NCBI GenBank assembly: GCA_030834905.1
Contig: JAUQWZ010000057.1
Location: forward strand, 62,001 to 126,000
Direction: 5' to 3'
DNA length: 64,000 nucleotides
From: Aggregatilineales bacterium
GTDB taxonomy: Bacteria > Chloroflexota > Anaerolineae > Aggregatilineales > Phototrophicaceae
Shown here: positions 1-64,000 of the stretch, in pieces
How the letters are laid out: every line of letters starts with the position of its first letter
Position numbering within the stretch: the first letter of the stretch is position 1
Translations under genes and position numbers: made by a program
The notes under the pieces: model-generated
What the model was told of the DNA's origin: nothing
Database searches by the model: none
Seen by the model: the letters and a program-made list of their open reading frames with translations, nothing else

Positions 1-895
1 ACTGGATTTCAAAGCGGCGGCTGATCAGCTTGGCATTGAACTGACTCAGCAGAAGAAACAGCAGCGCCGCCCGCCGGTCCCACAGCCGCCGGTGAATACG
101 TCTGATCTAAAAGACGCGCCCTGTTTTGCCCCCGAGTGGCAGCGTGGCGCAGATCGGTTCGTCGGAGACTGCACGCTCAGATTACAGGATGAATGGGATC
201 GCCTGAGCGCTGGCGCATATCTTGAGGCGCGGGGCATTACCCGTGAGGCTGCTGGCGCTGCTGAGCTAGGCGTGAATGCTCACAGCCACAATGCCGAATG
301 GGGCAAGCTCAAGGTGTGGCTGCCCCGGGGGATCGTTATTCCGTGGCAGATCCCGCACACCTACTGGAACATCCGAATCCGCAGACCTAACGCGGATCTT
401 CAGGACGGCGATAACAAATACATGCCGCCCGCCGGTGTGAGTAACGGGCTGTACAACGCTCATTTCATCACCCCGCGCAAGACGGTGGTAATGGTTGAAG
501 GTGAGCTAGACGCCATTCTCATCAACTGGCACGTTCATCGTGCCGGAATCGAAAATCTGTGGGCAGTTGCGACCGGCGGCACAACCGGCGGGCGGCTGCT
601 GAGGTGGGTCACGCTGGTATCGCTGGCGCGGCGCGTGCTGCTGGCGTTCGATGCTGATGAAAACGGCGCGGGGGATGATGCCGCCGCCTGGTGGATGAAA
701 GCGGTTGGCAGCAAAGCACAGCGCCTGATCCCGACCCATCACGATCCTACTGATATGTGGAAAGCTGGTGAGAGCATCGTTGACTGGATTCGGGGGGCGC
801 TCGCTCCACAGCCCGCGGCGGTCAAGGTCCCGGCTGCACATTCACAGCGAGCCATGTTCGCCATGAAGGTGAACAGCTATCAGGGGGGAATGTGA
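1..895 (+). CDS. CHC2/TOPRIM-type DNA primase, 5' end beyond the window
   Basis: The reading frame is open from base 2, so the first GTG at 92 is internal and the N-terminus lies outside the window. The first visible residues (LDFKAAADQLGI) match the end of a CHC2 zinc-finger domain of DnaG-like primases. A TOPRIM fold follows: the conserved Glu is in VEGELDAI (about 496-519) and the acidic pair in AFDADENG (about 646-669), with GDD just after. These residues bind the metal for primer synthesis. Primases of this stand-alone kind are typical of phages, plasmids and integrated elements, which fits the ParB-like gene overlapped by TGATG at 895 and the integrase at the end of the block. A helicase domain is not present in the part seen. 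Function is confident; the exact element type is not. Confidence 0.8.
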   Translation, partial: LDFKAAADQLGIELTQQKKQQRRPPVPQPPVNTSDLKDAPCFAPEWQRGADRFVGDCTLRLQDEWDRLSAGAYLEARGITREAAGAAELGVNAHSHNAEWGKLKVWLPRGIVIPWQIPHTYWNIRIRRPNADLQDGDNKYMPPAGVSNGLYNAHFITPRKTVVMVEGELDAILINWHVHRAGIENLWAVATGGTTGGRLLRWVTLVSLARRVLLAFDADENGAGDDAAAWWMKAVGSKAQRLIPTHHDPTDMWKAGESIVDWIRGALAPQPAAVKVPAAHSQRAMFAMKVNSYQGGM

Positions 896-2460
896 TGGGT
901 ACAGAAGTTAGACTCGATCTGATAGAGAGCAATGACGAGCTGCAAGCGCGGTACTACAAGCTCAACGGCGCTGTCGTCTATGACTATGAAGAACAAATGA
1001 AGGCGGGTGATAAGTTCCCGCCGGTTGTCCTCTTCCACGATGGCGAGCGCTACTGGCTGGCTGACGGCTTTCACCGCGTGGCAGCCGCCCGGCAGATGGA
1101 CGCAAAGTACATTGACGCTGAAGTGCATCAGGGCACACAGCGCGACGCCATGCTCTACGCCAATGGACCGGCGAACCGTGAGCACGGGCTGCAACTGACT
1201 CGGGATGATAAGCGCAACCGCGTAGACCGAATGCTCCAAGATGATGAATGGTCACAGTGGAGCGACCGCAAGATCGGCAAACACTGCGGTGTTAGCCACA
1301 CGTTCGTCGCCATGAGGCGAGATCGCTTAGCACCAAGTGGCAACGTTGCCACACCTGAACGGCACTGGGGGCTACTGAACGGCATGGCGTTCTGGAAGAT
1401 GGTTGAGAAGCTAGAACTCGATAAGGCGACCATCATCAGCCAGCTACAGCAGGGCGCGAATGTACTCACTGACCTGAGCATGACGAAAGATGAAGCGTGG
1501 CAGAAGCTCACCGAGCAGGGGATACGGCAGGCATCGACTCGCTGCCCGGTTGATTCTACAGTTTTTCACCTTGCTACGAGGCGCGTTGCCAGAGTGACAG
1601 GTTACAACGTTAGCAATATGGGGCTGGCGCTAAAGGTCTTTGACCTGAAGCAAGAGGTTGATGAAGTGTGGCTAGCCGACGGGATCGCCACGGCAACACA
1701 GTATGAGATCGATTCCTACCTCAAGCCAGCGGCTGTTGAAACGGAGCGCCCACTCTCTGTTGTTGATGTAGTGATCACCCGGTCTGGTCATATTGGATTT
1801 GTAAAACACATCAACGGGGCATTCAACATCGTTACTACCGTGAACGGTGAACAGCCCCACTACAGGCAGGATCTCACCCTCATTGACCTAACAGACGGCG
1901 CGCTGCCAAAGACACTGACAGAGCAGCAGCGCACAGAGTTTCACATCCTGTCAGCAAAGCAACTGGCTGAGTGGAATGAAAGAGATGCCGATATCCAACC
2001 GGAGCCAGAGCCTAACCCGTTCCAGGTAGGGGATCGTGTCCAATGGAAGGATGGCAGAGGCAACGGCACGATCCGCTATCTCAAAGGGGAGAAGTGCGGC
2101 GTCAACTTGGACACCTCGCACACCACGCATTACTACCATTGGCAAGAACTGGAATACGAGGTTGTGGCTGAGCAGCCTGCTGAGAATGATTCTGACCGGC
2201 TCCAGTGGGGTGATGGTCAGATCATGACTGAGGATGAGCAGGCTGAATATGAAAAGGCAGCCGGTTGGCAGCAGCTATCGAATTACGAGGCTGAGCATGT
2301 CGTTGAGGTTCTTCCTGCACTAAAGAGGCTGCTCGATTACAGCGAAGGAACTATTGATCTATACCAAGCCATTCGGAGTGACATTCGCCAACTCGCATAC
2401 TTCATTGCCGGGATCGAAGCCGTTGTAGATTGTGAAGAGAAGCAGGCAGCAGCCAGTTGA
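895..2460 (+). CDS. ParB/Srx-domain protein of the mobile element
   Basis: A 521-residue protein. The N-terminal 120 residues form a ParB/sulfiredoxin-like nuclease fold, with the hallmark ADGFHRVAAAR at about residues 60-70. A helix-turn-helix-like stretch follows (DRKIGKHCGVSHTFV, about 125-140), the usual ParB order. The long C-terminal part is not one I recognise; near residues 385-420 it has a small beta-rich segment (FQVGDRVQWKDGRGNGTI) resembling KOW/SH3-like modules. The ATG at 895 overlaps the TGA of the primase (TGATG), and a GGGGGG run lies just upstream; a GTG at 892 is an alternative start. Such proteins serve as plasmid/phage partition or DNA-binding factors, and some are nucleases. 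The role here is inferred only from family and neighbours. Confidence 0.72.
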   Translation: MGTEVRLDLIESNDELQARYYKLNGAVVYDYEEQMKAGDKFPPVVLFHDGERYWLADGFHRVAAARQMDAKYIDAEVHQGTQRDAMLYANGPANREHGLQLTRDDKRNRVDRMLQDDEWSQWSDRKIGKHCGVSHTFVAMRRDRLAPSGNVATPERHWGLLNGMAFWKMVEKLELDKATIISQLQQGANVLTDLSMTKDEAWQKLTEQGIRQASTRCPVDSTVFHLATRRVARVTGYNVSNMGLALKVFDLKQEVDEVWLADGIATATQYEIDSYLKPAAVETERPLSVVDVVITRSGHIGFVKHINGAFNIVTTVNGEQPHYRQDLTLIDLTDGALPKTLTEQQRTEFHILSAKQLAEWNERDADIQPEPEPNPFQVGDRVQWKDGRGNGTIRYLKGEKCGVNLDTSHTTHYYHWQELEYEVVAEQPAENDSDRLQWGDGQIMTEDEQAEYEKAAGWQQLSNYEAEHVVEVLPALKRLLDYSEGTIDLYQAIRSDIRQLAYFIAGIEAVVDCEEKQAAAS

Positions 2461-2461
2461 A

Positions 2462-2506
2462 ACAATCGCGCCGCCTGGCTGTTGATAGGGCAGGGCGGCG
2501 CGTTGT
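2462..2506. repeat. GC-rich hairpin between element genes
   Basis: A perfect 9-bp stem (CGCGCCGCC at 2467-2475 with GGCGGCGCG at 2494-2502) is extended by ACAA/TTGT after a one-base bulge. It sits directly after the ParB-like stop codon. No T-run follows, so it is not a standard terminator; it may slow transcription or stabilise the upstream mRNA 3' end. Its loop contains a 15-mer that recurs at 2588-2602. Confidence 0.6.
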
Positions 2507-2540
2507 GAGTGTCCGTAAACACCCAAGAGGAGTATAGCAC

Positions 2541-2876
2541 GTGGCAGCAATTGATTTAAGAAATGCGCAGAGATCAGAGACAGGGGAGTTGATAGGGCAG
2601 GGGAGAGAGTTCAGAACGTCTCGGAACCAATTTGGTACTGAAACGTCACACCCACTCCCCTCATTCCCGGAGCACATTCAGAAGCGAATTTACGATGTGG
2701 TGTGCAATGCCGATGGGTGGGTCAGCCGCGCCGATATCGCAAAAGCGCTTGGTCTGAAAAAGACACCCTATCTAGTCGGGCATCTTGAGGCGTTGGTTGG
2801 AGCCGGTTATTTGCATCGCGATCAGGTCGTGCGACCTAGCGGTATGGTGATGTATTTCTACGAGGTGAAACGATGA
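2541..2876 (+). CDS. Winged-helix DNA-binding protein of the element
   Basis: A 111-residue protein starting at GTG, chosen because AGAGGAG lies about 10 bases upstream. Residues 45-110 read as a winged helix: a helix (IQKRIYDVVCNA), then a recognition region (WVSRADIAKALGLKKTPYLVGHLEALVGAGYL), then a beta wing (GMVMYFYEVKR). The pattern is like small transcription regulators that sense nothing obvious. The N-terminal 40 residues are polar and probably disordered. It overlaps the next gene by ATGA, so the two are likely co-translated. A role as the element's regulator is plausible but unproven. Confidence 0.6.
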   Translation: MAAIDLRNAQRSETGELIGQGREFRTSRNQFGTETSHPLPSFPEHIQKRIYDVVCNADGWVSRADIAKALGLKKTPYLVGHLEALVGAGYLHRDQVVRPSGMVMYFYEVKR

Positions 2877-3139
2877 GCACAAAACAACAAAGGCTACAAA
2901 CCGTCATTAACGAAGTTCTCGCAGAACGGGACAGCCAAGATCGAAAGTGGGGTGAGCAAAATCATGATGATTATCGTTGGCTCACCATTTTGACTGAGGA
3001 GATAGGCGAACTGGCGCAAGCTGCACTCCATGATGAGTTTGGAGGCAAACATGCTGGAACGCTGGAATCTGAACTGATACAGGCGGCGGCTGTATGTGTC
3101 GCTTGGCTTGAGTGTATCGAACGCCGAACCAACCCTTAG
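2873..3139 (+). CDS. MazG-like nucleotide pyrophosphohydrolase-family protein
   Basis: An 88-residue all-helical protein. It carries the features of the short MazG-like family often found in phages: an N-terminal RDSQDRKWGEQNH segment, EEIGELAQA (the ExxE metal site, about residues 42-50) and ESELIQAAAVCVAW (about 65-78), where the second metal motif falls. In this branch the last Asp of ExxD is replaced by Gln, as in several phage-type relatives. Family members hydrolyse (d)NTPs to monophosphates and can change nucleotide pools or alarmone levels in the host. The substrate cannot be told from sequence. The start overlaps the previous stop (ATGA). Confidence 0.65.
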   Translation: MSTKQQRLQTVINEVLAERDSQDRKWGEQNHDDYRWLTILTEEIGELAQAALHDEFGGKHAGTLESELIQAAAVCVAWLECIERRTNP

Positions 3140-3156
3140 CAGACATACGAGGTGAA

Positions 3157-3372
3157 ATGACAATGAGTATCAAAGAATTTGAAGCCATGCAGCGCAGGAT
3201 GCTCACAGAAGGGTTCCGGCGGTACATCAATCCTCTCGATGCAGAGGTGGTAAGTGATCACGGATGTGTCTACTGCGAAGGTGGCAACGTCTATGCAACC
3301 GGGCTTATAAGAGGCAAAACATATTACGCCTATGCGGTCTGTCGCGATTGCGACATTGTAGAAGAATTCTGA
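3157..3372 (+). CDS. Small Cys-rich (putative zinc-binding) protein
   Basis: A 71-residue protein. The start ATG at 3157 follows GAGGTGAA with tight spacing; longer in-frame starts upstream lack such a site. The C-terminal half carries CVYCEGG and VCRDCD, two CxxC pairs about 28 residues apart, the layout of a small zinc ribbon, with a YxxGLIRGKTYYAYAV beta hairpin between them. I do not recognise a specific family. It lies between the MazG-like gene and the integrase and is probably a DNA- or protein-binding accessory gene of the element. Confidence 0.5.
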   Translation: MTMSIKEFEAMQRRMLTEGFRRYINPLDAEVVSDHGCVYCEGGNVYATGLIRGKTYYAYAVCRDCDIVEEF

Positions 3373-3384
3373 ATCAGACTCTAA

Positions 3385-3407
3385 CCGGGCGGGAAGTTCC
3401 CGCCCGG
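3385..3407. repeat. Perfect inverted repeat before the integrase
   Basis: CCGGGCGGGAA and TTCCCGCCCGG are separated by one base, so the likely RNA form is a 10-bp stem with a 3-base loop. It lies between the small Cys-rich gene and the integrase start, with no T-run. It could be a pause/termination site limiting integrase read-through, or a protein-binding site. Confidence 0.6.
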
Positions 3408-3428
3408 CTCTCCCACAAGGACAACATC

Positions 3429-4292
3429 GTGAATACCATCATCGAACTGCTGCCCCGCTATGAGCGCTACTTGCGCCATGAGAGGCAGGCAGCACAGGCG
3501 ACCATCCATGCGTATACAAGCGATCTGCGCGTGCTGAGCGAAGTCATACCCCAGCCGGTCGAGCAGGTTGAGCTTAATGATTTTCGCAGACACGTCATGA
3601 ACCTCTCCGAGCTAGGCAGGAAAGCCGCCACGATTGAGCGCAAGATCGCCGGATACCGCACGTTCTGGCACTGGCTGATTCTGGAAAAGATCGTGACTGT
3701 GAACGTGCCAGATGGCATCAGCATCAAAAAGCGCCCGCGCCCGATCCCGCGCTGGCTCTCTGAGGACGACCTACGGACGTTCGTCAACACGCCTGAGCCA
3801 AAGCTCCGTAATGCCACGGCATGGAAGCTGCTCGGCTGGCTCGGACTGCGCAGGTCCGAAATCCTGAATATGAAAGTCCGTGACCTGATGCTCAGTGACC
3901 GGGCGGTGCTCATCCGAAACGGCAAAGGGAATAAGGATCGGCTGCTGGTCTTGCCTGAACAAGTGATAGATGACCTGTATTGTTTAACGGCAGGGCAGGG
4001 GGATGATGAGCTTATTTTCAAAGGGGACTTTGGCGGGGCATGGAGCGTCAGATCATTCAAGCACAACTTTGACAAGCATCTGGCAAGATGTGGCTTAGAG
4101 GGCAAGCATATTACCCCGCACACCTTGCGCCACACGTTCGCTACTCATCTGGTGAGGCGCGGCGTGTCCATCGTTGATGTGAAGGCGCTGCTGGGGCATT
4201 CAGACATCAAGACGACGATCATCTATCTGCACAGCGACCAGGCGCAGTTGCGCCGGGCAATGGATAAGCATGTGCTGAATGATGAAAAATAA
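3429..4292 (+). CDS. Tyrosine recombinase/integrase
   Basis: A 287-residue protein if it starts at the GTG at 3429; a longer frame upstream runs through the preceding gene and is unlikely. The N-terminal SAM-like core-binding domain covers about residues 1-90. The catalytic domain holds the first Arg in GLRRSEIL (about 140), HTLRHTFATHLVRRG (HxxR, about 238), LLGHSDIKTT (second His, about 263) and the nucleophile Tyr in TIIYLHSD (about 270). All XerC/D-type active residues are present. Length matches small XerC-like integrases. It converges on rnpB and ends about 5 bp from the RNA gene's 3' end, the classic position of an integrase next to its attachment site. Confidence 0.88.
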   Translation: MNTIIELLPRYERYLRHERQAAQATIHAYTSDLRVLSEVIPQPVEQVELNDFRRHVMNLSELGRKAATIERKIAGYRTFWHWLILEKIVTVNVPDGISIKKRPRPIPRWLSEDDLRTFVNTPEPKLRNATAWKLLGWLGLRRSEILNMKVRDLMLSDRAVLIRNGKGNKDRLLVLPEQVIDDLYCLTAGQGDDELIFKGDFGGAWSVRSFKHNFDKHLARCGLEGKHITPHTLRHTFATHLVRRGVSIVDVKALLGHSDIKTTIIYLHSDQAQLRRAMDKHVLNDEK

Positions 4293-4295
4293 GAA

Positions 4296-4677
4296 CTGCG
4301 TCCAAGTGAACCGGTAAGCCGCTTTCTGTACCCCGCCAGACGGCAGGGCGATGATCATCTCTCTAGCGGCTGAATTACTCCAGCCGTCATGCAGCCTACC
4401 CGGTGCGGAGCGGGTCACTCCACTGCACCTGCTTGGCCTTGCTCCCGGTGGGGTTTGCCTAGCCGCCGACATCGCTGCCGACGCTGGTGGTCTCTTACAC
4501 CACCGTTTCACCCTCGCGGTGGCGGGACTGGCACGCCAGCCTCGCCGCCGCACTACACCTCTCTGTTGCACTGTGCCGTCGGGTCGCCCCGCCTGGCTGT
4601 TAGCCAGCACCGTACCCTGTGGAGAGCGGACTTTCCTCGACTCTTTCGAGCCGCGATCATCTGGTTTACTTGGACGC
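4296..4677 (-). ncRNA. rnpB: RNase P RNA, bacterial type A
   Basis: The catalytic RNA that matures tRNA 5' ends. On the minus strand the conserved blocks occur in order: GAGGAAAGTCC near the 5' end (about 4637-4627), ACCGGGAGCAAGGCC and GGTAGGCTGCATGA in the middle, and TACAGAAAGCGGCTTACC near the 3' end. The P1 helix closes the molecule: GCGTCCAAGTAAACC (from 4677) pairs with GGTTCACTTGGACGC (ending at 4298) over 15 bp with one G-U. About 382 nt is normal for type A. The 3' end abuts the integrase gene of the mobile element; the T-rich stretch after P1 (CTTATTTTT) comes from that gene's last codons and may act in termination. Confidence 0.95.
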
Positions 4678-4683
4678 ACGACT

Positions 4684-4689
4684 ATTATA
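4684..4689 (-). promoter_or_regulatory. rnpB promoter -10
   Basis: A perfect TATAAT on the minus strand lies 7 bases before the first base of the P1 helix. A weak -35 (TATTAA) lies 17 bases further up. Position and perfect -10 fit a strong constitutive promoter for the RNA. Confidence 0.7.
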
Positions 4690-4832
4690 GAACATTTCAG
4701 CCTGCCTTAATAGACTCATTCTCCAGGCGGGCGGCGGGGGAGCGTGGGTTGTTTTGACCCTGTGCTGCCATTACAATGAGGTCGTTCGATGGGGGACAGA
4801 AGCGCTGTTCCCGTTTGGTTCGGCAAGGATTT

Positions 4833-7259
4833 ATGGCAAGTATGACCAAGATGCCGACTGCGCCCGGCTGGGTGCAGCGGCTTGTAAACGGCTGGCAGTC
4901 GTTCTTTGTTCCGGGTGATATCAGTACGCTTTTCGTCGCGGTGGCGCTGCTGCTGATGCCTGCGCTGTCGCTGGGGGCGGCGGGCTGGTCGCTGAGCATG
5001 AACACGCTGGTGACGGTCACCGTCCTGAGCGTGCTGTTTGGCTTCGTGCTGGCGCGCAGTCAATATAACGAGCTGCTTGGCTTGATGCTGAGCGCCATCT
5101 ACGGGGCATGTTTCGTGCTGCTGATCGCGGCATATAACCAGCCGGGCGGCTTGCGCGACGGCGTGTATGAGCTGTTTTCGCGGCTGATCATCTGGGCGAG
5201 GGATGCCGCGACCGGCGGTATCAACCAGGACGATCTGGTGCTGACGCTGCTGATCTCGGCGCTGTTCTGGTTTCTGGGCTACAACCTGTCGTGGCATCTG
5301 TTCCGGGTTGACCGCATCTGGCGGGCGGTGCTGCCGCCGGGACTGATTCTGATCACCAACAGCGTTTACTACACCGGCGCGGCGAATCTCGAAGGCTATC
5401 TGATTGTCTTCGTGTTTCTGGTGCTGCTGCTGGTGGTGCGCTCGAATCTCGACGCGCGCGAGTGGGACTGGTACATGAACGGCGTTCGCGTGCCGCGCAG
5501 GCTGCGCGCCCGCGTGTTCGCCGTCGGCGCGGCGCTGGCGCTGGTGGTGATGATCGGCGCGTGGCTGGTGCCGCAGAGCGATCTACAGGATCGACTCAAC
5601 CGCTTTCAGGAATTCATGCAGTCTGAGCCGGTGATGAAGCTGAGCGAGCTTTACAACCGGCTGTTTTCGCCGCTCGAAACCGAAGGACCGACGACGGCAG
5701 ACTATTACGGCGGCGATTCGCTCAATCTCGGCGGCGCGATTCGGCTGGGCGATCAGGTTGTCTTTCTGGCGTCAGCGCCGAACACCCGCCGCTATTACTG
5801 GCGGTCGCGGGTGTTTGACAACTACGATCTGGGACGCTGGTCATCGACGGCGGGCGTGCGGCTGACCGATCCCGAAGCGCCGCTGGACATTGTGCAGGAT
5901 CCATTTTCAGGGGCGGAGCGCGCGCCGGTGCAGCAGCAGTTCACGATGGGCTTGAGCGCCTCGCGGCTGGTGTATACCGCGCCGCAGCCGTCGCGCGTTG
6001 ATCTATCGACGCGCAGTGACCTGAGCTATGCGCCTGACCAGAGTATGATTATCTCGGTCATCCGCCCGATGCGGGTGCTGTACGAAGGCGATAGCTACAC
6101 GGCAACCAGTCTGATGAGCAGCGCGACGGCGGATCATCTGCGGGGGGCGGGTACGGATTACCCGCAGTGGGTGCGCGATACCTATTCCTCCTATTTCCCA
6201 TCGGTCACGCAGCGGACGATTGACCTGGCGCGGCAGATTGTATCGCAGGCGGGCGCGGTCACGCCCTATGACCAGGCGAAGGCGATTGAGACGTGGCTGC
6301 GGACGAATATCGAATACAACGAAATCATCCCCGAACCGCCGGTTGGCGTTGACCCGGTGGACTGGGTGCTGTTTGATTATCGCGAGGGGTACTGCAATTA
6401 CTACGCCTCGGCGATGGTCGTCATGCTGCGCAGCCTGAATATTCCGGCGCGGATGGCGGCGGGTTTCGCCCAGGGCAACTGGAACGCTGAGGAGAACGCT
6501 TTTGTCGTGCGCGAGCGCGACGCGCATACCTGGGTCGAGGTCTATTTCCCCGGTTATGGCTGGATCGAATTTGAGCCGACATCGGCGCAGGCACCGCTGA
6601 ATCGCGGAGACCAGATCGCCATCCCGCAGGGGCAGCCGCCCACCAGTACGCCGCTGCCGTCGCCAACTCCGACGGACACGCCAGAGCCTTCACCGACCCC
6701 GACACGTGCCGCCAACTCGGAGACTACGCCTGAGACTGAGAGCAATGTGCTGCCGCCTACGCTCACGTCGACTCCGTCGCCGACGCCGACTCCGGTGATC
6801 GTGCCGACAACGCCGCCACCGCTGCGCCCACAGCCGCGCGATCCGCTGTCGTTTCTGCTGCCTGCGATTGGCGTTGGGCTGGCGCTGCTGCTGCTGGTGG
6901 GCATGGCGCTGGGAATCATCGTTTTCATTTACTGGTACTGGGAATGGCGCGGGATGCGCGGACTCAGCCCGGTGGCGCGCGCCTATGCGCGGCTGGAGCG
7001 TTATATCCGGTTGATCGGCATCCGCGTTCTGCCCCAGCAGACGCCCGACGAGCGCCGCCAGCACATTGCGCGCGAGCTGCCGGTGGTCGAGCCGCCGGTG
7101 ACGGCAATCACCAACCTCTACTCGGCTGAACGCTACGGACGACCCGCCGAAGTGGAGTCGTCACAGAAGGTCAGGGTAGCGGAAAAAGCGTGGTCAGACG
7201 CGCGCGGCAACATTTTGCAGCGCTACCTGCGGCGGATTTTCATGCCCTGGAAGCGGTAG
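4833..7259 (+). CDS. TgpA-like membrane transglutaminase-domain protein
   Basis: About 808 residues from the ATG at 4833, which has AAGGA upstream. The N-terminal 250 residues hold several membrane segments in the DUF3488/TgpA style. The periplasmic or extracellular part has a transglutaminase-like core with Cys in YCNYYASAMVVMLRSL, His in RDAHTWVEVYFPGYGW and Asp/Glu in the following FEPTSAQ, i.e. an intact Cys-His-Asp triad. A Thr/Pro linker (TSTPLPSPTPTDTPEPSPTP) follows, then one more membrane helix and a C-terminal DUF4129-like cytoplasmic tail. Relatives often sit with MoxR ATPase and DUF58 genes, but these are absent here. Probable roles are peptide cross-linking, proteolysis or envelope maintenance; the substrate is unknown. 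Divergent from rnpB. Confidence 0.85.
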   Translation: MASMTKMPTAPGWVQRLVNGWQSFFVPGDISTLFVAVALLLMPALSLGAAGWSLSMNTLVTVTVLSVLFGFVLARSQYNELLGLMLSAIYGACFVLLIAAYNQPGGLRDGVYELFSRLIIWARDAATGGINQDDLVLTLLISALFWFLGYNLSWHLFRVDRIWRAVLPPGLILITNSVYYTGAANLEGYLIVFVFLVLLLVVRSNLDAREWDWYMNGVRVPRRLRARVFAVGAALALVVMIGAWLVPQSDLQDRLNRFQEFMQSEPVMKLSELYNRLFSPLETEGPTTADYYGGDSLNLGGAIRLGDQVVFLASAPNTRRYYWRSRVFDNYDLGRWSSTAGVRLTDPEAPLDIVQDPFSGAERAPVQQQFTMGLSASRLVYTAPQPSRVDLSTRSDLSYAPDQSMIISVIRPMRVLYEGDSYTATSLMSSATADHLRGAGTDYPQWVRDTYSSYFPSVTQRTIDLARQIVSQAGAVTPYDQAKAIETWLRTNIEYNEIIPEPPVGVDPVDWVLFDYREGYCNYYASAMVVMLRSLNIPARMAAGFAQGNWNAEENAFVVRERDAHTWVEVYFPGYGWIEFEPTSAQAPLNRGDQIAIPQGQPPTSTPLPSPTPTDTPEPSPTPTRAANSETTPETESNVLPPTLTSTPSPTPTPVIVPTTPPPLRPQPRDPLSFLLPAIGVGLALLLLVGMALGIIVFIYWYWEWRGMRGLSPVARAYARLERYIRLIGIRVLPQQTPDERRQHIARELPVVEPPVTAITNLYSAERYGRPAEVESSQKVRVAEKAWSDARGNILQRYLRRIFMPWKR

Positions 7260-7264
7260 GGCTA

Positions 7265-7367
7265 AGTTGAAAGTGGAAAGGCGCGATCTTTCAGCCTGCC
7301 GAACCCCGCACCGTCGGTGTGGAACGCATCAGTTCAAAGTTGAAAGTGGAAGGTCGCGATCTTTCAG
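7265..7367. repeat. Two direct copies of a ~30-bp element
   Basis: AAGTTGAAAGTGGAA followed by a GG(C/T)-type variant and CGCGATCTTTCAGC occurs at 7265-7295 and again at about 7337-7367, with only small differences. Each copy holds a TGAAAG...CTTTCA inverted repeat that can form a hairpin. The pair lies just after the transglutaminase stop codon. Confidence 0.7.
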
Positions 7368-7398
7368 CTTTGGGCTGTTAGGGTGAATGGAATCAAGA

Positions 7399-7421
7399 GG
7401 GGCGAGCCACCGGCTCGCCCC
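7399..7421. repeat. Short palindrome (interspersed family)
   Basis: GGGGCGAGCC and GGCTCGCCCC form a perfect 10-bp stem around ACC, followed by TAC. It belongs to the palindrome family also seen near 19643, 26013, 39156-39273 and 45526-45602. It lies between convergent genes and may end transcription, although no T-run is present. Confidence 0.7.
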
Positions 7422-7446
7422 TACGATTTATGTGTGATACTCAGGC

Positions 7447-9105
7447 TTAGTTCTCGTTGATGACGCTGAAGATCATCGGTCGGCGCTTGGTTTCGTTGTA
7501 CAGCATCCGGCTGAGCGATTCCTGCAGGCGTTCGCGGCGCTTGCCATTGCGCGCCTGCCGGGTGTTCAGCAGGACATCATGGACGGTGCGCTTGACGCCG
7601 TCGATCAGCTCGTCGGCATCGCGCAGATAAATGAACCCGCGCGAAATGATTTCCGGATCGCCTAACACTTCACCGGTATCGCTGTCCACATTGACGACCA
7701 CCATCAGGAAGCCGTCGCGCGCCAGCACCTCGCGGTCGCGCATGACCGCGCGCCCCACGTCGCCGACGCCGCTGCCGTCCACAAAGACATAGCCGCCGGG
7801 CACGCGCTCGCCGACGCGCATCCCATGTTTGTCGATTTCGAGCACATGCCCGTTTTCGACTACGAAGATGTTCTTTTCGGGAATGCCTAACTGCATCCCC
7901 AGTTTCTTGTGCGCCCGCAGATGGCGAAGCTCGCCGTGAATGGGCAGGAAGAAGCGCGGATTCAGCAGGCTGATCAACAGCTTCATTTCTTCCTGCGAGC
8001 CGTGACCGGAGACGTGTACCGGTGCCAGCGGATCGTAGATTACATCCGCGCCGCGCTGAAACAGCTTGTTAATCGTCCGGCTGACGGTTTCCTCGTTGCC
8101 GGGGATGGTATGCGCCGAGACAACAATGGTATCGCCCGCCATGACGTCGAGACTGCGATGCTGTCCGGTCGCCAGTCGTCCGAGCACCGCCGAGGGTTCG
8201 CCCTGCGACCCGGTCGCCATGATCACCAGCTCGTGCGGAGGAATGCTGTTGATTTGACCAAGCTCCACCAGTCGCTCATCCGGTATATTCAGGATGCCGA
8301 TCCGGCGGGCAGTCTTGACGTTTTCGGTCATGCTGTGCCCGGCAATTGCCAGCTTGCGGTTGTAACGCGCGGCGAAATCGGCAATCTGCTGGATACGCGA
8401 GAGATGTGAGGCGAAGGTAGCGACAATGATGCGGTCTTTCGCCTGGCGGAAGATGTCGTCGAATGCATCGTTGACGACGCTTTCCGACGGCGTCCAGCCG
8501 GGCTTCTCGGCGTTGGTACTGTCGCCCATGAACAGCAGCACGCCGCGCTTGGCAAACTCGCCGAGCTTGGCGTAATCGGGCTTCTTGCCGTCAATGGGCG
8601 TGTTGTCGAATTTGTAGTCGCCGCTGTGAACGATGATGCCAAACGGCGTGGTGATGCCAAAGCCGACACAGTCCGGGATACTGTGCGTCATGTGGAAGCT
8701 TTCGACCTTGAAGGGACCGACCTTGAGGGTATCGCCCGGCTTAAAGACGTTGATGGTGGTCGCGTCGGTCAAACGAGCGTCGCGCAGCTTGACTTCAAGC
8801 AGCGCCGCCGTCAGCGGCGTGGCATACAGCGGTATACCCCGCAGCGCATCGACCACATAAGCCGCCGCGCCGGTATGATCCTCGTGCCCGTGGGTGTAGA
8901 GGATACCGTGAATGGTCAGATCCTTGCGTTCGAGCAGGTAGCGGAAGTCAGGAATGATCAAATCGACACCGAGCATATCGTTCGCGGGGAACATCACGCC
9001 CGTGTCAATGATGATCGCATCATTCCCCCACTCGACCACGGTCATGTTCTTGCCGACTTCACCCAGACCGCCTAGTGGAATGATCCGTATTTTCTGTTTT
9101 GACAT
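7447..9105 (-). CDS. rnj: Ribonuclease J
   Basis: A 552-residue metallo-beta-lactamase/beta-CASP nuclease. The metal motif THGHEDHTG is at about residues 70-78, and HSIPDCVGFGI, HSGDYKFD and the beta-CASP motifs (GDSTNAE, ATGSQGEP, VHVSGHGSQEE) follow in the family order. The last 100 residues are the dimerisation/C-terminal domain. RNase J is both an endonuclease and a 5'-3' exonuclease in mRNA decay and rRNA processing. Length is normal. It is a single gene, separated from the aminosugar operon upstream by a 190-bp AT-rich gap with its own promoter. Confidence 0.95.
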   Translation of the reverse strand: MSKQKIRIIPLGGLGEVGKNMTVVEWGNDAIIIDTGVMFPANDMLGVDLIIPDFRYLLERKDLTIHGILYTHGHEDHTGAAAYVVDALRGIPLYATPLTAALLEVKLRDARLTDATTINVFKPGDTLKVGPFKVESFHMTHSIPDCVGFGITTPFGIIVHSGDYKFDNTPIDGKKPDYAKLGEFAKRGVLLFMGDSTNAEKPGWTPSESVVNDAFDDIFRQAKDRIIVATFASHLSRIQQIADFAARYNRKLAIAGHSMTENVKTARRIGILNIPDERLVELGQINSIPPHELVIMATGSQGEPSAVLGRLATGQHRSLDVMAGDTIVVSAHTIPGNEETVSRTINKLFQRGADVIYDPLAPVHVSGHGSQEEMKLLISLLNPRFFLPIHGELRHLRAHKKLGMQLGIPEKNIFVVENGHVLEIDKHGMRVGERVPGGYVFVDGSGVGDVGRAVMRDREVLARDGFLMVVVNVDSDTGEVLGDPEIISRGFIYLRDADELIDGVKRTVHDVLLNTRQARNGKRRERLQESLSRMLYNETKRRPMIFSVINEN

Positions 9106-9255
9106 AGCCTGTTACCGGCGCAGCCTGTGCCGTGCCGTTTAAGTAGCATCGGATGTAGGTCGCTGCGCCGCCATTTTTCCTTTCTTTATGAATCAGACAG
9201 TTAAAAACCCAAAAAAGGCTTAGAAAGAACAGTATATTATGAAATTTATGAAATG

Positions 9256-9261
9256 ATTATA
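9256..9261 (-). promoter_or_regulatory. Probable rnj promoter -10
   Basis: A perfect TATAAT on the minus strand in an AT-rich gap (9190-9299), about 150 bases before the rnj start. No good -35 is visible, so the assignment rests on the -10 and composition. The remaining leader of about 140 nt shows no riboswitch I recognise. Confidence 0.45.
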
Positions 9262-9299
9262 GCACAGAATAATCTGCCCGTGACGGATCTAACATAACA

Positions 9300-10442
9300 T
9301 TAACGCCAGTCCTCAAAGGCGAACATGGCATGGATGACCCGCATCTGTTCGTCTTCGGTCAAATCGTTGTATAACGGCAGCCGCACCAGACGGTCGCTGA
9401 TGTCTTCGGTGACCGGGCAGTCGCCATCTTTGCCGCCCAGCGCCCGCCCCATATCCGAGAGGTGAAGCGGCAGATAGTGAAACACACTCAGGATGCCGTG
9501 TGATTTCAGGTGGTCGATAAATGCCCCGCGAACTTCCAGAGACGGCATCAGCAGGTAGAACATGTGATAGGGCTGCTGGCAGTATTCCGGCACGACTGGC
9601 AGGCGAACCTCGTGGCTGTCCGCCCACTGCCCCAGATGCTGCCAGTAGGTATTCCAGACGCGCCCGCGATTGCGCTGAATGACTTCACGCTGTTCAAGCT
9701 GGGCGTACAGGTATGCCGCCAGCACATCCGACGGCAGGTAGCTGGAGCCGATATCGACCCAGGTATATTTATCGACCATGCCCCGGAAGAAGCGGCTGCG
9801 GTTGGTGCCTTTTTCGCGGATGATTTCGGCGCGTTCGACCAGCGAAGGATCATTGATCAGCAGCGCGCCGCCTTCGCCGCAGGTGAAGTTTTTGGTTTCG
9901 TGGAAGCTCTGCGTTGCCAGCACACCAAACGTACCCAGTTGTTTGCCCTTGTAGCTGCCAAACAGTCCGTGGGCGTTGTCTTCAACGACTGCCAGATTGT
10001 GCTGCGCCGCGATGTCCATAATGGCATCCATCTCGCAGCCAACGCCGGCGTAATGAACCACGACGATGGCTTTGGTGTTCGGCGTGATCAGGTTTTCAAG
10101 CAGGCGTTCGTCAATGTTCAGCGTGTCGGGGCGAATATCGACGAAAACCGGAATTGCGCCGCGCAGAACGAAGGCATTGACCGTCGAGACGAAGGTGAAC
10201 GACGGCACGATAACTTCGTCGCCGGGCGCTAAATCCAGCAGCAGCGCCGCCATTTCGAGCGCGTGGGTGCAGGAAGTCGTCAGCAGGACTTTAGGAACGC
10301 CAACGGCGGTTTCGAGCAGTTGGTGACACCGGCGGGTGTAGCTGGCATCGCCGGAAATCTTGCCTGATTTAACGGCATCAGCGATGTATTCAAGCTCGCT
10401 GCCAGCGATAGAAGGCTTGTTAAACGGGATCGTGATGTCCAT
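9300..10442 (-). CDS. wecE: dTDP-4-amino-4,6-dideoxygalactose transaminase (WecE/RffA type)
   Basis: A 380-residue PLP-dependent DegT/DnrJ/EryC1 aminotransferase. The PLP site lies in VEDNAHGLFGSYKGKQLG and the lysine in SFHETKNFTCGEGGA, the version specific to the WecE branch. This enzyme transfers an amino group to the C4 keto group of dTDP-4-keto-6-deoxyglucose, giving dTDP-4-amino-4,6-dideoxygalactose. The substrate would come from RfbA and RfbB, both encoded in this window. It is the last gene of a four-gene operon and follows the WecD-like gene by 29 bases. Length is that of the family. Confidence 0.9.
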   Translation of the reverse strand: MDITIPFNKPSIAGSELEYIADAVKSGKISGDASYTRRCHQLLETAVGVPKVLLTTSCTHALEMAALLLDLAPGDEVIVPSFTFVSTVNAFVLRGAIPVFVDIRPDTLNIDERLLENLITPNTKAIVVVHYAGVGCEMDAIMDIAAQHNLAVVEDNAHGLFGSYKGKQLGTFGVLATQSFHETKNFTCGEGGALLINDPSLVERAEIIREKGTNRSRFFRGMVDKYTWVDIGSSYLPSDVLAAYLYAQLEQREVIQRNRGRVWNTYWQHLGQWADSHEVRLPVVPEYCQQPYHMFYLLMPSLEVRGAFIDHLKSHGILSVFHYLPLHLSDMGRALGGKDGDCPVTEDISDRLVRLPLYNDLTEDEQMRVIHAMFAFEDWR

Positions 10443-10471
10443 GTCATAAACTCGTCAACCCGTGTTGGATG

Positions 10472-11182
10472 CTAGAACCAGCGATGATACCAGAGGTGAA
10501 CGAACTTTGTCATGAATCCACGGCGTTGGTATACCCGCTGCGCCCGGACATTGCGCCCCTGAGTGACGACGGTGGTTTCACTGACACCCTGCTGCCTGAA
10601 CCATTCCAGCGCCGAATCGATCAGCATGGTACCGAAACCTTTTCCCTGAGCAGCTGCGCTCACGCCCAGCAGCCCGATCTTTCCCTGATCGCCTTCGAGA
10701 TGGCAGGTGATGTATCCCACTGGCAGCGTGCCGTCCACAGCGACCAGCACCTGATCGGCGAAGCCGTTGGCGCTGTTTTCCACCCAGGTTTCATACAGGC
10801 GGTCGCTTTGTTCGGGCGGGATGGAGTCGTCGGCATAAAAGCGGGAATCGCGGTGGCTGACGCGGGCGATAGCTTTCAGCGCTGGCAGATCGGAAGGCTG
10901 GTGCGGGCGAATATCGGCATGACGGACGGCGGGCTGTTCGGCTGGTTTTATTTTCAGGGTGAGGCGAATATCCATCAAGCGAAACTGGTGCTGTTCTGCC
11001 AGCCGCACCGTCTCCAGGTCACTGGCGATCACCAGCAGGTAGAGCAGATCGATCTGTTCGGCGGCGCACCACGCCAGCACCTGCTCAACGCTGCGCTCGT
11101 TCAGGGATTCGTGGCGGACGCGGGCGATTCGCCGCTGGAAGAAGTCCGAGTCCCAGGGCAGGAACTGGCAGAGATCAGTCAT
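10472..11182 (-). CDS. WecD/RffC-like sugar N-acyltransferase (GNAT)
   Basis: A 236-residue protein. The N-terminal part has LPWDSDFFQRRIARV, the signature segment of WecD (dTDP-fucosamine acetyltransferase). The C-terminal GNAT fold has the acyl-CoA loop in LLGVSAAAQGKGFGTML and ends with a conserved VTQGRNVRAQRVYQRRGF helix. The expected reaction is acetylation of the C4 amino group made by WecE. It overlaps the glycosyltransferase gene upstream by 8 bases. Substrate assignment rests on the operon and on this signature; a related 4-amino sugar is possible. Confidence 0.8.
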   Translation of the reverse strand: MTDLCQFLPWDSDFFQRRIARVRHESLNERSVEQVLAWCAAEQIDLLYLLVIASDLETVRLAEQHQFRLMDIRLTLKIKPAEQPAVRHADIRPHQPSDLPALKAIARVSHRDSRFYADDSIPPEQSDRLYETWVENSANGFADQVLVAVDGTLPVGYITCHLEGDQGKIGLLGVSAAAQGKGFGTMLIDSALEWFRQQGVSETTVVTQGRNVRAQRVYQRRGFMTKFVHLWYHRWF

Positions 11183-12110
11183 CGGTCGGTTCGGCGGTAG
11201 TCGAGCGCACGGTGTACACCGGGCGATCCATCATGCGAATGTGAATCCGCGCCAGATATTCGCCAATGATGCCGAGTGCGAACAACTGCGCCCCGGCAAA
11301 AATGGTGATGATCGAGGCGAGGAATGGAAAGCCTTCCACTGGCGTGCCCTGAATGAGATAACGTCCGATCACGTAGACCAGCACCAGTAAGCCAAACAGG
11401 GTGAACAAAAAGCCGGTCAGACTGGCGAACTGAAGCGGCAGCACGCTAAAGCCGGTGATCATGTTGATGGCGTGCCGCGCCAGCTTGCGGAAAGTGTAGT
11501 TCGAGGTGCCATGCCTGCGTTCTACGTGCGGCACCGTCACCGCCGCGAACCGGGTTGTCCCCCAGGTGAGCAGCACGTCAATGGTCACGTTCGGGCTGTG
11601 GTAGCTGGTGAAGGCATCTCGCAGCGGGGTTCGGAAGGCGCGAAAGGCGCTCACACTGCGGGCAATATCCACGCCCATGCTGCTTTGCAGGGCGATCTTG
11701 GTGATCTGTGAGGCGAGATCGCGCCAAAGTCCATGCTGTTCCTGTGCAGGCGAGCCGTAGACGACGTCGTAGCCTTCGTTCAGCTTATCCAGCAGCTTGT
11801 GAATTTCGGTTGGCGGATGCTGGAGGTCATCATCCATGGTGACGATCAGATTATACTGCGCGGCGCGGATGCCGCACAGCAGGGCGTTGTGCTGACCATA
11901 GTTGCGCATCAAGCCAATGCCGCGCAGCCAGGGATACTGGCGCGCAAGCTGCTGGATGACCAGCCAACTGTTATCCGGGCTGCCGTCATCCACCAGGATC
12001 GCCTCGTAATGCTGGGCGAGGGTCGGCAGAACCTGTGCCAGCTCGGCGGTCAGTTCGGGCAGATTTTCCGCGCCCCGATAAACCGGAATGACAATTGAAA
12101 GTGATTCCAT
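11175..12110 (-). CDS. Membrane glycosyltransferase family 2 (ArnC/DPM1-like)
   Basis: 311 residues when started at the ATG at 12110 (MESLSIVIPVYRG). The open frame runs further upstream, but that part is only the shadow of the previous gene. The GT-A domain covers residues 1-225, with the nucleotide-sugar Asp motif in ILVDDGSPDNSW and DDD in VTMDDDLQHPP. Two C-terminal membrane helices follow (LPLQFASLTGFLFTLFGLLV and an ASIITIFAGAQLFALGIIGE region). This layout matches enzymes that load a sugar onto undecaprenyl phosphate. It starts 4 bases after the GCS2-like gene and overlaps the WecD-like gene, so it is firmly part of the operon. Confidence 0.87.
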   Translation of the reverse strand: MESLSIVIPVYRGAENLPELTAELAQVLPTLAQHYEAILVDDGSPDNSWLVIQQLARQYPWLRGIGLMRNYGQHNALLCGIRAAQYNLIVTMDDDLQHPPTEIHKLLDKLNEGYDVVYGSPAQEQHGLWRDLASQITKIALQSSMGVDIARSVSAFRAFRTPLRDAFTSYHSPNVTIDVLLTWGTTRFAAVTVPHVERRHGTSNYTFRKLARHAINMITGFSVLPLQFASLTGFLFTLFGLLVLVYVIGRYLIQGTPVEGFPFLASIITIFAGAQLFALGIIGEYLARIHIRMMDRPVYTVRSTTAEPTDD

Positions 12111-12114
12111 AGCG

Positions 12115-13911
12115 TTATTCTTCAAGATAGCGCCTGCGCAGTGCCTGATGCACATCGTTGACGACCTGCTGCACCACGTCCGGGTTATGCGCGCCCGGCG
12201 TGCCGCCAGCTTCGACAAAGGTGTTTCGCAGAATACGCCCCCAGTTGCCGGTGCTGCGCAGTTTCGGATCGAGAATGTACTGCTGGATCGTCTGCGCCTC
12301 GTGACCGCTGGGCGGTTCCAGCATCCGGCACAGGCTGGTGTATACCTCGTCAATGTCGCGCGGGGTAATCTCGTTCACTTCGTCGAGGGCGCGGTGCAGG
12401 TAGCGGCGTTTCATCTCGTAGAATTCAGACAGCCGCATCTGCGTGCCAGCCGCCGTCGTCAGCACCATGTCGGTGCCTTCATGGTCAGAAAGATCGTGCT
12501 GCTGCTGGAAGGTTTCACGGTCCAGCGGTCCCAGAATTGCCCACAGGGTCGGGTCGCTGTACATCGGCGCTAGGTCGCAGCCATACTTGCGGAAATAGAG
12601 TTCGATCAGCGCGTGACTGAACTCAAAATCGATCAGGACTGCCGCCATGCGCGAGGCGCTGGCGTTGGTGGGCATTCCGGTGCTTTCAACCGTACACACC
12701 CGCTTTGACGTGGTCAGGTCGGAACGGACGCGCCCGACCGGATTGTGCATCACCGAAACCGCCTCGCCTAATCCATCTTCGTAAAGGTGAGCGCGCCCGA
12801 CGGCATTGGCGCGTTCCAGCCGCAGCAGTTCGGCGTAATGGCTTAAGCCGCCGGGCTGAAGGTGCGGGCTGGTCGGCATGTTCAGGAAGCGCCCGGTGAC
12901 GGTGGCGCGGCGCACAAATTCGCGGGTATCGAGCAGGTCGGGGTCGCAGGTGCCGTTGACGAACGGCGAACCTTTCAGCACCGCAGCGTTCGCCAGCGCC
13001 GTCGCGCTCTTGAGCATGGTATGGAACGTGAGCAGCCCAAGCGCTTCGGAACGTCCGGCAATGTCAATATGAATGTGGCATCCCTGGATGCGGAACATAT
13101 TGACGTAATGACAAGCCAGCGGGTCGATATGGTAACGCGCCTGCGTTTCCGCCAGCCGCTGCGCATATTCGGGGAACAAGCCGTTCACCTCAAGCATCAG
13201 ATCGACGGCGGTGGCGACCTTCGGATGATCCGTCATCCTGAAGTCAGACAGCGTGGGATAACTGGACATAATCGCGGTCGTCAAGCCGGTGTCATCGGCT
13301 GCCAGCATCAGGGCGGTCAGAATGCCGCTGAGGGCGCTGCGGGTTTTGGAATAGCCAACGCTGGGGGCGATATGGGCTTCCACCTGATACAGACAGGCTT
13401 CGCGATCCAGACGCGGGTAAATGCCGATACGCAGCGCGTGGGTGTAATAGGCTTGCATGTAATGCTGGACTTCGTCTTCCGTCGGCGAGCGTCCGTCAGA
13501 ATGGACCAGCCCAAGCTCAATCTCCGCGCCAAGCACGCGCAGCCGCGTGCCAGAGTCCTCGGTTTCGTGGATGTTAGTGTGGTTGACACTAGGATTCAGG
13601 TTATAGGGAATAATGCTTTCCTGATAGGAATGCCCGCTGCGGTAACGGCTGCTGACGAGGCTGCCCAACACATGGGCGTGTCCGTTCTGGCTGGCGAGAA
13701 ACACGTTAGCGTCCTGGTCGTTGGCTGCGTCGTAGTAAGCCGTGACCGGCACGCCGGTGGCGCTGGACAGTGTTTCGAGCGCGTGTTCGTGCGTGGCGTC
13801 CTGGCTAAGTCCTGCGAGCGCCTGGTTGAACTTGCGCTTCTGTCGTTCAATTTCCTGCCAGGGCAAGGCTTCGCTGAACGCGACTAAAGTTTCGTTTGAG
13901 GGCAGCGACAT
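12115..13911 (-). CDS. Divergent GCS2/carboxylate-amine ligase-like protein
   Basis: A 598-residue protein, first gene of the operon. Motifs resemble the GCS2 (YbdK-like) branch of the glutamine-synthetase fold: LGAEIELGLVHSDG (about 127-140) for the first acidic strand, YQVEAHIAPSVG, then GCHIHIDIAG (about 287-296), the equivalent of the GxHVHVG metal strand, and a downstream ASPF-like AAVLKGSPFVNGT. A Thr/Glu-rich VCTVESTGMPTNASASR fits the late active-site strand. Such enzymes join a carboxylate (often glutamate) to an amine using ATP. It is longer than usual members (about 370-450), with an extra N-terminal region of about 120 residues. A role tied to the 4-amino sugar made by its neighbours is an inference. 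Confidence 0.62.
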   Translation of the reverse strand: MSLPSNETLVAFSEALPWQEIERQKRKFNQALAGLSQDATHEHALETLSSATGVPVTAYYDAANDQDANVFLASQNGHAHVLGSLVSSRYRSGHSYQESIIPYNLNPSVNHTNIHETEDSGTRLRVLGAEIELGLVHSDGRSPTEDEVQHYMQAYYTHALRIGIYPRLDREACLYQVEAHIAPSVGYSKTRSALSGILTALMLAADDTGLTTAIMSSYPTLSDFRMTDHPKVATAVDLMLEVNGLFPEYAQRLAETQARYHIDPLACHYVNMFRIQGCHIHIDIAGRSEALGLLTFHTMLKSATALANAAVLKGSPFVNGTCDPDLLDTREFVRRATVTGRFLNMPTSPHLQPGGLSHYAELLRLERANAVGRAHLYEDGLGEAVSVMHNPVGRVRSDLTTSKRVCTVESTGMPTNASASRMAAVLIDFEFSHALIELYFRKYGCDLAPMYSDPTLWAILGPLDRETFQQQHDLSDHEGTDMVLTTAAGTQMRLSEFYEMKRRYLHRALDEVNEITPRDIDEVYTSLCRMLEPPSGHEAQTIQQYILDPKLRSTGNWGRILRNTFVEAGGTPGAHNPDVVQQVVNDVHQALRRRYLEE

Positions 13912-14090
13912 GATGTTTCTCTCCCGTGAGGGCAGGTATTGATGAAGGCACGGGTGTTGTGCGAGCCTAATTCTCTCTTATAGCGCATGTTCCGACAAGT
14001 TCGAATATGGAACGCAATTGGAAAAAATATGAAATCGCACTATTATTGAACCTGTTTCGCGCTTGTCCTCACGCATGGAGCAGCCGCCTC

Positions 14091-15122
14091 ATGACTACGA
14101 TCTGGTCCCTGCCACAAATTGAAATTACTGACCTTGCCACTGTGAAAGAGTCCCGCCCCACTGCCCTGGTCACGGGTGAGCGCTCATGGCAGGCGGTCAA
14201 TACACTGCTCGAGCTGCCGGTGGTCGTGCAGGCTGAACCACAGCGCGCCGACCTGGATTATCTGGAAATGCTGGCGGCGAACCTGCCGCCGCAGGTGGAA
14301 GTCGTCTATGGCGTTGGCGGTGGTCTGGTGAGTGACGTTGCCAAATACCTGGGTTGGTCAAGGAAACTTCCGGTTATCGTGGTGCCAACCGCGCTGAGCC
14401 AGGATGGGTTTATGACGTCATTGGTCGCCTGCCGGACAGCCGGTTCGGTGCAGTACACGACCACCGGACCCGTCTCCAGGATGCTGGTGGACTGGGAAAT
14501 TATTCGCGGCGCGCCTTCGTATGTGCGCGGCGCGGGAATCGCCGAGCTGCTGACGATTGTGACCGGCTTGCTCGACTGGCGTTATGCCGCCGAACGCAAC
14601 AAAACGACGCCAGAAACGCGGTTTCAGCCCTGGGCGGCGGGATTGATGGCAGGGATTGCCCAGCAGGCTTTCAAGATTGCGGCAGGTGTTGGGCGCGGCA
14701 ATGTCGAATCGCTGCGCAATCTGCTTGATCTGCTGTGTCTGGAGGTGCAGCTAACCAACCAGATCGGGCACAACCGCCCGCAGGAAGGCAGCGAGCAGTT
14801 CTTCGCCTATGCAATCGAGCAGCGGGCAGGACGCGGGCGACCTCTGCCATATGCGGATCGGGTGGGTCCTGGCATTCTGATCTCGGCGGCGCTGCACGGG
14901 CAGGATATTGAGCCGATCCGCGCTACCCTGCAATCCGCCGGTATCCGGTTGGGACAGCTTCGCCCGGATGACATTATCGACACTTTAAACGCGCTGCCTG
15001 AATACGTCGTCGCGCATGACCTTCCGTACAGCATCATCAACGAGATGGATCTGTCATCGGAACGGGTGCAGGAACTGCTGGCGACAACCGGACTTGACAC
15101 TTCTGGAGCGCGTCCACTGTAA
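14091..15122 (+). CDS. Glycerol-1-phosphate dehydrogenase-like protein with altered metal site
   Basis: 343 residues from the ATG at 14091; an ATG at 14007 would add 28 poor-quality residues. It belongs to the Fe-ADH/dehydroquinate-synthase superfamily, closest in pattern to EgsA/AraM: VVYGVGGGLVSDVAKYLGW for NAD binding and VPTALSQDGFMTSLVA in the substrate loop. The usual metal ligands look replaced. The Asp motif (normally GxGD) reads GIAELLTIVTG, the EH motif reads GSEQFFAYAIE, and the HGxxVG motif reads YADRVGPG. It may therefore be inactive, use another chemistry or have a different metal site. It stands 25 bases before the phosphohexomutase, a likely two-gene unit. Confidence 0.7.
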   Translation: MTTIWSLPQIEITDLATVKESRPTALVTGERSWQAVNTLLELPVVVQAEPQRADLDYLEMLAANLPPQVEVVYGVGGGLVSDVAKYLGWSRKLPVIVVPTALSQDGFMTSLVACRTAGSVQYTTTGPVSRMLVDWEIIRGAPSYVRGAGIAELLTIVTGLLDWRYAAERNKTTPETRFQPWAAGLMAGIAQQAFKIAAGVGRGNVESLRNLLDLLCLEVQLTNQIGHNRPQEGSEQFFAYAIEQRAGRGRPLPYADRVGPGILISAALHGQDIEPIRATLQSAGIRLGQLRPDDIIDTLNALPEYVVAHDLPYSIINEMDLSSERVQELLATTGLDTSGARPL

Positions 15123-15147
15123 TCAAAAGTTCATCGAGGAAAACGCC

Positions 15148-16584
15148 ATGATACGCTTTGGTACAGATGGGTGGCGCGCGGTTATCGCCGATACCTTCAC
15201 TTTCGAAAATCTCCGTCTGATTTCACAAGCCGTCGCCGACGCGGTCAACAAGCAGCACCGGGGCAGCGAGCCGCCGCAGATGGTGATCGGCTACGACACC
15301 CGTTTCCTGTCTGACCGTTTCGCCATGGAAGCGGCGCGGGTACTGGCGGGCAACGGCATCATTTCCTGGCTGACACGGACTGACGCGCCGACGCCAGCAA
15401 TTTCCTACAACGTCAAAGAAAAAGGCGCTGACGCGGGTATCGTGATTACCGCCAGCCATAACCCGCCGCGCTATAACGGCTTCAAGCTGAAAGCGGCGTA
15501 TGGCGGCAGCGCGACCGCTGAGGAATGCGCGCTGGTCGAGGATGAGCTTGCCCTGATGGCGCGGCAGGCACGCGGTCCCAACCTGATGGACTACCAGCAG
15601 GCAATCGACCTGAACCTGATTCGCCGGTTCGATCCATCATGGTCGTATTACGAGCATCTGGGCACGCTGGTGAATCTTGACCTCATTTCGGAAGGCGAGC
15701 TAAACGTTGTCGCCGACGCCATGTGGGGCGCGGGGCGTGGCGCGTTTACCAGCCTGCTGTCGCGGACGCGCTCGCGGGTGAGCGAAATTCGCGGCGCGCT
15801 CAATCCCGGCTTTGGCGGCATCCATCCCGAACCGATTACGCAGAATCTGACCGATCTGGCGGCAGCGGTGCAGCGCGAACATGCCGACGTGGGGCTGGCG
15901 ACCGATGGCGACGCCGACCGGATCGGCGCGATAGACGCGAAGGGCAATTTTGTCGATCCGCATCACATTATGGCGCTGGCGCTGCGTCATCTGGTGGAGC
16001 AGCGCGGGCTGCGTGGTGAGGTGGTCAAGACGGTTTCGACGACGCTGATGATCGACAGTCTGGCGGCAAAACACGACCTTCAGGTTCATGAAACGCCGGT
16101 GGGCTTCAACTATATTGGCGACCTGATGATGCGGCGCGATATTCTGATCGGCGGCGAAGAAAGCGGCGGCATCAGCGTTCGCGGTCATATCCCGGAAGGG
16201 GATGGCATCCTGATGGGGCTGATGCTGCTGGAAGTGATCGCCCACGCGGGCGCGCCGCTGCACGAGATCATCGAGGAACTACAGGCGCAGCACGGACCGG
16301 CGCATTACGGGCGCATTGACGCGCAACTCGAATACCACCTGCCGAAGAAGCAGATGGTTAGCCTGCTGGTAGACCGCGCGCCCGCGACCATCAACGGCGA
16401 GACGGTGGCGCGGATCGACACCAAAGACGGCGTGAAATTCTACTTGGCAGACGGTAGCTGGCTGTTAATTCGCCCCAGCGGAACCGAGCCGGTGCTGCGG
16501 GTGTACGCTGAAGCGCGCAGCCCTGAGGCGATGAAGGCACTGCTGGAAACCGGGCAGGCGATGGGGCAGCAGGTGACGGCGTAG
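15148..16584 (+). CDS. Phosphoglucomutase/phosphomannomutase-family phosphohexomutase
   Basis: 478 residues from ATG at 15148, where MIRFGTDGWR is the standard N-terminus; CGAGGA lies 7-12 bases upstream. All four domain signatures are present: the phosphoserine loop TASHNPPRYNGFK (about 99-111), the Mg loop DGDADRIG (about 252), the sugar loop GGEESGG (about 334) and the phosphate-binding RPSGTEP (about 446). It interconverts hexose 1- and 6-phosphates, and would feed RfbA with glucose-1-phosphate. Sequence alone does not separate glucose, mannose and glucosamine specificity. Confidence 0.9.
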   Translation: MIRFGTDGWRAVIADTFTFENLRLISQAVADAVNKQHRGSEPPQMVIGYDTRFLSDRFAMEAARVLAGNGIISWLTRTDAPTPAISYNVKEKGADAGIVITASHNPPRYNGFKLKAAYGGSATAEECALVEDELALMARQARGPNLMDYQQAIDLNLIRRFDPSWSYYEHLGTLVNLDLISEGELNVVADAMWGAGRGAFTSLLSRTRSRVSEIRGALNPGFGGIHPEPITQNLTDLAAAVQREHADVGLATDGDADRIGAIDAKGNFVDPHHIMALALRHLVEQRGLRGEVVKTVSTTLMIDSLAAKHDLQVHETPVGFNYIGDLMMRRDILIGGEESGGISVRGHIPEGDGILMGLMLLEVIAHAGAPLHEIIEELQAQHGPAHYGRIDAQLEYHLPKKQMVSLLVDRAPATINGETVARIDTKDGVKFYLADGSWLLIRPSGTEPVLRVYAEARSPEAMKALLETGQAMGQQVTA

Positions 16585-16664
16585 AGAGAAGTAAAAGAAG
16601 TAGAAGAAGTAAGAAAAGTCAAAGGAAAAGGAGAAGGAGCGCGGCACACCCGCCACGCTCCTTT
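16585..16664. repeat. Purine-rich tract plus hairpin after the mutase
   Basis: An almost pure A/G stretch (16585-16638, including AAGTAGAAGAAGTAAG) is followed by a hairpin: AAGGAGCG (16634-16641) with CGCTCCTT (16656-16663). The same purine tract recurs near 19610. The hairpin lies between convergent genes and ends in CTTTATG, so it could be a weak terminator for both. Confidence 0.6.
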
Positions 16665-16692
16665 ATGATTCTGATCGGGGTTGACGGTGTCG

Positions 16693-17997
16693 CTACGACG
16701 ATCCATTGCCGCGCGCGATGCGGTTGAGCAGATCGAACCAGAACGGCGCGCCCTGAGAAATGGCGATGACCGTGATTGCCCAGCCGACGAGTTTGCGAAT
16801 CAGCAAACCAAACCAGTTGGGGTTATTCGCCGGACCGAAATTCCAGAGGTTGCGCAGGCTGCCACAGGCAGCACCGGAGTCAGCCGACTGGCAGCCGTCG
16901 GTCAGCGAGGTGAAATCCCAGCCAATCGGAAGGCGAAGCGCCAGCAGACTGTCCACCGTTTCCTGGACTTCCCGCGTAGACGGCGCGACAGTGTTGGCTG
17001 TGTCCGACGCTGCGGGCGGTGCCGACGGATCGGCGGTGGCTTCCGGCGCGGGGTTCTGGGCTTCCTCAAGCGCGGTCTGCGACTGGTCGATCTCCTGCTG
17101 AAGCTGCCCGCTTTCAAGCTGGACGCGGGCGGTTTCGACCAGAGTTGCCCGCAGCGCCGGGTCGTCCCACAGCGTTTGGGCGACGAACAGCGAATCGACG
17201 TTCAGCAATGTCGCCAGCAGGACGCCGATCAGCAGCGACATATACTGGATGTTTTTCTTGTACGTCTCGGAGAGCTGATCCATGCGGGCGTTGAACCAGA
17301 ACTCGATTTTGTCCTGCGCTTCTTCAATCGAACGCGCGGAAGCCAGCAGCGTTTCCAGCGCCTTTTGCAGCACCGGATTTTGAATGTGGCGAATGCCGTC
17401 CAGCAGCGGGATAAGCTTGCTGCTTTCGTTGCTCAGGTTGAGTTCCTGGCGCATGTCGTCCGCCTGAGCCAGCGCGCCGAGCAGCGCCTGGCGGTCACCG
17501 GCGTCGCCCACGTTGCTGATGGCGCTGCGCAGTTCGGTCATGCCGATGCCTGAGCTTTGGAAGCGGCGGATCATCTCGCGGATCTGCGCCCGTTCCGCGC
17601 CTTCCAGCACCTGTTCGGTGACTTCCAGCAGCGGCGCGAACATATCACGTCCCGCGTTTGCCGAGAGGATATCCAGCAGCGCCTGCGAGAACATTTCCGG
17701 CGGAATCCACGATACCCGGCAGGGTTCGGTGGTCGAAGTAAGCTCTTCCGCCGATTGGGCGGAAATCACTTCTTCGGGCTGCACCTTCGGTTCAATCAGC
17801 CGGATCAGCGGATGCGCCATAAACTTCGCCTGAATGACCGGATCGGTGAGCAGATCGGCAATGCCGGTTTTCAGGTGCTTGGCGCGGGTGTTCAGCACGT
17901 TGGTGATGACCGTGTTGATCTGGGTGACGATGATGCTGAGAAGGCTGTAGATGAATATCATCCCGATGATGACTTCGATTATGGGGGAATTAAGCAT
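16693..17997 (-). CDS. Membrane protein of unknown function
   Basis: 434 residues. It opens with a membrane helix (VIIGMIFIYSLLSIIVTQIN), has another in the middle (YMSLLIGVLLATLLNVDSLF, about 250) and one near the C-terminus (VGWAITVIAISQGAPFWF). Between the second and third helices lies a long acidic, Ala/Gln-rich and probably coiled region. The N-terminal segment, a helix followed by RAKHLKTGIADLL, is shared with a widespread family of uncharacterised bacterial proteins. AGGAGAGGG precedes the ATG. It converges with the mutase gene. No function can be given. Confidence 0.7.
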   Translation of the reverse strand: MLNSPIIEVIIGMIFIYSLLSIIVTQINTVITNVLNTRAKHLKTGIADLLTDPVIQAKFMAHPLIRLIEPKVQPEEVISAQSAEELTSTTEPCRVSWIPPEMFSQALLDILSANAGRDMFAPLLEVTEQVLEGAERAQIREMIRRFQSSGIGMTELRSAISNVGDAGDRQALLGALAQADDMRQELNLSNESSKLIPLLDGIRHIQNPVLQKALETLLASARSIEEAQDKIEFWFNARMDQLSETYKKNIQYMSLLIGVLLATLLNVDSLFVAQTLWDDPALRATLVETARVQLESGQLQQEIDQSQTALEEAQNPAPEATADPSAPPAASDTANTVAPSTREVQETVDSLLALRLPIGWDFTSLTDGCQSADSGAACGSLRNLWNFGPANNPNWFGLLIRKLVGWAITVIAISQGAPFWFDLLNRIARGNGSS

Positions 17998-18055
17998 CGC
18001 CCTCTCCTTGTGCGCAGAAAATCTCGTCTAGTGTAGCACGATTCCGGAACATGGG

Positions 18056-18064
18056 TGGTATAAT
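18056..18064 (+). promoter_or_regulatory. icd promoter, extended -10
   Basis: TGG followed by TATAAT (18059-18064) forms an extended -10 element 40 bases before the icd start. The -35 region is weak, as is usual for extended -10 promoters. Confidence 0.6.
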
Positions 18065-18103
18065 CTCCCGTCTCTTAAACATCGCAACAACTGAGGAGAA
18101 ATC

Positions 18104-19351
18104 ATGGCTTATGACAACATTGTAGTCCCTTCTGGCGGTGAAAAAATCGCAATCGAAAACGGCAGGGTCAGCGTGCCGGACAACCCATACGTGTGTTTCA
18201 TCGAAGGCGACGGCATTGGTCCCGATATCATGACCGCGAGCAAGCGGATGTGGGACGCGGCTGTTGAGAAGGCTTACGGCGGCAAGCGTAAGATTAGCTG
18301 GGTCGAGATTTACTGCGGCGAAAAAGCGGCTGGTGTTTACGACGGCAACTACATGCCTGAAGAAACGTTTGACGCGCTGCGCGAGTTCAAAGTCGGCATC
18401 AAGGGACCGCTGACCACGCCGGTGGGCGAGGGTTTCCGCAGCCTGAACGTGACGCTGCGCCAGGTGCTCGATCTGTATAGCTGCGTGCGTCCGGTGCGCT
18501 GGTACAAGGGCGTGCCCAGCCCGGTCAAGCACCCTGAGAATGTGGACGTGGTCATCTTCCGCGAGAACACCGAAGACGTATACACCGGCATCGAGTACGA
18601 AGCCGGGTCGCCCGAAAACGAGAAGCTGGCGCGTTTCCTGCGTGAAGAACTGGGCGCGGAATTTTTTGAAGGCGCGGGCATTGGCATCAAGCCGATCAGC
18701 GCCTTTGGCACGAAGCGGCTGGTGCGGGCGGCGATCCGCTACGCGATTGAGCGCAAGCGCGAGAGCGTGACTCTGGTACACAAAGGCAACATCCAGAAGT
18801 ACACCGAAGGCGCTTTCATGAAGTGGGGCTACGAAGTCGCGGCGGAAGAATTCCCCAATGAGACGATATCCTGGAGCGAAGTCGAGGCGAATCACGGCGG
18901 CAAAGTGCCCGCCGGCAAGATATTGATTCAGGACGTGATCGCCGACATCAGCTTCCAGAAGATGCTGCTGCGCCCAAGCGAATTTGACGTGCTGGCGACG
19001 TCCAACCTGAACGGCGACTACCTGAGCGACGCGATTGCGGCGGAAGTTGGCGGCGTGGGCATCGCCCCCGGCGCGAACATTGGCGACGAAGTGGCGCTGT
19101 TTGAGGCGACACACGGCACCGCGCCCAAGTATTCCAATCTCGACAAGGTGAATCCCGGCTCGCTGCTGTTCAGCGGCGTGATGATGCTGGAATACATGGG
19201 CTGGGACGAAGCCGCCGCGCTGATCACCAAAGGCTACGAGCGCACGCTCGAACAGAAGGTGGTCACTTACGACTTCGCCCGTCAGATGGAAGGCGCGAAG
19301 GAAGTCAAGACCAGCGAGTTCGCCACCGCCGTCATCGGCAATATGGACTAG
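18104..19351 (+). CDS. icd: NADP-type isocitrate dehydrogenase
   Basis: A 415-residue TCA-cycle enzyme that oxidises isocitrate to 2-oxoglutarate. Substrate-binding residues are in [29 protein letters not shown], including the Ser that E. coli-type kinases phosphorylate. [15 protein letters not shown] and [12 protein letters not shown] follow. The metal/cofactor region is [14 protein letters not shown] and GIAPGANIG, and ATHGTAPKY is the NADP-binding turn. GAGGAGA stands 7 bases before the ATG. Length and order are those of the bacterial homodimeric enzyme. It is monocistronic, with its own promoter and terminator. Confidence 0.95.
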
Positions 19352-19364
19352 AGACGCGCCGAGT

Positions 19365-19671
19365 ACAAAGTACTGAGTGCTGAGAAAGCTGGGGGTGGGA
19401 GCGGCGAAAAGCCTGCTCCCACTTTTTTTGCGTGGAAGATACGGGGATTGTGGAAGATATTGCACGCCTGATGCCAAACACATGCTGCTGCGTTCCTCTT
19501 ATGCGTCACCTCCTGTCTATGCGTTCGACAATAGCACACAAGTTCTATTAGATGGTGACAATTTGGGCGGCATTTTGGACACAAAAAGAGGCGTAAAGAA
19601 CGTAGAGAAAGTAATAGAAGTAGAAGAAGTAAGGAAAGGGGAGTAGGGACACGACATTGTCGTGTCCCTAC
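19365..19671. repeat. Composite 3' intergenic element after icd
   Basis: This 368-bp gap (19352-19719) has no gene I can support. It holds, in order, an ACTGAGTGCTGAG motif (19372-19384), a terminator (19395-19429), a purine-rich tract with AAGTAGAAGAAGTAAGG (about 19594-19640) and a perfect 13-bp palindrome (19643-19671: GTAGGGACACGAC, ATT, GTCGTGTCCCTAC). The same kinds of module in the same order follow other stop codons in this window. Confidence 0.7.
19395..19429 (+). terminator. Intrinsic terminator of icd
   Basis: GTGGGAGC (19395-19402) pairs with GCTCCCAC (19415-19422), followed by seven T residues (19423-19429). It lies 44 bases after the icd stop. Confidence 0.88.
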
Positions 19672-19719
19672 ATTCCTCGCGGTGAATGGTTAATCACCAT
19701 TAACCGGTGGCAGGGACGA

Positions 19720-20496
19720 TCAAATCGTATCCGGCTCATCCGCCGGGCGGCGCAGGATTTGCGCCAGCAGCAGCGCCCCAACCGCCAGCACGATCAGCAG
19801 GAAGCCCGCCGACAGCGCGGCGTTCAGGTCGCGTTCGAGAATGTTGTAGATCAGCAGCGGCATGGTCTGGGTGCGCCCCTGCAGGCTGCCCGCAAACAGA
19901 ATCGTCGCGCCAAATTCGCCCAGCGCCCGCGCCCAACTGAGGACTAACCCGGCGGCGAGCGCGCGGCGGGCAAGCGGCAGCGTCACGCGGAAAAACAGCG
20001 CCAGACTGCCCGCGCCATCCACTCGCCCCGCGTCTTCGATCTCGCGCGAGACACCCTGAAAACCGACCTGGGCGGCGCGAATGTAAAACGGCGCCGACAC
20101 AAACGTCTGCGCCAGAACGACCGCCGCCGTCGTGAACGGCAGGCTGATTCCAAACGTCGCCAGCAGCGGACCAAACAGACCGCGCCGCCCGAAGGTTGCC
20201 AGCAGCCCCAGCCCGGCGACGGCGGGGGGCAGCACAATCGGCAGCTCGACCACCAGCGAGAGGATTCGCTTAAAGCGGAAATTCCAGCGGGCGAGGATGT
20301 ATGCCAGCGGCGTGCCGAACAGAATGGTCAGCAGCGCGGTGATGGCTGTCGTGACGACTGACAGCGTGAGCGCCTCTGCTACGCCCGACATGGTATCGGA
20401 CGCTGACACGCCGCGAACGCCGATGACGAGAACCGGCACGCCGAGAAACAACAGCCCAACTGCCGCAATCAGTATGATGAACAATCTACCGCGCAT
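19720..20496 (-). CDS. modB: Molybdate ABC transporter permease
   Basis: 258 residues from ATG at 20496; a TTG at 20508 overlapping the modA stop (TTGA) is an alternative start. Five to six membrane helices carry the binding-protein-dependent permease core. The EAA loop for contact with the ATPase is visible as VSREIEDAGRVDGAGSLALF, followed by RALAAGLVLSWARALGEFGAT, the characteristic ModB/CysT-type ending. It forms the membrane channel for molybdate (or tungstate). The partner ATPase ModC is not encoded next to it. Confidence 0.9.
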   Translation of the reverse strand: MRGRLFIILIAAVGLLFLGVPVLVIGVRGVSASDTMSGVAEALTLSVVTTAITALLTILFGTPLAYILARWNFRFKRILSLVVELPIVLPPAVAGLGLLATFGRRGLFGPLLATFGISLPFTTAAVVLAQTFVSAPFYIRAAQVGFQGVSREIEDAGRVDGAGSLALFFRVTLPLARRALAAGLVLSWARALGEFGATILFAGSLQGRTQTMPLLIYNILERDLNAALSAGFLLIVLAVGALLLAQILRRPADEPDTI

Positions 20497-20504
20497 AGCC
20501 CCTG

Positions 20505-21296
20505 TCAATCGACGCGAACGAAGCCCCAGCGCGCCAGCGTATTCTGACCGCCGCTGGAAAGCACGTAATCCACAAATGCCTGCGCCAGTTCAGGACTGGC
20601 GCTGTCACTGATCGGCGCAATCGGATAGGTGGCAAGGCTGTTGAGCGCGCGGGCAACGCGGATGGCGATCACCTGCTCGGCGGCTTCGGGGGTCACGTCA
20701 GACTGGTAGACGATTCCGGCGTCGGCTTCACCCAGAGCGACCTTCAGGAACACCTGGCGCACATTGTCTTCTTCAGAGACAAGATTATCGAGTACGGCGC
20801 TGCGGAAGATCTGCCCATAGGTGGGCAGGGAGGCTGCCCGCGCCAGCATGACATCGGTATAGGCGCGCACCGGCACTTCGGGCGCGGCGAGCACCAACCG
20901 GATGCCGGGGCTGGCAAGATCGCGCAGGGAGGTAATCCCCGCCGGGTTATCTGCCGGGGTGATGAGGACGAGCTGGTTGCGAACGAACGTCCGGGGCGCG
21001 GCTTCGATAACACCGGCATCCCGCACCACCTGCATCTGCCGGACGTTGGCGCTGGCGAACACATCGCCGGGCGCGCCTTCGCTTAACTGCGCCGCCAGCG
21101 TGGACGAGCCGCCGAAATTGAACAGGATTTCGACGCCGGGATTAGCGGCTTCAAAATCGACGGCGATCTCCTCAAACGCATCGGTGAGCGAAGCGGCGGC
21201 GAATACGGTCAGCGTGCCGCCCTCCTGCGCCACGGCAGTGCCGAGGACAGCGCCGCACAGGAGTGCTACCATCAGAAGTACCAGGCTTTGCTTCAT
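20505..21296 (-). CDS. modA: Molybdate-binding protein
   Basis: 263 residues with a signal peptide (MKQSLVLLMVALLCGAVLG, cleavage near AVAQEG). The mature part has the ModA opening LTVFAAASLTDAF, the oxyanion-binding FNFGGSSTLAAQLSEGAPGD, and SDVTPEA near the hinge. It delivers molybdate to ModB. It overlaps padR by ATGA on one side and modB on the other, so all three are co-translated. No lipobox is visible, and the cleaved protein may be soluble or held by the permease. Confidence 0.92.
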   Translation of the reverse strand: MKQSLVLLMVALLCGAVLGTAVAQEGGTLTVFAAASLTDAFEEIAVDFEAANPGVEILFNFGGSSTLAAQLSEGAPGDVFASANVRQMQVVRDAGVIEAAPRTFVRNQLVLITPADNPAGITSLRDLASPGIRLVLAAPEVPVRAYTDVMLARAASLPTYGQIFRSAVLDNLVSEEDNVRQVFLKVALGEADAGIVYQSDVTPEAAEQVIAIRVARALNSLATYPIAPISDSASPELAQAFVDYVLSSGGQNTLARWGFVRVD

Positions 21297-21829
21297 AAAT
21301 CTTCTCCATCGTGTGGGATCATCTCACAGCGATCTATCCAATTCAGGATAGCGTCCAGTTGTCCTACCTGAAGATCGAGTGACAAGTGACTGACGCCTAA
21401 GGGCGCGGTGTCGCGCTGGTGGATGCGCGCCGCCCGTTCCTGGCGACATGCCAGCTTCTGGCGGCGGATAATTTCGATTGTGGGCAGATTGAGCAGCCGG
21501 GCGATATACAGGCGGCTGAGAAACTCGACCCGGACGCTGCGGATGCTGGCAGAGGGCTGCGGTTCATGCAGCCAGCTATACAGCCGTTCACGCCCAATGG
21601 GGGCAATCGTGTAGACGACCCGGGCGGGCGCGTTGGCTGATGCCATTTCCTCTCCGGTGATGTAGCCCTGGGCGCTCAGGCGTTTGAGGACGGCGTAAAG
21701 CTGGCTGACGCTCAGCTTCCAGACGCAGCCAAGCTCTGCCGGATCGCGGAAGATTTCGAGCAGTTGGTAGCCATGCTGTGGACGAAACGCCAGCAGCCCC
21801 AGCAGGGTGTCATCAGGAATGAATGCCAT
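21293..21829 (-). CDS. PadR-family transcription regulator of the mod operon
   Basis: 178 residues. The N-terminal 85 residues are the PadR winged helix: LLGLLAFRPQHGYQLLEIF, then WKLSVSQLYAVLKRLSAQGYI and VYTIAPIGRERLYSWL. The C-terminal helices are a dimerisation domain of the PadR-s2 type. It is the first gene of the unit and overlaps modA by 4 bases. PadR proteins are mostly repressors that often control their own operon. Molybdate uptake is more usually governed by ModE, so this pairing is uncommon. The inducing ligand cannot be read from sequence. Confidence 0.85.
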   Translation of the reverse strand: MAFIPDDTLLGLLAFRPQHGYQLLEIFRDPAELGCVWKLSVSQLYAVLKRLSAQGYITGEEMASANAPARVVYTIAPIGRERLYSWLHEPQPSASIRSVRVEFLSRLYIARLLNLPTIEIIRRQKLACRQERAARIHQRDTAPLGVSHLSLDLQVGQLDAILNWIDRCEMIPHDGEDL

Positions 21830-21833
21830 GGGG

Positions 21834-21864
21834 CTATTCTATCATGGAATAGTGTCAAGACCAA
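21834..21864 (-). promoter_or_regulatory. Promoter and palindrome upstream of padR-modAB
   Basis: On the minus strand TTGGTC (21864-21859) and TAGAAT (21841-21836) are separated by 17 bases. The -10 ends only 6 bases before the padR ATG, so transcription may start at the ATG itself. A near-perfect palindrome, CTATTCTAT, C, ATGGAATAG (21834-21852), overlaps the -10 and is a good candidate operator. Confidence 0.5.
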
Positions 21865-21932
21865 AGATGTGGCGAGAGCCATTCCGAGCGCCTAAAATGG
21901 TGCATTGGTTTTTGTCTGACCGGGGGCTTGCA

Positions 21933-22304
21933 GTGACCCAACACACGATCATGATCGTTGACGACGACATTATGAACCGGGAACTCTTGCAGACCGTCTT
22001 TGAACGCTACGGCTACGCCTCGCTGCCCGCCGCCAATGGACCGCACGCGCTGCGATTGGCAGAGACTGAACAGCCTTCGCTCATCATCTGCGATGTGCGG
22101 ATGGCGGGCATGGACGGTTACGAAGTCTGCGCCCAGCTTAAAGGTGGCGAGACGACACGTCACATCCCCGTCATCATGCTTTCCGCCTATGACAACGACA
22201 GCGAACGCCAGAAGGCGGCTGACGTTCAGGCAGATGATTTCATCCCGAAGCTTAATGGCTGGCAAAAGCTTATGGAACGAATCAAGCAGCTTCTCCCTGC
22301 CTGA
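21933..22304 (+). CDS. Single-domain response regulator
   Basis: 123 residues from a GTG at 21933, preceded by a GGGGG run; longer frames exist but add residues unlike a receiver. It is a lone CheY-like receiver: acidic pair in MIVDDD, phosphate-accepting Asp in IICDVRMAGMDGYEV (about residue 55), Ser in VIMLSAYD and the conserved Lys in DDFIPKLNGW. There is no output domain, so it probably passes phosphate on or binds a partner protein. No kinase is adjacent; it is divergent from padR. Confidence 0.8.
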   Translation: MTQHTIMIVDDDIMNRELLQTVFERYGYASLPAANGPHALRLAETEQPSLIICDVRMAGMDGYEVCAQLKGGETTRHIPVIMLSAYDNDSERQKAADVQADDFIPKLNGWQKLMERIKQLLPA

Positions 22305-22395
22305 CGGTTTCCCAACGTTCTGCCTGCGCGCGCTGGCAATCGCCGGGCGTATCGGGTAAAACAGCCGCCAACTCGTCGGCATAGAGTCTGGTCGT

Positions 22396-23070
22396 ATGTC
22401 GCGTCGATCCCGATCTTCAGGACAGGGTGGTCCTCCGGCGATACTGGTATTTCTCGTCGCCATTGCACTGGTGTTTGGCGCATTTTACCTGTATCAGGGG
22501 GCGCAGAACTTCATCCGCACCGGCGGCTTAGGGGTGGAAGAGGCGACTTCGCGCGCCGAAGTGGTCAGCAGCGCCACGGCGCAGCGTTCGACCCAGTCGG
22601 CGACGCGAATGGCTTCGACGCCGCGCCCAAGCCTGACGCCAGTGCCGGAATGTATTGATTTCCGGGTGGTGGTAAACGCAGTCGTGCGCCGATCACCCAG
22701 CGAAAGCGGCGCAGTTGAGACTGGTCTGAACGCGGGGACGGTGGTCTGTGTGCTGGGGCGCGACGAAGGCAGCGAGTGGTATGCGATTGATCTGAACCGC
22801 GAGACGCGGCGGGTTGAGCTTGCCTACATGAATGAAGTGGTGCTGGAGGCGGTCAATCCCACGCTGACGCCCAGCCAGACGACATCGCCGCTGCCGACGG
22901 TGACGCCCGCGCCCACCGAAACGCCGAGCATCACGCCGCCGCCCACCGATACCCTGGCGCCATCGGTGACGCCGCGATTTACCCGCCGCGCAACGTCCGC
23001 GCCGGAAAGCACAGCCACCGAGACGGCGACGCCAGTCACGCCAACCGACGTGCCCATACAGAGCGCCTGA
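22396..23070 (+). CDS. Membrane-anchored protein with SH3-like domain and Thr/Pro tail
   Basis: 224 residues. One N-terminal membrane helix (AILVFLVAIALVFGAFYLY) leaves the rest outside the cell. A Ser/Thr-rich spacer leads to a small beta-rich domain (about 85-145: VNAVVRRSPSESGAVETGLNAGTVVCVL), the pattern of bacterial SH3-like domains that bind cell-wall peptides. The C-terminal 75 residues are a Thr/Pro-rich stalk with repeated TPxPT. No enzyme domain is seen. A wall-binding or sensing role is inferred. Confidence 0.65.
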   Translation: MSRRSRSSGQGGPPAILVFLVAIALVFGAFYLYQGAQNFIRTGGLGVEEATSRAEVVSSATAQRSTQSATRMASTPRPSLTPVPECIDFRVVVNAVVRRSPSESGAVETGLNAGTVVCVLGRDEGSEWYAIDLNRETRRVELAYMNEVVLEAVNPTLTPSQTTSPLPTVTPAPTETPSITPPPTDTLAPSVTPRFTRRATSAPESTATETATPVTPTDVPIQSA

Positions 23071-23072
23071 TT

Positions 23073-23157
23073 TTCCCCTCACCCTGCTCAACTACGTTGA
23101 GATGTCCCTCTCCCACACAAGCGGGGAGAGGGACAAGGGATCTGAGGTTGAGGGGAA
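23073..23157. repeat. Nested inverted repeat with cloverleaf potential
   Basis: Outer 9-bp arms (TTCCCCTCA 23073-23081, TGAGGGGAA 23149-23157) enclose two hairpins: TCAAC/GTTGA (23088-23100) and a perfect 11-bp stem GTCCCTCTCCC/GGGAGAGGGAC (23104-23134). It fills most of the gap between convergent genes and resembles small non-autonomous repeats. Confidence 0.65.
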
Positions 23158-23174
23158 GAAAGTGCATAATACAA

Positions 23175-24425
23175 CTACGGCTTGACGGGCGCGCGTTCCT
23201 GCCTGCGGGGCTGTCCCCAGGGAAAAAACAGGTGATGTTCGGTGGCGACGCCTGCCAGCAGGCGCAGCGCCGCGCCGACCATGAGGACGGCTGTCAGCGG
23301 GATGCCGCCGGATGCCAGGGCACTGCCGATCATCGGTCCGACAAAGGCTGCCAGACCGACCGCCTGCTGGTAGGCGATTGAATAGGAAGTCAACTGGTCG
23401 CTGGGCGCGCTGTCATTGAAGTACGCCAGCAGCCCGACCATCGCCGCGGCTGTCCAGCAAGCGCCGGACAGCGCCGCCCCCACCAGCGTGAGGGGCAGGT
23501 TGGTGGCAAGCCCGAAGATGATCGCCGCCAGCGCCGTTCCAACCATCGTCAGGGCGATCATCCCCCGCATCCCGAAGCGGCTGGACAGCGGCTGGATGAG
23601 GGCGACGACGGCAGCGCCCGCGCCAAGCTCCACCAGACCGAACAGCGCCATAAAACCTTCCGCTGCGCCCAGGTTTTCCACCAGATGCAGCGGCGTGATG
23701 GCGACGATTGAGGTAAAGGCAACATAGCAGAACCCGGCTATCAGCGCCATCTGGCGGAAAGCGGGCGATTTCCACGGGCTGCCGGTTGCGGCGGCGGTTG
23801 GCTCGGTTTGCGGGGCGGCGACGCGTACGCGCAGGCAGTGGTACAGGCTGCCTAATGCGAACAGGAACGCCAGCAGAAACATCACCTGATAATCCAGCGG
23901 GAAGGGAGCCGTTTCCAGCCAAAGCCCAAATGCCACCGCGCCAATGGCAACGGCGACGTTCAGCACCATCGAGCGCTGGCTGAGCAGCCGCGTGAAGCGG
24001 ACGCCGACGACGGCTTCGCGCATCAGGGCGAGAAAAGTAACGCTGGCAATGCCCTGGGGAATGGCGGGCAGCGCCACCGCCAGGACGATGTACCACGGCT
24101 GGAGATCGGGTGGCAGAAACGGCGCGAAGGCGGGGAGCAGAAACATGAGGCGAAACGCCAGCCCAGGCATAAACAGGGCGCTCACTGCATCGGGGTAACG
24201 CCTGCGCCACCAACCGCTAAAAGACGATGAAATGAGCACCACCAGCGCCGGAACCGCGCTGATCCAGCCAAGCTGAACAGGCGTCGCGCCGAGATGGATA
24301 GCATAAATGGACAGAAAGCGTGAGGTAGCTGCCAGCGCCACCCCAAACCATGCAATATCCATGACCAGATGATGGGCGTTGGACTGCTCCACATCGCCAG
24401 AAACGTTACTCAGTTGTTGTGACAT
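23175..24425 (-). CDS. Major facilitator superfamily transporter
   Basis: 416 residues from the ATG at 24425 (MSQQLSN); the longer frame upstream has no membrane character. About twelve hydrophobic helices are visible in two halves, with a loop of charged and Pro-rich residues in the middle (CLRVRVAAPQTEPTAAATG). Motif A-like charges (SGWWRRRYPDA) follow helix 2-3. This matches MFS permeases of unknown substrate, often drug or sugar efflux. It is convergent with the SH3-like gene and divergent from bactofilin. Confidence 0.82.
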   Translation of the reverse strand: MSQQLSNVSGDVEQSNAHHLVMDIAWFGVALAATSRFLSIYAIHLGATPVQLGWISAVPALVVLISSSFSGWWRRRYPDAVSALFMPGLAFRLMFLLPAFAPFLPPDLQPWYIVLAVALPAIPQGIASVTFLALMREAVVGVRFTRLLSQRSMVLNVAVAIGAVAFGLWLETAPFPLDYQVMFLLAFLFALGSLYHCLRVRVAAPQTEPTAAATGSPWKSPAFRQMALIAGFCYVAFTSIVAITPLHLVENLGAAEGFMALFGLVELGAGAAVVALIQPLSSRFGMRGMIALTMVGTALAAIIFGLATNLPLTLVGAALSGACWTAAAMVGLLAYFNDSAPSDQLTSYSIAYQQAVGLAAFVGPMIGSALASGGIPLTAVLMVGAALRLLAGVATEHHLFFPWGQPRRQERAPVKP

Positions 24426-24674
24426 ATTGGGGTTGTGTTGGTGCGTGCCTCGGTGAGTGAGACTATAAAGTAAAGTGGACTCTCTTAACGCTAATCCCAG
24501 ATCTGGCGCGACACAATAGAGCCACATGGCATTGCTTGGTATGATGGTATGCTTCACCGGGGCAGCTTGCCGCGCCCGCGCCAGATTTCTCCGCTGCCAG
24601 CGGGACAGTTCTCATGGCAGCTTAACATCAATCTGGTATAGTTATCTTCGCTTTAACTCTTCAGGGAGGACACT

Positions 24675-25370
24675 ATGTCGTTCTTTGGCAGCCGCCGCCA
24701 GGCAGACCCACCGCCACCGCCTACGCAGCCGCGCAGCGAGGTCACGCAGCCTCAAAGTACGTCCCAGGTGCAGCAGCCAGTCGGCTTTGATACTGTGCTG
24801 GGCGCTAACTGTACGCTGGAGGGGACACTTCGCAGCAATTCCAACGTGCGTCTCGACGGCACGTTTACGGGAACACTGGAAATCTCCGGCAATGTTCTGG
24901 TCGGCGAAACCGCGAAGATCAACGCCGATATCAATGCCAAGAACCTGTCGATTGCTGGCGCTGTCCGCGGCAACGTGACCGGAAAGAAAGTTCAGCTTCT
25001 GCGCACCGGGCGCATCTGGGGCGATATTCATGCCCAGGCGCTGACGACGGAGGAAGGCGCATTTATCGATGGCAAGATTACGATGGTGAGTCAGGAACAC
25101 GCGCCGGAAGTCCATGAGGACTTGCCGAGCGAACTGCGCCCGGAGGATAAGCTGATCGCTGCCTTGACGTCAGAAGGTCTGGGGGCGATGGAAGAAGATC
25201 CGGACGACATGTACCATGAAGGCGAAGGCGACGCGCCCGAAGACGCGCGGGTGGATAATATCTCCTCGGATGACAACCTGCACGTCGGCGGCGATGCGCC
25301 GGAAGGACAGGTACAGGCGGATCTGGACGGCAATCCGCCTGATGACGATGATGTGCGACAGTCAACTTAG
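24675..25370 (+). CDS. Bactofilin-family cytoskeletal protein
   Basis: 231 residues with AGGGAGGA 6 bases before the ATG. The core, about residues 35-140, is a right-handed beta-helix of the bactofilin type: TVLGANCTLEGTLRSNSNVRL, then GTFTGTLEISGNVLVGETAKI and further short repeats. The N-terminus is Pro/Gln-rich, and the C-terminal 90 residues are very acidic and probably disordered. Bactofilins polymerise without nucleotides and organise envelope or cell-shape functions. The long acidic tail is unusual and may attract partner proteins. Confidence 0.9.
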   Translation: MSFFGSRRQADPPPPPTQPRSEVTQPQSTSQVQQPVGFDTVLGANCTLEGTLRSNSNVRLDGTFTGTLEISGNVLVGETAKINADINAKNLSIAGAVRGNVTGKKVQLLRTGRIWGDIHAQALTTEEGAFIDGKITMVSQEHAPEVHEDLPSELRPEDKLIAALTSEGLGAMEEDPDDMYHEGEGDAPEDARVDNISSDDNLHVGGDAPEGQVQADLDGNPPDDDDVRQST

Positions 25371-25495
25371 GACGATGTGAACCAGTCATCTTGCAGCCTC
25401 TCCAGTGTGAACGAGGAGAGGCTGTTTTTGAATCAGATCGGGCTTTCAGCGATGGACGCAGCCCGCAGTCAGGACATTACGACGAGGTACAGCGC

Positions 25496-25969
25496 ATGAT
25501 CCGGGTGTTATTTGTGTGTATGGGCAATATCTGCCGTTCGCCAATGGCGGAAGCGGTGTTTCAGGATATGGTCAATAAAGCGGGCTTGGGGGACAAGTTC
25601 GAAATTGACTCGGCGGGTACCGGCGGCTGGCACGCCGGTCAAACGGCGCATTACGGCACGCTGAGCATCCTGCGGATGAACAATATCCCCTATGATGGAC
25701 GCGCCCGGCAGATCGAACTCAGCGATCTGGACGAATTTGACTACGTTCTGGTGATGGATCACGACAATCTGGCGAACGTGCGCCGCTACACACGCGGCAC
25801 TCGCGCCGTGGTCGGGCTGTTCCTGCAATATGCGAAACAGGCTGGCTTGGTGGAGACGGACGTTGTCCCCGATCCTTACTTCGATAACCGCTTTGAGCCA
25901 GTGTATAAGCTCATCACCGCTGGCAGCAAGGCGCTGCTCGATCATATCCGGCAGGAACACGGGATATAG
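25496..25969 (+). CDS. Low-molecular-weight protein tyrosine phosphatase
   Basis: 157 residues from the ATG at 25496, where MIRVLFVCMGNICRSP opens the protein. The P-loop nucleophile Cys and Arg are in VCMGNICRSPMAE and the general-acid Asp is in VVPDPYFD (about residues 126-133). Length is that of the family. It may remove phosphate from tyrosine kinases such as CpsD at 43254-43901, in the polysaccharide region. It may also act as an arsenate reductase in other lineages, but the typical extra Cys pair is not seen. Confidence 0.9.
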   Translation: MIRVLFVCMGNICRSPMAEAVFQDMVNKAGLGDKFEIDSAGTGGWHAGQTAHYGTLSILRMNNIPYDGRARQIELSDLDEFDYVLVMDHDNLANVRRYTRGTRAVVGLFLQYAKQAGLVETDVVPDPYFDNRFEPVYKLITAGSKALLDHIRQEHGI

Positions 25970-25971
25970 GT

Positions 25972-26037
25972 CAGGACTGAGGACTAAGGACTGAGTAAGA
26001 ACGGTAGGAAAAGTAGGGGCGTTCAGTCGAACGCCCC
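25972..26037. repeat. Composite 3' element: ACTGAG motifs, purine tract, palindrome
   Basis: Just after the phosphatase stop, GGACTGAGGACTAAGGACTG is followed by a purine-rich AAGAACGGTAGGAAAAG, then a palindrome GTAGGGGCGTTC, AGTC, GAACGCCCC (26013-26037). The module order matches that after icd and metK. Confidence 0.65.
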
Positions 26038-26052
26038 AGATGGCGCTAACGC

Positions 26053-26835
26053 TCAGCGCCCCTTCCAGACCGGGGCGCGTTTTTCGACGAAGGCGAGGAA
26101 ACCTTCAGCGCCGTCTTCGCTGGTGAAGATCTGGTGCTGATAGCTGGCTTCGCGGGCGAGCGCTTCGTCGTAGCTGCTGTCCAGCGAGTCGAGCAGCGCC
26201 TTTTTGCCAAATTTGAGCGCGTTTGGCGACTGCTGGCTGATGCGCTCCGCAAACGCCAGCGCCTCGTCCATGAATGTTTCCACCGGATAGACATGGTTCG
26301 CCAGCCCAATGGACACGGCTTCTTCGGCTTCGACATCCCGACCGGTAAAGATTATCTCCAGCGCGCGACCGATGCCGACCAGACGCGGCAGCAGGTAAGT
26401 GCCGCCGCCATCGGGGATGAGTCCAATGCGGACGAACAGCTCGGCGAATTTGCCACGGGCGCTGACCAGACGGATATCACATGCCAGCGCCATATCGCAG
26501 CCGATGCCCGCCGCGAAGCCATCGACCGCCGCGATGACGGGCATTGAAGCCGAGCGTATCGCCTTAAGGGTGGGTCCGTACACGTCAGTTAAGGTCTGGT
26601 AGACGACATCGGCTGAGAAGCCGCTGCTGACCGCCTGCTTGATATCTGCCCCCGACGAGAAAGCGCCGCCCGCGCCGGTGAGCACGATACAGCGCGTGCC
26701 GTCTTCCTCACATGACGCCAGCGCGGCGCGCAGCGCGTTCATGGTTGCGGCGTCCACCGCGTTGCGGACTTCGGGGCGATTGATGGTGATGACGGTGACC
26801 GCATCGTGGCGCGTGACCAGCACATTCTCAGGCAT
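26053..26835 (-). CDS. Enoyl-CoA hydratase/isomerase family protein (PaaG-like)
   Basis: 260 residues from ATG at 26835. A crotonase fold with the oxyanion-hole segments GAFSSGADIKQ (about 63) and DGFAAGIGCDMALACDIR (about 104-121). The second catalytic segment reads KFAELFVRIGLIPDGGGTYLLPRL, where the usual hydratase Glu is replaced by an Asp-containing loop as in PaaG-type isomerases. It thus probably isomerises rather than hydrates acyl-CoA. It overlaps the preceding membrane protein gene by 8 bases and follows an SDR gene, suggesting a small lipid or aromatic-acid unit. Confidence 0.85.
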   Translation of the reverse strand: MPENVLVTRHDAVTVITINRPEVRNAVDAATMNALRAALASCEEDGTRCIVLTGAGGAFSSGADIKQAVSSGFSADVVYQTLTDVYGPTLKAIRSASMPVIAAVDGFAAGIGCDMALACDIRLVSARGKFAELFVRIGLIPDGGGTYLLPRLVGIGRALEIIFTGRDVEAEEAVSIGLANHVYPVETFMDEALAFAERISQQSPNALKFGKKALLDSLDSSYDEALAREASYQHQIFTSEDGAEGFLAFVEKRAPVWKGR

Positions 26836-27397
26836 CTTCGGCTTCCCTTTCCAGTTCTTCCTCGTCATCGTCGTCCAGCGCCAGCATCGGCATCGAGCGT
26901 GCCGCAGCGGGCGCTTTGGGCGCAGTCGAACGCGGCTGTGATTTGGCTGTTTTAGGCGGGGTGGGCTTTGCCTTCAGCGCCTTCTGAACTTCGCTAATCA
27001 GCATTTCGCTGTTGTCGAAATCGCCCTTCATCGGGATGTAGAGTACGGCGGCGAACGGGATGATGACCAGCCCAAGCAGGGCGTTACCGCCGCCCATCAG
27101 GACAACCGCCACCAGCGCCAGCGCGATAAAGACGAGCATCTGCCCCTGACGGGACGCGCCGCCGGGCACGTCGCCCTTAATGGTGGTGACGCCGTTTTCG
27201 CGCGACACTTTGGCGCGCAGGTAGGTGGTTCGGTTCAGCTTGCCGATAACGGGGGTGGATACGCCCATCGAGAAAGCGCCGCCTTTATCCACCCAGCCGT
27301 CCATGCTGGGGCGGCTGCTGGTGCCTTTGAGGTGCAGTCTTTCGTTGATGGCGGTCATACATTGTGAGACGGTCTTGTCGGTATACAGTACAAATTG
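26828..27397 (-). CDS. Two-helix membrane protein of unknown function
   Basis: 189 residues if it starts at the TTG at 27397, which has GGAG 8 bases upstream; a TTG at 27427 next to the SDR stop is an alternative. The N-terminal 100 residues look like a START/SRPBCC-type or similar small domain, with no clear motif. Two adjacent membrane segments follow (LVFIALALVAVVLMGGGNALLGLVIIPFAAVL). The end is a Lys/Pro-rich then strongly acidic tail. Its genes overlap those of SDR and hydratase, so it is part of the unit. Function unknown. Confidence 0.55.
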   Translation of the reverse strand, partial: QFVLYTDKTVSQCMTAINERLHLKGTSSRPSMDGWVDKGGAFSMGVSTPVIGKLNRTTYLRAKVSRENGVTTIKGDVPGGASRQGQMLVFIALALVAVVLMGGGNALLGLVIIPFAAVLYIPMKGDFDNSEMLISEVQKALKAKPTPPKTAKSQPRSTAPKAPAAARSMPMLALDDDDEEELEREAEDA

Positions 27398-27427
27398 CAA
27401 GGGTGGTACTCCGGTGATGTTACTCAA

Positions 27428-28198
27428 TTAGAGGGTCGGAATGGTGAAACCCCCATCGACAACGAATACTTGCCCGGTGGCAAAATTGGATGCGGGCGAG
27501 GCAAGATACAGCGCCAAGCCAACCATGTCCTCCGGTTCGCCCATGCGACCGAGAGGGGTGCGTTCGAGGATGGAACTCAGCACCGTTTCGTTATCCCAGA
27601 TGGCACGGGCGAATTTGGTTTTGACCAGCCCCGGCGCGATAGCGTTGACGGTGATGTGATCCGCCGCCAGCTCCATCGCCAGCGTCTGGGTCAGGCTGAT
27701 GACGGCAGATTTGGTGATGCTGTAGATGCCCTGCCAGCGCCCCGGACGCAGCCCGTTGATCGAGGCGATGTTGATGATTTTGCCGCCGCCGCGCTGGCGC
27801 ATGACGTTCACGACCGCCTGCGTCAGCCAGACGTTGCCCAGCAGGTTGACTTCGAGCGTCTTTTGCCACAGGCTGTCTTCGGCATCGAGGATCGGTCCAA
27901 AGTGCGGATTGGTCGCCGCGTTGTTGACCAGCACATCGACGGTGCCGTAGGCGTCAACCGCCGCCTGGGCGAGCGCCTGAAGCGCGGCTTTGTCGCCGTT
28001 GTGCGCCGCCACCGCCAGCACCTCGCCGCCTTTGGCGCGAATCGCGCTGGCGGCTTCGTCCAGGCTTTCCTGCTTGCGGCTGCTGATGACCACCTTCGCG
28101 CCCGCTTCGGCAAACGCCTCGGCAGCCGCCTGACCGATGCCACGGGATGCGCCGGTGACGATGATGACCTTGCCGCGAATGTCAAACAAACTGCTCAT
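27428..28198 (-). CDS. Short-chain dehydrogenase/reductase (FabG-like)
   Basis: 256 residues from ATG at 28198, with GGAG 8 bases upstream. Rossmann cofactor motif TGASRGIGQA (about 17-26), NNAATN (about 92) and the catalytic Ser/Tyr/Lys in IASINGLRP and YSITKSAV (about 157-164), all intact. The C-terminal GQVFVVDGGFTI closes the family pattern. It reduces or oxidises a hydroxyl/keto group with NAD(P)H, probably on an acyl or related substrate given the hydratase-like gene downstream. Confidence 0.88.
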   Translation of the reverse strand: MSSLFDIRGKVIIVTGASRGIGQAAAEAFAEAGAKVVISSRKQESLDEAASAIRAKGGEVLAVAAHNGDKAALQALAQAAVDAYGTVDVLVNNAATNPHFGPILDAEDSLWQKTLEVNLLGNVWLTQAVVNVMRQRGGGKIINIASINGLRPGRWQGIYSITKSAVISLTQTLAMELAADHITVNAIAPGLVKTKFARAIWDNETVLSSILERTPLGRMGEPEDMVGLALYLASPASNFATGQVFVVDGGFTIPTL

Positions 28199-28324
28199 CA
28201 GGCACTCCAGATCGAGGGGCAACAGACGCTTGATTATACTTCGTTACCATCCGTTGAGGCGAATTCTGCTACACTGGATTGAGACTGTTTTTGCAGGAGT
28301 ATTCAAGGGGAAATAGGGCACAAC

Positions 28325-28948
28325 ATGATTTACGACATCAGCCGCACCGTCAGCCCTCGGACAGCGGTCTGGCCCGGTGACCGTTCGTATGCGGTGGAGC
28401 CGGTGCTGCGGCGGGATGCGGGTATGGCGGTCAACCTGACCACCATCAGCCTCAGCCCGCACACCGGCACGCACGCCGACGCTTATTATCACTATGAAGA
28501 TGAGACGATTTACCCGGCACAGATGCCGCTGCACCCCTATATCGGCAGGGCGCGCGTGATCACGGTGGCTAAGACTGACGGCGCGCTGACGCCGGACGAT
28601 TTCGCGCCAGACAGCCTGAAGGGCGTGGAACGGCTGTTGATCCACAGCGCCGTCAGCGATATCGACGATGATGGCTGGGCGGCGCAGTATCCTTATCTGA
28701 GTATGGAGTTGATCGCGGCGCTGGCGGAACAGGGTGCGGTGCTGATCGGGCTGGATTCGCCATCAGTGGATGCGTTTGACAGCCATGACCTGCCGTGTCA
28801 TCACGGGCTGTGGCGCTACCATCTGGTCAACCTCGAATGTCTGATTCTGCGCGGCGTGCCGGACGGTGATTACGAACTGATCGCGCTGCCGCTGAAGCTT
28901 GATCTGACCTGCGGATCGCCGGTGCGGGCGATCCTGCGAACGCTGTGA
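28325..28948 (+). CDS. kynB: Cyclase-family protein, kynurenine formamidase-like
   Basis: 207 residues with GGGGAAA upstream of the ATG. The metal-binding motif HTGTHADAYYHY (about 43-54) and the second-metal Asp/His of the cyclase family (DSHDLPCHHGLW, about 159-170) are present, and VWPGD (about 15-19) is the substrate-site strand. KynB hydrolyses N-formylkynurenine; family members also act on other amides. No tryptophan-degradation genes are adjacent, so the symbol is by similarity only. A small membrane protein gene follows by 14 bases. Confidence 0.78.
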   Translation: MIYDISRTVSPRTAVWPGDRSYAVEPVLRRDAGMAVNLTTISLSPHTGTHADAYYHYEDETIYPAQMPLHPYIGRARVITVAKTDGALTPDDFAPDSLKGVERLLIHSAVSDIDDDGWAAQYPYLSMELIAALAEQGAVLIGLDSPSVDAFDSHDLPCHHGLWRYHLVNLECLILRGVPDGDYELIALPLKLDLTCGSPVRAILRTL

Positions 28949-28961
28949 AGGAGCGAAAACG

Positions 28962-29279
28962 ATGCGAGATACTGGCGGATTGATCCTGTTTGCGGTGTTC
29001 GCGCTGGTGCAGGTTGGCGCGTATCTGGGTATTCGCCGCCGCTGGGCGCGACCGGCGGCGGTGGCGGCGGTAGCGGTGGTGGCGAGCTTTGTGCTGATGC
29101 TGTTGATGGCGCTGGCGCAGGGCAATAGCATTTATCAGGCGATCTTCGTTGGCTTGATCGTCGGCGGGCTGTGCAGCGGCGGCATTCTGGTGATGGCATG
29201 GTATTTCACCAGCAAGGAGCGTCGCGGCGCAGACCTGCCCGACCTGAGCGATTTACAGTCCGAAACCGGCGAGGAATAA
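28962..29279 (+). CDS. Small three-helix membrane protein
   Basis: 105 residues after a clear AAGGAG. Three hydrophobic segments fill residues 5-85 (GLILFAVFALVQVGAYL, PAAVAAVAVVASFVLMLLMAL, IFVGLIVGGLCSGGILVMAWYF), followed by an acidic tail (DLPDLSDLQSETGEE). It follows the cyclase gene closely and is probably in the same transcript. I do not recognise the family. Confidence 0.55.
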   Translation: MRDTGGLILFAVFALVQVGAYLGIRRRWARPAAVAAVAVVASFVLMLLMALAQGNSIYQAIFVGLIVGGLCSGGILVMAWYFTSKERRGADLPDLSDLQSETGEE

Positions 29280-29294
29280 GCCGCTGTTCGGTTG

Positions 29295-29326
29295 TATCCG
29301 GCGATTGATTCGCCGGAATGTCTCTA
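29295..29326. repeat. Palindrome between convergent genes
   Basis: TCCGGCGA (29297-29304) and TCGCCGGA (29310-29317) form an 8-bp stem with a 5-base loop, flanked by TGTA and CTCTACA. It resembles the palindrome family of this window in size and flanks. Confidence 0.55.
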
Positions 29327-29330
29327 CAAC

Positions 29331-31280
29331 CTAATTCACCAGCGCCACAATTGTATAGTGCCCGCTGCCCTCGTAGCGCGAGGCTTCGAGGACGTAGATG
29401 CCGCTGTCGGGCAAAGTGACGCGGAAAAGCTGGGCGTTGACGCCTAATTCGGGGTCGGCGGCATCGTCGTTGTACGCCATCCGCGAGCCGCCGGGCTGGA
29501 TCAGTTCCAGGGCGGGGTCAAGGTCACCGCTTTCAACCAGCATGGTAAAGGTGACAACCTGCCCAACCCGTCCCTCGAATATCCAGCGCTGCACCGGAAA
29601 CACGTCCTGGAGCGCCCCTTGCAGACGAGCCGCGCTGCCGGTGACGAGTTCAAAGCGGTGGTTGGCGCTGACGCCGAGGGTATAGGTTCCCGCGCCGCGC
29701 AGCCATTCCACGCTGATGGTGTAAGTGCCAGTCTCTCGCAGCACAAAACCGGCGATCTGAGCGTCAAACCTGCCGTATAAGTCCAGCCCGGGCTGATCGT
29801 CATTGTAGGCGCGTTCGCCGCCGTCAGGACCGGTCAGGCGCACCGCCATGTCGAGCGCGTCGGCGCGGGTGAGATCGACGGCGTTGATGGTGATCTGCTC
29901 GCCCGCCGTACCCTGGTAATGCCAGTCCTGCCGGACGACATCCTCGCTCAATCTTCCCTGTACGGGTACATCATGGCGGATCGAGCCGTCGCCGCTGCGC
30001 TCCGGGGTCACACTGGCACTGCGGGCAACCACCGAAGCGTCCTCAAGCCCGACATACAGCGTGCCGTCCGGCGCAACAGCCAGGGCGCGGGGCGTCGAGT
30101 CCTCTCGCGCCAGTTCGACCAGCGCGCCGTGATTGACTCCGGCGATTCGACCATCCGCCAGGGCGGCGACAAGCTGCCCATCGGGGCTGATGGCGAGATC
30201 GTTGACCGCGTCGGCGGGCGCGTCGAGCCAATATTGAAGCGCGGTCGTATCGCCATCCAGATGCGATACCGCGCCGTTGATGTCGCCGTCAATCAGCGAA
30301 CTGAGCCACTCCACTACCGTGACGCTGCCATCAGCATCCACCGCCAGCAGCGGCGCGGCGGCACCGTTGAAATTCAGCGGAATGGATCGGCTGCTGGTGT
30401 CCGTCAGGGTGCGGATCGCGTAGCCATCGGCTTGGCGGTCAATGGTGTACAGCGTCCCGTCAGCCGCGGCGCTCACATCCAGCGGCGCGCCGCCGCCAAA
30501 GCTGCCCAGCGGGTTGATCCAACTGCGGTTGGCGAATGTCAGCAGGCAGCGGCACGCCGTGTCGGCAACGTAGACCGCGCCAGAAGGTGTGACGGCGATG
30601 CTGTTTGGCTGCGACGGATTGGCGAAGGGGAAGGTGATGATGTGCGCGCCGGTGGTCGGGTCGAGGGCGATCAGTCCCTGGTTGGCATCGACCACGTACA
30701 GCAGATCGAACGGGCTGTGCGCCAGACCGACGATTCGCGGTGGCATCGGCGTACCTTCAATGTTCAGCGCCGCCGGAATCTCGGTTCGCCAGAGCAGGGC
30801 ATAGGTTGGGGCGGTGGGGGTGCTGTCGGCGCTGAAAACGACGCTGTTGGCGACCGTGTTCAGCAGCGATTGCGACACGCCGCGACCGGCGATGACCAGC
30901 CCGCGCTGATCGGGCAGGCGTCCGGCGCGTCCGTAGCCCTGCGCCTGCGCCGCCGCTCGCCCGAACCAGTCTGTTTCGGTGAGCGCGGCTGGCGTGATAT
31001 CGAGCGACTGAAGCGCCGATTCGAGCGCCGGGCGCAGGTCGGCGTCGTTGGTGACAGCGGGCAGCGCCTGCACCGTCAGCAGGGCATCCTCACCGCTGAT
31101 TTCGAGCGCTGGTTGGTCGTCCCGAAGCACCGTCGAGACTGACCAGCCAGCCGGTACCAGCAGCGCCAGATCGGCGGCATCCCAGGCGAACGGCACATAG
31201 CCGCTTGACTGCGCGTAGACCGGCAGCGTCAACAGGGCTAACAGCGAAATGATCGTGAGGATGAACTTACGGAATATCAT
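29331..31280 (-). CDS. Secreted beta-propeller protein with two PPC-type domains
   Basis: 649 residues. A signal peptide (FILTIISLLALLTLPVYAQ) is followed by a beta-rich region (25-170) and a six-blade NHL/SMP-30-like propeller (about 170-430) with recurring DLLYVVDANQG, VYVADTA and LYTIDRQADGY strands. The last 220 residues hold two repeated beta-sandwich modules of the PPC type (RLTGPDGGERAYNDDQPGLD and ELIQPGGSRMAYNDDAADPELG), often found at C-termini of secreted proteases. No catalytic site is seen. It follows the YveK-like gene by 32 bases. Confidence 0.7.
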   Translation of the reverse strand: MIFRKFILTIISLLALLTLPVYAQSSGYVPFAWDAADLALLVPAGWSVSTVLRDDQPALEISGEDALLTVQALPAVTNDADLRPALESALQSLDITPAALTETDWFGRAAAQAQGYGRAGRLPDQRGLVIAGRGVSQSLLNTVANSVVFSADSTPTAPTYALLWRTEIPAALNIEGTPMPPRIVGLAHSPFDLLYVVDANQGLIALDPTTGAHIITFPFANPSQPNSIAVTPSGAVYVADTACRCLLTFANRSWINPLGSFGGGAPLDVSAAADGTLYTIDRQADGYAIRTLTDTSSRSIPLNFNGAAAPLLAVDADGSVTVVEWLSSLIDGDINGAVSHLDGDTTALQYWLDAPADAVNDLAISPDGQLVAALADGRIAGVNHGALVELAREDSTPRALAVAPDGTLYVGLEDASVVARSASVTPERSGDGSIRHDVPVQGRLSEDVVRQDWHYQGTAGEQITINAVDLTRADALDMAVRLTGPDGGERAYNDDQPGLDLYGRFDAQIAGFVLRETGTYTISVEWLRGAGTYTLGVSANHRFELVTGSAARLQGALQDVFPVQRWIFEGRVGQVVTFTMLVESGDLDPALELIQPGGSRMAYNDDAADPELGVNAQLFRVTLPDSGIYVLEASRYEGSGHYTIVALVN

Positions 31281-31312
31281 CAGGAACTGCCGTTGTGTTG
31301 AGGAAGGCTAAA

Positions 31313-31981
31313 TCAACGTTTCGGGATGGTGGCAATCACCGGCAAACCAAGCGCTTCCACGTCTTCACGCCGCCGCACGACCGGATCGACATAATGCGCC
31401 AGCAGCGCCAGCCCGATGCCCGCCAGCAGCCCAAGCCCAACGCGAAGCAAGGGTCCATAGCGATCCACCAGCGGCGGCGGCGCGGCTACAGCAGGCGACT
31501 GATCGAGAATGGTCACCGCTGCCGGTTCGCCGCCTAACTGGGCGAAGTAGGCGTCACTGCGCGTTTGCAGGACTTCGATAGCTGCCGCCACAATGACATT
31601 CAGACCCAACTCACTCGGATAGTAGAAACTGATCGTCCCCAGACTGCGCTCGTTGTCGGCGGCAATGGTCAGCGGCGCGGTGTCGAAGTCACCATTAAGG
31701 CTGGCGGCTATTTCCTGCTTGAAGCTGCCGCTGCGCACCCAATCGGCGAAGGCGTTGACGGTCAGTTCCGATGACAGCCAGATATCCTGATAATCGCCGT
31801 CGGCGCGGGGAATGGCTTCCATCGACTGGAAGGCGGTGTACTGCACTCCGGCGGAAAAGCCGCCTGAGACGACGCGCCGGTTGAGAATATCGGGCAGGGC
31901 AAGCGCGGCGGTGATAGCCACCGGAATGAGCACCAGCCACCAGCGGCGCAGCAAAATGCGAAAGAGGGTCACGAGTTCCAA
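31313..31981 (-). CDS. YveK/Wzz-like chain-length regulator
   Basis: 222 residues from a TTG at 31981, with GACGAGG 6 bases upstream. It has two membrane helices, one near the N-terminus (WWLVLIPVAITAALALPDIL) and one near the C-terminus (VGLGLLAGIGLALLAHYVD), with an extracytoplasmic domain between. It ends VRRREDVEALGLPVIATIPKR, the typical tail that contacts a CpsD kinase. Such proteins set polysaccharide chain length and control export. It is close in build to the second copy at 43908-44564. Confidence 0.82.
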   Translation of the reverse strand: MELVTLFRILLRRWWLVLIPVAITAALALPDILNRRVVSGGFSAGVQYTAFQSMEAIPRADGDYQDIWLSSELTVNAFADWVRSGSFKQEIAASLNGDFDTAPLTIAADNERSLGTISFYYPSELGLNVIVAAAIEVLQTRSDAYFAQLGGEPAAVTILDQSPAVAAPPPLVDRYGPLLRVGLGLLAGIGLALLAHYVDPVVRRREDVEALGLPVIATIPKR

Positions 31982-32013
31982 ATTGACCTCGTCGATTGGC
32001 TAAAAACGCGCGT

Positions 32014-32041
32014 ATTATAACCCATTGTGCCACCGCGCCAA
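32014..32041 (-). promoter_or_regulatory. Promoter of the YveK-propeller unit
   Basis: TTGGCG (32041-32036), 16-base spacer and a perfect TATAAT (32019-32014) on the minus strand, about 33 bases before the YveK-like start. Confidence 0.65.
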
Positions 32042-32073
32042 CCGAGGGCGCAGCGTGGTGACACCGACAGCCG

Positions 32074-33186
32074 TTAGCCAGACGATGCCGGTTTCTGGCT
32101 GAAGCTTTCCCACGCCTGCTCGACAAAAGCGCCGATCTTGCGTCGGAACACCTGGGTGTCAAACTTTTCGGCGTGGGCGCGTAAGGCGACCGGGTCATAC
32201 TCGCTGGCGTCGAAGTGCTGCATGGCATTCATCAGGCTTTCGACGGTTGCCTCGTGGAACAACACGCCTGTTTCGCCCGGAATGACCGTATCGAGCGCGC
32301 CGCCGCCGCCGTAGGCGATGACCGGACGCCCCGCCGCCTGCGCCTGCACCGGCACGATGCCGAAGTCCTCTAAGCCGGGGAACAGGAACGCTTTGCAGCG
32401 CGCCATGAGTTCGGGCAGTTGCTCGTCCGGCACATAGCCCAGGAATTCAACCGTTGGACCCGCCATCTCGCGCAGGCGGTCGAGATCGCGCCCTTTGCCA
32501 CCCACTTTCAGCGGCACGCCGAGTTTGGTCGCCGCCTGCACCGCCAGGTCGATACGCTTGTAGGGGATCAGCCGCGAAACGACCAGAAAATAATCGTCGA
32601 TGGCTGCCGACGGCTTGAAGCGCCCGATATCGACCGGCGGGTAGATGATGACCGAGTCGCGGTTGTAGTAGGTCTGGATGCGCTGCTGAATTTCGGTGGA
32701 AATGGCGATAAAGTGATCGACCCGCTGGGCGGCGGCATAGTCCCAGCGGCGCATGGCGCTGACCAGCGGGCGCAGCGCCCATTCAACCGGCTTGCCCAAG
32801 CCTTCGCGGGCGATGTACGATTCCAGCGACCAGACGTAGCGCGTCGGAGCGAGGCAGTAGCAGATATGCAGCGTCCTGTCGCCAGACCGGACGCCGTGAC
32901 AGAAGCCGCTTTTGTTGCTCAGGATGACGTCATATTCGGACAGATCCAGGCTGTTCCAGCCGAGGGGATACAGCGGCAGATAGGGCTGGTGATGGCTGTG
33001 AACGCCCGGCAGCGTGTCCAACCAGAGGGTGTGAATGTCCCACTCGCTATAGGCGGGCGGCATCACGTCCGGCGCGTAGATGCTGGTATACACCGGGCTT
33101 TCAGGATACAGCGCCACCAGCGTTTCCAGCACGTCTTCAGCGCCGCCGCGCTGGTTCAGCCAATCGTGGACGAGGGCGAGTTTCAT
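32074..33186 (-). CDS. Glycosyltransferase family 4
   Basis: 370 residues of GT-B fold. The N-terminal acceptor domain opens MKLALVHDWLNQRGGAED. The donor domain has the GT4 segment VVSRLIPYKRIDLAVQAA (about 205-222) and the Glu-containing FLFPGLEDFGIVPVQAQAAGRPV (about 290-312), the E-x7-E region that binds the nucleotide sugar. There is no membrane segment, so it acts at the inner face on a lipid-linked acceptor. WbaZ-like in pattern; the sugar is not deducible. Confidence 0.88.
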   Translation of the reverse strand: MKLALVHDWLNQRGGAEDVLETLVALYPESPVYTSIYAPDVMPPAYSEWDIHTLWLDTLPGVHSHHQPYLPLYPLGWNSLDLSEYDVILSNKSGFCHGVRSGDRTLHICYCLAPTRYVWSLESYIAREGLGKPVEWALRPLVSAMRRWDYAAAQRVDHFIAISTEIQQRIQTYYNRDSVIIYPPVDIGRFKPSAAIDDYFLVVSRLIPYKRIDLAVQAATKLGVPLKVGGKGRDLDRLREMAGPTVEFLGYVPDEQLPELMARCKAFLFPGLEDFGIVPVQAQAAGRPVIAYGGGGALDTVIPGETGVLFHEATVESLMNAMQHFDASEYDPVALRAHAEKFDTQVFRRKIGAFVEQAWESFSQKPASSG

Positions 33187-33268
33187 AGGCGCAGCATCTC
33201 CCGTTGCTTACGGTCAGACCGGCGGTGATGACAGCGGGCTGTCGTCGCAGACTTCACTACAGCCCGCC

Positions 33269-33934
33269 TCACAGGAGATGTTCCATCTGCGGGCGCAGCG
33301 GCGCGAAGCTCATGCGGTGAATGGGCGAAGCGCCCAGCGTCCTGAGCGCCGCCTGATGCAGCGCCGTTCCGTAGCCCTTGTGCGCCGCAAAGCCATAGCC
33401 GGGATACAGCGCGTCCAGTTCGGTCATGAGCGTGTCACGATGGACTTTTGCCAGCACGCTGGCGGCGGCGATACTCAGCGAAAGCTGGTCACCTTTGACC
33501 AGCGCCAGATGTTTTTGCTGCAAACTGCGCCAGCGAATCGAATCGAGCAGCAGAAAGTCGGGCTGAACATCCGGCGCGCGGCGGTGGGCGTCGTCAACGG
33601 CGCGCTGCATGGCGAGGCAGGTGGCGGGGACGATGCCCAGCCGGTCAATTTCGCTGTGTTCCGCCTGTCCAATGCCCCAACTGATGGCGGTGGTCTGGAT
33701 GCGCTCGATCAGCCCGGCGCGGGCGTGTGGGGTAAGCTGCTTGCTGTCGCGCACGCCTTCCAGCAGCGCTGTTAAATCATCTCGATCCAGCGGCAGGCAG
33801 ACCGCGCCCGCGACCACAGGACCTGCCCACGCGCCGCGTCCGGCTTCGTCCACGCCAGCGATGACGCGATAACCGGCGGCGCGCAAATCGTATTCGTAGC
33901 TAAGACCGGCTGTTTTGAGTGTTCGCTTTGTCAT
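33269..33934 (-). CDS. rnhB: Ribonuclease HII
   Basis: 221 residues. Removes RNA from RNA-DNA hybrids, including single ribonucleotides. The catalytic acids are in GVDEAGRGAWAGPVV (DE pair, about residues 28-29), the second Asp in FLLLDSIRW, and SIAAASVLAKVHRD carries the family's conserved Ser/Lys. The first 35 bases overlap the end of the upstream glycosyltransferase gene, so it is translated from the polysaccharide transcript. Length is normal. Confidence 0.93.
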   Translation of the reverse strand: MTKRTLKTAGLSYEYDLRAAGYRVIAGVDEAGRGAWAGPVVAGAVCLPLDRDDLTALLEGVRDSKQLTPHARAGLIERIQTTAISWGIGQAEHSEIDRLGIVPATCLAMQRAVDDAHRRAPDVQPDFLLLDSIRWRSLQQKHLALVKGDQLSLSIAAASVLAKVHRDTLMTELDALYPGYGFAAHKGYGTALHQAALRTLGASPIHRMSFAPLRPQMEHLL

Positions 33935-34688
33935 ACAGCCCTTTGCGCCAGTTCCGACGAATGTGCCAGATCTCTCGCAGAATATTGAGCGAATCCTGTA
34001 TCAGTCTCATGCGGCTGTCCGGGTCAAAGTACCACGTAATCGGCACTTCGCGGACGGTGTAGCCGCGCCGCTTGGCGATGAACAGGATCTCCACGTCAAA
34101 GCCGATGCCGTTCATGCGCTGGACGCTGAACAGGTCTTCGGCAGACTGGCGATTGAACATCTTGAAACCGCATTGGGTGTCCTCAAAATCGGGGACGGCG
34201 GTCAGCTTGATGATCCAGTTGTTGATGCGCCCCATGAGGTGGCGATATTCCGGCTCGTCGATCCGGCGCGCGCCTTCGCCTTCACGGGTGGCGATGCTGA
34301 TGTCATACCCGTCGGAGTTGGGCGGCAGAAATTTGACGATTTCCTCAATGGGCATTGACAGATCGGTATCGCAGATGAAGCGGTACTCGCCTCTGGCATC
34401 CAGCATCCCCGCCTTAACTGCCCGTCCTTTGCCGCGCTCCTTCAGCCGGATCAGCCGGACGTGAGGATGTGACGCCGCATAGTCGAGGACGATTTCGGCG
34501 GTGCGGTCGGTGCTGCCATTATCGACGACGATAATTTCAGAGGTGAAAGGCTGGGTGCTGAGAAAGGTATCAATTTTCTCCAGGCTTGGGGGGAGTCGAT
34601 ACTCCTCATTTAGCGCGGGGATGATGATCGACAGCAGAGGATTTTCGAGACTCAAACTATACTTCTCCGATACGGCAGAATCGGGCAT
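33900..34688 (-). CDS. Glycosyltransferase family 2, dolichyl-phosphate glucosyltransferase-like
   Basis: 262 residues. A GT-A fold: LSIIIPALNEEYRLP at the N-terminus, VVDNGSTDRTAE for the nucleotide, ICDTDLSMPIEE as the DxD-type metal site (about 108-119), and DTQCGFKMFNRQSAEDLF with PITWYFDPDSRMRLIQD towards the end. This pattern matches the ALG5/DPG-synthase branch that makes polyprenyl-phosphate glucose. No membrane helix is evident. It overlaps rnhB by 35 bases and follows the other GT2 gene by 3 bases. Confidence 0.85.
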   Translation of the reverse strand: MPDSAVSEKYSLSLENPLLSIIIPALNEEYRLPPSLEKIDTFLSTQPFTSEIIVVDNGSTDRTAEIVLDYAASHPHVRLIRLKERGKGRAVKAGMLDARGEYRFICDTDLSMPIEEIVKFLPPNSDGYDISIATREGEGARRIDEPEYRHLMGRINNWIIKLTAVPDFEDTQCGFKMFNRQSAEDLFSVQRMNGIGFDVEILFIAKRRGYTVREVPITWYFDPDSRMRLIQDSLNILREIWHIRRNWRKGLYDKANTQNSRS

Positions 34689-34691
34689 GTC

Positions 34692-35720
34692 CTAGAGTTG
34701 CGGCGGCGACAGGATCGATTCCAGGTACTCAAGCGAGACGCGCCGCTGCTGCTGAATGTGCCGCCGCTTGCGGTACATGCGCGGAATTCCAAGTATACCC
34801 GCCGCCATGCCGCGCAGCCGCGCCCGCGCCGCTGCCCCGCGCCAGGCGCGCAGTGCCTGCCACGCCAGCCGCGCCTGTGCCCGCGCGATGGCGAAACCAT
34901 GTTTCCGCCACAGGCTTGAGGGCACATTCTTCACCAGGATAAAGAGCAGATTGCGCCCATCATAGTAGCTGGCGGTCACACCGCCGCCAGTTGCCGATAG
35001 ATGATGGTACACGATTGCTTGCGGAGTGTAAAGACAGCGCCAGTCTGCCAACTGCGCCCGCCAGCCTAAATCGACATCTTCGCCGGAGAAGAAGAAGTCG
35101 TCGTCCAGCAGCCCAATCTGATCGAGCATGGCGCGGCGATACACCGACGAGCCGCCGCAGGCGCTGAAGACATATTCTTCCCTGTCATACTGCCCCTCGT
35201 CGCGCTGCCAGACGCCGCGATTGCCCGGTCGCCCGTCGGTGGTGAAGAAATCGCCCGCGGTGTGAAAATGATCGCGCCGGTCAAACAGCAGCATTTTGCT
35301 GGCGACACTGCCCACGTCGTCGTGGCGCTGGAAGGCGCTGATGACCGTCTCGACCCAGCGCGAATCGACCTCGGTGTCGTTGTTGAGCAGCGCCAGAAAC
35401 TGACCCTTCGCTACCTCCAAACCGGCGTTACACGCCCCAGTGAAGCCGCGATTCTCCGGCAGGGGGATCAGCCTGACCCAGGGAAAGTCGGCTTTCAGCA
35501 TCTCCGGCGAGCCGTCGGATGAAGCGTTATCGACGACGATAACTTCGATGTCCTGAACCGTCTGCCGCGCCAGCGAATCGAGGCAGGTTGGCAGAAAGCG
35601 CCCGCCGTTCCAGTTGGGGATGATGATAGAGAGTACTGAGTGCTGAGGACGAGATGCGGTTGACTCAGTACTCAGTACCTGGTACTCAGCACTATTGGTT
35701 TCAGTGGTTTCAGGGTTCAT
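34692..35720 (-). CDS. Glycosyltransferase family 2, rhamnosyltransferase-like
   Basis: 342 residues from ATG at 35720, overlapping the rfbD end by 11 bases. The GT-A domain starts only at residue 32 (LSIIIPNWNGGRFLP), then VVDNASSDGSPE, and LNNDTEVDSRWVE as the metal site. EDVDLGWRAQLADW (about 205) is the acceptor-site motif typical of rhamnosyltransferase-type GT2. A basic Arg-rich tail ends it. The N-terminal 31 residues (NSAEYQVLSTESTASRPQHS) are encoded by the intergenic ACTGAG-type repeat, not by a conserved domain. Confidence 0.82.
   Translation of the reverse strand: MNPETTETNSAEYQVLSTESTASRPQHSVLSIIIPNWNGGRFLPTCLDSLARQTVQDIEVIVVDNASSDGSPEMLKADFPWVRLIPLPENRGFTGACNAGLEVAKGQFLALLNNDTEVDSRWVETVISAFQRHDDVGSVASKMLLFDRRDHFHTAGDFFTTDGRPGNRGVWQRDEGQYDREEYVFSACGGSSVYRRAMLDQIGLLDDDFFFSGEDVDLGWRAQLADWRCLYTPQAIVYHHLSATGGGVTASYYDGRNLLFILVKNVPSSLWRKHGFAIARAQARLAWQALRAWRGAAARARLRGMAAGILGIPRMYRKRRHIQQQRRVSLEYLESILSPPQL
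35633..35700. repeat. ACTGAG-type repeat inside a coding sequence
   Basis: AGTACTGAGTGCTGAGGAC (35632-35650) and ACTCAGTACTCAGTACC with GGTACTCAGCACT (about 35664-35693) are opposed copies of the motif found after icd and metK. Here they lie within the first codons of the glycosyltransferase. Confidence 0.75.
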
Positions 35721-36570
35721 GGGTGAGAAGCTGCTCGCGCTGAAGGAAAGTGTCCACCGCCTGCTGCCAGGGGCGAAGGCGGATGCCAATTGATTTTCCT
35801 GCCAGATTATCCAGCGGCGAATAGACCGGCGGCATCGACGGACGCGACCACTCCGCCGCCGAGATGGGTTCGATGGGTGTTTCGGCAAAGCCGGTCTGGT
35901 CGAGGACATAACGCGCCAACTGGTAGCGCGAGCAGACGCCCTCATTCACAAGATGGTAGATGCCAAACCGCTGGGTATCGATCAGCGCTGAGATGGCGTC
36001 GGCGAGATCGTCATTGTAGGTCGGGTTGGCGATTTCGTTGACGACGACGCGCAGCGGTTTGCCCGCTGTGGCGGCGTTGAGGATCGACTGGATGAAGTTT
36101 TTGCCGCCATGCGCGAACAGCCACGCCGTCCGCACGACGTAATGGCGCGGGTTGAGCCGCATGACCGCCTGCTCGCCCACCCATTTGCTGTAGCCGTAGG
36201 CGTTCACCGGATGCGCCGGGTCGTATTCACGGTAGGGGCGGCTGGCGCTGCCAGCAAAGACTTCATTAGTGCTGACGTAGACGATGGCGGCTCCGGCGGC
36301 GGCGGCAGCCAGCGCCACGTTCTGCGAGCCGAAGCCGTTGACCAGCACCGCCTGTTCGGGATCGCGGGCGCAGCCGTCTACGTCGGTCCATCCGGCGGGG
36401 TGAATGACTAAATCGGGCTTGAGGGCGGCGATTTGTCGTTGGGTGGCGGCAAAATCGGTCACATCGAGGGTATCAATGTCAAAATCGGATACGTCCAGCG
36501 CGCGCGCCTTCAGTTTTTCGACCAGCACGCTGCCGAGCCGACCACGCGCTCCGGTAACAACAATTCGCAT
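35710..36570 (-). CDS. rfbD: dTDP-4-dehydrorhamnose reductase
   Basis: 286 residues from ATG at 36570 (MRIVVTGARGRLG); a GTG at 36579 would add three. NADPH site GARGRLG at the N-terminus and the catalytic Tyr-Lys in YGYSKWVGE (about 130-138), with VSTNEVFAG before it. It performs the last step to dTDP-L-rhamnose, the reduction of the 4-keto group. The epimerase RfbC needed before it is not found in this window. It overlaps the downstream glycosyltransferase by 11 bases. Confidence 0.9.
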   Translation of the reverse strand: MRIVVTGARGRLGSVLVEKLKARALDVSDFDIDTLDVTDFAATQRQIAALKPDLVIHPAGWTDVDGCARDPEQAVLVNGFGSQNVALAAAAAGAAIVYVSTNEVFAGSASRPYREYDPAHPVNAYGYSKWVGEQAVMRLNPRHYVVRTAWLFAHGGKNFIQSILNAATAGKPLRVVVNEIANPTYNDDLADAISALIDTQRFGIYHLVNEGVCSRYQLARYVLDQTGFAETPIEPISAAEWSRPSMPPVYSPLDNLAGKSIGIRLRPWQQAVDTFLQREQLLTHEP

Positions 36571-36591
36571 ATCAGGCACTCTCAGTTGAAG

Positions 36592-37317
36592 TCAGACTGT
36601 CATCAGGATTCTATCGTCATTTGCCGCTGGCTGGAAGGATGCCCATACCGGGCTGAAGAAGCGGTTGTGCAGCTCGGTGACTTCGCCTACGTCGGTGACC
36701 AGTTCGATCACTTCGCGCCCCTGCGCCGCCTTGCGCCAGCCGAAATCGGTCAGGTTGGCAGAGCCTTTGAATGCCATCAGCCCGTCAATGACGACGATTT
36801 TCTGGTGCGGGAAATACTGCGCTTCGTTCTGAAACAGGCGCACGTTGAGGCGCGGCGATTCGTTTTCGTGTTCGGTTAGCTCGCGATAAAGCGTGTCGTG
36901 TTTGATGCCGGAAATCACCCCGCGCACATCCACACGCAGCGCCGCCATTTTGATGGCGCCCAGCAGCAGAGCGCTGATTCCGTAGGTGGTGAAGTGGATG
37001 AAGTGTTCCGCCTGTAATAAGGATTCGAGCAGCCCGCGCATGGGCGGGTAGCTGGCGTCACGCGCTGCCAGCGAGTGCCGCGTGCGCTGCGCGATCTGGG
37101 CTAGACGGCGGCTGTGCTCGATCAGGTTGTCGAAGCGCGCATCCAAGCCGCGAGCGACAAAATAACTGCCGTAATCGGTGAACGCCCCGGTGGCTACATA
37201 CTGCACGCCGCAAACCGGACAGCGCGGCGTGCCATCGGTCAGCAGCGCGAAACAACGCTCGCACAGGAATTCGGGCGGCGTGAAGCGCAGCAGTGAGTCG
37301 ATGTCGAAGCTGTTCAT
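36592..37317 (-). CDS. PLD-like protein with N-terminal zinc ribbon
   Basis: 241 residues. The N-terminal segment has CERCFALLTDGTPRCPVCG (about 19-37), a CxxC...CxxC zinc ribbon. The C-terminal part has one HKD motif, HQKIVVIDGLMAFKGSANLTDFGW (HxKx4D then GSAN, about 190). Single-HKD proteins, such as the Nuc endonuclease, act as dimers. The substrate may be nucleic acid or lipid; the zinc ribbon slightly favours nucleic acid. Its position in the sugar cluster gives no clear hint. Confidence 0.75.
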   Translation of the reverse strand: MNSFDIDSLLRFTPPEFLCERCFALLTDGTPRCPVCGVQYVATGAFTDYGSYFVARGLDARFDNLIEHSRRLAQIAQRTRHSLAARDASYPPMRGLLESLLQAEHFIHFTTYGISALLLGAIKMAALRVDVRGVISGIKHDTLYRELTEHENESPRLNVRLFQNEAQYFPHQKIVVIDGLMAFKGSANLTDFGWRKAAQGREVIELVTDVGEVTELHNRFFSPVWASFQPAANDDRILMTV

Positions 37318-37419
37318 CGCTTTCGGAAGTTCACAATCAGACAGTTTGAGCCATTAGCGTATAGGTTGCCAGAGAATGGAGACAAACGCAACTATAACTC
37401 CTGACCGGCAGGCACACGA

Positions 37420-37773
37420 TCAATGCTGACTCCAATACTCAAAGACCTGATCGCGTTCGGCGCGCCAGCTTGCTTCGATGTCCGATTGATCGTGCCCCGA
37501 CGCCGCCATACCCGTATAGTAGCCGCCGCCGGGGACTCCGCTATCTTTGCGGACGACCAGCGCGCACAGCATCCCGTGTCCACGGGTTTCTTCCTCATCA
37601 CAGACTTCATAGAGCAGGCGGTAAAACAGCGGTGATCGATGATGCAGGTGAACCGACTCGATCATCCGAGCCAGCTCGCTGTAAGCGATGGTCTGCCGGT
37701 TACGCGCCAGATCGATGAGGATTTTGCGCAGTTCCTCTCTGGCGGCGGCGCGGCTTTCGGCTTTTGTGTCCAC
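37420..37773 (-). CDS. Small conserved-looking protein, unknown function
   Basis: 117 residues from a GTG with GAGGAAA upstream. Helical first half (REELRKILIDLARNRQTIAYSELARMI) then a His/Arg-rich stretch (SVHLHHRSPLFYRLLYEV), a beta segment (GHGMLCALVVRKDSGVPGGGYY) and an aromatic C-terminus. The density of conserved-looking charged and glycine residues suggests a real enzyme-like or binding domain. I do not recognise it; the first half vaguely recalls winged-helix proteins. Confidence 0.5.
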   Translation of the reverse strand: MDTKAESRAAAREELRKILIDLARNRQTIAYSELARMIESVHLHHRSPLFYRLLYEVCDEEETRGHGMLCALVVRKDSGVPGGGYYTGMAASGHDQSDIEASWRAERDQVFEYWSQH

Positions 37774-37806
37774 GCTTATTTCCTCGAAGTCCAGTCTGAG
37801 AAGATT

Positions 37807-38562
37807 TTACCGCAGAAGCACCGTCAGCGTGTCGTCGTTGATGCTGACCTGTGCCAGCGCATACTGACCGCCGCCAGCATCAAGCCGAAGCTGGCTGAGG
37901 ATGTCGTTGCCCGCGCGCTCGATGTCGGCAGCGGTCGCCCCAAGCTGTTCGGGCGGAACGTCGTAGATGGTGCCGTTGATGTCCACTCCGGCGAACTCGA
38001 AGCGCTGCCCGCTGGCATCCAGTCGCAGGACTACGCCCGCCCGTTGTTCGATGCTGCCCAGTTCAGGGATGACGACATCGGCGTAAATGACCGCCCCGCC
38101 GGGGCGCAGATCGATTTGCGCGTTGCGATAGCGCGGGTTGTTGGGTCCGCAGATAGCGCTGCGCTGGCGGCACAATTCCTGCAAGCCCGCCTCGCTGAAG
38201 CTGACGACCGCCGCCGGGTTGCCCGCCGGATCGCTGCCCACCTGGAGGTCATATAAGCCGCTGTCTCCGCTTAGTGTCTGCTCGCCGTACTGTCCCAGGT
38301 CAACCGTGAACTGCTGCGGCTGGACGGCGTTCTGAAGCGCAATTGTCGGGATCGGCGTTGCCTGAAACAGGGTATCGGTGCTGCCTCGCGCCGTGAAACC
38401 GACCAACTGCGCCGCGATATTGGGCAGGCTTGGCATCAGCAGGACGAACGCGACAGCCGCGATAACCAGCAGCCCAACCAGCCCCGACAGGCAGCCGCAG
38501 GTGAGAACCGAAAATGTCGAGCGCCGCCGCACCGGCTGGCGGCGTATGTGCGAGTTGTGCAT
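37807..38562 (-). CDS. Membrane-anchored protein of unknown function
   Basis: 251 residues. A basic N-terminus is followed by a membrane helix (CGCLSGLVGLLVIAAVAFVLLMPSL, about 23-47). The rest is extracellular with beta-rich segments (GLYDLQVGSDPAGNPAAVVSF, IDLRPGGAVIYADVVI and VVLRLDASGQRFEFAGV), in the style of DUF2140/DUF2993 lipid-binding-like proteins. No catalytic motif. A paired-strand layout suggests ligand or polymer binding. Confidence 0.55.
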   Translation of the reverse strand: MHNSHIRRQPVRRRSTFSVLTCGCLSGLVGLLVIAAVAFVLLMPSLPNIAAQLVGFTARGSTDTLFQATPIPTIALQNAVQPQQFTVDLGQYGEQTLSGDSGLYDLQVGSDPAGNPAAVVSFSEAGLQELCRQRSAICGPNNPRYRNAQIDLRPGGAVIYADVVIPELGSIEQRAGVVLRLDASGQRFEFAGVDINGTIYDVPPEQLGATAADIERAGNDILSQLRLDAGGGQYALAQVSINDDTLTVLLR

Positions 38563-38658
38563 TCAACCTTCCTTTCGCCGCCAGAAGTATAGCCGATGTG
38601 ATCAAGGGGTCGTCGAACGGGCGCGGCTCCGAGGGGGGCGCGCAGGGGACGGGACAGC

Positions 38659-38686
38659 AAAAACCCCGCACGCGCCGGCGCGGGGC
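38659..38686 (-). terminator. Intrinsic terminator of the cupin gene
   Basis: On the minus strand CCCCGC (38685-38680) pairs with GCGGGG (38669-38664) around a GC-rich loop and is followed by five T residues (38663-38659). It lies about 40 bases after the cupin stop. Confidence 0.82.
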
Positions 38687-38725
38687 AAATCTCAAAGCAG
38701 CTTGTTGTAAAATGTGTGGAAAAAC

Positions 38726-39037
38726 TCAGTCGCCGAGGATCTCGACTTCCGTCATCAGGTAAACCACGCCTTCGGGTCCGATTTTGCCAGAGTGTTCGAT
38801 GCTTCCCGGGATCATCAGACGATCCCCCGCCCGGCAGTCATACGTCCTTTCACCAATGCGCACCTGAGCGCTGCCTCTGGTAAAGGCGAGGATGAGATCG
38901 GTGAGGTGGCGGTGGGCATCGTAGACCGCGAACGGCGGCTCTTCAATACGCTGCGGGCGGTAGCCCTCACGCGCCAGTGCTTCGCAGATATCATGTTCCT
39001 CTGCACCGTGATAGAACGCTGGTTTATGACACGCCAT
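38726..39037 (-). CDS. Small cupin-domain protein
   Basis: 103 residues with AGGAG before the ATG. One cupin barrel: HRHLTDLILAFTRGSAQVRIG (motif 1, with the His metal residues near HRH) and DRLMIPGSIEHSGKIGPEG (motif 2, with the late His). Binding of a metal and a small ligand is likely; the reaction is unknown. It is much shorter than RfbC, so it does not supply the missing epimerase. Confidence 0.75.
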   Translation of the reverse strand: MACHKPAFYHGAEEHDICEALAREGYRPQRIEEPPFAVYDAHRHLTDLILAFTRGSAQVRIGERTYDCRAGDRLMIPGSIEHSGKIGPEGVVYLMTEVEILGD

Positions 39038-39155
39038 AATAACTCTCCTGCCAGATTTTCTTATATCCTAGGCTGAGAGCGCGCAGGTGTTAAGTTACAT
39101 TCGGCACGTAATCGGGGAATGAACTACATCTGCCCACCAGCGCAGGGGAAGACGT

Positions 39156-39273
39156 GGGACACGATAGCATCGTGTCCCCTCACCATTCACGAAACGGACA
39201 CGACGGTGTCGTGTCCCTACTGTTTTACAAAATAATACAGGTTTTTCCGTAGGGACACGATAGCATCGTGTCC
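39156..39273. repeat. Cluster of three related palindromes
   Basis: The 301-bp gap 39038-39338 has no gene I can support. It holds GGGACACGAT/ATCGTGTCCC (39156-39178), GGACACGAC/GTCGTGTCC (39196-39216, then CTAC) and GTAGGGACACGAT with ATCGTGTCC (39249-39273). The middle copy and its flank (ATTCACGAAACGGACACG) match the copy at 45567-45602 closely, extending the repeat to about 35-40 bp. Confidence 0.8.
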
Positions 39274-39338
39274 GCCTTATGGTGTCCCTACATGTCCCGT
39301 ATTTAATCATTAAACTGCATCAACCTCCGGCGTAACAT

Positions 39339-40361
39339 TTACTCAGCGGCGGCGAGGCGCGCGCCGTACTGGCGCTTGTAGAATTCGAGATATTCGCCCG
39401 TCTTGATTTTGCGCCACCACCATTCATTGTCTCGATACCAGTCCACCGTCGCCTCAAGGGCGCTGTCAAAGCTGTACTGGCGCTGCCAGCCGAGCGCCCG
39501 CAGCTTGTCGCAGTTCATGGCGTAGCGGCGGTCGTGTCCTTCGCGGTCTGGTACGTGCCGGATAAGCGAGTCGTCCTTGCCCAACAAAGCAAGCAGGCGG
39601 TGGGTGACGTCGATATTATGGTGCAGGTCTTCTCCGGCGATGTTGTACGCTTCGCCCGAAACACCTTTGTGCAGCACCGCGTCAATGCCGCTGACATGAT
39701 CTTCGACGTACAGCCAGTCACGAATCTGCATCCCGTCACCGTAGACCGGCAGCGGGTGATCTTCCAGCGCTTCGGTGATGAAGAAGGGCAGCAGCTTTTC
39801 GGGATACTGGTAAGGTCCAAAGGTGTTGCTGCCGCGCGAAATCACTGTGTTCATGCCGTGTGTGACGTGATACGAACGCACCATCAGTTCGCCACCGGCT
39901 TTGCTGGCGGCATAGGGGCTGTTGGGCGCGAAAACATCGGTTTCGACCGAGTAGCCTTCGTCAACATCGCCATACACTTCGTCCGTCGAAACGTGCAGAA
40001 AGCGTTCCAGCCCATGCTGGCGACCTTCATCGAGCAGGATGTAAACGCCGACGACATCGGTGTGAATGAAGGCGTCGGCTGACAGGATGCTGCGGTCAAC
40101 GTGGCTTTCGGCGGCGAAATTGACGATGGTATCGATGTGGTGCGCTTCGAGCGCGCGGCGCAGGGCTGCCCGGTCGGCAATATCGCCCTGCTCAAAGCGG
40201 TAGTTCTCGTCGTCGGAGATGGGCAGCAGGTTATCGAGGTTGCCCGCGTAGGTCAGCTTGTCGTAGACGATGATATTGTAGTCCGGGTAGCGCCGGGTCA
40301 TGGAACGCGCGAAGGCGCTGCCGATGAAGCCAGCGCCGCCGGTCACAAGAATGTTCTTCAT
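39339..40361 (-). CDS. rfbB: dTDP-glucose 4,6-dehydratase
   Basis: 340 residues. NAD site TGGAGFIGSAFAR at the N-terminus, VSTDEVYGDVDEG (Thr/Asp/Glu catalytic residues, about 124-136) and the Tyr-Lys pair in PYAASKAGGE (about 150). It makes dTDP-4-keto-6-deoxyglucose, shared precursor of rhamnose and of the WecE aminosugar. It overlaps the HAD gene by ATGA and ends the EPS operon that starts at 44564. Confidence 0.95.
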   Translation of the reverse strand: MKNILVTGGAGFIGSAFARSMTRRYPDYNIIVYDKLTYAGNLDNLLPISDDENYRFEQGDIADRAALRRALEAHHIDTIVNFAAESHVDRSILSADAFIHTDVVGVYILLDEGRQHGLERFLHVSTDEVYGDVDEGYSVETDVFAPNSPYAASKAGGELMVRSYHVTHGMNTVISRGSNTFGPYQYPEKLLPFFITEALEDHPLPVYGDGMQIRDWLYVEDHVSGIDAVLHKGVSGEAYNIAGEDLHHNIDVTHRLLALLGKDDSLIRHVPDREGHDRRYAMNCDKLRALGWQRQYSFDSALEATVDWYRDNEWWWRKIKTGEYLEFYKRQYGARLAAAE

Positions 40362-41293
40362 GGGGTTGTCTCCGGCGTCTCAGCCTTAGTTTTACCTTCA
40401 TCTGCCCGCGCAGACTTCACGCCCGTCGAAGGCTCGCTTTTTGCGGGCGCAGCCGGTTTGCTGGCGGCTGGCGCTTCTGGCGGCAGCACATACTTCTCCA
40501 GCGCCTGCGCGAAGCCGTCTTCGTCGTTACTGGCGGTGACGTCGTCGGCGGCGTCCTTGACAAACTGGGGCGCATTGCCCATCGCCACGCCAATGCGCGC
40601 AAGCTGGATCATCTCGATGTCGTTTTCGGCATCGCCAATCGCCAGCACGCTGTCCGCCGAAAGCTGTAAGATCTTCAGAAGCTGCCTGAGGGCTGTCCCC
40701 TTCGAGGCGTTTGGCGGCAGGATTTCGACCATTTCAGGCACGCCCGCCTGCACCAGCCGCGCCCGACCGCCGACCTGCTGATTGAGCTGCCAGCGCAGGG
40801 CTTTGATGGCGGCAGGCTCGCCAAGCGCAATCAGCTTGTGAATGGGCAGGTCGTTGATGATGTTTTGCAGCGAACCAACCGTTTCTGGCAGCGGCTCGTG
40901 ATACTTCACCATGCCATCATAGATCTTCTCGTTGCTCGAACGCATGAGCATTCGGGTTCCGTTGTAGGCGATCATCGAAAAGCCGCGATCTTCGGCAAAG
41001 GTGATGATCTGTCGCGCGACGGCGGGATCAAGCGTCTGCTGCCACTGGATCTTGCCATCAGCGTCGTAAATCGTCACCCCTTGCAGGTAAATGCCGTGGG
41101 CGTTCAAACCGAGCTTTTCGATAAGCTGCACCGTTGAGTTGCGGGTTTTGCCGGTCGCCAGGACGACTTCGACGCCCTGGGCGATGGCTTTACGCAGGAC
41201 GGCTTCGCCGCGCGGGCTGAGTTCGTGGTTGCTGTCCAGCAGCGTGCCATCGACATCGACGGCGATTAGTTTGATCGGTTCAGATTGGCTCAT
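40358..41293 (-). CDS. HAD-family (Cof-type) hydrolase with Pro/Ala tail
   Basis: 311 residues. HAD motif I in AVDVDGTLLDSNHEL (nucleophile Asp), motif II Thr in VVLATGKTR, motif III Lys in NASKGTALRQLLKI and motif IV in LAIGDAENDIEMI. The cap domain is the Cof C2b type. Dephosphorylates a sugar phosphate or flavin-type substrate. The last 45 residues (PPEAPAASKPAAPAKSEPS and acidic residues) are an unusual disordered tail. It sits between rfbA and rfbB. Confidence 0.82.
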   Translation of the reverse strand: MSQSEPIKLIAVDVDGTLLDSNHELSPRGEAVLRKAIAQGVEVVLATGKTRNSTVQLIEKLGLNAHGIYLQGVTIYDADGKIQWQQTLDPAVARQIITFAEDRGFSMIAYNGTRMLMRSSNEKIYDGMVKYHEPLPETVGSLQNIINDLPIHKLIALGEPAAIKALRWQLNQQVGGRARLVQAGVPEMVEILPPNASKGTALRQLLKILQLSADSVLAIGDAENDIEMIQLARIGVAMGNAPQFVKDAADDVTASNDEDGFAQALEKYVLPPEAPAASKPAAPAKSEPSTGVKSARADEGKTKAETPETTP

Positions 41294-41308
41294 TCATCTT
41301 CCTATTGG

Positions 41309-42379
41309 CTAGATCATCCAGACGTTGCTGTAATCGCCCAGATTCATCGTCAGGGTTCTTGGTCGTTCGACTTTATGCTGTATCGATACGTTGCGACCGA
41401 TCAGACTGCCGTGAAGGCGGGCGTCAAGGTCGCAGATGCCGCTGTGCTCAAGCACGATGCTGCGCTCAATCTCGCAGTTCTGGACGGTTACATCGTGGTA
41501 AAGGCTGGTATAGGGACCAATGTAGCTGTTTTCGATGACGGTATTTTCGCCGATGATGGTCGGTCCGTGAACGATGCTGTTGACGATCTTCGCGCCCGCT
41601 TCGACGGTTACGCGGCGGTCTACCTCTGATCCTTCGATGACCGCGTCCGGTGCGATTCGCGGCTCGATCTCGTCGAGTACGTGGCAGTTCGCTTCCAGCA
41701 TGTCGTTGGGCTTGCCGGTGTCAATCCACCAGCCGTCATGGACGTGCGGAGACACCGTATAGCCATGATCGATCAGCCACTGAATGGCGTCAGTGATTTC
41801 AAGCTCATTGCGCCATGACGGTTTGATGGCGTGGACTGCCTCGAAGATGTGGTGATCGAACATGTAAATGCCGACCAGCGCCAGATTGCTCGGCGGCTCC
41901 TTCGGCTTCTCGATCAGCCGTTCAATGGTGCCGTCAGCGCGTAGCTGGGCGACGCCAAAGGCGCTCGGATTCGAGACGTGCTTCAGGACAATCTGGCTGT
42001 TCCAGTCGTGGTTGGCGAAGTCGCGAATCAGGCTGCTGATGCCACCCTGAATGACGTTATCGCCCAGAAACATGACAAACGAATCGCCTTGCAGAAAATC
42101 TTCTGATATCTTGACGGCGTGTGCCAGCCCGTCGGGGCTTTCCTGGGGGATATATTCGATTTGGACACCCCACTTGCTGCCGCTGCCGAGCGCCTCCATG
42201 ATTTCGGGCGCGGTCTGCCCGACGACAACGCCAATTTCATTGATTCCAGCGTCCCGGATCGATTCGATCACGCGCACCAGAATCGGCTTATTGGCGACTG
42301 GGATCAACTGCTTGGCGCGCGTGTAGGTCAGCGGGTACAGACGGGTGCCCTTGCCGCCGCTGAGAATAAGACCTTTCAT
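41309..42379 (-). CDS. rfbA: Glucose-1-phosphate thymidylyltransferase, long form
   Basis: 356 residues from ATG at 42379 (MKGLILSGGKGTRLYPLTY), with GGAG 5 bases upstream. The nucleotidyltransferase signature GGKGTRLYPLT and AKQLIPVANKPIL, then FLGDNVIQGG for the metal site. A C-terminal left-handed beta-helix (about residues 250-356) makes it the long type. It activates glucose-1-phosphate to dTDP-glucose, first step for the rhamnose and aminosugar pathways here. Confidence 0.9.
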   Translation of the reverse strand: MKGLILSGGKGTRLYPLTYTRAKQLIPVANKPILVRVIESIRDAGINEIGVVVGQTAPEIMEALGSGSKWGVQIEYIPQESPDGLAHAVKISEDFLQGDSFVMFLGDNVIQGGISSLIRDFANHDWNSQIVLKHVSNPSAFGVAQLRADGTIERLIEKPKEPPSNLALVGIYMFDHHIFEAVHAIKPSWRNELEITDAIQWLIDHGYTVSPHVHDGWWIDTGKPNDMLEANCHVLDEIEPRIAPDAVIEGSEVDRRVTVEAGAKIVNSIVHGPTIIGENTVIENSYIGPYTSLYHDVTVQNCEIERSIVLEHSGICDLDARLHGSLIGRNVSIQHKVERPRTLTMNLGDYSNVWMI

Positions 42380-42399
42380 GGAGTCTCCATCACAATCAT

Positions 42400-42576
42400 T
42401 CAACCACGGCTGAGAAGATAGCCGAGTACGAGAACGATGAGTGCGAAAAGAAAAAACAGCATCAACTGCCGGCTGCCGCCCATGACTGGCGGCAGCGCCT
42501 TCGGCGATGGGTTATTCTGCGGTAGATTGCGCCATTTTTCAACCGACTCCGGATCTGGCGGCAGAGGTTCGGTCAT
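42400..42576 (-). CDS. 58-residue membrane protein between esterase and rfbA
   Basis: A short gene read directly from the sequence: ATG at 42576, stop at 42400. It overlaps the esterase stop (TGATG), and GAGGTGA precedes the ATG by a few bases. The first 35 residues are Pro-rich and polar (MTEPLPPDPESVEKWRNLPQ). The rest is one membrane helix (QLMLFFLFALIVLVLGYLL) followed by SRG. It lies in line with the EPS operon genes, 20 bases before rfbA. No family recognised; a small accessory membrane protein is likely. Confidence 0.6.
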   Translation of the reverse strand: MTEPLPPDPESVEKWRNLPQNNPSPKALPPVMGGSRQLMLFFLFALIVLVLGYLLSRG

Positions 42577-43226
42577 CATTCACCTCGCTTGTGTTCCAAC
42601 ATCCATTCGTACAGTCTCGGGCTGTTATAGGTGCGCGTCCACGAATCATGATCGGCTTGGGTATACAGGGTGAACTTGACGCTGCCGCCGCATTCCTTGA
42701 GCGCATCCACCATCTTAATCGACTCGCGCGGCAGCACCACGTTATCGCGCGCGCCGTGAAACACCCAGACCGGCACATCCTTCAACAGGCAGGCTTTGTC
42801 AGGATCGCCGCCGCCGCAAATGGGCACCACCGCCGCGAACAGATCGGGATAGGCGGTGGCGATGTGCCAGACCGCATAGCCGCCCATGCTCATTCCGGTC
42901 AGATAGAGGCGGTTGGTATCGACTGAATGCCCGGCGATCACCGTATCCAGCAGCCCTTTGAAGACCGCCGGATTGATCTGCGGCCACCACAGCCCAAACG
43001 GACACTGCGGTGACACGGCGATGAAGTCGAAATCCGGCTTCTCCTCTACGATCCTGGGGATGCCGTGAAGCTTGAGCATTTCCGGATCGCTGCCGCGCTC
43101 GCCAGCGCCGTGGAGAAACAGGATCAGCGGGTACTTCCGCTGTTCGCTGTAGTCTTTCGGAAGGAACAGCAGGTAGTTGAACTGCTGCGTTTTGTCGTGC
43201 GTGTAGGAACGAACATGCTGTGCCAA
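42576..43226 (-). CDS. Serine esterase/prolyl-oligopeptidase-type hydrolase
   Basis: 216 residues starting at TTG with GGAAGGAA nearby. Alpha/beta-hydrolase: LILFLHGAGERG for the oxyanion hole, nucleophile Ser in LTGMSMGGYAVW (about 115), Asp in HGARDNVV (about 163) and His in QADHDSW (about 190). No signal peptide is seen. Within the EPS operon it may deacylate a polysaccharide precursor. Overlaps the small membrane protein gene by TGATG. Confidence 0.8.
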   Translation of the reverse strand: MAQHVRSYTHDKTQQFNYLLFLPKDYSEQRKYPLILFLHGAGERGSDPEMLKLHGIPRIVEEKPDFDFIAVSPQCPFGLWWPQINPAVFKGLLDTVIAGHSVDTNRLYLTGMSMGGYAVWHIATAYPDLFAAVVPICGGGDPDKACLLKDVPVWVFHGARDNVVLPRESIKMVDALKECGGSVKFTLYTQADHDSWTRTYNSPRLYEWMLEHKRGE

Positions 43227-43253
43227 GAGATTCCTTCCGGGCGGCGCAAAACG

Positions 43254-43901
43254 TTAATAGGCGGTGCTGCTTTCGCGCTGGCTGTTGGTCAATACCGCGC
43301 CCAGCACCCGCACGTGGACGCGCTCCAGTTCCTCACGTGCGCGCGCCGCCTGATCGCGCCTGGTCTGTCCCGCGCGGATGACGAGCAGGACGCCGTCAAC
43401 TTTCGAGCCGAGCAGCGCGGCGTCACTTGCTGCCAGCACTGGCGGGCTGTCAAACAGAATATAGTGGGCGCGCGCCCTCAAAACGCCGATTACGTCGTTC
43501 ATGCGCTGGCTGCTGAACACGTCTGCCGGTATCGGCGGCAGGGGACCGCTGGGCAGAAGCGCGAGATTCGGGATCTCGGTCTGCGCCAGCGGCGGCGACG
43601 ACATCGCCGCGTCTTCCAGCAGCATTGTGGTCAGCCCGCGCTCGTTGGGCACGCCCCAGATGTCGTGCTGCATCGGGCGGCGCAGGTCGCTATCGACCAG
43701 AATTGTCTTGTTGCCCGACTGGGCAAAGGTCACGGCGAGGTTCGCCAGCAGGGTGCTTTTGTCTTCGCTCTGGGCGCAGGACGTGACCAGCAGGGTCGTA
43801 ATCGGCTTCTCAACGCTGCTGAACATGAGATTCGTCCGCAGCGCGCGCAGCGCTTCGGCAGCCGCCGAACGGGGTTCTGTCAGGGTGATTAATTTTGGCA
43901 T
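43254..43901 (-). CDS. CpsD/BY-kinase-like protein with unusual P-loop
   Basis: 215 residues. Walker A' (TILVDSDLRRP) and Walker B (HYILFDSPPVL) match BY-type tyrosine kinases that regulate polysaccharide assembly with YveK partners. The Walker A region reads TSCAQSEDKSTLLANLA: the Gly normally before Lys is Asp. The C-terminal Tyr cluster is missing apart from one final Tyr. It may be a weak or regulated kinase, or use this loop anyway. It follows the YveK gene at 43908 by 6 bases. Confidence 0.78.
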   Translation of the reverse strand: MPKLITLTEPRSAAAEALRALRTNLMFSSVEKPITTLLVTSCAQSEDKSTLLANLAVTFAQSGNKTILVDSDLRRPMQHDIWGVPNERGLTTMLLEDAAMSSPPLAQTEIPNLALLPSGPLPPIPADVFSSQRMNDVIGVLRARAHYILFDSPPVLAASDAALLGSKVDGVLLVIRAGQTRRDQAARAREELERVHVRVLGAVLTNSQRESSTAY

Positions 43902-43907
43902 GGGACG

Positions 43908-44564
43908 TTACTCCAGGTGGGAGATGCTTGCCAGCACAGGGAGATCCAGCGTGCGCTCGATGTCTTCACGCCGCCGGATGATGCTGCTCTCAAGGTATTC
44001 CAGCACAAAGACGATGACCGTCCCGAGGATTGCCCCGAACAGACCGCCAGCGACGGTGTTGATGGCGACGTTTGGCGTCTGGGCGGTGGGGCAGCGGGCA
44101 ATGTCCTGTCGCTCGGCAGAGACACGGTCTTCCTGGCGGGCGGTCTGGTTCTGCTGGTTGCGATAGCGGATCAGCAGCGTGCCCCATTCTTCGGCAATCC
44201 GGCTGGCAATCGCGCAGTCTTCCATCTCCACGTCAATCTGCATGGTCAGCGTGTTGCGGTCAGTCCCGATATCGACCTTGCTGAGCAGATCGCCCGGCGT
44301 CATATCGAGCTGAAGGTTGTTAATGACCTCTGCCGCGCGAAGCGTGCTGTTCAGATATGCCCGCAGCGGTTCGATCAACTGGGTCGTGGCTTGCGCCAAG
44401 CCGAAGTCGTTGCGCGACGGCTGGATGAGCATGACCTGACTCGCGCGGACGAGGGGCGTTTGCATCCTGCTGAAGACGAAGGCGCTGGCGGCACCAATAA
44501 TCGCCACTAGGACGATAATCCACCCGCGCCGCACCAACATACGCCCGTAGTCGATTAAATTCAT
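43908..44564 (-). CDS. YveK/Wzz-like chain-length regulator
   Basis: 218 residues from ATG at 44564, with AGGAGG 5 bases upstream. Membrane helices at about 18-38 (IIVLVAIIGAASAFVFS) and near the end (LFGAILGTVIVFVLEYL). The cytoplasmic tail SSIIRRREDIERTLDLPVLASI is the typical kinase-contact segment, matching the tail of the first copy at 31313. First gene of the operon running to rfbB; the pair with CpsD controls chain length and export. Confidence 0.87.
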   Translation of the reverse strand: MNLIDYGRMLVRRGWIIVLVAIIGAASAFVFSRMQTPLVRASQVMLIQPSRNDFGLAQATTQLIEPLRAYLNSTLRAAEVINNLQLDMTPGDLLSKVDIGTDRNTLTMQIDVEMEDCAIASRIAEEWGTLLIRYRNQQNQTARQEDRVSAERQDIARCPTAQTPNVAINTVAGGLFGAILGTVIVFVLEYLESSIIRRREDIERTLDLPVLASISHLE

Positions 44565-44769
44565 TCTGCCTCCTGAAGTCTGCAAAGGCGGCAGCTATTG
44601 TACCGAATTATGCCAATCCGCGTAGGGCGGAACGGCAGATGTAAGAAATCCAGCCGATAACCTGTCAATGTACTATCGTTTAACTGGCAGCCGCAGCAGC
44701 TCAAAAGCATTGTACGACGTTACGGTACTCACCGTGGCGTTAGGCTGTGTTTGTGAGTGTTGGCAGATA

Positions 44770-45489
44770 ATGAATGGAAGTGAACCTGTGAATAATCTGC
44801 ATCATCCTGGCAACGGTTCGATCTCACCGGAGGACAGCCGTTACGATGATTCTCAGATCAATCTGAGACTACAGTCGGAAGATTTTTTGCGCGCCTTTGA
44901 GCTGGATCTGCCGCCGGTCGATCACGACGCGATAGAAACCGCTGTCACGAGCATCCTGCGGGCAGTGGGCGAAGACCCAAGCCGCGAAGGGCTGGCGCAG
45001 ACGCCGAATCGCGTCGCGCGATCCTATGACGAGCTTCTCGTCGGCTACCGCACCGACCCCAGAAAACTGCTCAACGACGCGCTGTTTGACGTGGACTACA
45101 GCGATATGGTGATCGTCAAGAATATCGAATTCTACAGCCTGTGCGAGCATCACATGCTGCCGTTCATGGGGCATGTCCATGTCGCCTACATTCCCAACGG
45201 CAAGGTGATCGGGCTGTCCAAGATTCCGCGCATCGTCGATATGTTCGCACGGCGGCTGCAAGTTCAGGAACGCATGACCCGGCAGATCGCTGACTTCGTG
45301 CAGGAAGTGCTCGATCCGATGGGCGTCGCCGTTGTTGCCGAAGGGATGCACTTGTGCGCCATGATGCGCGGCGTGAAGAAGAGCGATTCGACCATGACGA
45401 CGAGCGCGATGCTGGGCGCGTTCCAGCGCAACAGCACGACGCGGGCTGAATTTATGGAGCATCTGGCTCGCCCAAGCAGCCACCTGTAG
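44770..45489 (+). CDS. folE: GTP cyclohydrolase I
   Basis: 239 residues from ATG at 44770; a GTG at 44788 is also possible and no strong ribosome site favours either. Zinc and active-site residues are in [19 protein letters not shown] (Cys-His-His) with the later Cys in [10 protein letters not shown], then [10 protein letters not shown]. It makes dihydroneopterin triphosphate, first step to tetrahydrofolate. The N-terminal 60 residues are an acidic extension not needed for catalysis. Monocistronic. Confidence 0.92.
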
Positions 45490-45525
45490 AGGCTGTCTGA
45501 AAGTCAATTCATAATACGCGAAGGT

Positions 45526-45602
45526 GGGCGCAGTGTGCTGCGCCCCATACGCAATACATCCTCACTATTCATGAAACAGACACGACGGTGTCGTGTCCCT
45601 AC
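45526..45602. repeat. Two palindromes after folE
   Basis: GGGCGCAG/CTGCGCCC (45526-45545) and GACACGAC/GTCGTGTC (45579-45597, then CCTAC). The second copy with its left flank matches 39186-39220. The first may terminate folE but has no T-run. Confidence 0.7.
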
Positions 45603-45659
45603 CTGCTTCGTAAACCCACTGTCTCCGCGATTTTCTCTATTCCCCCAGTAGTGAGCCTC

Positions 45660-45688
45660 TTGCCACAGGGTTGGCACAGTGGTATAGT
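45660..45688 (+). promoter_or_regulatory. metK promoter
   Basis: TTGCCA (45660-45665), a 17-base spacer, then TATAGT (45683-45688) with TGG before it. Transcription would start near 45695, about 20 bases ahead of the riboswitch. Confidence 0.75.
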
Positions 45689-45713
45689 GTCTTCAGCTTA
45701 AGTGCATATTGCA

Positions 45714-45816
45714 CTCATCAAGAGCGGTGGAGGGATACGGCCCTTTGAAACCGCGGCAACCCCCGGAGCGCTGGGACGGTGCCAACTCCGTCAGAGTTCA
45801 ACCTCTGGCAGATGAG
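45714..45816 (+). ncRNA. SAM-I (S-box) riboswitch
   Basis: The core consensus is present: AAGAGCGGTGGAGGGATACGG, CCCTTTGAAACCGCGGCAACC and GGTGCCAACTCC. P1 arms CTCATC (45714-45719) and GATGAG (45811-45816) close the aptamer. It binds S-adenosylmethionine. Followed 18 bases later by a strong terminator, it should switch transcription of metK off when SAM is high. Confidence 0.95.
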
Positions 45817-45833
45817 CGTTCAGGTCATTTGTG

Positions 45834-45864
45834 ACGCCTCTCCATGCCGGAGAGGCGTTTTTTA
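45834..45864 (+). terminator. Riboswitch-controlled terminator
   Basis: ACGCCTCTCC (45834-45843) pairs with GGAGAGGCGT (45849-45858), with seven T residues from 45857/45858 on. It lies between the SAM aptamer and metK, so it forms in the SAM-bound state. Confidence 0.9.
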
Positions 45865-45886
45865 TTTGTTCCCCAGGAGGACACGC

Positions 45887-47122
<1,236 letters not shown>

Positions 47123-47142
47123 AGCGCAGGACTGATGAAAAG

Positions 47143-47251
47143 CAGTACGGAGTACTGAGTGCTGAGTAGAGACAGTAACGAAAGCAAAAGAAGTGCTGAG
47201 TTGAAGTTCGGCAGGGATATGGTAAGGGCGCGGCACGCTGCGCCCTTTTTT
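47143..47251. repeat. Composite 3' element after metK
   Basis: GTACGGAGTACTGAGTGC (from 47144) with TGAG, a GTAGAGACAGTAACGAAAGC purine-biased tract and a hairpin terminator follow the metK stop in the same order as after icd. The remaining gap up to 47330 shows no gene. Confidence 0.65.
47226..47251 (+). terminator. Intrinsic terminator of metK
   Basis: GGGCGCGG (47226-47233) pairs with CTGCGCCC (47238-47245) through one G-U pair and is followed by six T residues (47246-47251). Confidence 0.85.
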
Positions 47252-47329
47252 GCGTCACAAGCACCACTTTACACTCGGCTTTCATCTTTTTACTCAGTGC
47301 CCGGTACCCGGTACGGCTTCCGTTCCTTT

Positions 47330-47359
47330 TTGCAGGTGTAAGAAACGCTGGTGTATAGT
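47330..47359 (+). promoter_or_regulatory. Promoter of the hypothetical membrane protein gene
   Basis: TTGCAG (47330-47335), an 18-base spacer, and TATAGT (47354-47359), 40 bases before the ATG at 47399. Confidence 0.6.
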
Positions 47360-47398
47360 GTGAAAAGCGTTTAGCCAACGGTGAGCGAGGAACGAGAT

Positions 47399-48373
47399 AT
47401 GCGCATATTGAAGACTACGGGCAATGCGATCAAGGGGTTTATGATCCTGTTCTCGTTTATCGTCAATCTCGTGCTGATCATCGTCGTGGTTGTGCTGGCG
47501 CTGACGATCTTCGACATCAAGAACAACATCGCTGCCCCGCTGCTCAACGGGCTGCACAGCAGCTTTGTCGGGCTGGACGAAGCCACGATTGACTGGACGA
47601 TTCCGGTGCGCGATACGATACCGGTGGTACTCAATATCCCCCTGCAAACTGATACCGTCGTCACGCTGACCGATCCGGTGCCGCTGGCGGTCACGGCGAA
47701 TATCACGCTGCCCGGCGTTGGCGTGCTCAACAATGCCACCGTTAACCTGACGCTGCCGGAAGGGCTGCCGCTGCCGGTTCGTCTGGATCTGAACGTGCCG
47801 GTGAATGAGGATCTGGATATCGAGCTTGACGTGCGGGCGGTCATCCCAATCAGCCAGACGCAGCTTCACGATCCCATCAACAATTTACGGCTGAATTTCG
47901 AGCCGCTGGTGCGCGCCCTCGGTAACCTGCCCAACGACTTTGGCGGGGCATGGCAGATGGTGCTGGATTCGGTTAACGGCAGCGCGCCCGATCTGCTGGC
48001 GGAAACCGACTACAGCCGTGATCCCTGGGCGGGTTTCTCGCAGACTGCTGGCGTTGGCTATTCGCTCGGCAACGAGCCGGTACCGATCAGCAGCCAGCCT
48101 CTGCAAACCGGCATTGTAGCGGAAGGCGGCATTCCGGCGCTGGATGAGCCGCTTCGCCCGGAAATCTACGTGCGCGGCGGTCCGCAGATCGTCAATCAGC
48201 AGGCGGGCGATAACATGGAAGCGCTGTCCATACCCGCCTATTTCTACGACGGGTCCTATGCCCAGGTGCGGCAGTCGCAGTATGCCAGCAGAGGAACGTC
48301 CAGCGTCACCGCGCCGGACGCTTCCACGGCAGGTGAAACGCTGCTGCCCCCCGAAACTGCCGCTGGCGGATAA
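47399..48373 (+). CDS. Membrane-anchored beta-rich protein, unknown function
   Basis: 324 residues from ATG at 47399 with GCGAGG upstream. One N-terminal membrane helix (LFSFIVNLVLIIVVVVLALTIF) is followed by an extracellular domain with alternating strands (IDWTIPVRDTIPVVLNIP, LAVTANITLPGVGVL, LPVRLDLNVPVNEDL). The last 100 residues are Pro/Ser-rich. No catalytic motif; a surface or sorting role is possible. Confidence 0.55.
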   Translation: MRILKTTGNAIKGFMILFSFIVNLVLIIVVVVLALTIFDIKNNIAAPLLNGLHSSFVGLDEATIDWTIPVRDTIPVVLNIPLQTDTVVTLTDPVPLAVTANITLPGVGVLNNATVNLTLPEGLPLPVRLDLNVPVNEDLDIELDVRAVIPISQTQLHDPINNLRLNFEPLVRALGNLPNDFGGAWQMVLDSVNGSAPDLLAETDYSRDPWAGFSQTAGVGYSLGNEPVPISSQPLQTGIVAEGGIPALDEPLRPEIYVRGGPQIVNQQAGDNMEALSIPAYFYDGSYAQVRQSQYASRGTSSVTAPDASTAGETLLPPETAAGG

Positions 48374-48472
48374 GCTGGCGCGGCTGGTCACTGTCTTTGC
48401 TGGCGGCGATCCTTTACAATAGGCAGGCTAAGAGAACGCCAGCATTTGATACCCAGTTTGCACGAGCGAGCG

Positions 48473-49375
48473 ATGACCAAGCACGAACCACAGCCCCGCA
48501 TTTGCGATTATGAAGGCTCGAATTACCGGACGGAGTTCTGGGAAGGCAGAGGGCGCGACTATGAAGATCGCGTCGAGCGGCTGGTGCTGCGGCGGATGCT
48601 GCCGCTAAGCGGCAGGCGGCTGCTTGAAGTTGGGGCGGGCTTCGGACGGCTGACAGGCGAATACGATATGTTCGCGCAGGTAGTGCTGCTGGATTATTCG
48701 CTGTCACAGCTTCAGTACGCGCAGGAGCAGTACGGGCGCTCACCGCGTTTCGTCTACGTGGCAGCCGATGCCTACAAGCTTCCTTTCCAGCCGGGCGTTT
48801 TTGATGGCGTTACCATGATCCGCGTCATTCATCACATGGCAAAAGTGGATGAGGTGCTGGCGCAGGTTCGGCGCGTGTTAGTGGAGAAAGGCACTTTTAT
48901 CCTCGAACACGCCAACAAGCGCAATCTCAAAGCGATGCTGCGTTATGCGCTGGGCAAGCAGGACTGGAGTCCATACGATCTTTCTCCGGTGGAATTTGTC
49001 GAATTGAATTTTGACTTCCACCCCAGCTATATCAAACATGAGCTTAAGCGAGCTGGTTTTGCTATTCAGCAGCGCACGCCGGTGTCGTTCTTCCGTTTGC
49101 AATCGCTGAAAGACCGCGTGCCAACCGACCTGCTGGTGAGCCTGGACGCTATGCTCCAGCCGACGCAGATGCTGGTATCGCCCAGCGTGTTTGTAAAGAG
49201 CATCGCTGCTGGCACCTCTCCGAACCATCTCGATTCGACCACGCTGTTTGCCTGCCCAGAGTGTGGTGGCAGCCTCAACCGCATCGACGACACGATGGTG
49301 TGCGAGCGCGATGGACGGCGCTGGGCGGTGCGCGACGGCATCTACGATTTCAAAGCGTCGGTGGATGAGCGCTGA
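48473..49375 (+). CDS. Class I methyltransferase with C-terminal Trm112-like segment
   Basis: 300 residues from ATG at 48473. SAM-binding LLEVGAGFGRLTG (about 50-62) and acidic VVLLDYSLSQLQYA (about 70), then VAADAYKLPFQPGVFDG. The C-terminal 50 residues carry CPECGG and a Cys (VCERDG), as in Trm112-type zinc segments. Substrate unknown; a methyltransferase fused to a zinc-ribbon-like tail is typical of surface-polysaccharide or RNA modification enzymes. Confidence 0.75.
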   Translation: MTKHEPQPRICDYEGSNYRTEFWEGRGRDYEDRVERLVLRRMLPLSGRRLLEVGAGFGRLTGEYDMFAQVVLLDYSLSQLQYAQEQYGRSPRFVYVAADAYKLPFQPGVFDGVTMIRVIHHMAKVDEVLAQVRRVLVEKGTFILEHANKRNLKAMLRYALGKQDWSPYDLSPVEFVELNFDFHPSYIKHELKRAGFAIQQRTPVSFFRLQSLKDRVPTDLLVSLDAMLQPTQMLVSPSVFVKSIAAGTSPNHLDSTTLFACPECGGSLNRIDDTMVCERDGRRWAVRDGIYDFKASVDER

Positions 49376-49384
49376 CGTATGCCG

Positions 49385-50215
49385 CTACAGTTCCTCTAAA
49401 TGCCCGGTGACCCAGGCGAGATAAGCTTCACGCAGCGCTTTGGTCTGCCCGCCCGGCAGACCATCCCCAATTGAAACGCCGTCAATTGCGACCACCGGCA
49501 CAATGCCCCGGCTGGCGCTGGTGATGAACGCCTCGTCGAGCATCGGGATCTCGGAAACATGCACCGCGTCCTGTCGAATCGGCAGAACTGCTGGCGCGAC
49601 CTCAAAGACCACCTGCTGCGCGATTCCCGGCAGCACCCCATGACCAGCAGTGCGCAGCATCCCGTTGAGGATGGCGTAGAAATTGCTACTCAAACCTTCG
49701 AGAATATCGCCCGCGTCGTCCAGCAGCAGCGCGGTGAAGATTTCGGGCGGCAGCGCGGCTTCGATTTTCGTCCGGTCGTGCATCCAGTCGGTCGTCTTGG
49801 CACCGGGCTGTCGTCGCGCCGCGCCTTCGATGGTGACACAGCGCACCCCATTGGCAAATACTTCGGCTGGCAGCGGCTTGAACGGCTCCAGTGACAGAAT
49901 CAGGTGGTCGGGGTTGGCGGCGGGTAGGGTGATGCGAAAACGCACATCGCCATAATCCGCCTTGGCGATCATCTGGCGCAGGGCAGCCCGCAGTCGGACG
50001 CGATCAGCCTGAAAGGGGATGCTGGCGCGCAGCGCCGAATTTTCGAGCCGGGTCAGATGGGCGTCGAACTTCAGCACTCTGGTGGTCTGAAACGTGTTGG
50101 TGATCGTGTAAACGCCGTCGCGCGGCTCGTGCCGGGCGGCATCCGCCAGCGACTCTGCCGTGTAATTGACCGGCTGAAGACCATCAGGGGTGAGCAGGCG
50201 AATGAAGCAGGGCAT
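49385..50215 (-). CDS. Class IV aminotransferase (branched-chain/D-amino acid type)
   Basis: 276 residues from ATG at 50215; the longer frame upstream lies in the lysC promoter region. PLP Lys in DRTKIEAALPPEIFTA (about 150), Glu in EGLSSNFYAIL and GVLPGIAQQVVFEVA for the cofactor phosphate, closing with ITSASRGIVPVVAIDG. May act in branched-chain amino acid synthesis or as 4-amino-4-deoxychorismate lyase; sequence alone does not decide. Convergent with the methyltransferase gene. Confidence 0.82.
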   Translation of the reverse strand: MPCFIRLLTPDGLQPVNYTAESLADAARHEPRDGVYTITNTFQTTRVLKFDAHLTRLENSALRASIPFQADRVRLRAALRQMIAKADYGDVRFRITLPAANPDHLILSLEPFKPLPAEVFANGVRCVTIEGAARRQPGAKTTDWMHDRTKIEAALPPEIFTALLLDDAGDILEGLSSNFYAILNGMLRTAGHGVLPGIAQQVVFEVAPAVLPIRQDAVHVSEIPMLDEAFITSASRGIVPVVAIDGVSIGDGLPGGQTKALREAYLAWVTGHLEEL

Positions 50216-50315
50216 AGGGCTGATCCGCTTTCGGCAGGGTGAGAACATAACGGGCGCAACTATAGCGGCAGTGGGGCAGTATTGTCGAGGGGGCGAAAAT
50301 TCGCCGTTTGCCTGC

Positions 50316-50344
50316 TTGACATGAAATGACAATCGGGCTACCAT
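50316..50344 (+). promoter_or_regulatory. lysC promoter
   Basis: TTGACA (50316-50321) and TACCAT (50339-50344) are separated by exactly 17 bases. Transcription would start near 50351, giving a leader of about 200 nt. Confidence 0.72.
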
Positions 50345-50377
50345 GAATGCTGGTTACGAACTAAAGAGATTCGATCC

Positions 50378-50449
50378 ATGTTTTGTCACTTCATGACTAC
50401 CGGTATGGGTACCACTACTCCACATAGATACACTGTGCGGGGGCACTAG
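50378..50449 (+). CDS. Thr-rich leader peptide of the aspartate kinase gene
   Basis: A 23-codon open frame, ATG at 50378 and TAG at 50447, the first ATG in the predicted transcript. It reads MFCHFMTTGMGTTTPHRYTV plus three residues. Six of 23 codons are Thr, with MTTGMGTTT in the middle. AAAGAG lies about 10 bases upstream, a weak ribosome site. Aspartate kinase feeds threonine, lysine and methionine synthesis, so Thr codons are the expected sensor. A stalled ribosome here would leave GCGCTT (50449-50454) free for the antiterminator. This is a reading from sequence, not shown. Confidence 0.6.
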   Translation: MFCHFMTTGMGTTTPHRYTVRGH

Positions 50450-50516
50450 CGCTTACCTGAGAGCCGGAAAGTAGTAAAGGAAACTCAAGCGTGTGGAAAC
50501 CCCCACACGCTTTTTT
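50449..50516 (+). promoter_or_regulatory. Attenuator: antiterminator and terminator before lysC
   Basis: Terminator: AAGCGTGTGG (50487-50496) with CCACACGCTT (50503-50512), then a T-run to 50516. Competing antiterminator: GCGCTT (50449-50454) with AAGCGT (50487-50492), and GAG (50459-50461) with CTC (50484-50486). A ribosome at the leader stop codon covers the first arm, one stalled at the Thr codons does not. The alternative pairing is modest (about 9 bp with a bulge). Confidence 0.6.
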
Positions 50517-50551
50517 GTTGTCTTGTGCCGAATCACAGGGAGTCTGAAGTC

Positions 50552-51967
50552 ATGCAAACGCTGACGATGAAATTTGGGGGAACGTCTGTAGGCAGCCCGG
50601 AAGCGATTTCTAACGTGGCGGCGATAGTGGGTGACGCGCTGGTGCCGGATAACCGCGTGATCGTGGTCGTCTCCGCCATGTCCGGCGTCACCGACGCGCT
50701 GCTTACTTCAGTGCGCGAGGCAGCCAGCGGCAACAAATGGTCGTACCTCTCCTGCGCCCAGAAGCTCCGCGACCGTCACGAGGAAGCCGTCAATCTGCTG
50801 ACATCGCCGGGCAAAGACCGCGACACGGTCATTAATGAGATCGGTGTTCTGATGAAGCAGCATACCGAATTGTGTCAGGCGGTCAATATTCTGGGCGAAG
50901 CGACGCCGCGCATTCTCGACGCGGTTGTCTCGTTTGGCGAGCGTTTGAGCTGCCGGGTGGTGGCTGCCGCGCTCCGCAGCCACGGAGTCAATGCGGTCGC
51001 CTGCGACGCTACCCAGTTCATCGTTACCGACGACCGTTATGGCAACGCCAGTGTCCAGTGGGCAGACACCGAGCAGCGTATCCGTGAAAAGCTGCTGCCG
51101 GTATTGGACAGCGGCATTGTGCCGGTGATTACCGGCTTCATTGGCGCGACGCGCGACGGACATGCGACGGCGTTAGGGCGCGGCGGCAGCGATTACAGCG
51201 GCGCTATTTTCGCGGCGTGCAGCGACAGCGACGAGCTGATCATCTGGACCGACGTGGACGGCGTCATGACCACCGATCCCCGCATTGACCGCCGCGCGCG
51301 CGTGCTGCCCTACGTCTCGTATCAGGAAGTCGGCGAACTGGCGTTTTACGGCGCGAAAGTGCTGCACCCGAAGACGGTGCAGCCGATCCTCAACCGGAAG
51401 ATTCCGTTGAGGGTGCGCAATACTTTCAATCCTCAGCATCAGGGCACGCTCATCGGTCCCAATGGGCAGCGCAGCGAAACCGTCATTAAGGCGGTCACGA
51501 GCGTGCGCAACGTGTCGCTGCTGACCGTCAGCGGCAAGGGCATGATCGGCGTGCCGGGCATCGCCGGGCGAACGTTTCTGGCGACGGCAAAAATGGGTGG
51601 CAACATTCTGATGATATCTCAGGCGTCGTCGGAGCAGAACTTCTGCTTTGTGGTGCTGGATGACCGCGCCGGCGAAGCGAAAGCGGCGATTGAAGCCGAA
51701 CTTGCCGCCGAGATCGCCCGTCAGGATGTGGACGGCGTCGAGGTGCTGGGTGACGTTGCCATCGTGACGACGGTTGGCGCGGGAATGCAGGGCACGCCCG
51801 GCGTTGCGGGGCGCATCTTCACGGTGATGGGCGACAACAACGTGAACGTGGTGGCAATCGCGCAGGGCGCGTCGGAATGCAGCATCTCGTTCGTGGTGGA
51901 CGAGGATAACCTGCAAAAGGCGGTGATCGCGCTGCACGATCTGGCGCTGAAAGCGGTGGCGGTTTAG
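50552..51967 (+). CDS. lysC: Aspartate kinase
   Basis: 471 residues from ATG at 50552, 12 bases after GGGAG. The kinase domain opens MKFGGTSVGS and has SFGERLSCRV for aspartate and GRGGSDYSGAI for ATP. Two C-terminal ACT domains follow (VRNVSLLTVSGKGMIGVPGI and VAIVTTVGAGMQGTPGVAGR) and usually bind lysine, threonine or both. It phosphorylates aspartate, the entry to the Asp-family amino acids. Transcription appears to be attenuated by a Thr-rich leader. Confidence 0.94.
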   Translation: MQTLTMKFGGTSVGSPEAISNVAAIVGDALVPDNRVIVVVSAMSGVTDALLTSVREAASGNKWSYLSCAQKLRDRHEEAVNLLTSPGKDRDTVINEIGVLMKQHTELCQAVNILGEATPRILDAVVSFGERLSCRVVAAALRSHGVNAVACDATQFIVTDDRYGNASVQWADTEQRIREKLLPVLDSGIVPVITGFIGATRDGHATALGRGGSDYSGAIFAACSDSDELIIWTDVDGVMTTDPRIDRRARVLPYVSYQEVGELAFYGAKVLHPKTVQPILNRKIPLRVRNTFNPQHQGTLIGPNGQRSETVIKAVTSVRNVSLLTVSGKGMIGVPGIAGRTFLATAKMGGNILMISQASSEQNFCFVVLDDRAGEAKAAIEAELAAEIARQDVDGVEVLGDVAIVTTVGAGMQGTPGVAGRIFTVMGDNNVNVVAIAQGASECSISFVVDEDNLQKAVIALHDLALKAVAV

Positions 51968-52629
51968 GCGGGCGCGATCATCGGACGGTTATACAGCCAC
52001 AGGCTGCCGAATCCCTGCCATTCAGACGGGATATGACAGCCGCCGCTGGCGACAGTGGCGAGCGTTTGGGCGAACATATCCGGCTGGCTGGAGACGGCAA
52101 TCATCGATACGGGCGAGCGCGGAGAGACGACCCGATCCACGACGGCGGCAAGGCTTACCTGCGGGCTGCCGTCATACGCCAGCAGCAGGCGAACGGGGTA
52201 GACGCTTCGGCACGACTGGTAAACATCCGACGGCGGCACATCGGGCATCAGGTCGCCCAGCGTTATGCCCAAGCCGTTCCAGCGGCGGGTGTAAAGGCGT
52301 ACATACTGGACAATGTCCTGGTCGTCGAAGATGAACAGCCCGGTGATGAAGCTGCCGCTGTCGTCAGGAATAGAGAAGCCGAACGACGTACCTGCCTGAT
52401 CGGGCGGGAACTCAGCGATGACGCCGATGGTGCTGATCGCCGCCGCGCGGCTGGTCGAACCGGGCGTGACGCCCAGCAGGCAGGGTAGCGAACACGCCGG
52501 ATGCCGCGCCAGGATGGCGGTATTACGCGGGGGAAACTGTTTGCCAATGATGACCGCCGCGCCAATGAGCAGGGCGAAGAGGGCGGATAGAAGCACAGAT
52601 GGAACGAGCGCGCGCCGCCATTTCACCAT
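51964..52629 (-). CDS. Membrane or lipid-anchored protein of unknown function
   Basis: 221 residues. A membrane helix at the N-terminus (ALVPSVLLSALFALLIGAAVII) and a Cys pair in HPACSLPCLLGVTPGST; the rest is soluble and mixed. The PACSLPCLLGVTPG block resembles small surface proteins seen repeatedly in Chloroflexota. It overlaps the lysC end by 4 bases on the opposite strand and follows the glycosidase gene by 8 bases. Confidence 0.5.
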   Translation of the reverse strand: MVKWRRALVPSVLLSALFALLIGAAVIIGKQFPPRNTAILARHPACSLPCLLGVTPGSTSRAAAISTIGVIAEFPPDQAGTSFGFSIPDDSGSFITGLFIFDDQDIVQYVRLYTRRWNGLGITLGDLMPDVPPSDVYQSCRSVYPVRLLLAYDGSPQVSLAAVVDRVVSPRSPVSMIAVSSQPDMFAQTLATVASGGCHIPSEWQGFGSLWLYNRPMIAPA

Positions 52630-52637
52630 TGCGCGTC

Positions 52638-53504
52638 CTACCGGGCGTAGACCGCCAGCACCGCCGGAACCGGATCGAACGACAGCACCTGAAAGAGCGC
52701 CGGTATCGTCACTGCCATCATACTCGAACCGCCGCCGTCCAGGTTGACCGCTGTCACCAGATCCAGGTCGCTGGCGGCGAGATAGCCGCTTAAATCCACC
52801 AGCGTCATGCCGATGAAGGACGGCGTGGTGATAAGAATGATGCGTCCGGCGCTGTCCTGCCCGACGACGGTGCGCCGCGAGATGCGGTCGCCCTGCGGAT
52901 TAGCGTATGACGCCTGCCCATCGCTGACCAGCACCGGGAACGCCTGCACCGCCTGTTCCAGCACTTCGCCCGTGTACGGCTCGACGTTGTTGGAGCGCAC
53001 GCGCGCCTGCCCGTTTTGCACCTGCAACATGCCACCGTAGCCGGGGAACGCCTGACCGTAAACGACGCCATCCGCCACGACCAAGCCGAGCGCGTTGCCC
53101 TGCGGATCAAAGAAGTTGGCATTGATGAAGGCGACGGCGTCGGGAAGCTGCTCGCGCCAGCCTTGCAGAGTCAGCGGGGCGGCGGGGCGGTAGTGAGCGC
53201 GAAAGCGGTAGTACGTCGGATCGACCCGCAGCGCGACAAACTGCGTCAGCGCGTAATCGTCGCCGGGGAGATAGAGGCGGCGCTCCAAGCCGGGCGCGAG
53301 CATTTCCCAGGCGTTTTCGACCGGGACAGCGCCGGTGGTTGGGGCGGGTGTATCGGTGGGCGCTTCAGTGGGCAAAATGAACGGCTGTGAGAGCGTGCAG
53401 CCGCCGATGAGCGAGGCGGCGGTGAAGAGCGAGGACAGCCGCAGACGCCGGAGCATACGGCGGCGGCGCAGCCTGGCAAAAAGTATCGATTGTTCGGGAT
53501 TCAC
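52638..53504 (-). CDS. Phosphodiester glycosidase-family lipoprotein
   Basis: 288 residues from GTG at 53504; an ATG at 53456 would start directly at the signal peptide (LSSLFTAASLIGGC), where Cys is the lipidation site. A Thr/Pro linker follows. The catalytic domain carries AFINANFFDPQGNALGL, then VVGQDSAGRIILITT and TAVNLDGGGSSMMAV, the NAGPA-type motif. Such proteins cleave phosphodiester-linked sugars such as wall teichoic-type polymers. The start choice is uncertain. Confidence 0.78.
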   Translation of the reverse strand: MNPEQSILFARLRRRRMLRRLRLSSLFTAASLIGGCTLSQPFILPTEAPTDTPAPTTGAVPVENAWEMLAPGLERRLYLPGDDYALTQFVALRVDPTYYRFRAHYRPAAPLTLQGWREQLPDAVAFINANFFDPQGNALGLVVADGVVYGQAFPGYGGMLQVQNGQARVRSNNVEPYTGEVLEQAVQAFPVLVSDGQASYANPQGDRISRRTVVGQDSAGRIILITTPSFIGMTLVDLSGYLAASDLDLVTAVNLDGGGSSMMAVTIPALFQVLSFDPVPAVLAVYAR

Positions 53505-53518
53505 GCGCTAAGTTGCCC

Positions 53519-53547
53519 TTGTCTGACAGATGCCCTGATGCTATACT
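53519..53547 (+). promoter_or_regulatory. tRNA-Val promoter
   Basis: TTGTCT (53519-53524), a 17-base spacer, TATACT (53542-53547), 27 bases before the tRNA. Confidence 0.72.
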
Positions 53548-53574
53548 TTACCTTACGTTGTCAAATCCAAATAT

Positions 53575-53648
<74 letters not shown>

Positions 53649-53657
53649 CAACAAAAG

Positions 53658-53694
53658 CGGGTCAGTCTCAGTAGAGGTTGACCCGTTTGTTTTG
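53658..53694 (+). terminator. Terminator after tRNA-Val
   Basis: CGGGTCA (53658-53664) pairs with TGACCCG (53679-53685), followed by TTTGTTTT. The gap up to 53837 holds nothing else I can support. Confidence 0.75.
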
Positions 53695-53836
53695 GTGCAG
53701 GTTGGCTTGACGATGGTCACTTCGCTTTTTTGCTGCCTCAATTCTTTATGCTTCCTCAATACCTTAAGTTGATTAAACCGGGCGGGCATGGTAGCTTAAG
53801 AAGTGTGATTCGTTCGCTGATGGTCTTGGTGCATGA

Positions 53837-55690
53837 ATGAAAAGTCAGGAGTCTGTATCCAGCCAGCGAGATTGGATGCTTTTCGTCGTGCGCTGGGTGC
53901 TGCTCGTACTTGGAGCGCTGGCGATACTGATCGCGCGTAATCAGGCTGCGCCGCCTGCCAGCAGTCAGGATATCATCACCATCGGGCTGATCGGCGGCAT
54001 TGCCAACCTGCTGCTTCTGCCCTTCCTGCTGGTGCGCTCGATGGGGCAGGGCTTGAGCATGGCTGCCTTCGCGGGTGACATCGTCATCGCGGGGGTGTTC
54101 GCCTATATCTGCCGGAACGACATCTGGAGTCTCGTCAGCCTGATCAGCGGCGTGATGCTGGTGGGGTTGGTTCGGGCATCATTTGCCTACAGCGTCGCTC
54201 AGGTGATCGGCGTCATGGTCACTACAGTGGCAGTGACTGCCGCCGCGCTGGGGACGGGCGTTCTATCGACGCTGTCCGTCCCGCTGATGATTCTGGTCGT
54301 CGTTGGCGTTATCGTGATGGCGGCAGGCTACGGGCTGGAGCATCATGTCGGCAGGCTGCGCGATCAGCTTCAGCAGGCGCTGCGCCTGCAAAACGAAGAA
54401 ATGCAGGCAACCCGCGAACGCACGCGGGCGATTTACAACCTGTCGTTCATCCTTAGCTCAACCCTCAATTACGAGAAGATTCTGGAAGCGGCGCTGGAAG
54501 CCGGTCGGCTGGGCTTGCGCCTGCCCGAACGCGAAGGCTCCAGCCTCAACGCCGTCGTGATGCTGTTCCACTCGGACGATAACGCGCTCCACGTCGTGTC
54601 GTCGCGGCGGCTGACTCGCGCTGACGAATCGCGCATCATTCCCGGCAAAGTCGGCATGGTGGCGGAAGCGCTGCAGGAAGCTGTCCCGGTGTTTGGCACC
54701 AACGCTTCTCAAGACCCGGAACTGCAATATTTCGTCGCCTTTCAATACTGCCGGTCGATCCTGTGCATTCCGCTGCGCTCCGGGTTTGACAACTACGGGG
54801 TGCTGGTCTATGGCAGCGACCGCCCGAACGCCTTCACCGAAGACCAGAGCGAGCTGCTGAGCGCGATTGGCACGCAGGCGACGATTGCGCTCCAAAACGC
54901 GCTGCTGTACCAGAGCCTGCGCGACGAAAAAGAGAAGATCGTCGATGTCGAGGAAGACGCGCGCAAGAAGCTGGCACGCGATCTGCACGACGGTCCCACC
55001 CAGAGCATCGCGGCGATTGCCATGCGCATGAGCTACATTGCCCGGCTTCAGCACAAATCTCCCGAACAGCTTCCAGACGAACTGCGTAAGGTTGAAGACC
55101 TGGCGCGAAAGACCACCAAAGAGATTCGGCACATGCTGTTTACGCTGCGCCCGCTGGTGCTGGAATCGCAGGGACTGGTAGCGGCGCTGAACCAGCTTTC
55201 CGAGAAGATGCGCGAGACTCACGAGCAGGCGGTGGCGGTACGGGTGGCGCGGGATGTCGAACAATACCTCGACCACAACCAGCAGGGGGTGATGTTCTAC
55301 ATCATCGAGGAAGCGGTGAATAACGCCCGTAAGCACGCCCGCGCCGATCTCATCAGCGTGACCATCAACGTCCAGGATGATGTCATCATCGTGCAGATTG
55401 CCGATAACGGCATCGGCTTCAATACCGGCGCGGTGACCGCCAACTATGATCAGCGCGGCAGTCTCGGCATGGTCAACATGCGCGAGCGCGCCGAAATTCT
55501 TGAAGGCACGCTGAGCATTGACAGCGTGGAGGGACGCGGTACAGTCATCACTGTCGTCGTGCCACTTCACCCATCTTATGGTACCCTTCGCGACGGCAAG
55601 CGTTCGTCGAAGTCAATGACCAAGCTGGCACTGGCGGCGGCGGACCGCATGGAACGGCTGGAAGCGAATGGGAATCCACCTCGACTATGA
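53837..55690 (+). CDS. NarX-type sensor histidine kinase with membrane and GAF domains
   Basis: 617 residues. Six or so membrane segments (about 12-165) are followed by a coiled linker (RDQLQQALRLQNEEMQATRER), a GAF domain (about 205-365) and a HisKA_3 dimerisation helix with EEDARKKLARDLHDGPTQSI (phosphorylated His). The ATPase has EEAVNNARKHARAD, IADNGIGFN and GSLGMVNMRERAE. No response regulator is next to it; a methyltransferase overlaps by ATGA. Signal unknown. Confidence 0.88.
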   Translation: MKSQESVSSQRDWMLFVVRWVLLVLGALAILIARNQAAPPASSQDIITIGLIGGIANLLLLPFLLVRSMGQGLSMAAFAGDIVIAGVFAYICRNDIWSLVSLISGVMLVGLVRASFAYSVAQVIGVMVTTVAVTAAALGTGVLSTLSVPLMILVVVGVIVMAAGYGLEHHVGRLRDQLQQALRLQNEEMQATRERTRAIYNLSFILSSTLNYEKILEAALEAGRLGLRLPEREGSSLNAVVMLFHSDDNALHVVSSRRLTRADESRIIPGKVGMVAEALQEAVPVFGTNASQDPELQYFVAFQYCRSILCIPLRSGFDNYGVLVYGSDRPNAFTEDQSELLSAIGTQATIALQNALLYQSLRDEKEKIVDVEEDARKKLARDLHDGPTQSIAAIAMRMSYIARLQHKSPEQLPDELRKVEDLARKTTKEIRHMLFTLRPLVLESQGLVAALNQLSEKMRETHEQAVAVRVARDVEQYLDHNQQGVMFYIIEEAVNNARKHARADLISVTINVQDDVIIVQIADNGIGFNTGAVTANYDQRGSLGMVNMRERAEILEGTLSIDSVEGRGTVITVVVPLHPSYGTLRDGKRSSKSMTKLALAAADRMERLEANGNPPRL

Positions 55691-56424
55691 CACACTCTTC
55701 TCTTGCGGCGCTTCGCGGTGAGCCAAGCTACGTCTGGCGCGCCGGGCAGGAGCGCCGTCTGCAAATGATCGCCCACTGGACGGCGCTTGAAAATGCGCGC
55801 GTCCTTGAGGCAGGCGGCGGCGTGGGCATGTATGCCGCGCAAATCTACCAGCGGTACTCAAAGCAGGTCGAATGTTTTGACATTGAACTGGCGCGGGTGC
55901 AGGAAGCCCGGGAGGGCACGCCGCGCGCGCTGGTCGCGGCAGCCGAGTACCTGCCCTACCGCAGCGGCTATTTTGACACCATCCTCTCCAGCGACGTTCT
56001 GGAACACGTCAGCGATGACCGCGCGGCGGCGCGTGAGATGGTGCGGGCGCTCAAGCCGGGCGGCAGGCTGATCGTGTTTGTTCCCAACCGCTGGTATCCG
56101 TTTGAAACTCACGGGCATTACTGGCGCGGACAGTATCATTTCGGCAACACGCCGCTGATCAACTACCTGCCGGACGGGCTGCGGAACCGGCTTGCGCCGC
56201 ACGTGCGCGCCTATACCAGGCGCGGGCTGCTCCGCCTGTTTGACGGCTGCCCGGTTCGGATCATCACTCACCAGCGCATTTTTGCCGCTTACGACAACAT
56301 CATCGCCCGGTTTGGCGCGGCGGGGCGGGTGCTGCGCGGTACGCTGCAGGCGATTGAAGGCACGCCGCTGGACGTGATCGGCTATTCGCACCTGCTGGTG
56401 CTGGAAAAGACCGGCGAGGGGTAG
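55687..56424 (+). CDS. SAM-dependent methyltransferase
   Basis: 245 residues, starting within the stop of the sensor kinase gene. Motif I is VLEAGGGVGMYAAQ (about 38-51) and VECFDIELARVQEA; ILSSDVLEHVSDD is the motif-II equivalent. The C-terminal half resembles enzymes acting on small molecules or lipids. Coupled translation with a sensor kinase is unusual. Substrate unknown. Confidence 0.78.
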   Translation: MTHSSLAALRGEPSYVWRAGQERRLQMIAHWTALENARVLEAGGGVGMYAAQIYQRYSKQVECFDIELARVQEAREGTPRALVAAAEYLPYRSGYFDTILSSDVLEHVSDDRAAAREMVRALKPGGRLIVFVPNRWYPFETHGHYWRGQYHFGNTPLINYLPDGLRNRLAPHVRAYTRRGLLRLFDGCPVRIITHQRIFAAYDNIIARFGAAGRVLRGTLQAIEGTPLDVIGYSHLLVLEKTGEG

Positions 56425-56467
56425 TCACAGATCGTGCCGCGCCCACACAGAAAGTCTCAATATCGGG

Positions 56468-57028
56468 TTACTGTTCGTCAATGAAAACGGGCAGGTGACC
56501 GAGCGCGACAATATCTGACCATTTGGCGCGGTCGCCTTCGGTGAAAATAGCTGCTTCGCCGATGACGTGTGCCTGAGCCTTGTCCATGATCAGTCGCATC
56601 CCCTGAAGCGTGCTGCCGGTGGAGATGACATCGTCGAGCAGCACTACCCGCTTGCCAGCGATCAGATCGCGGTCTTTCTCATCCAGATACAGCGTCTGGG
56701 GTTCGCCGGTCGTGATACTGAGGGTTTCCGAACGCAGCGCGTCTCCCATGTAGGGTTTGTATGATTTCCGCAGCACTACGTAAGCGACGCCCATCTCGAC
56801 CGACAGGGCGTGCGCCAGCGGAATGCTCTTGGCTTCCGGCGTGACCAGCACCTCGACGTTTTGCGGACGCAGCTTCTCCGCCAGCGCCTTGCCAACCGCC
56901 TGCACGAGTTCGGTATCGCCCAGAATGTTCAGGATCGCAATACGAACGCCGGGTTTGATCGCGAAGAGGCGCAGTTCACGCTTGATGCCAGCAACTTCAA
57001 TTGAGTAGGTTTCGTAGGGGGCGCTCAT
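56468..57028 (-). CDS. Purine phosphoribosyltransferase family protein
   Basis: 186 residues. PRPP motif VVLLDDVISTGSTLQGM (about 128-144) with the two acids, and AKSIPLAHALSVEMG and VVLRKSYKPYM before it. The pattern is of the adenine/xanthine PRT group (apt or xpt), which salvages purines by joining the base to PRPP. The two cannot be told apart here. It stands alone, divergent from the methyltransferase. Confidence 0.8.
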   Translation of the reverse strand: MSAPYETYSIEVAGIKRELRLFAIKPGVRIAILNILGDTELVQAVGKALAEKLRPQNVEVLVTPEAKSIPLAHALSVEMGVAYVVLRKSYKPYMGDALRSETLSITTGEPQTLYLDEKDRDLIAGKRVVLLDDVISTGSTLQGMRLIMDKAQAHVIGEAAIFTEGDRAKWSDIVALGHLPVFIDEQ

Positions 57029-57074
57029 CCATCAACTCTCCATATGCAAAAGCGCCCATATTTTAGCACACCCC

Positions 57075-57776
57075 TCAGGCATTCACCGTACTGTGCGCAA
57101 GCTGCCCATCGACCAGCGTCAGCACTCGATCCGAGCGCTGCGCCAGATCGTGATCGTGGGTCACAATCACGACAGTCGTGCCGGAGCGCTGGCGGACATC
57201 TTCCAGCGCTTGCAGCACCATCACGCCCGACTCCTGGTCGAGATTGCCGGTTGGCTCATCTGCCAGCAGCAGCGGCGGATCGTTTGCCAGCGCGCGGGCA
57301 ATGGCGACGCGCTGCTGCTGACCGCCGGAAAGCTCGGAAGGGCGGTGGCGCATCCGGTCGCCAAGTCCCAACCCTTCAAGCAGCTCCTTTGCCCGTTTCT
57401 CCGGGTTGAAGCGCGGCTTGCGGGCAAACTGGATCGGAAGGGCAACGTTTTCCAGCGCCGTCAGGGTGGGGATGAGGTTGAAAAACTGAAAGATGAAGCC
57501 GATCTTCTCGTTGCGAATCTCGGTGAGCTGATCCTCGTTCATCCGGCTGATATCGACGCCGTCGATCATGATCGTGCCGCTGGTGGGTTGATCCAGCCCG
57601 CCGATCAAGCCGAGCAGGGTGCTCTTGCCGCTGCCCGACGGACCCACGATGCCGACGATTTCACCGGCGTAGATGTCCATATCGACGCCGCGCAGGGCAT
57701 GGACAACCGTTTTTCCCAGAGGGAGGTCTTTGGCGAGATTGCGCGTGCTGATGACGATGTTCCCGTTTTGTGCCAT
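57075..57776 (-). CDS. LolD/MacB-type ABC transporter ATPase
   Basis: 233 residues. Walker [13 protein letters not shown] (about 43-54), Q-loop in [11 protein letters not shown], signature [15 protein letters not shown] (about 145-159) and Walker [15 protein letters not shown]. It is the LolD/FtsE/MacB type. No permease gene is adjacent, so its partner must be elsewhere. It likely moves a lipoprotein, peptide or drug. Confidence 0.88.
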
Positions 57777-57902
57777 AACTGCTGCTTTCTCAACAATCCG
57801 TTACGTTCTGATATACGCACGAAAGCAGCCGGGGTTGCAACCACCCGGCGGCTTTACGGGAGCGAACGTTATTGTATCAGAGTTGGAAAACAGGAACACT
57901 CA

Positions 57903-58352
57903 CTAATCGTGCTGAAGCGGCGATTCCTCAAAGGCGCGTATCCGAAGATACAGCCTGCGGAAGGCACTGAGGATATCTGAGGTGGTGATGATGCCGACCA
58001 CCGTTTCACTGCGGACGACTGGCAGACAGCTAATGTGATTGACCAGCATCAGGCGAGCCGCCTCATCCGCGTCCGCTTCGGGTTCAACGACAATCGGTGC
58101 CGGAGTCATGATTGCGCGCACCGGAAGCTGGGTCACCGCGGCTTCGTTTTGCCACGTTTCGCGCAGGATGAACGGCGATTTTAGCGCGGCGCGAATATCG
58201 CGTCGCGTGAGGATGCCAACAAGCTGCCCTTCGGAATTCATTACCGGCAGGTGATGGAAGTTGTTCTTCTCGAGGATCTCGAGTGCCATTCGCAGCGGCT
58301 TTCCCTGGTGAATGGTGATCGGTTTACTCGTCATCATATCTGCGACATACAT
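57903..58352 (-). CDS. Two-CBS-domain protein
   Basis: 149 residues: two CBS domains, about 5-62 (VADMMTSKPITIHQGKPLRMA with VGILTRRDIRAAL) and 80-135 (AIMTPAPIVVEPEADADEA, VGIITTSDILSAF). CBS pairs bind adenine nucleotides and regulate other proteins. Same layout as the gene at 58421-58855, suggesting local duplication. Confidence 0.85.
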   Translation of the reverse strand: MYVADMMTSKPITIHQGKPLRMALEILEKNNFHHLPVMNSEGQLVGILTRRDIRAALKSPFILRETWQNEAAVTQLPVRAIMTPAPIVVEPEADADEAARLMLVNHISCLPVVRSETVVGIITTSDILSAFRRLYLRIRAFEESPLQHD

Positions 58353-58420
58353 TGTTTTTCACCTGACCAGCAAGGGCGCGAAACACCACCGCGCCACTCA
58401 GCCGTTACGTATATTCTGAA

Positions 58421-58855
58421 CTAGGTTATATCCCTGACTCGCGATTCAACCAACATTTTGAAAATATCCGACTCGGTGACAATACCGACCAGATGACCTT
58501 CATCATTGATGACCGGCATACCACTGATCTTCTTATCAAGCATCAACCGCGCCGCGTCCAGAATCGTTGTATCCGGGCTGACGGTGATGGGATCGTGGGT
58601 CATGCTGCGTTCCACGATGAGTTGATCCCATAGATAGTTGAGTTCCCACACGCTCAGACTGGTCGCGTCCGACGGACTGGCTTCGCGAATATCGCCACTG
58701 GTGATGATGCCAACCAGCCGCCCCGACTTGACCACCGGCAGCCGACGAATTCGGCAGTCCCTCATGATTTCGTGGGCAGTCTTAAGCCGGGTACCCGGTT
58801 CAACGGTGATAACGGGTTTGGACATCCATTCGGAGACCACGACGTTTTCCAACAT
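58421..58855 (-). CDS. Two-CBS-domain protein
   Basis: 144 residues, with AAGGAGG 5-6 bases before the ATG. CBS domains at about 8-58 (EWMSKPVITVEPGTRLKTA, VGIITSGDIREA) and 85-140 (SMTHDPITVSPDTTILDAA, VGIVTESDIFKML). Probable adenylate sensor or partner. The gene at 57903 downstream is a likely paralogue in the same transcript. Confidence 0.85.
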   Translation of the reverse strand: MLENVVVSEWMSKPVITVEPGTRLKTAHEIMRDCRIRRLPVVKSGRLVGIITSGDIREASPSDATSLSVWELNYLWDQLIVERSMTHDPITVSPDTTILDAARLMLDKKISGMPVINDEGHLVGIVTESDIFKMLVESRVRDIT

Positions 58856-58993
58856 TTGGACCTCCTTAGAGAGCAGATATGGGCTGTGCTCTGGAAGTGT
58901 CGGGTTATCAGGACACGTCTGACATGTGTCCCCCCTCTACATAAGGTATCCAAAAACCGTCGGATGAAGGTCACCGTGTTCGCGTGATTAATG

Positions 58994-60145
58994 TTAGCGG
59001 TTTATCGGCAGTGACAGGACTATCAGCGTTCCTTTCCCTGGTTCTGACTCAATCCGTACCGTTCCCCCATGCAGCCGCGCCCGCTGCTGGATATTGCGCA
59101 GCCCCAGACCCGGCTGTGATGCTGTTTTCTGAAGGTTAAAGCCGCGCCCGTTGTCCCGGATCTCCAGTTCAAACAAGCTGTTGAACTGGCGCGCGTAGAG
59201 CTGCACCTCGGTGGCGTCGGCGTGGCGGACGATGTTGCTCAGGGCTTCGTTCGCCATCTGGCAAAGCGCTTCGTAGGTGCTGGGTACAAACGGGATATCG
59301 CCATCGGGCGCGTCGATATCGATCCGGATTTCTCGCGGAATATGCAGCCGCGCCACCATCTGCTCAAGACATTCGGTGATCGTCTTTTTCTCGAAGCTCT
59401 TTGTCTTGAGGTTGTTGATGTAGTGGCGAATGTCCTCGATGATCAGGTTCAGGCTTTGCATCACCGGCAGCAGGTCGTCGGGATTGGTCTTGCGCGAGGC
59501 ACGCATGAGCTGCAGGCGCATTCCAATCGCATAGAGCGACTGAATGACGCCGTCGTGCAGTTCCATGCCAATGCGCTCGCGTTCTTCGAGCAGCGTCAGC
59601 TGATGGCGCTGTTCGCGCAGGCGCGCGCCCGCGATAGCCAGCGCCGCATAGCCCGCGATTGTCTCCACCAGCCACTGATCCTGCTCGCTGAACGGCTGCC
59701 CGTCAACCGGATCGGTCAGATACAACATCCCGAACAGGCTGTCGCCGACGATGATGGGCACGCCAAGAAAGCGATTCATCTCCGGGTGATTGACGGGAAA
59801 GCCGCTTGAACGCGGATCGCCTTCGATCTGGTCGAGGCGAATCGGCGCTCGCTCGCTCATAATCGCGCCGAGAAGCCCGCGTCCCTGCGGCAAATGGGGG
59901 ATAGCAGCGGCAACGGCGGGTTCAAGCCCGGAGAACATGAAATACTCCAGCCCGCCTTTGCCATCGGGAATACCCAATGCCGCATAGCGCGCTTTGACCA
60001 GATCGCGCGCCGCTTCGGCAATGCGTTCCAGAACTTCGCCCACCGTATCCGCTTCGGCGGCGCGCATGACGGATGACGTGATGACATTGAGCGAACTCAA
60101 GAGGGATGGCACGTCTACCTGACGATATTTGTCACTTGTTTCCAT
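58994..60145 (-). CDS. GAF-domain sensor histidine kinase (NarX type)
   Basis: 383 residues without membrane segments. GAF domain at about 20-165, HisKA_3 with LLEERERIGMELHDGVIQSLYAIG (phospho-His, about 190-210) and ATPase motifs ANEALSNIVRHADA, IRDNGRGFNLQ and GLGLRNIQQRA. A soluble kinase sensing a cytosolic cue. Divergent from the NarL-type regulator at 60225, its likely partner. Confidence 0.9.
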   Translation of the reverse strand: METSDKYRQVDVPSLLSSLNVITSSVMRAAEADTVGEVLERIAEAARDLVKARYAALGIPDGKGGLEYFMFSGLEPAVAAAIPHLPQGRGLLGAIMSERAPIRLDQIEGDPRSSGFPVNHPEMNRFLGVPIIVGDSLFGMLYLTDPVDGQPFSEQDQWLVETIAGYAALAIAGARLREQRHQLTLLEERERIGMELHDGVIQSLYAIGMRLQLMRASRKTNPDDLLPVMQSLNLIIEDIRHYINNLKTKSFEKKTITECLEQMVARLHIPREIRIDIDAPDGDIPFVPSTYEALCQMANEALSNIVRHADATEVQLYARQFNSLFELEIRDNGRGFNLQKTASQPGLGLRNIQQRARLHGGTVRIESEPGKGTLIVLSLPINR

Positions 60146-60224
60146 CAGAATGCGATATACTATGCTAAGCTTTACACTCTATTCTAATGTACCCAGCCTA
60201 ATAGTTCCAGCGAGTCGGACGCGA

Positions 60225-60911
60225 ATGTCAAAACTTGTACGGATTTTGATCGCTGATGATCATTCTGTTGTGCGCGCGGGCTTGCGCGCGCTGCTTGAGC
60301 ATCATGGACATTTTCGGGTAATCGCCGAAGCCAGCACCGGCGAGGAAGCTATCGCCAAAGCCCAGGAACATCAGCCGGACGTGGCGGTGCTGGATATTCG
60401 GATGCCCGGACTTTCGGGGATCGAAGCCTGCCGCCGAATTGTGCAAAGTGTGGAAGGCTGCAAAGTGATTATGCTGACGTCGTATGCCGAGGATGAACTG
60501 CTGTTCGCGGCAATTCAGGCGGGGGCGTCGGGCTATGTGCTGAAACGCATCGGAGACAACGAGCTGGTGCAGGCAATTGAGCGCGTTAGCCGTGGTGAGG
60601 GGATGCTTGACCCGGCGATGACGGCGACTATCTTCAGCGAAATGCGCAAGGCGACCCAGGCGCAGAATGCTGCCGCCTTTGGCGAATTAACGCCTCAGGA
60701 ACTGGCGGTGCTGGCGCTGGTTGCCGAAGGCTTGACCAACCGCCAGATCGCGGTCAAGCTGTATCTGGGCGAAGGTACCGTCCGCAACTACGTCAGCAGC
60801 GTGCTGGCGAAGATTGGCGTCTCCAACCGGGCGGAGGCGGCGGCATACGCCGTCAAGCATAATATCGGCGAACTCATTCCGCCGTCAAATTCAAAGTCTG
60901 AGCGCGACTAA
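60225..60911 (+). CDS. NarL/LuxR-family response regulator
   Basis: 228 residues from ATG at 60225 (MSKLVRILIADDHSV). Receiver with Asp in DVAVLDIRMPGLSG (about 59), Thr in IMLTSYA and Lys in SGYVLKRIG. The LuxR-type helix-turn-helix is LTPQELAVLALVAEGLTNRQIAVKLYLGEGTV (about 160-190). The upstream in-frame residues have no domain. Divergent from the sensor kinase at 58994, so the pair shares a promoter region. Confidence 0.92.
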   Translation: MSKLVRILIADDHSVVRAGLRALLEHHGHFRVIAEASTGEEAIAKAQEHQPDVAVLDIRMPGLSGIEACRRIVQSVEGCKVIMLTSYAEDELLFAAIQAGASGYVLKRIGDNELVQAIERVSRGEGMLDPAMTATIFSEMRKATQAQNAAAFGELTPQELAVLALVAEGLTNRQIAVKLYLGEGTVRNYVSSVLAKIGVSNRAEAAAYAVKHNIGELIPPSNSKSERD

Positions 60912-60938
60912 GCACAACAAAAACTGGTCGGCACAAAA

Positions 60939-60965
60939 AAGGCGCGGAATTCCGCGCCTTGTCTT
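60939..60965. terminator. Bidirectional terminator
   Basis: AAGGCGCGGAATTCCGCGCC plus TT is a perfect palindrome (60939-60960), with an A-run before it and TTGTCTTTT after it. It serves both convergent genes. Confidence 0.85.
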
Positions 60966-61469
60966 TTATTGAGACACATTTGCCTCGGCATCGGCTGCCG
61001 CCTGCTCTTCTGCCCTGCCGCGGTTGGGGATGACGACCACCGGGCAGCAGGCGCTGGACAGCACCTTAGTGGTCACGCTGCCAAACAGCCAGCGGTTCAG
61101 CCCGGAACGCCCATGAGTGGACATCACGATGAGATCGACTGGCAGCTTCTTCGCCGTTTCGATAATCACCGCGTGGGGTTCGCCAAGCTCGACTACCACA
61201 TTAACCGTTATGTCGATTTTTTCGCGCAGTTGGGTGGCGATGCGCTCCAGATACTCCTGAGCATAGGGCAGGGCGTCGTTTACGCCCGCTTCATAGTCCT
61301 GCACCACCGTCATTGGAATGGGGTAAAAATCGTAGATTGGGATTTCTGGAACTGGCACAACCGTCAGCAGCGTCATTTTGTCGCCGGGGTTGACCAGCCG
61401 CTCGGCTTCTTCAAGTGATCGTTCGGCAAGCTGTGACCCGTCTAGCGGGACGAGAATATGCCTGGACAT
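60966..61469 (-). CDS. Universal stress protein (UspA family)
   Basis: 167 residues. The ATP-binding type is indicated by ILVPLDGSQLAERSLEEA at the start and MSTHGRSGLNRWLFGSVTTK (G-x2-G-x9-G-S/T, about 126-145), then CPVVVIP. Single Usp domain; the tail is Ala/Glu-rich. Helps survival under stress. Confidence 0.88.
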   Translation of the reverse strand: MSRHILVPLDGSQLAERSLEEAERLVNPGDKMTLLTVVPVPEIPIYDFYPIPMTVVQDYEAGVNDALPYAQEYLERIATQLREKIDITVNVVVELGEPHAVIIETAKKLPVDLIVMSTHGRSGLNRWLFGSVTTKVLSSACCPVVVIPNRGRAEEQAAADAEANVSQ

Positions 61470-61601
61470 TCGTTTTTCTCCTATCCCTTTATACTATTTT
61501 CACCGAATCTGCCGCTGGCGCACAGTGACGAAACTCATGGATAGCACACGGAGTTTTGCAGGTTTCTGCGAGGACTTGTGAGACAAAGGAAGCGGACGGG
61601 C

Positions 61602-62714
61602 TTAGCCGCCAAACCACAGCGTCGGTGCCATCAGGGCGACCAGAATGGCGGGTATCCACAGCGCCGCCAGCCACAGCCAGCGGCGCGGGCAGCACTGCGC
61701 CACGAACAGCACGCCGGTGATGATCAGCGGCATCGCCACACGGTAAGCAGCAATCGGGTCATCCCAGCTGACGTCGGGCATGACCAGCACGAAGCCAGCA
61801 CCCATCAGCACCAGCGCCGCGCCCAGCGGAATCGAACTGGCACGCCAGATCGCGCGCAGCGCGGCGATGAACAGGATCACCGCCGGGATGCCGAGCCAGA
61901 TCGCCAGCAGGATAAATTCGACCCGCGACTCTTCCCGAAACAGCCCTTGCAGCGGGATCAGGTGGATTTTGGCGGCAGGGTAAATTGTCGGGAAAGTGCC
62001 GAACCACAGGCGCATGATGCCCCACCAGGTCAGGAACAGCAGCAGCGGGGCGGCGACAAACAGCACCGCCCACCGCCGCTGCCCCTGGCTAAAGGCGTGC
62101 AGCGCGATTCCGGCGGCGAAGATCATGCCGAGTTCCTTGGTTATCGTGGACAGCATCAGCAGCAGAATCGTCCAGCGGTAGCGCCGGTGGTGATAGGACA
62201 CCAATGCCCCCAGCGCCAGCGCGAAACACAGCGGCTCATTTAAATCCAGACGCACCGCGAAGATTGCCCCCACCCAGAACGTGTAAATCAGCCCCGTCAG
62301 CGGTGAGACGCGGTATGTGACCAGCAGATAGGTGAGCAGCGCCGCGCCAATGCTGTGCGCAGCCACGTTGACAATGATCAGCGTCCAGGGGATGAGATCG
62401 GCGCTGCCGAATGCCAGCACCCGCGCCGCCAGTGGATACAGAATGCGCTGGTAGCGCAGGGTTGGTCCGTCAATGTATGGGACGGCTTCCGCGCCGTCGC
62501 GGGCGATATAGTAGGCGAACTGTCCGTCATAGCCGGTAGTGCCGTTGGGATCGTGTTCGGCGAAACGGGTGCCAATGCGAATGAAGGTGAGCGCGCCGTC
62601 TTCGGCATTCAGCAGAGCAATGGCGCACAGGATCGAGATAAAGACCAGAGTGAAGACGCCGACTATAAACGCTTGTCGGCGGGCATTGGCGGGGGCGCTG
62701 GTTGAAACATTCAT
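61602..62714 (-). CDS. Polytopic membrane protein, GT-C-like
   Basis: 370 residues with about nine membrane helices. The first extracellular loop carries GTTGYDGQFAYYIARD, where acidic residues sit as in GT-C glycosyltransferases and related DUF2029-type mannosyltransferases. No signal for a donor can be read. The last gene before the sigma factor; probable transfer from a polyprenyl-linked sugar. Confidence 0.65.
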   Translation of the reverse strand: MNVSTSAPANARRQAFIVGVFTLVFISILCAIALLNAEDGALTFIRIGTRFAEHDPNGTTGYDGQFAYYIARDGAEAVPYIDGPTLRYQRILYPLAARVLAFGSADLIPWTLIIVNVAAHSIGAALLTYLLVTYRVSPLTGLIYTFWVGAIFAVRLDLNEPLCFALALGALVSYHHRRYRWTILLLMLSTITKELGMIFAAGIALHAFSQGQRRWAVLFVAAPLLLFLTWWGIMRLWFGTFPTIYPAAKIHLIPLQGLFREESRVEFILLAIWLGIPAVILFIAALRAIWRASSIPLGAALVLMGAGFVLVMPDVSWDDPIAAYRVAMPLIITGVLFVAQCCPRRWLWLAALWIPAILVALMAPTLWFGG

Positions 62715-62763
62715 GGTTTCAGCGTAACGTGAGCCTGGAAGAAATGACCGTTAAGGAAAACAA

Positions 62764-62790
62764 AACCGGGCTTTTTTGCCCGGCTCAGTT
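62764..62790. terminator. Terminator between the GT-C-like gene and sigA
   Basis: AACCGGGC (62764-62771) and GCCCGG (62778-62783) with a T-rich loop, followed on the plus strand by a T-rich stretch and on the minus strand by GTTTTG. It serves the minus-strand sigma factor gene. Confidence 0.7.
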
Positions 62791-62822
62791 TTATTATATG
62801 AGGTTGTGGTCTGGAAAAGCAT

Positions 62823-64000
62823 CTAGCCGAGATAATCGCGCAGGTTGTGTGCCAGACGCGGATGGCGCAGACGACGCAGCGCTTCCTTTTCAAGCTGGCG
62901 AATACGCTCTCGACTAAGACCAAACTTGTTGGCAATTTCTTCCAGTGTGTGCGGCTCGCCGCCGCCCAACCCGAAGCGCAGGCGGAGAATATGGCTTTGG
63001 CGGGGGGTAAGCTCGCTCAAAACTTCTTCTATTGTTTCTTGCAGCAAATGCTGAGTCGCAGATTCGACCGGGCTGGGAGAATCCTGGTCTTCGATGAAAT
63101 CGCCAAATTCACTGTCGCCGTCATCGCCCACCGGGCGTTCCAGCGCGATAGCGTGCTGGCTGGCGTCCATCATTGCGCGAACGGCATCGGCGGGCAGATC
63201 CATCTCAAGGGCAATTTCCTCTGGAGAAGGTCGGCGTCCCATCGATTGTTCGAGCGATTGGGCGGTGCGGTACATCTGGCGAATACGTTCAGTCATGTGG
63301 AGAGGAATACGGATCGTGCGTGTCTTCTGGGCGAGGGCGCGGGTGATTGCCTGGCGAATCCACCAGGTGGCGTAGGTGCTGAAGCGGTTGCCGCGCTTGT
63401 AATCGTATTTATCAACGGCGCGCATCAGACCAACATTGCCTTCCTGAATCAGATCCGGGAAGGGCAGCCCCTGACCCATGTATCGCTTGGCGATACTGAC
63501 GACGAGGCGCGTGTTGGCGCGACCGAGATGTTCGCGCGCTGCCTGTCCGTCAAAGACAAGGCGCTCCAGATGCACGACCCAGGTTTCACTGTAGCCTTCG
63601 CGCCCGCTGCCGATGCTGGCAAAGGTATCGCGCGCCATCTTGCCCATCTCAATCCGCTTGGCAAGCTCAATTTCCTCTTGCGCGGTCAGGAGGGGTTCCT
63701 GCGCCATCTGTCGAAAATACAGCCCTACGGGGTCATCTGCGGAAACGGCGTTGATATCACCTACACTGGGGTCCTGGAGGATTTCTTCGGGTTCGAATTC
63801 GAGGTCACCTTCTTCGGCGAGCAGTAAGCCGTCCACCGGCTCGCTGTCCTGGCGTAATTCGATCCCTAGCTCGTCCAGCTCGTACAGAATGGTTTCGATG
63901 GCATTCATATCATCGCCATCTTCATCCAGCACTTCTAGTACATCCTCGAAAGTTACGTAGCCGCGCTGGTCGGCCCGGTTCATAAGTTCCTGTAACACGC
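62823..64000 (-). CDS. rpoD: Primary sigma factor (RpoD/SigA), 5' end beyond the window
   Basis: At least 391 residues, open to the edge; the first GTG (63998) may be internal. Region 1.2 DPVGLYFRQMAQEPLLTAQEE, 2.x with LIQEGNVGLMRAVDKYDYKR and FSTYATWWIRQAITRALAQ, 3.0 IPLHMTERIRQM, and 4.2 TLEEIANKFGLSRERIRQLE are all present, the full group-1 sigma pattern. Recognises -10/-35 promoters of the kind seen here. The N-terminal region 1.1 appears acidic and short. Confidence 0.92.
   Translation of the reverse strand, partial: VLQELMNRADQRGYVTFEDVLEVLDEDGDDMNAIETILYELDELGIELRQDSEPVDGLLLAEEGDLEFEPEEILQDPSVGDINAVSADDPVGLYFRQMAQEPLLTAQEEIELAKRIEMGKMARDTFASIGSGREGYSETWVVHLERLVFDGQAAREHLGRANTRLVVSIAKRYMGQGLPFPDLIQEGNVGLMRAVDKYDYKRGNRFSTYATWWIRQAITRALAQKTRTIRIPLHMTERIRQMYRTAQSLEQSMGRRPSPEEIALEMDLPADAVRAMMDASQHAIALERPVGDDGDSEFGDFIEDQDSPSPVESATQHLLQETIEEVLSELTPRQSHILRLRFGLGGGEPHTLEEIANKFGLSRERIRQLEKEALRRLRHPRLAHNLRDYLG

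Follow-up and report, generated by a model that had tools for sequence, protein, structure and literature searches.

A diverged carboxylate-amine ligase beside an aminosugar module: frequent neighbour and possible stand-in for canonical GCS2

When a gene for a carboxylate-amine ligase is packed together with the genes of a 4-amino sugar pathway, does it belong to that pathway or is it a separable neighbour? The question is raised by a minus-strand run of four ORFs in the window, by which we mean the whole 64-kb stretch of DNA analysed. In transcription order these encode a divergent carboxylate-amine ligase (12115..13911, 598 aa) which opens the unit, an ArnC/GtrB-like GT2 glycosyltransferase (GT, 11175..12110, 311 aa from the ATG at 12110), a WecD-like GNAT N-acyltransferase (10472..11182, 236 aa) and WecE, a dTDP-4-amino-4,6-dideoxygalactose transaminase (9300..10442, 380 aa). 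Four bases separate the ligase and GT genes, the GT and GNAT genes overlap by 8 bases, and 29 bases lie between GNAT and WecE. The tight packing given in the initial annotation was found again with the same coordinates and spacing; the ligase, there placed last, is actually the first gene to be transcribed. Downstream of WecE lies a putative RNase J-like gene (7447..9105, minus strand), and a glycerol-1-phosphate-dehydrogenase-like gene (14007..15122, plus strand; NF002022 94.4 bits, below the cut-off of 413) diverges upstream of the ligase, a neighbour retained beside many ligase genes of relatives. The order ligase, GT, (acyltransferase) and WecE is seen again in relatives with 56-77% ligase identity, and the arrangement is therefore not due to chance; where they are neighbours, the ligase and the sugar genes are probably co-transcribed.

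The sugar half of the unit is sound, since WecE exceeds two curated cut-offs (NF008687, 584 bits for a cut-off of 375, and TIGR02379, 545 bits for 434.85), in agreement with its earlier identification, and the same window holds, about 25-28 kb from the operon, both RmlB (dTDP-glucose 4,6-dehydratase, 39339..40361, minus strand; TIGR01181 442 bits, cut-off 365.1) and the long form of RmlA (glucose-1-phosphate thymidylyltransferase, 41309..42403, minus strand; TIGR01208 463.1 bits, cut-off 320.25). The GNAT protein fails the WecD equivalog cut-off (NF008212, 114.1 bits versus 219). The ArnC-like membrane character claimed for the GT is borne out by two C-terminal hydrophobic segments, which begin around residues 231 and 264, but the ArnC equivalog cut-off is not reached (NF007986, 193.7 bits versus 529); the protein is likely a polyprenyl-phosphate glycosyltransferase. 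A formyltransferase joins or replaces GNAT in five ligase loci (L045 and L047-L050), that of L045 being confirmed by PF00551 and PF02911, and three loci (L046, L052 and L078) carry GT and WecE with no GNAT or formyltransferase match between them. In two relatives (L057 and L078) a membrane protein sits between ligase and GT; the one in L078 contains 12 hydrophobic segments and has a GT-C look, with no Pfam match. On a tree of RNase J, used as proxy for the species tree (G029 and G035 were left out, having no match at 1e-120), the changes of WecE and GT agree in 5.9 out of 7 independent pairs (median p 0.03). The sugar module is thus a cohesive unit, real and ordinary-looking.

The ligase is harder to place. 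It has no match to any Pfam family, GCS2 included, and with 21.6 bits to TIGR02050 (cut-off 176.4) it lies outside the curated GCS2/YbdK family model; comparison with the PDB by sequence gave nothing useful. Among 30 members of the ligase family, 24 match TIGR02050 weakly (E up to 0.1) and two match Pfam GCS2 (best E 0.0014). A profile route to YbdK was rejected (hhalign E 0.071, probability 0.8% only) and kept solely for motif register. The AF2 model (pLDDT 92.4) retrieved YbdK as the top Foldseek match (6.4e-10), followed by plant glutamate-cysteine ligase (GCL), and fold comparison gave Z scores of 29.6-30.1 for YbdK-type proteins, 23.0 for plant GCL, 20.6 for bifunctional glutathione synthetase and 18-20 for Dop/PafA. 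A glutamine-synthetase-type fold is therefore present in the model, with Z 14-30 across GCS, YbdK, Dop, PafA and glutamine synthetases. Residues 101-592 can be aligned to YbdK, leaving about 100 N-terminal residues outside the alignment; no PDB match at E <= 0.001 was found for this N-terminal region, and its description as a new fold was not accepted, the first 120 residues alone being modelled at pLDDT 81.1 with a best Foldseek E of only 0.6. The GCS2-like label given at the outset consequently stands for the carboxylate-amine ligase fold and not for the profile matches, which stay below cut-off. From the model, the protein looks like a heavily diverged relative of glutamate-cysteine ligases.

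The active site was compared with the features of the carboxylate-amine/ammonia ligase superfamily as set out in PMC2588565. The GhExE motif of core strand 1 (strand 127-137) is present as G128, E130 and E132 in all 30 aligned rows, as are the strand-3 acidic residue (E178, strand 176-184) and the [HD]x[NH] motif of strand 4 (H279xH281, strand 277-282); the strand-2 acidic residue (D169, strand 168-170) is found in 27 of the 30. R330, R334, R373, R394 and R396 are invariant and are candidates for the superfamily Arg of strand 5 and for that of the loop preceding it. The Ex[RK]xxD motif of strand 6, whole in 19/19 canonical GCS2 proteins of relatives, reads E409-S-T411-G-M-P414 in the ligase, in a register set by the weak hhalign match and a model strand at 408-410; E409 is retained, and T411 (in place of the GCS2 Arg) and P414 occur in 30/30 rows. 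With this motif altered, the substrate may differ from that of GCS2.

The distribution of the ligase speaks directly to the question. The gene occurs in 37 of 61 genomes (own genome counted), and every one of the 37 belongs to family f1, f6 or f7 within a single order. Of 400 genomes sampled from the phylum two have it, namely the own one and a relative from f1. We compared 35 ligase loci, excluding G019, in which the gene is split in two frames, and G053, in which the contig ends inside the gene. A GT lies near the ligase in 18 of them (adjacent in 16, one gene off in 2) and three further loci have WecE nearby, so that 21/35 have at least one module gene in the neighbourhood; the other 14 have no sugar gene nearby, one of them (G048) being cut by a contig end just past the ligase, and in eight of these 14 RNase J follows the ligase directly. 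The same genes are found together elsewhere, in the recurring order, but not in these 14 loci, and the opposite expectation, of a ligase found mostly away from aminosugar genes, describes the same 14 but not the 21. Of the genomes with a module-free ligase locus, nine hold WecE and GT elsewhere, one WecE only and four neither, while WecE and GT are both present in 9 of the 24 ligase-free genomes. The ligase is therefore dispensable to the module, and the early view of it as part of the sugar pathway is not supported, 14/35 loci and 4/37 genomes being without the module. WecE is present in 33/37 ligase genomes versus 10/24 others, and GT in 29/37 versus 10/24, counts which come from draft genomes (74-100% complete) and depend on the E cut-offs (1e-90 for WecE, 1e-60 for GT). 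In the ligase tree, well-supported branches carry five or more switches in the adjacency between ligase and sugar genes, and on the RNase J tree the changes of ligase and WecE agree in direction in 3.2 of 5 independent pairs and are opposed in none (median p 0.25); their co-occurrence is a trend for which there are few independent changes. As a neighbour of the sugar module, the ligase is frequent yet dispensable.

Canonical GCS2 (PF04107) was searched for across all 61 genomes. Within family f1, GCS2 occurs in 0/32 genomes with the ligase versus 4/5 without it (Fisher p 8e-5), and over all 61 in 3/37 versus 16/24 (p 2e-6); eight genomes have neither enzyme and three, all of f7, have both. On the tree, 3/3 independent f1 pairs on supported branches run opposite for ligase and GCS2; the pair test for the exclusion, in which supported branches yield five pairs at most (median p 0.25), is not significant alone. 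GCS2 is also inversely distributed to WecE (9/43 genomes with WecE versus 10/18 without, p 0.014), and the exclusion is therefore not wholly ligase-specific, lineage effects playing a part. The GCS2 gene tree mostly tracks families and a single f1 clade is not rejected (p-AU 0.206), so that lineage sorting of an old pair explains the data as well as re-acquisition does; an old coexistence of ligase and GCS2, still visible in f7, followed by loss of either one fits this pattern. Among the loci examined, the neighbours of canonical GCS2 have no gene in common with the operon of the window. That two distant paralogues should exclude each other suggests that their functions overlap, and from this we infer a gamma-glutamyl-type ligase.

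Thus, we propose that the operon joins two separable units, an independent sugar module and a ligase that replaces GCS2 as a gamma-glutamyl-type enzyme, a proposal to which we attach an even degree of belief. RmlA and RmlB would provide dTDP-4-keto-6-deoxyglucose, which WecE would aminate; the amine would be capped by GNAT, or by the formyltransferase in relatives, and the ArnC-like GT would attach it to undecaprenyl phosphate, so that the sugar could be transferred on the outer side of the membrane. The ligase, by virtue of its glutamine-synthetase fold, may phosphorylate a carboxylate and then couple an amine to it, the gamma-carboxylate of glutamate being the most likely substrate group, standing in for the canonical YbdK-type GCS2 in bacterial family f1. 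Module and ligase would often be neighbours, probably co-transcribed, with neither requiring the other. The anatomy of the locus, the fold, the metal/ATP motifs, the dissociation and the GCS2 exclusion are what the data contain, and we infer from them the reactions, the glutamate substrate and the co-transcription. Counting against separability, the ligase lies next to or one gene from a GT in 18/35 loci, more than a passing neighbour needs.

A narrower version of the replacement proposal, which we consider unlikely, is that the enzyme is a plain glutamate-cysteine ligase producing gamma-glutamylcysteine as low-molecular-weight thiol, without the second step of glutathione synthesis. It agrees with the closest folds being YbdK and plant GCL, with the exclusion of GCS2 and with the absence of the GshB-type family PF02955 from the own genome, by which the ligase product would not be ordinary glutathione. 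PF02955 is absent from 24 of the 28 genomes searched (of the 61; matches in G023, G028, G042 and G043), and a glutathione pathway was rejected. The replacement of the strand-6 Arg by Thr in 30/30 rows argues against a plain glutamate-cysteine ligase, and cysteine is not necessarily the in vivo substrate of YbdK-type enzymes. A DsbA/thioredoxin-like gene is found next upstream of the ligase in three f7 loci, as a thiol role would favour, but it is confined to one genus.

Somewhat lower we place, as improbable, the coupling of some other carboxylate and amine (a polyamine, a peptide or a protein side chain, in a PafA/Dop-like manner), with the loss of GCS2 being incidental. The Z scores of 18-20 for Dop and PafA, the N-terminal region without PDB counterpart at the threshold given above and the strand-6 motif, altered in PafA as well according to PMC2588565, would all be accommodated. 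Neither a Pup-like partner nor a conserved peptide gene was found among the recurrent neighbours (ORFs of at least 70 aa), however, and the repeated swapping with GCS2 would become a coincidence.

As the initial annotation proposed, the ligase might instead aminoacylate a 4-amino sugar at its amine, the sugar being linked to dTDP or to a polyprenyl carrier, so that an aminoacylated glycolipid would result, a possible reading which ranks below the replacement ligase and which we hold doubtful. The tight operon start, the nearness of a GT in about half of the ligase loci, the tracking of the ligase by WecE presence and the free amine expected in L046, L052 and L078 are in its favour; but a GNAT or formyltransferase that would cap the amine is found in 14 of the 18 GT-near loci (three are without and one is contig-cut), module-free ligase loci, four ligase genomes without WecE and GT and nine ligase-free genomes with both speak against it, and the GCS2 exclusion is left unexplained. 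Least credible of all is a ligase of a new family with a rebuilt substrate site that adds glutamate or another amino acid to the 4-amino sugar, either as such or once lipid-linked, in which case that amino acid would be the sole amine cap in the loci without a local N-acyltransferase (L046, L052 and L078).

The link between ligase and sugar genes is loose, and the ligase looks like a neighbour rather than a pathway member. Exclusion between ligase and GCS2 within a family is new here. The ligase family is bound to one lineage, missed by Pfam models and tied to canonical GCS2 in that the two exclude each other; for many bacteria it is unclear what canonical GCS2 naturally makes. Among open-licence PMC papers we found none on this ligase family or this operon, nor any treating WecE and a glutamate-cysteine ligase together. 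The new family and its exclusion of GCS2 are a better lead than the aminoacylated glycolipid.

Among known systems, YbdK/GCS2 (TIGR02050, PF04107; PDB 1r8g and 1tt4) shares with the ligase the fold over residues 101-592 (Z 30) and the GhExE, strand-3 Glu and HxH motifs, but identity over the structural alignment is 14%, and the ligase is about 230 residues longer, without Pfam match, and has lost Ex[RK]xxD. Plant glutamate-cysteine ligase (PDB 2gwc) is similar in fold from residue 55 (Z 23.0) at 13% identity. PafA and Dop, the enzymes of pupylation, have the superfamily fold (Z 18-20), and PafA also has an altered strand-6 motif (PMC2588565); unlike them, the ligase has no Pup-like gene found nearby and its strand-4 motif is HxH.

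The Arn system and the WecE/WecD pair of enterobacterial common antigen have in common with the sugar module an aminotransferase, an N-acyl or N-formyl transferase and an ArnC-like GT, and the many-segment membrane protein with GT-C look adds to the Arn-type likeness in two relatives. The operon differs in following a dTDP rather than a UDP route and in having a GT and a GNAT that fall below the ArnC and WecD cut-offs. The logic of Arn is to aminate a sugar, cap it, load it on polyprenyl phosphate and transfer it, and by analogy the sugar module of this operon and of its relatives appears to resemble that logic.

The enzyme predicted to cap the sugar amine is not constant among the relatives of the window. 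At five ligase loci (L045 and L047-L050) the GNAT encoded between the glycosyltransferase and WecE is joined or replaced by a formyltransferase, and it is therefore possible that the sugar is N-formylated in some close relatives and N-acetylated in others.

The gene order of the window, comprising the ligase, the glycosyltransferase, WecE and RNase J, was also found at locus L005 (JAHHHY010000012.1), with protein identities of 67-77%. The title of this record names Pleurocapsa minor, a cyanobacterium; the record is probably a mislabelled or co-binned MAG. At locus L071 (genome G019) two overlapping frames of 444 and 179 aa stand in place of the single ligase gene, a split that is due to a frameshift or an assembly error.

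In one genus of family f7 (loci L072, L073 and L076) a gene for a DsbA/thioredoxin-like protein, which carries an N-terminal hydrophobic stretch, lies directly upstream of the ligase. The window also encodes, at 16693-17997 on the minus strand, a conserved protein of 434 aa that has three hydrophobic segments and no match in Pfam; in many relatives its gene remains beside the G1PDH/PGM genes.

A stretch of the window at 32074-42403 holds glycosyltransferase-like genes, among them that of a second, shorter ArnC-like protein (33900-34688), and ends with RmlB and RmlA, between which a HAD hydrolase gene is located.

Follow-up and report, generated by a model that had tools for sequence, protein, structure and literature searches.

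Aspartate kinase carries out the shared first step in the synthesis of threonine, methionine and lysine, and the thrABC attenuator of Escherichia coli senses threonine and isoleucine together. Other ribosome-mediated attenuators include those of ilvB in Corynebacterium (PMC10272879), the cysS uORFC-8-2 (PMC8632094) and the His leaders in Firmicutes (PMC9413887). The authors of a 2010 survey knew of demonstrated leader-peptide systems in no groups other than Proteobacteria and Actinobacteria until they added an example from Firmicutes (PMC2965389).

A comparable organization is seen upstream of an aspartate kinase gene in the 64,000-nucleotide stretch of Chloroflexota DNA analysed here (the window). 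The sequence contains a leader ORF rich in codons for pathway products, a terminator before the gene, and an antiterminator arm that would be masked by a ribosome at the leader stop, and we conclude that this is very probably a ribosome-mediated transcription attenuator that reads the charging of Thr-tRNA and Met-tRNA together. All of the components are on the plus strand. A sigma-70-type promoter (TTGACA-17-TACCAT, 10 of 12 matches) lies at 50316 to 50344, in a region where 0.5 promoter-like sites are expected, and it is conserved too, with a promoter-like match (at least 8 of 12) in 71 of 77 leaders compared to 15 of 77 shuffled sequences. The 23-codon leader ORF (MFCHFMTTGMGTTTPHRYTVRGH) spans 50378 to 50449, ending in a TAG codon at 50447 to 50449, and includes six threonine and three methionine codons; its ATG at 50378 is about 27 nt past the transcription start site, taken to be 7 nt downstream of the -10 box. 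Which codon starts the leader is uncertain, in that a plain Shine-Dalgarno core precedes an in-frame start in only 27 of 77 leaders and the starts vary; the frame with the Thr/Met run is kept in the relatives. The putative regulatory codons (ATG ACT ACC GGT ATG GGT ACC ACT ACT) are at 50393 to 50419, a role suggested by codon enrichment in 66 leaders.

Two alternative helices are predicted downstream of these codons. Arm A of the antiterminator (TGTGCGGGGG, 50434 to 50443), recognized by covariation and spacing, lies within the last leader codons and ends 3 nt before the stop. An intrinsic terminator hairpin (AAGCGTGTGG-AAACCC-CCACACGCTT, 50487 to 50512, with a T tract to 50516) has a covarying stem and sits between the leader ORF and the kinase gene, and arm B of the antiterminator (CCCCCACACG, 50500 to 50509), supported by covariation and folding, is formed from the 3' part of the terminator loop and the 3' arm. 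The gene proposed to be regulated (50552 to 51967) encodes a 471-residue aspartate kinase with AA_kinase and ACT domains. It is probably transcribed alone, because the next ORF is on the minus strand.

The earlier note had termed this gene 'lysC-type', which is a loose label. The product scores 505.7 bits with the aspartate kinase model NF004938, 467.4 bits with the ThrA-type model NF006959 (threonine-sensitive, bifunctional) and 347.2 bits with the lysine-sensitive aspartokinase III model, and it passes the cut-off of none of them. Among the nearest named records with this kinase gene, most are assemblies of Anaerolineae and Chloroflexi (CFX9 and OLB15, for example), and these place the window in an Anaerolineae genome. 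We note that a record titled Pleurocapsa minor, a cyanobacterium (L101; JAHHHY010000012.1), carries the kinase at 77% identity, and that a contig matching it in position (L008, L031) bears a Thr/Met leader; this metagenome-assembled genome is probably misnamed.

Comparison of the DNA upstream of orthologous kinases, sampled from the family, order and class, shows that the leader has real counterparts. The promoter, 23-codon ORF and terminator are as the earlier note had described them, and a leader with a terminator is present in 66 of 69 non-redundant upstream regions of family orthologues, a count that overstates the number of independent events as the leaders are related by descent. The same arrangement is found in 7 of 13 upstream regions from a second family of the order, and a Thr/Met-containing leader followed by a terminator occurs in three further families within the class, of which two are represented by one sampled member each (L154; L159) and the third by three (L148, L152 and L235). 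A search of the phylum with model R1 was informative in two cases, L235, with its Thr/Met leader, and L230, which has an aromatic leader; beyond the class, its matches were mostly terminators that scored by chance. The linker between leader stop and terminator varies in sequence among the relatives. Members of one genus, including L077, L078 and L084, have a further hairpin (TTTGTTG...CAACAAA) over the leader stop just before the terminator, and this may help the antiterminator to fold.

The comparison of orthologous leaders that had been proposed in the earlier note finds threonine codons conserved, together with methionine codons. When each of the 66 family leaders is represented by its densest stretch of 12 codons, Thr accounts for 41% of residues, Met for 26% and Ile for 3%. 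Choosing the densest window favours Thr and Met by construction, and the control is therefore the same search made on every third leader with all 190 amino-acid pairs; Thr+Met ranks first among these, with a mean of 8.3 of 12 codons compared to 6.2 for the runner-up. The best 12-codon Thr+Met count has a median of 8 in the 66 leaders, against 2 to 5 in 59 regions upstream of the aspartate kinases of other families and 2 to 7 after Markov resampling. At this locus alone, the chance of an equally Thr+Met-rich 12-codon window is 0.0045 (first-order Markov resamples of the upstream region); by itself such richness is weak evidence, and on sequence grounds it is conservation that settles the matter. 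Examples of the runs are TTTTMMTM (L016), TTMTMTTTTM (L071) and TTTTTTMLMTTM (L089). All four threonine codons are in use (156 ACT, 109 ACC, 40 ACG and 22 ACA), which indicates that selection acts on the amino acid.

These counts bear directly on what is sensed. An attenuator responding to threonine only, with the methionine codons either incidental or alternative starts, is unlikely, even though Thr is the commonest residue of the runs and every leader needs at least one start codon, such that the Met codons might partly be alternative starts. Methionine far exceeds isoleucine in the runs, the best window has at least two Thr and at least two Met codons in the same frame in 61 of 66 leaders, and no other amino-acid pair scores as highly as Thr+Met. 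Moreover, the orthologous aspartate kinase lies behind SAM-I riboswitches in L134, L195 and L211, which belong to a sister family within the order, and in L141 and L171, which represent two more families of the class, and this ties the gene to methionine independently. The designation 'threonine attenuator' thus stands as regards the threonine codons and is incomplete, since methionine codons are as regular a component of the leaders as threonine codons are.

The earlier note had placed the antiterminator arm to be covered by the ribosome at 50449 to 50454, at the leader stop, with the terminator 5' arm as its partner in the classic manner, and we consider this arrangement improbable, somewhat more so than sensing of threonine only. 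Its pairing of CGCTT with AAGCG (50449 to 50454 with 50487 to 50491) is formally possible and is available in 79.7% of cells, but the covariation score is 0.249 compared to 0.251 in shuffles, with only one pair changed on both sides, and the helix was dropped as a candidate. The helix that covaries is that between arms A and B. In the alignment of 65 sequences its score is 0.160; shuffled controls give 0.121 +/- 0.009, none of the 500 reaching it, and sliding the register gives no more than 0.084. The terminator stem is paired in 98.9% of cells, and six of its ten pairs have changed on both sides. Column-based pairing of A with B is only 69%, because the registers of the arms shift between clades. 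In an alignment-free comparison, the two arms of one leader pair better with each other than with arms exchanged from other species, and 0 of 20,000 permutations of the whole set match them; when swaps are restricted to within genera, 5 of 20,000 permutations do so, and this within-genus signal is modest and is the fairest figure given the shared descent of the leaders. Striking A:B pairs include GGGAGATTT with AAATCTCCC (L014) and CGTGGAGGTCT with AGACCTCCACG (L089). On visual inspection, L148 and L152 have an arm A that resembles the terminator 3' arm and would pair instead with the 5' arm, which corresponds to the classical layout. The proposal of mutually exclusive stems is thus borne out in that the terminator and an alternative antiterminator helix both covary, although the arm that had been named was the wrong one.

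The positions of the A and B arms suggest how the proposed two-amino-acid attenuator could operate. Arm A begins a median of 16 nt (interquartile range 15 to 18) after the final Thr or Met codon and ends a median of 11 nt (interquartile range 10 to 14) before the stop codon, such that arm A would be left free by a ribosome on the run and covered by one that has reached the stop. Predictions from partition-function folding of the nascent RNA, with assumed ribosome footprints, are consistent with this. For a ribosome positioned on the final Thr codon of the run (50417) and RNA emerged to 50508, the prediction for the window locus is 0.79 for A:B and 0.00 for the terminator, whereas only the terminator is predicted with the ribosome at the leader stop; two of the other stall positions tried are Gly codons inside the Met/Thr run. 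Over the 77 leaders, the stalled state is predicted to favour A:B over the emerging terminator in 72, and the terminator is predicted in all 77 with the ribosome at the stop. Dinucleotide shuffling of the RNA between ribosome and terminator raises mean terminator nucleation from 0.05 to 0.40. Once the whole hairpin has emerged, all cases computed for the window, those with a stalled ribosome included, give the terminator as more stable than the antiterminator, and since the terminator wins at equilibrium the decision must be a kinetic one.

A plausible scenario is that when both charged tRNAs are plentiful the ribosome would reach the leader stop and cover arm A (50434 to 50443), allowing the terminator at 50487 to 50512 to form and transcription to end before the kinase gene. 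When charging of either Thr-tRNA or Met-tRNA is low, the ribosome would halt within the Met/Thr codons, some 16 nt short of arm A, and the free arm would pair with the emerging terminator loop and 3' arm before the hairpin closes, so that RNA polymerase reads on. Leader translation, stalling and read-through are each things we infer from sequence. Attenuation by ribosome position, as the earlier note had supposed, is nonetheless well supported at that level by the conserved leader, the covarying terminator and antiterminator, and the ribosome-scale spacing. The more specific reading, a sensor of Thr-tRNA and elongator Met-tRNA that puts the shared first enzyme under the OR-gate control of two branch products, with an antiterminator that nucleates on the terminator loop and captures the 3' arm, is the one we favour, with less assurance than the general assignment. 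If it is correct, the initial reaction shared by threonine and methionine synthesis would be coupled to the supply of both, and the dual codon set would be a simple way for two products to regulate a branch-point enzyme.

A metabolite-binding riboswitch or T-box with an accidental ORF is highly improbable, as although SAM-I and T-box elements do precede this gene in other families, no Rfam family is over threshold in 50300 to 50560 (the top score is 21.5 bits where 59 are required; no match to the SAM, lysine or T-box families, nor to RF00506 Thr_leader at E values up to 10), and what is conserved is the codons, two alternative helices and ribosome-scale spacing, with a linker of variable sequence and no conserved aptamer-like core.

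The attenuator precedes an aspartate kinase gene alone and not a thrABC operon, hom and thrC being on other contigs. No leader of the Thr/Met type was seen before hom or the three thrC-like genes of the same genome, and the region upstream of its second aspartate kinase gene (contig C58) has no visible Thr/Met leader. A SAM-I riboswitch is present elsewhere in the window, at 45712 to 45818, upstream of the S-adenosylmethionine synthetase gene and 4.5 kb before the attenuator.

Among the other leaders, we note one with Tyr and Phe codons (FRTIFVTSFAQPNRYAYYYYFSGDIVEGRALPTAK, ending at a stop codon) and a terminator in the same genome (L174, 632 to 746; C58, 128531 to 128645), ahead of an operon encoding chorismate mutase, DAHP synthase and prephenate dehydrogenase. 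L175, L178, L179 and L180 have comparable leaders, as does L230, from another class of the phylum. A Phe-rich leader (MKHFTFSFTRFTTLLGRRK, likewise closed by a stop) with a terminator is found at L181, 560 to 720, before the apparent start of a prephenate dehydratase gene, with aspartate-semialdehyde dehydrogenase further down. The parallel between the Tyr/Phe leader of the aromatic operon and the Thr/Met leader in one genome suggests that the lineage makes general use of the strategy.

The suggestion in the earlier note that the system may be new and lies in a distant group agrees with the absence of an Rfam match at the locus and with its host in the Chloroflexota. To our knowledge there is no earlier Met-codon attenuator, and this, if true, would be the first, as well as being among the first ribosome-mediated attenuators described in the Chloroflexota. 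Leader-peptide attenuation would be extended to that phylum, for which the literature searched has no report, and methionine would join the amino acids that such leaders may sense. The open-access literature searched contained no Met-codon attenuator and no amino-acid leader peptide from the Chloroflexota; an earlier prediction is possible in the 2010 comparative analysis by Lopatovskaya and colleagues, which is represented here by its citation in PMC4833913.

The thrABC attenuator of E. coli and other gammaproteobacteria (RF00506) resembles the locus in its Thr-codon leader peptide, intrinsic terminator, control of aspartate kinase and sensing of two amino acids. It differs in that the codons here are for Thr and Met with hardly any Ile, a single aspartate kinase gene follows, there is no Rfam match, the host belongs to the Chloroflexota, and the antiterminator pairs with the loop and 3' arm of the terminator. 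The trp, his, leu and ilv attenuators also have codons for pathway products followed by mutually exclusive helices; methionine as a regulatory codon, and the combination of threonine with methionine, set this locus apart from the ribosome-mediated attenuators in the open-access literature searched. The SAM-I riboswitch (RF00162) of related families acts on the same gene and the same logical signal, methionine/SAM supply, but senses SAM directly, without a leader peptide, and is absent from this locus. T-box-like leaders (RF00230) before aspartate kinase in two further families (L139, 304 to 554; L164, 313 to 553), scoring 84 to 86 bits and just under the Rfam gathering score, also sense tRNA charging, but by direct binding of the tRNA. 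One gene thus alternates among related families between a putative dual-codon attenuator, a SAM riboswitch and a T-box.
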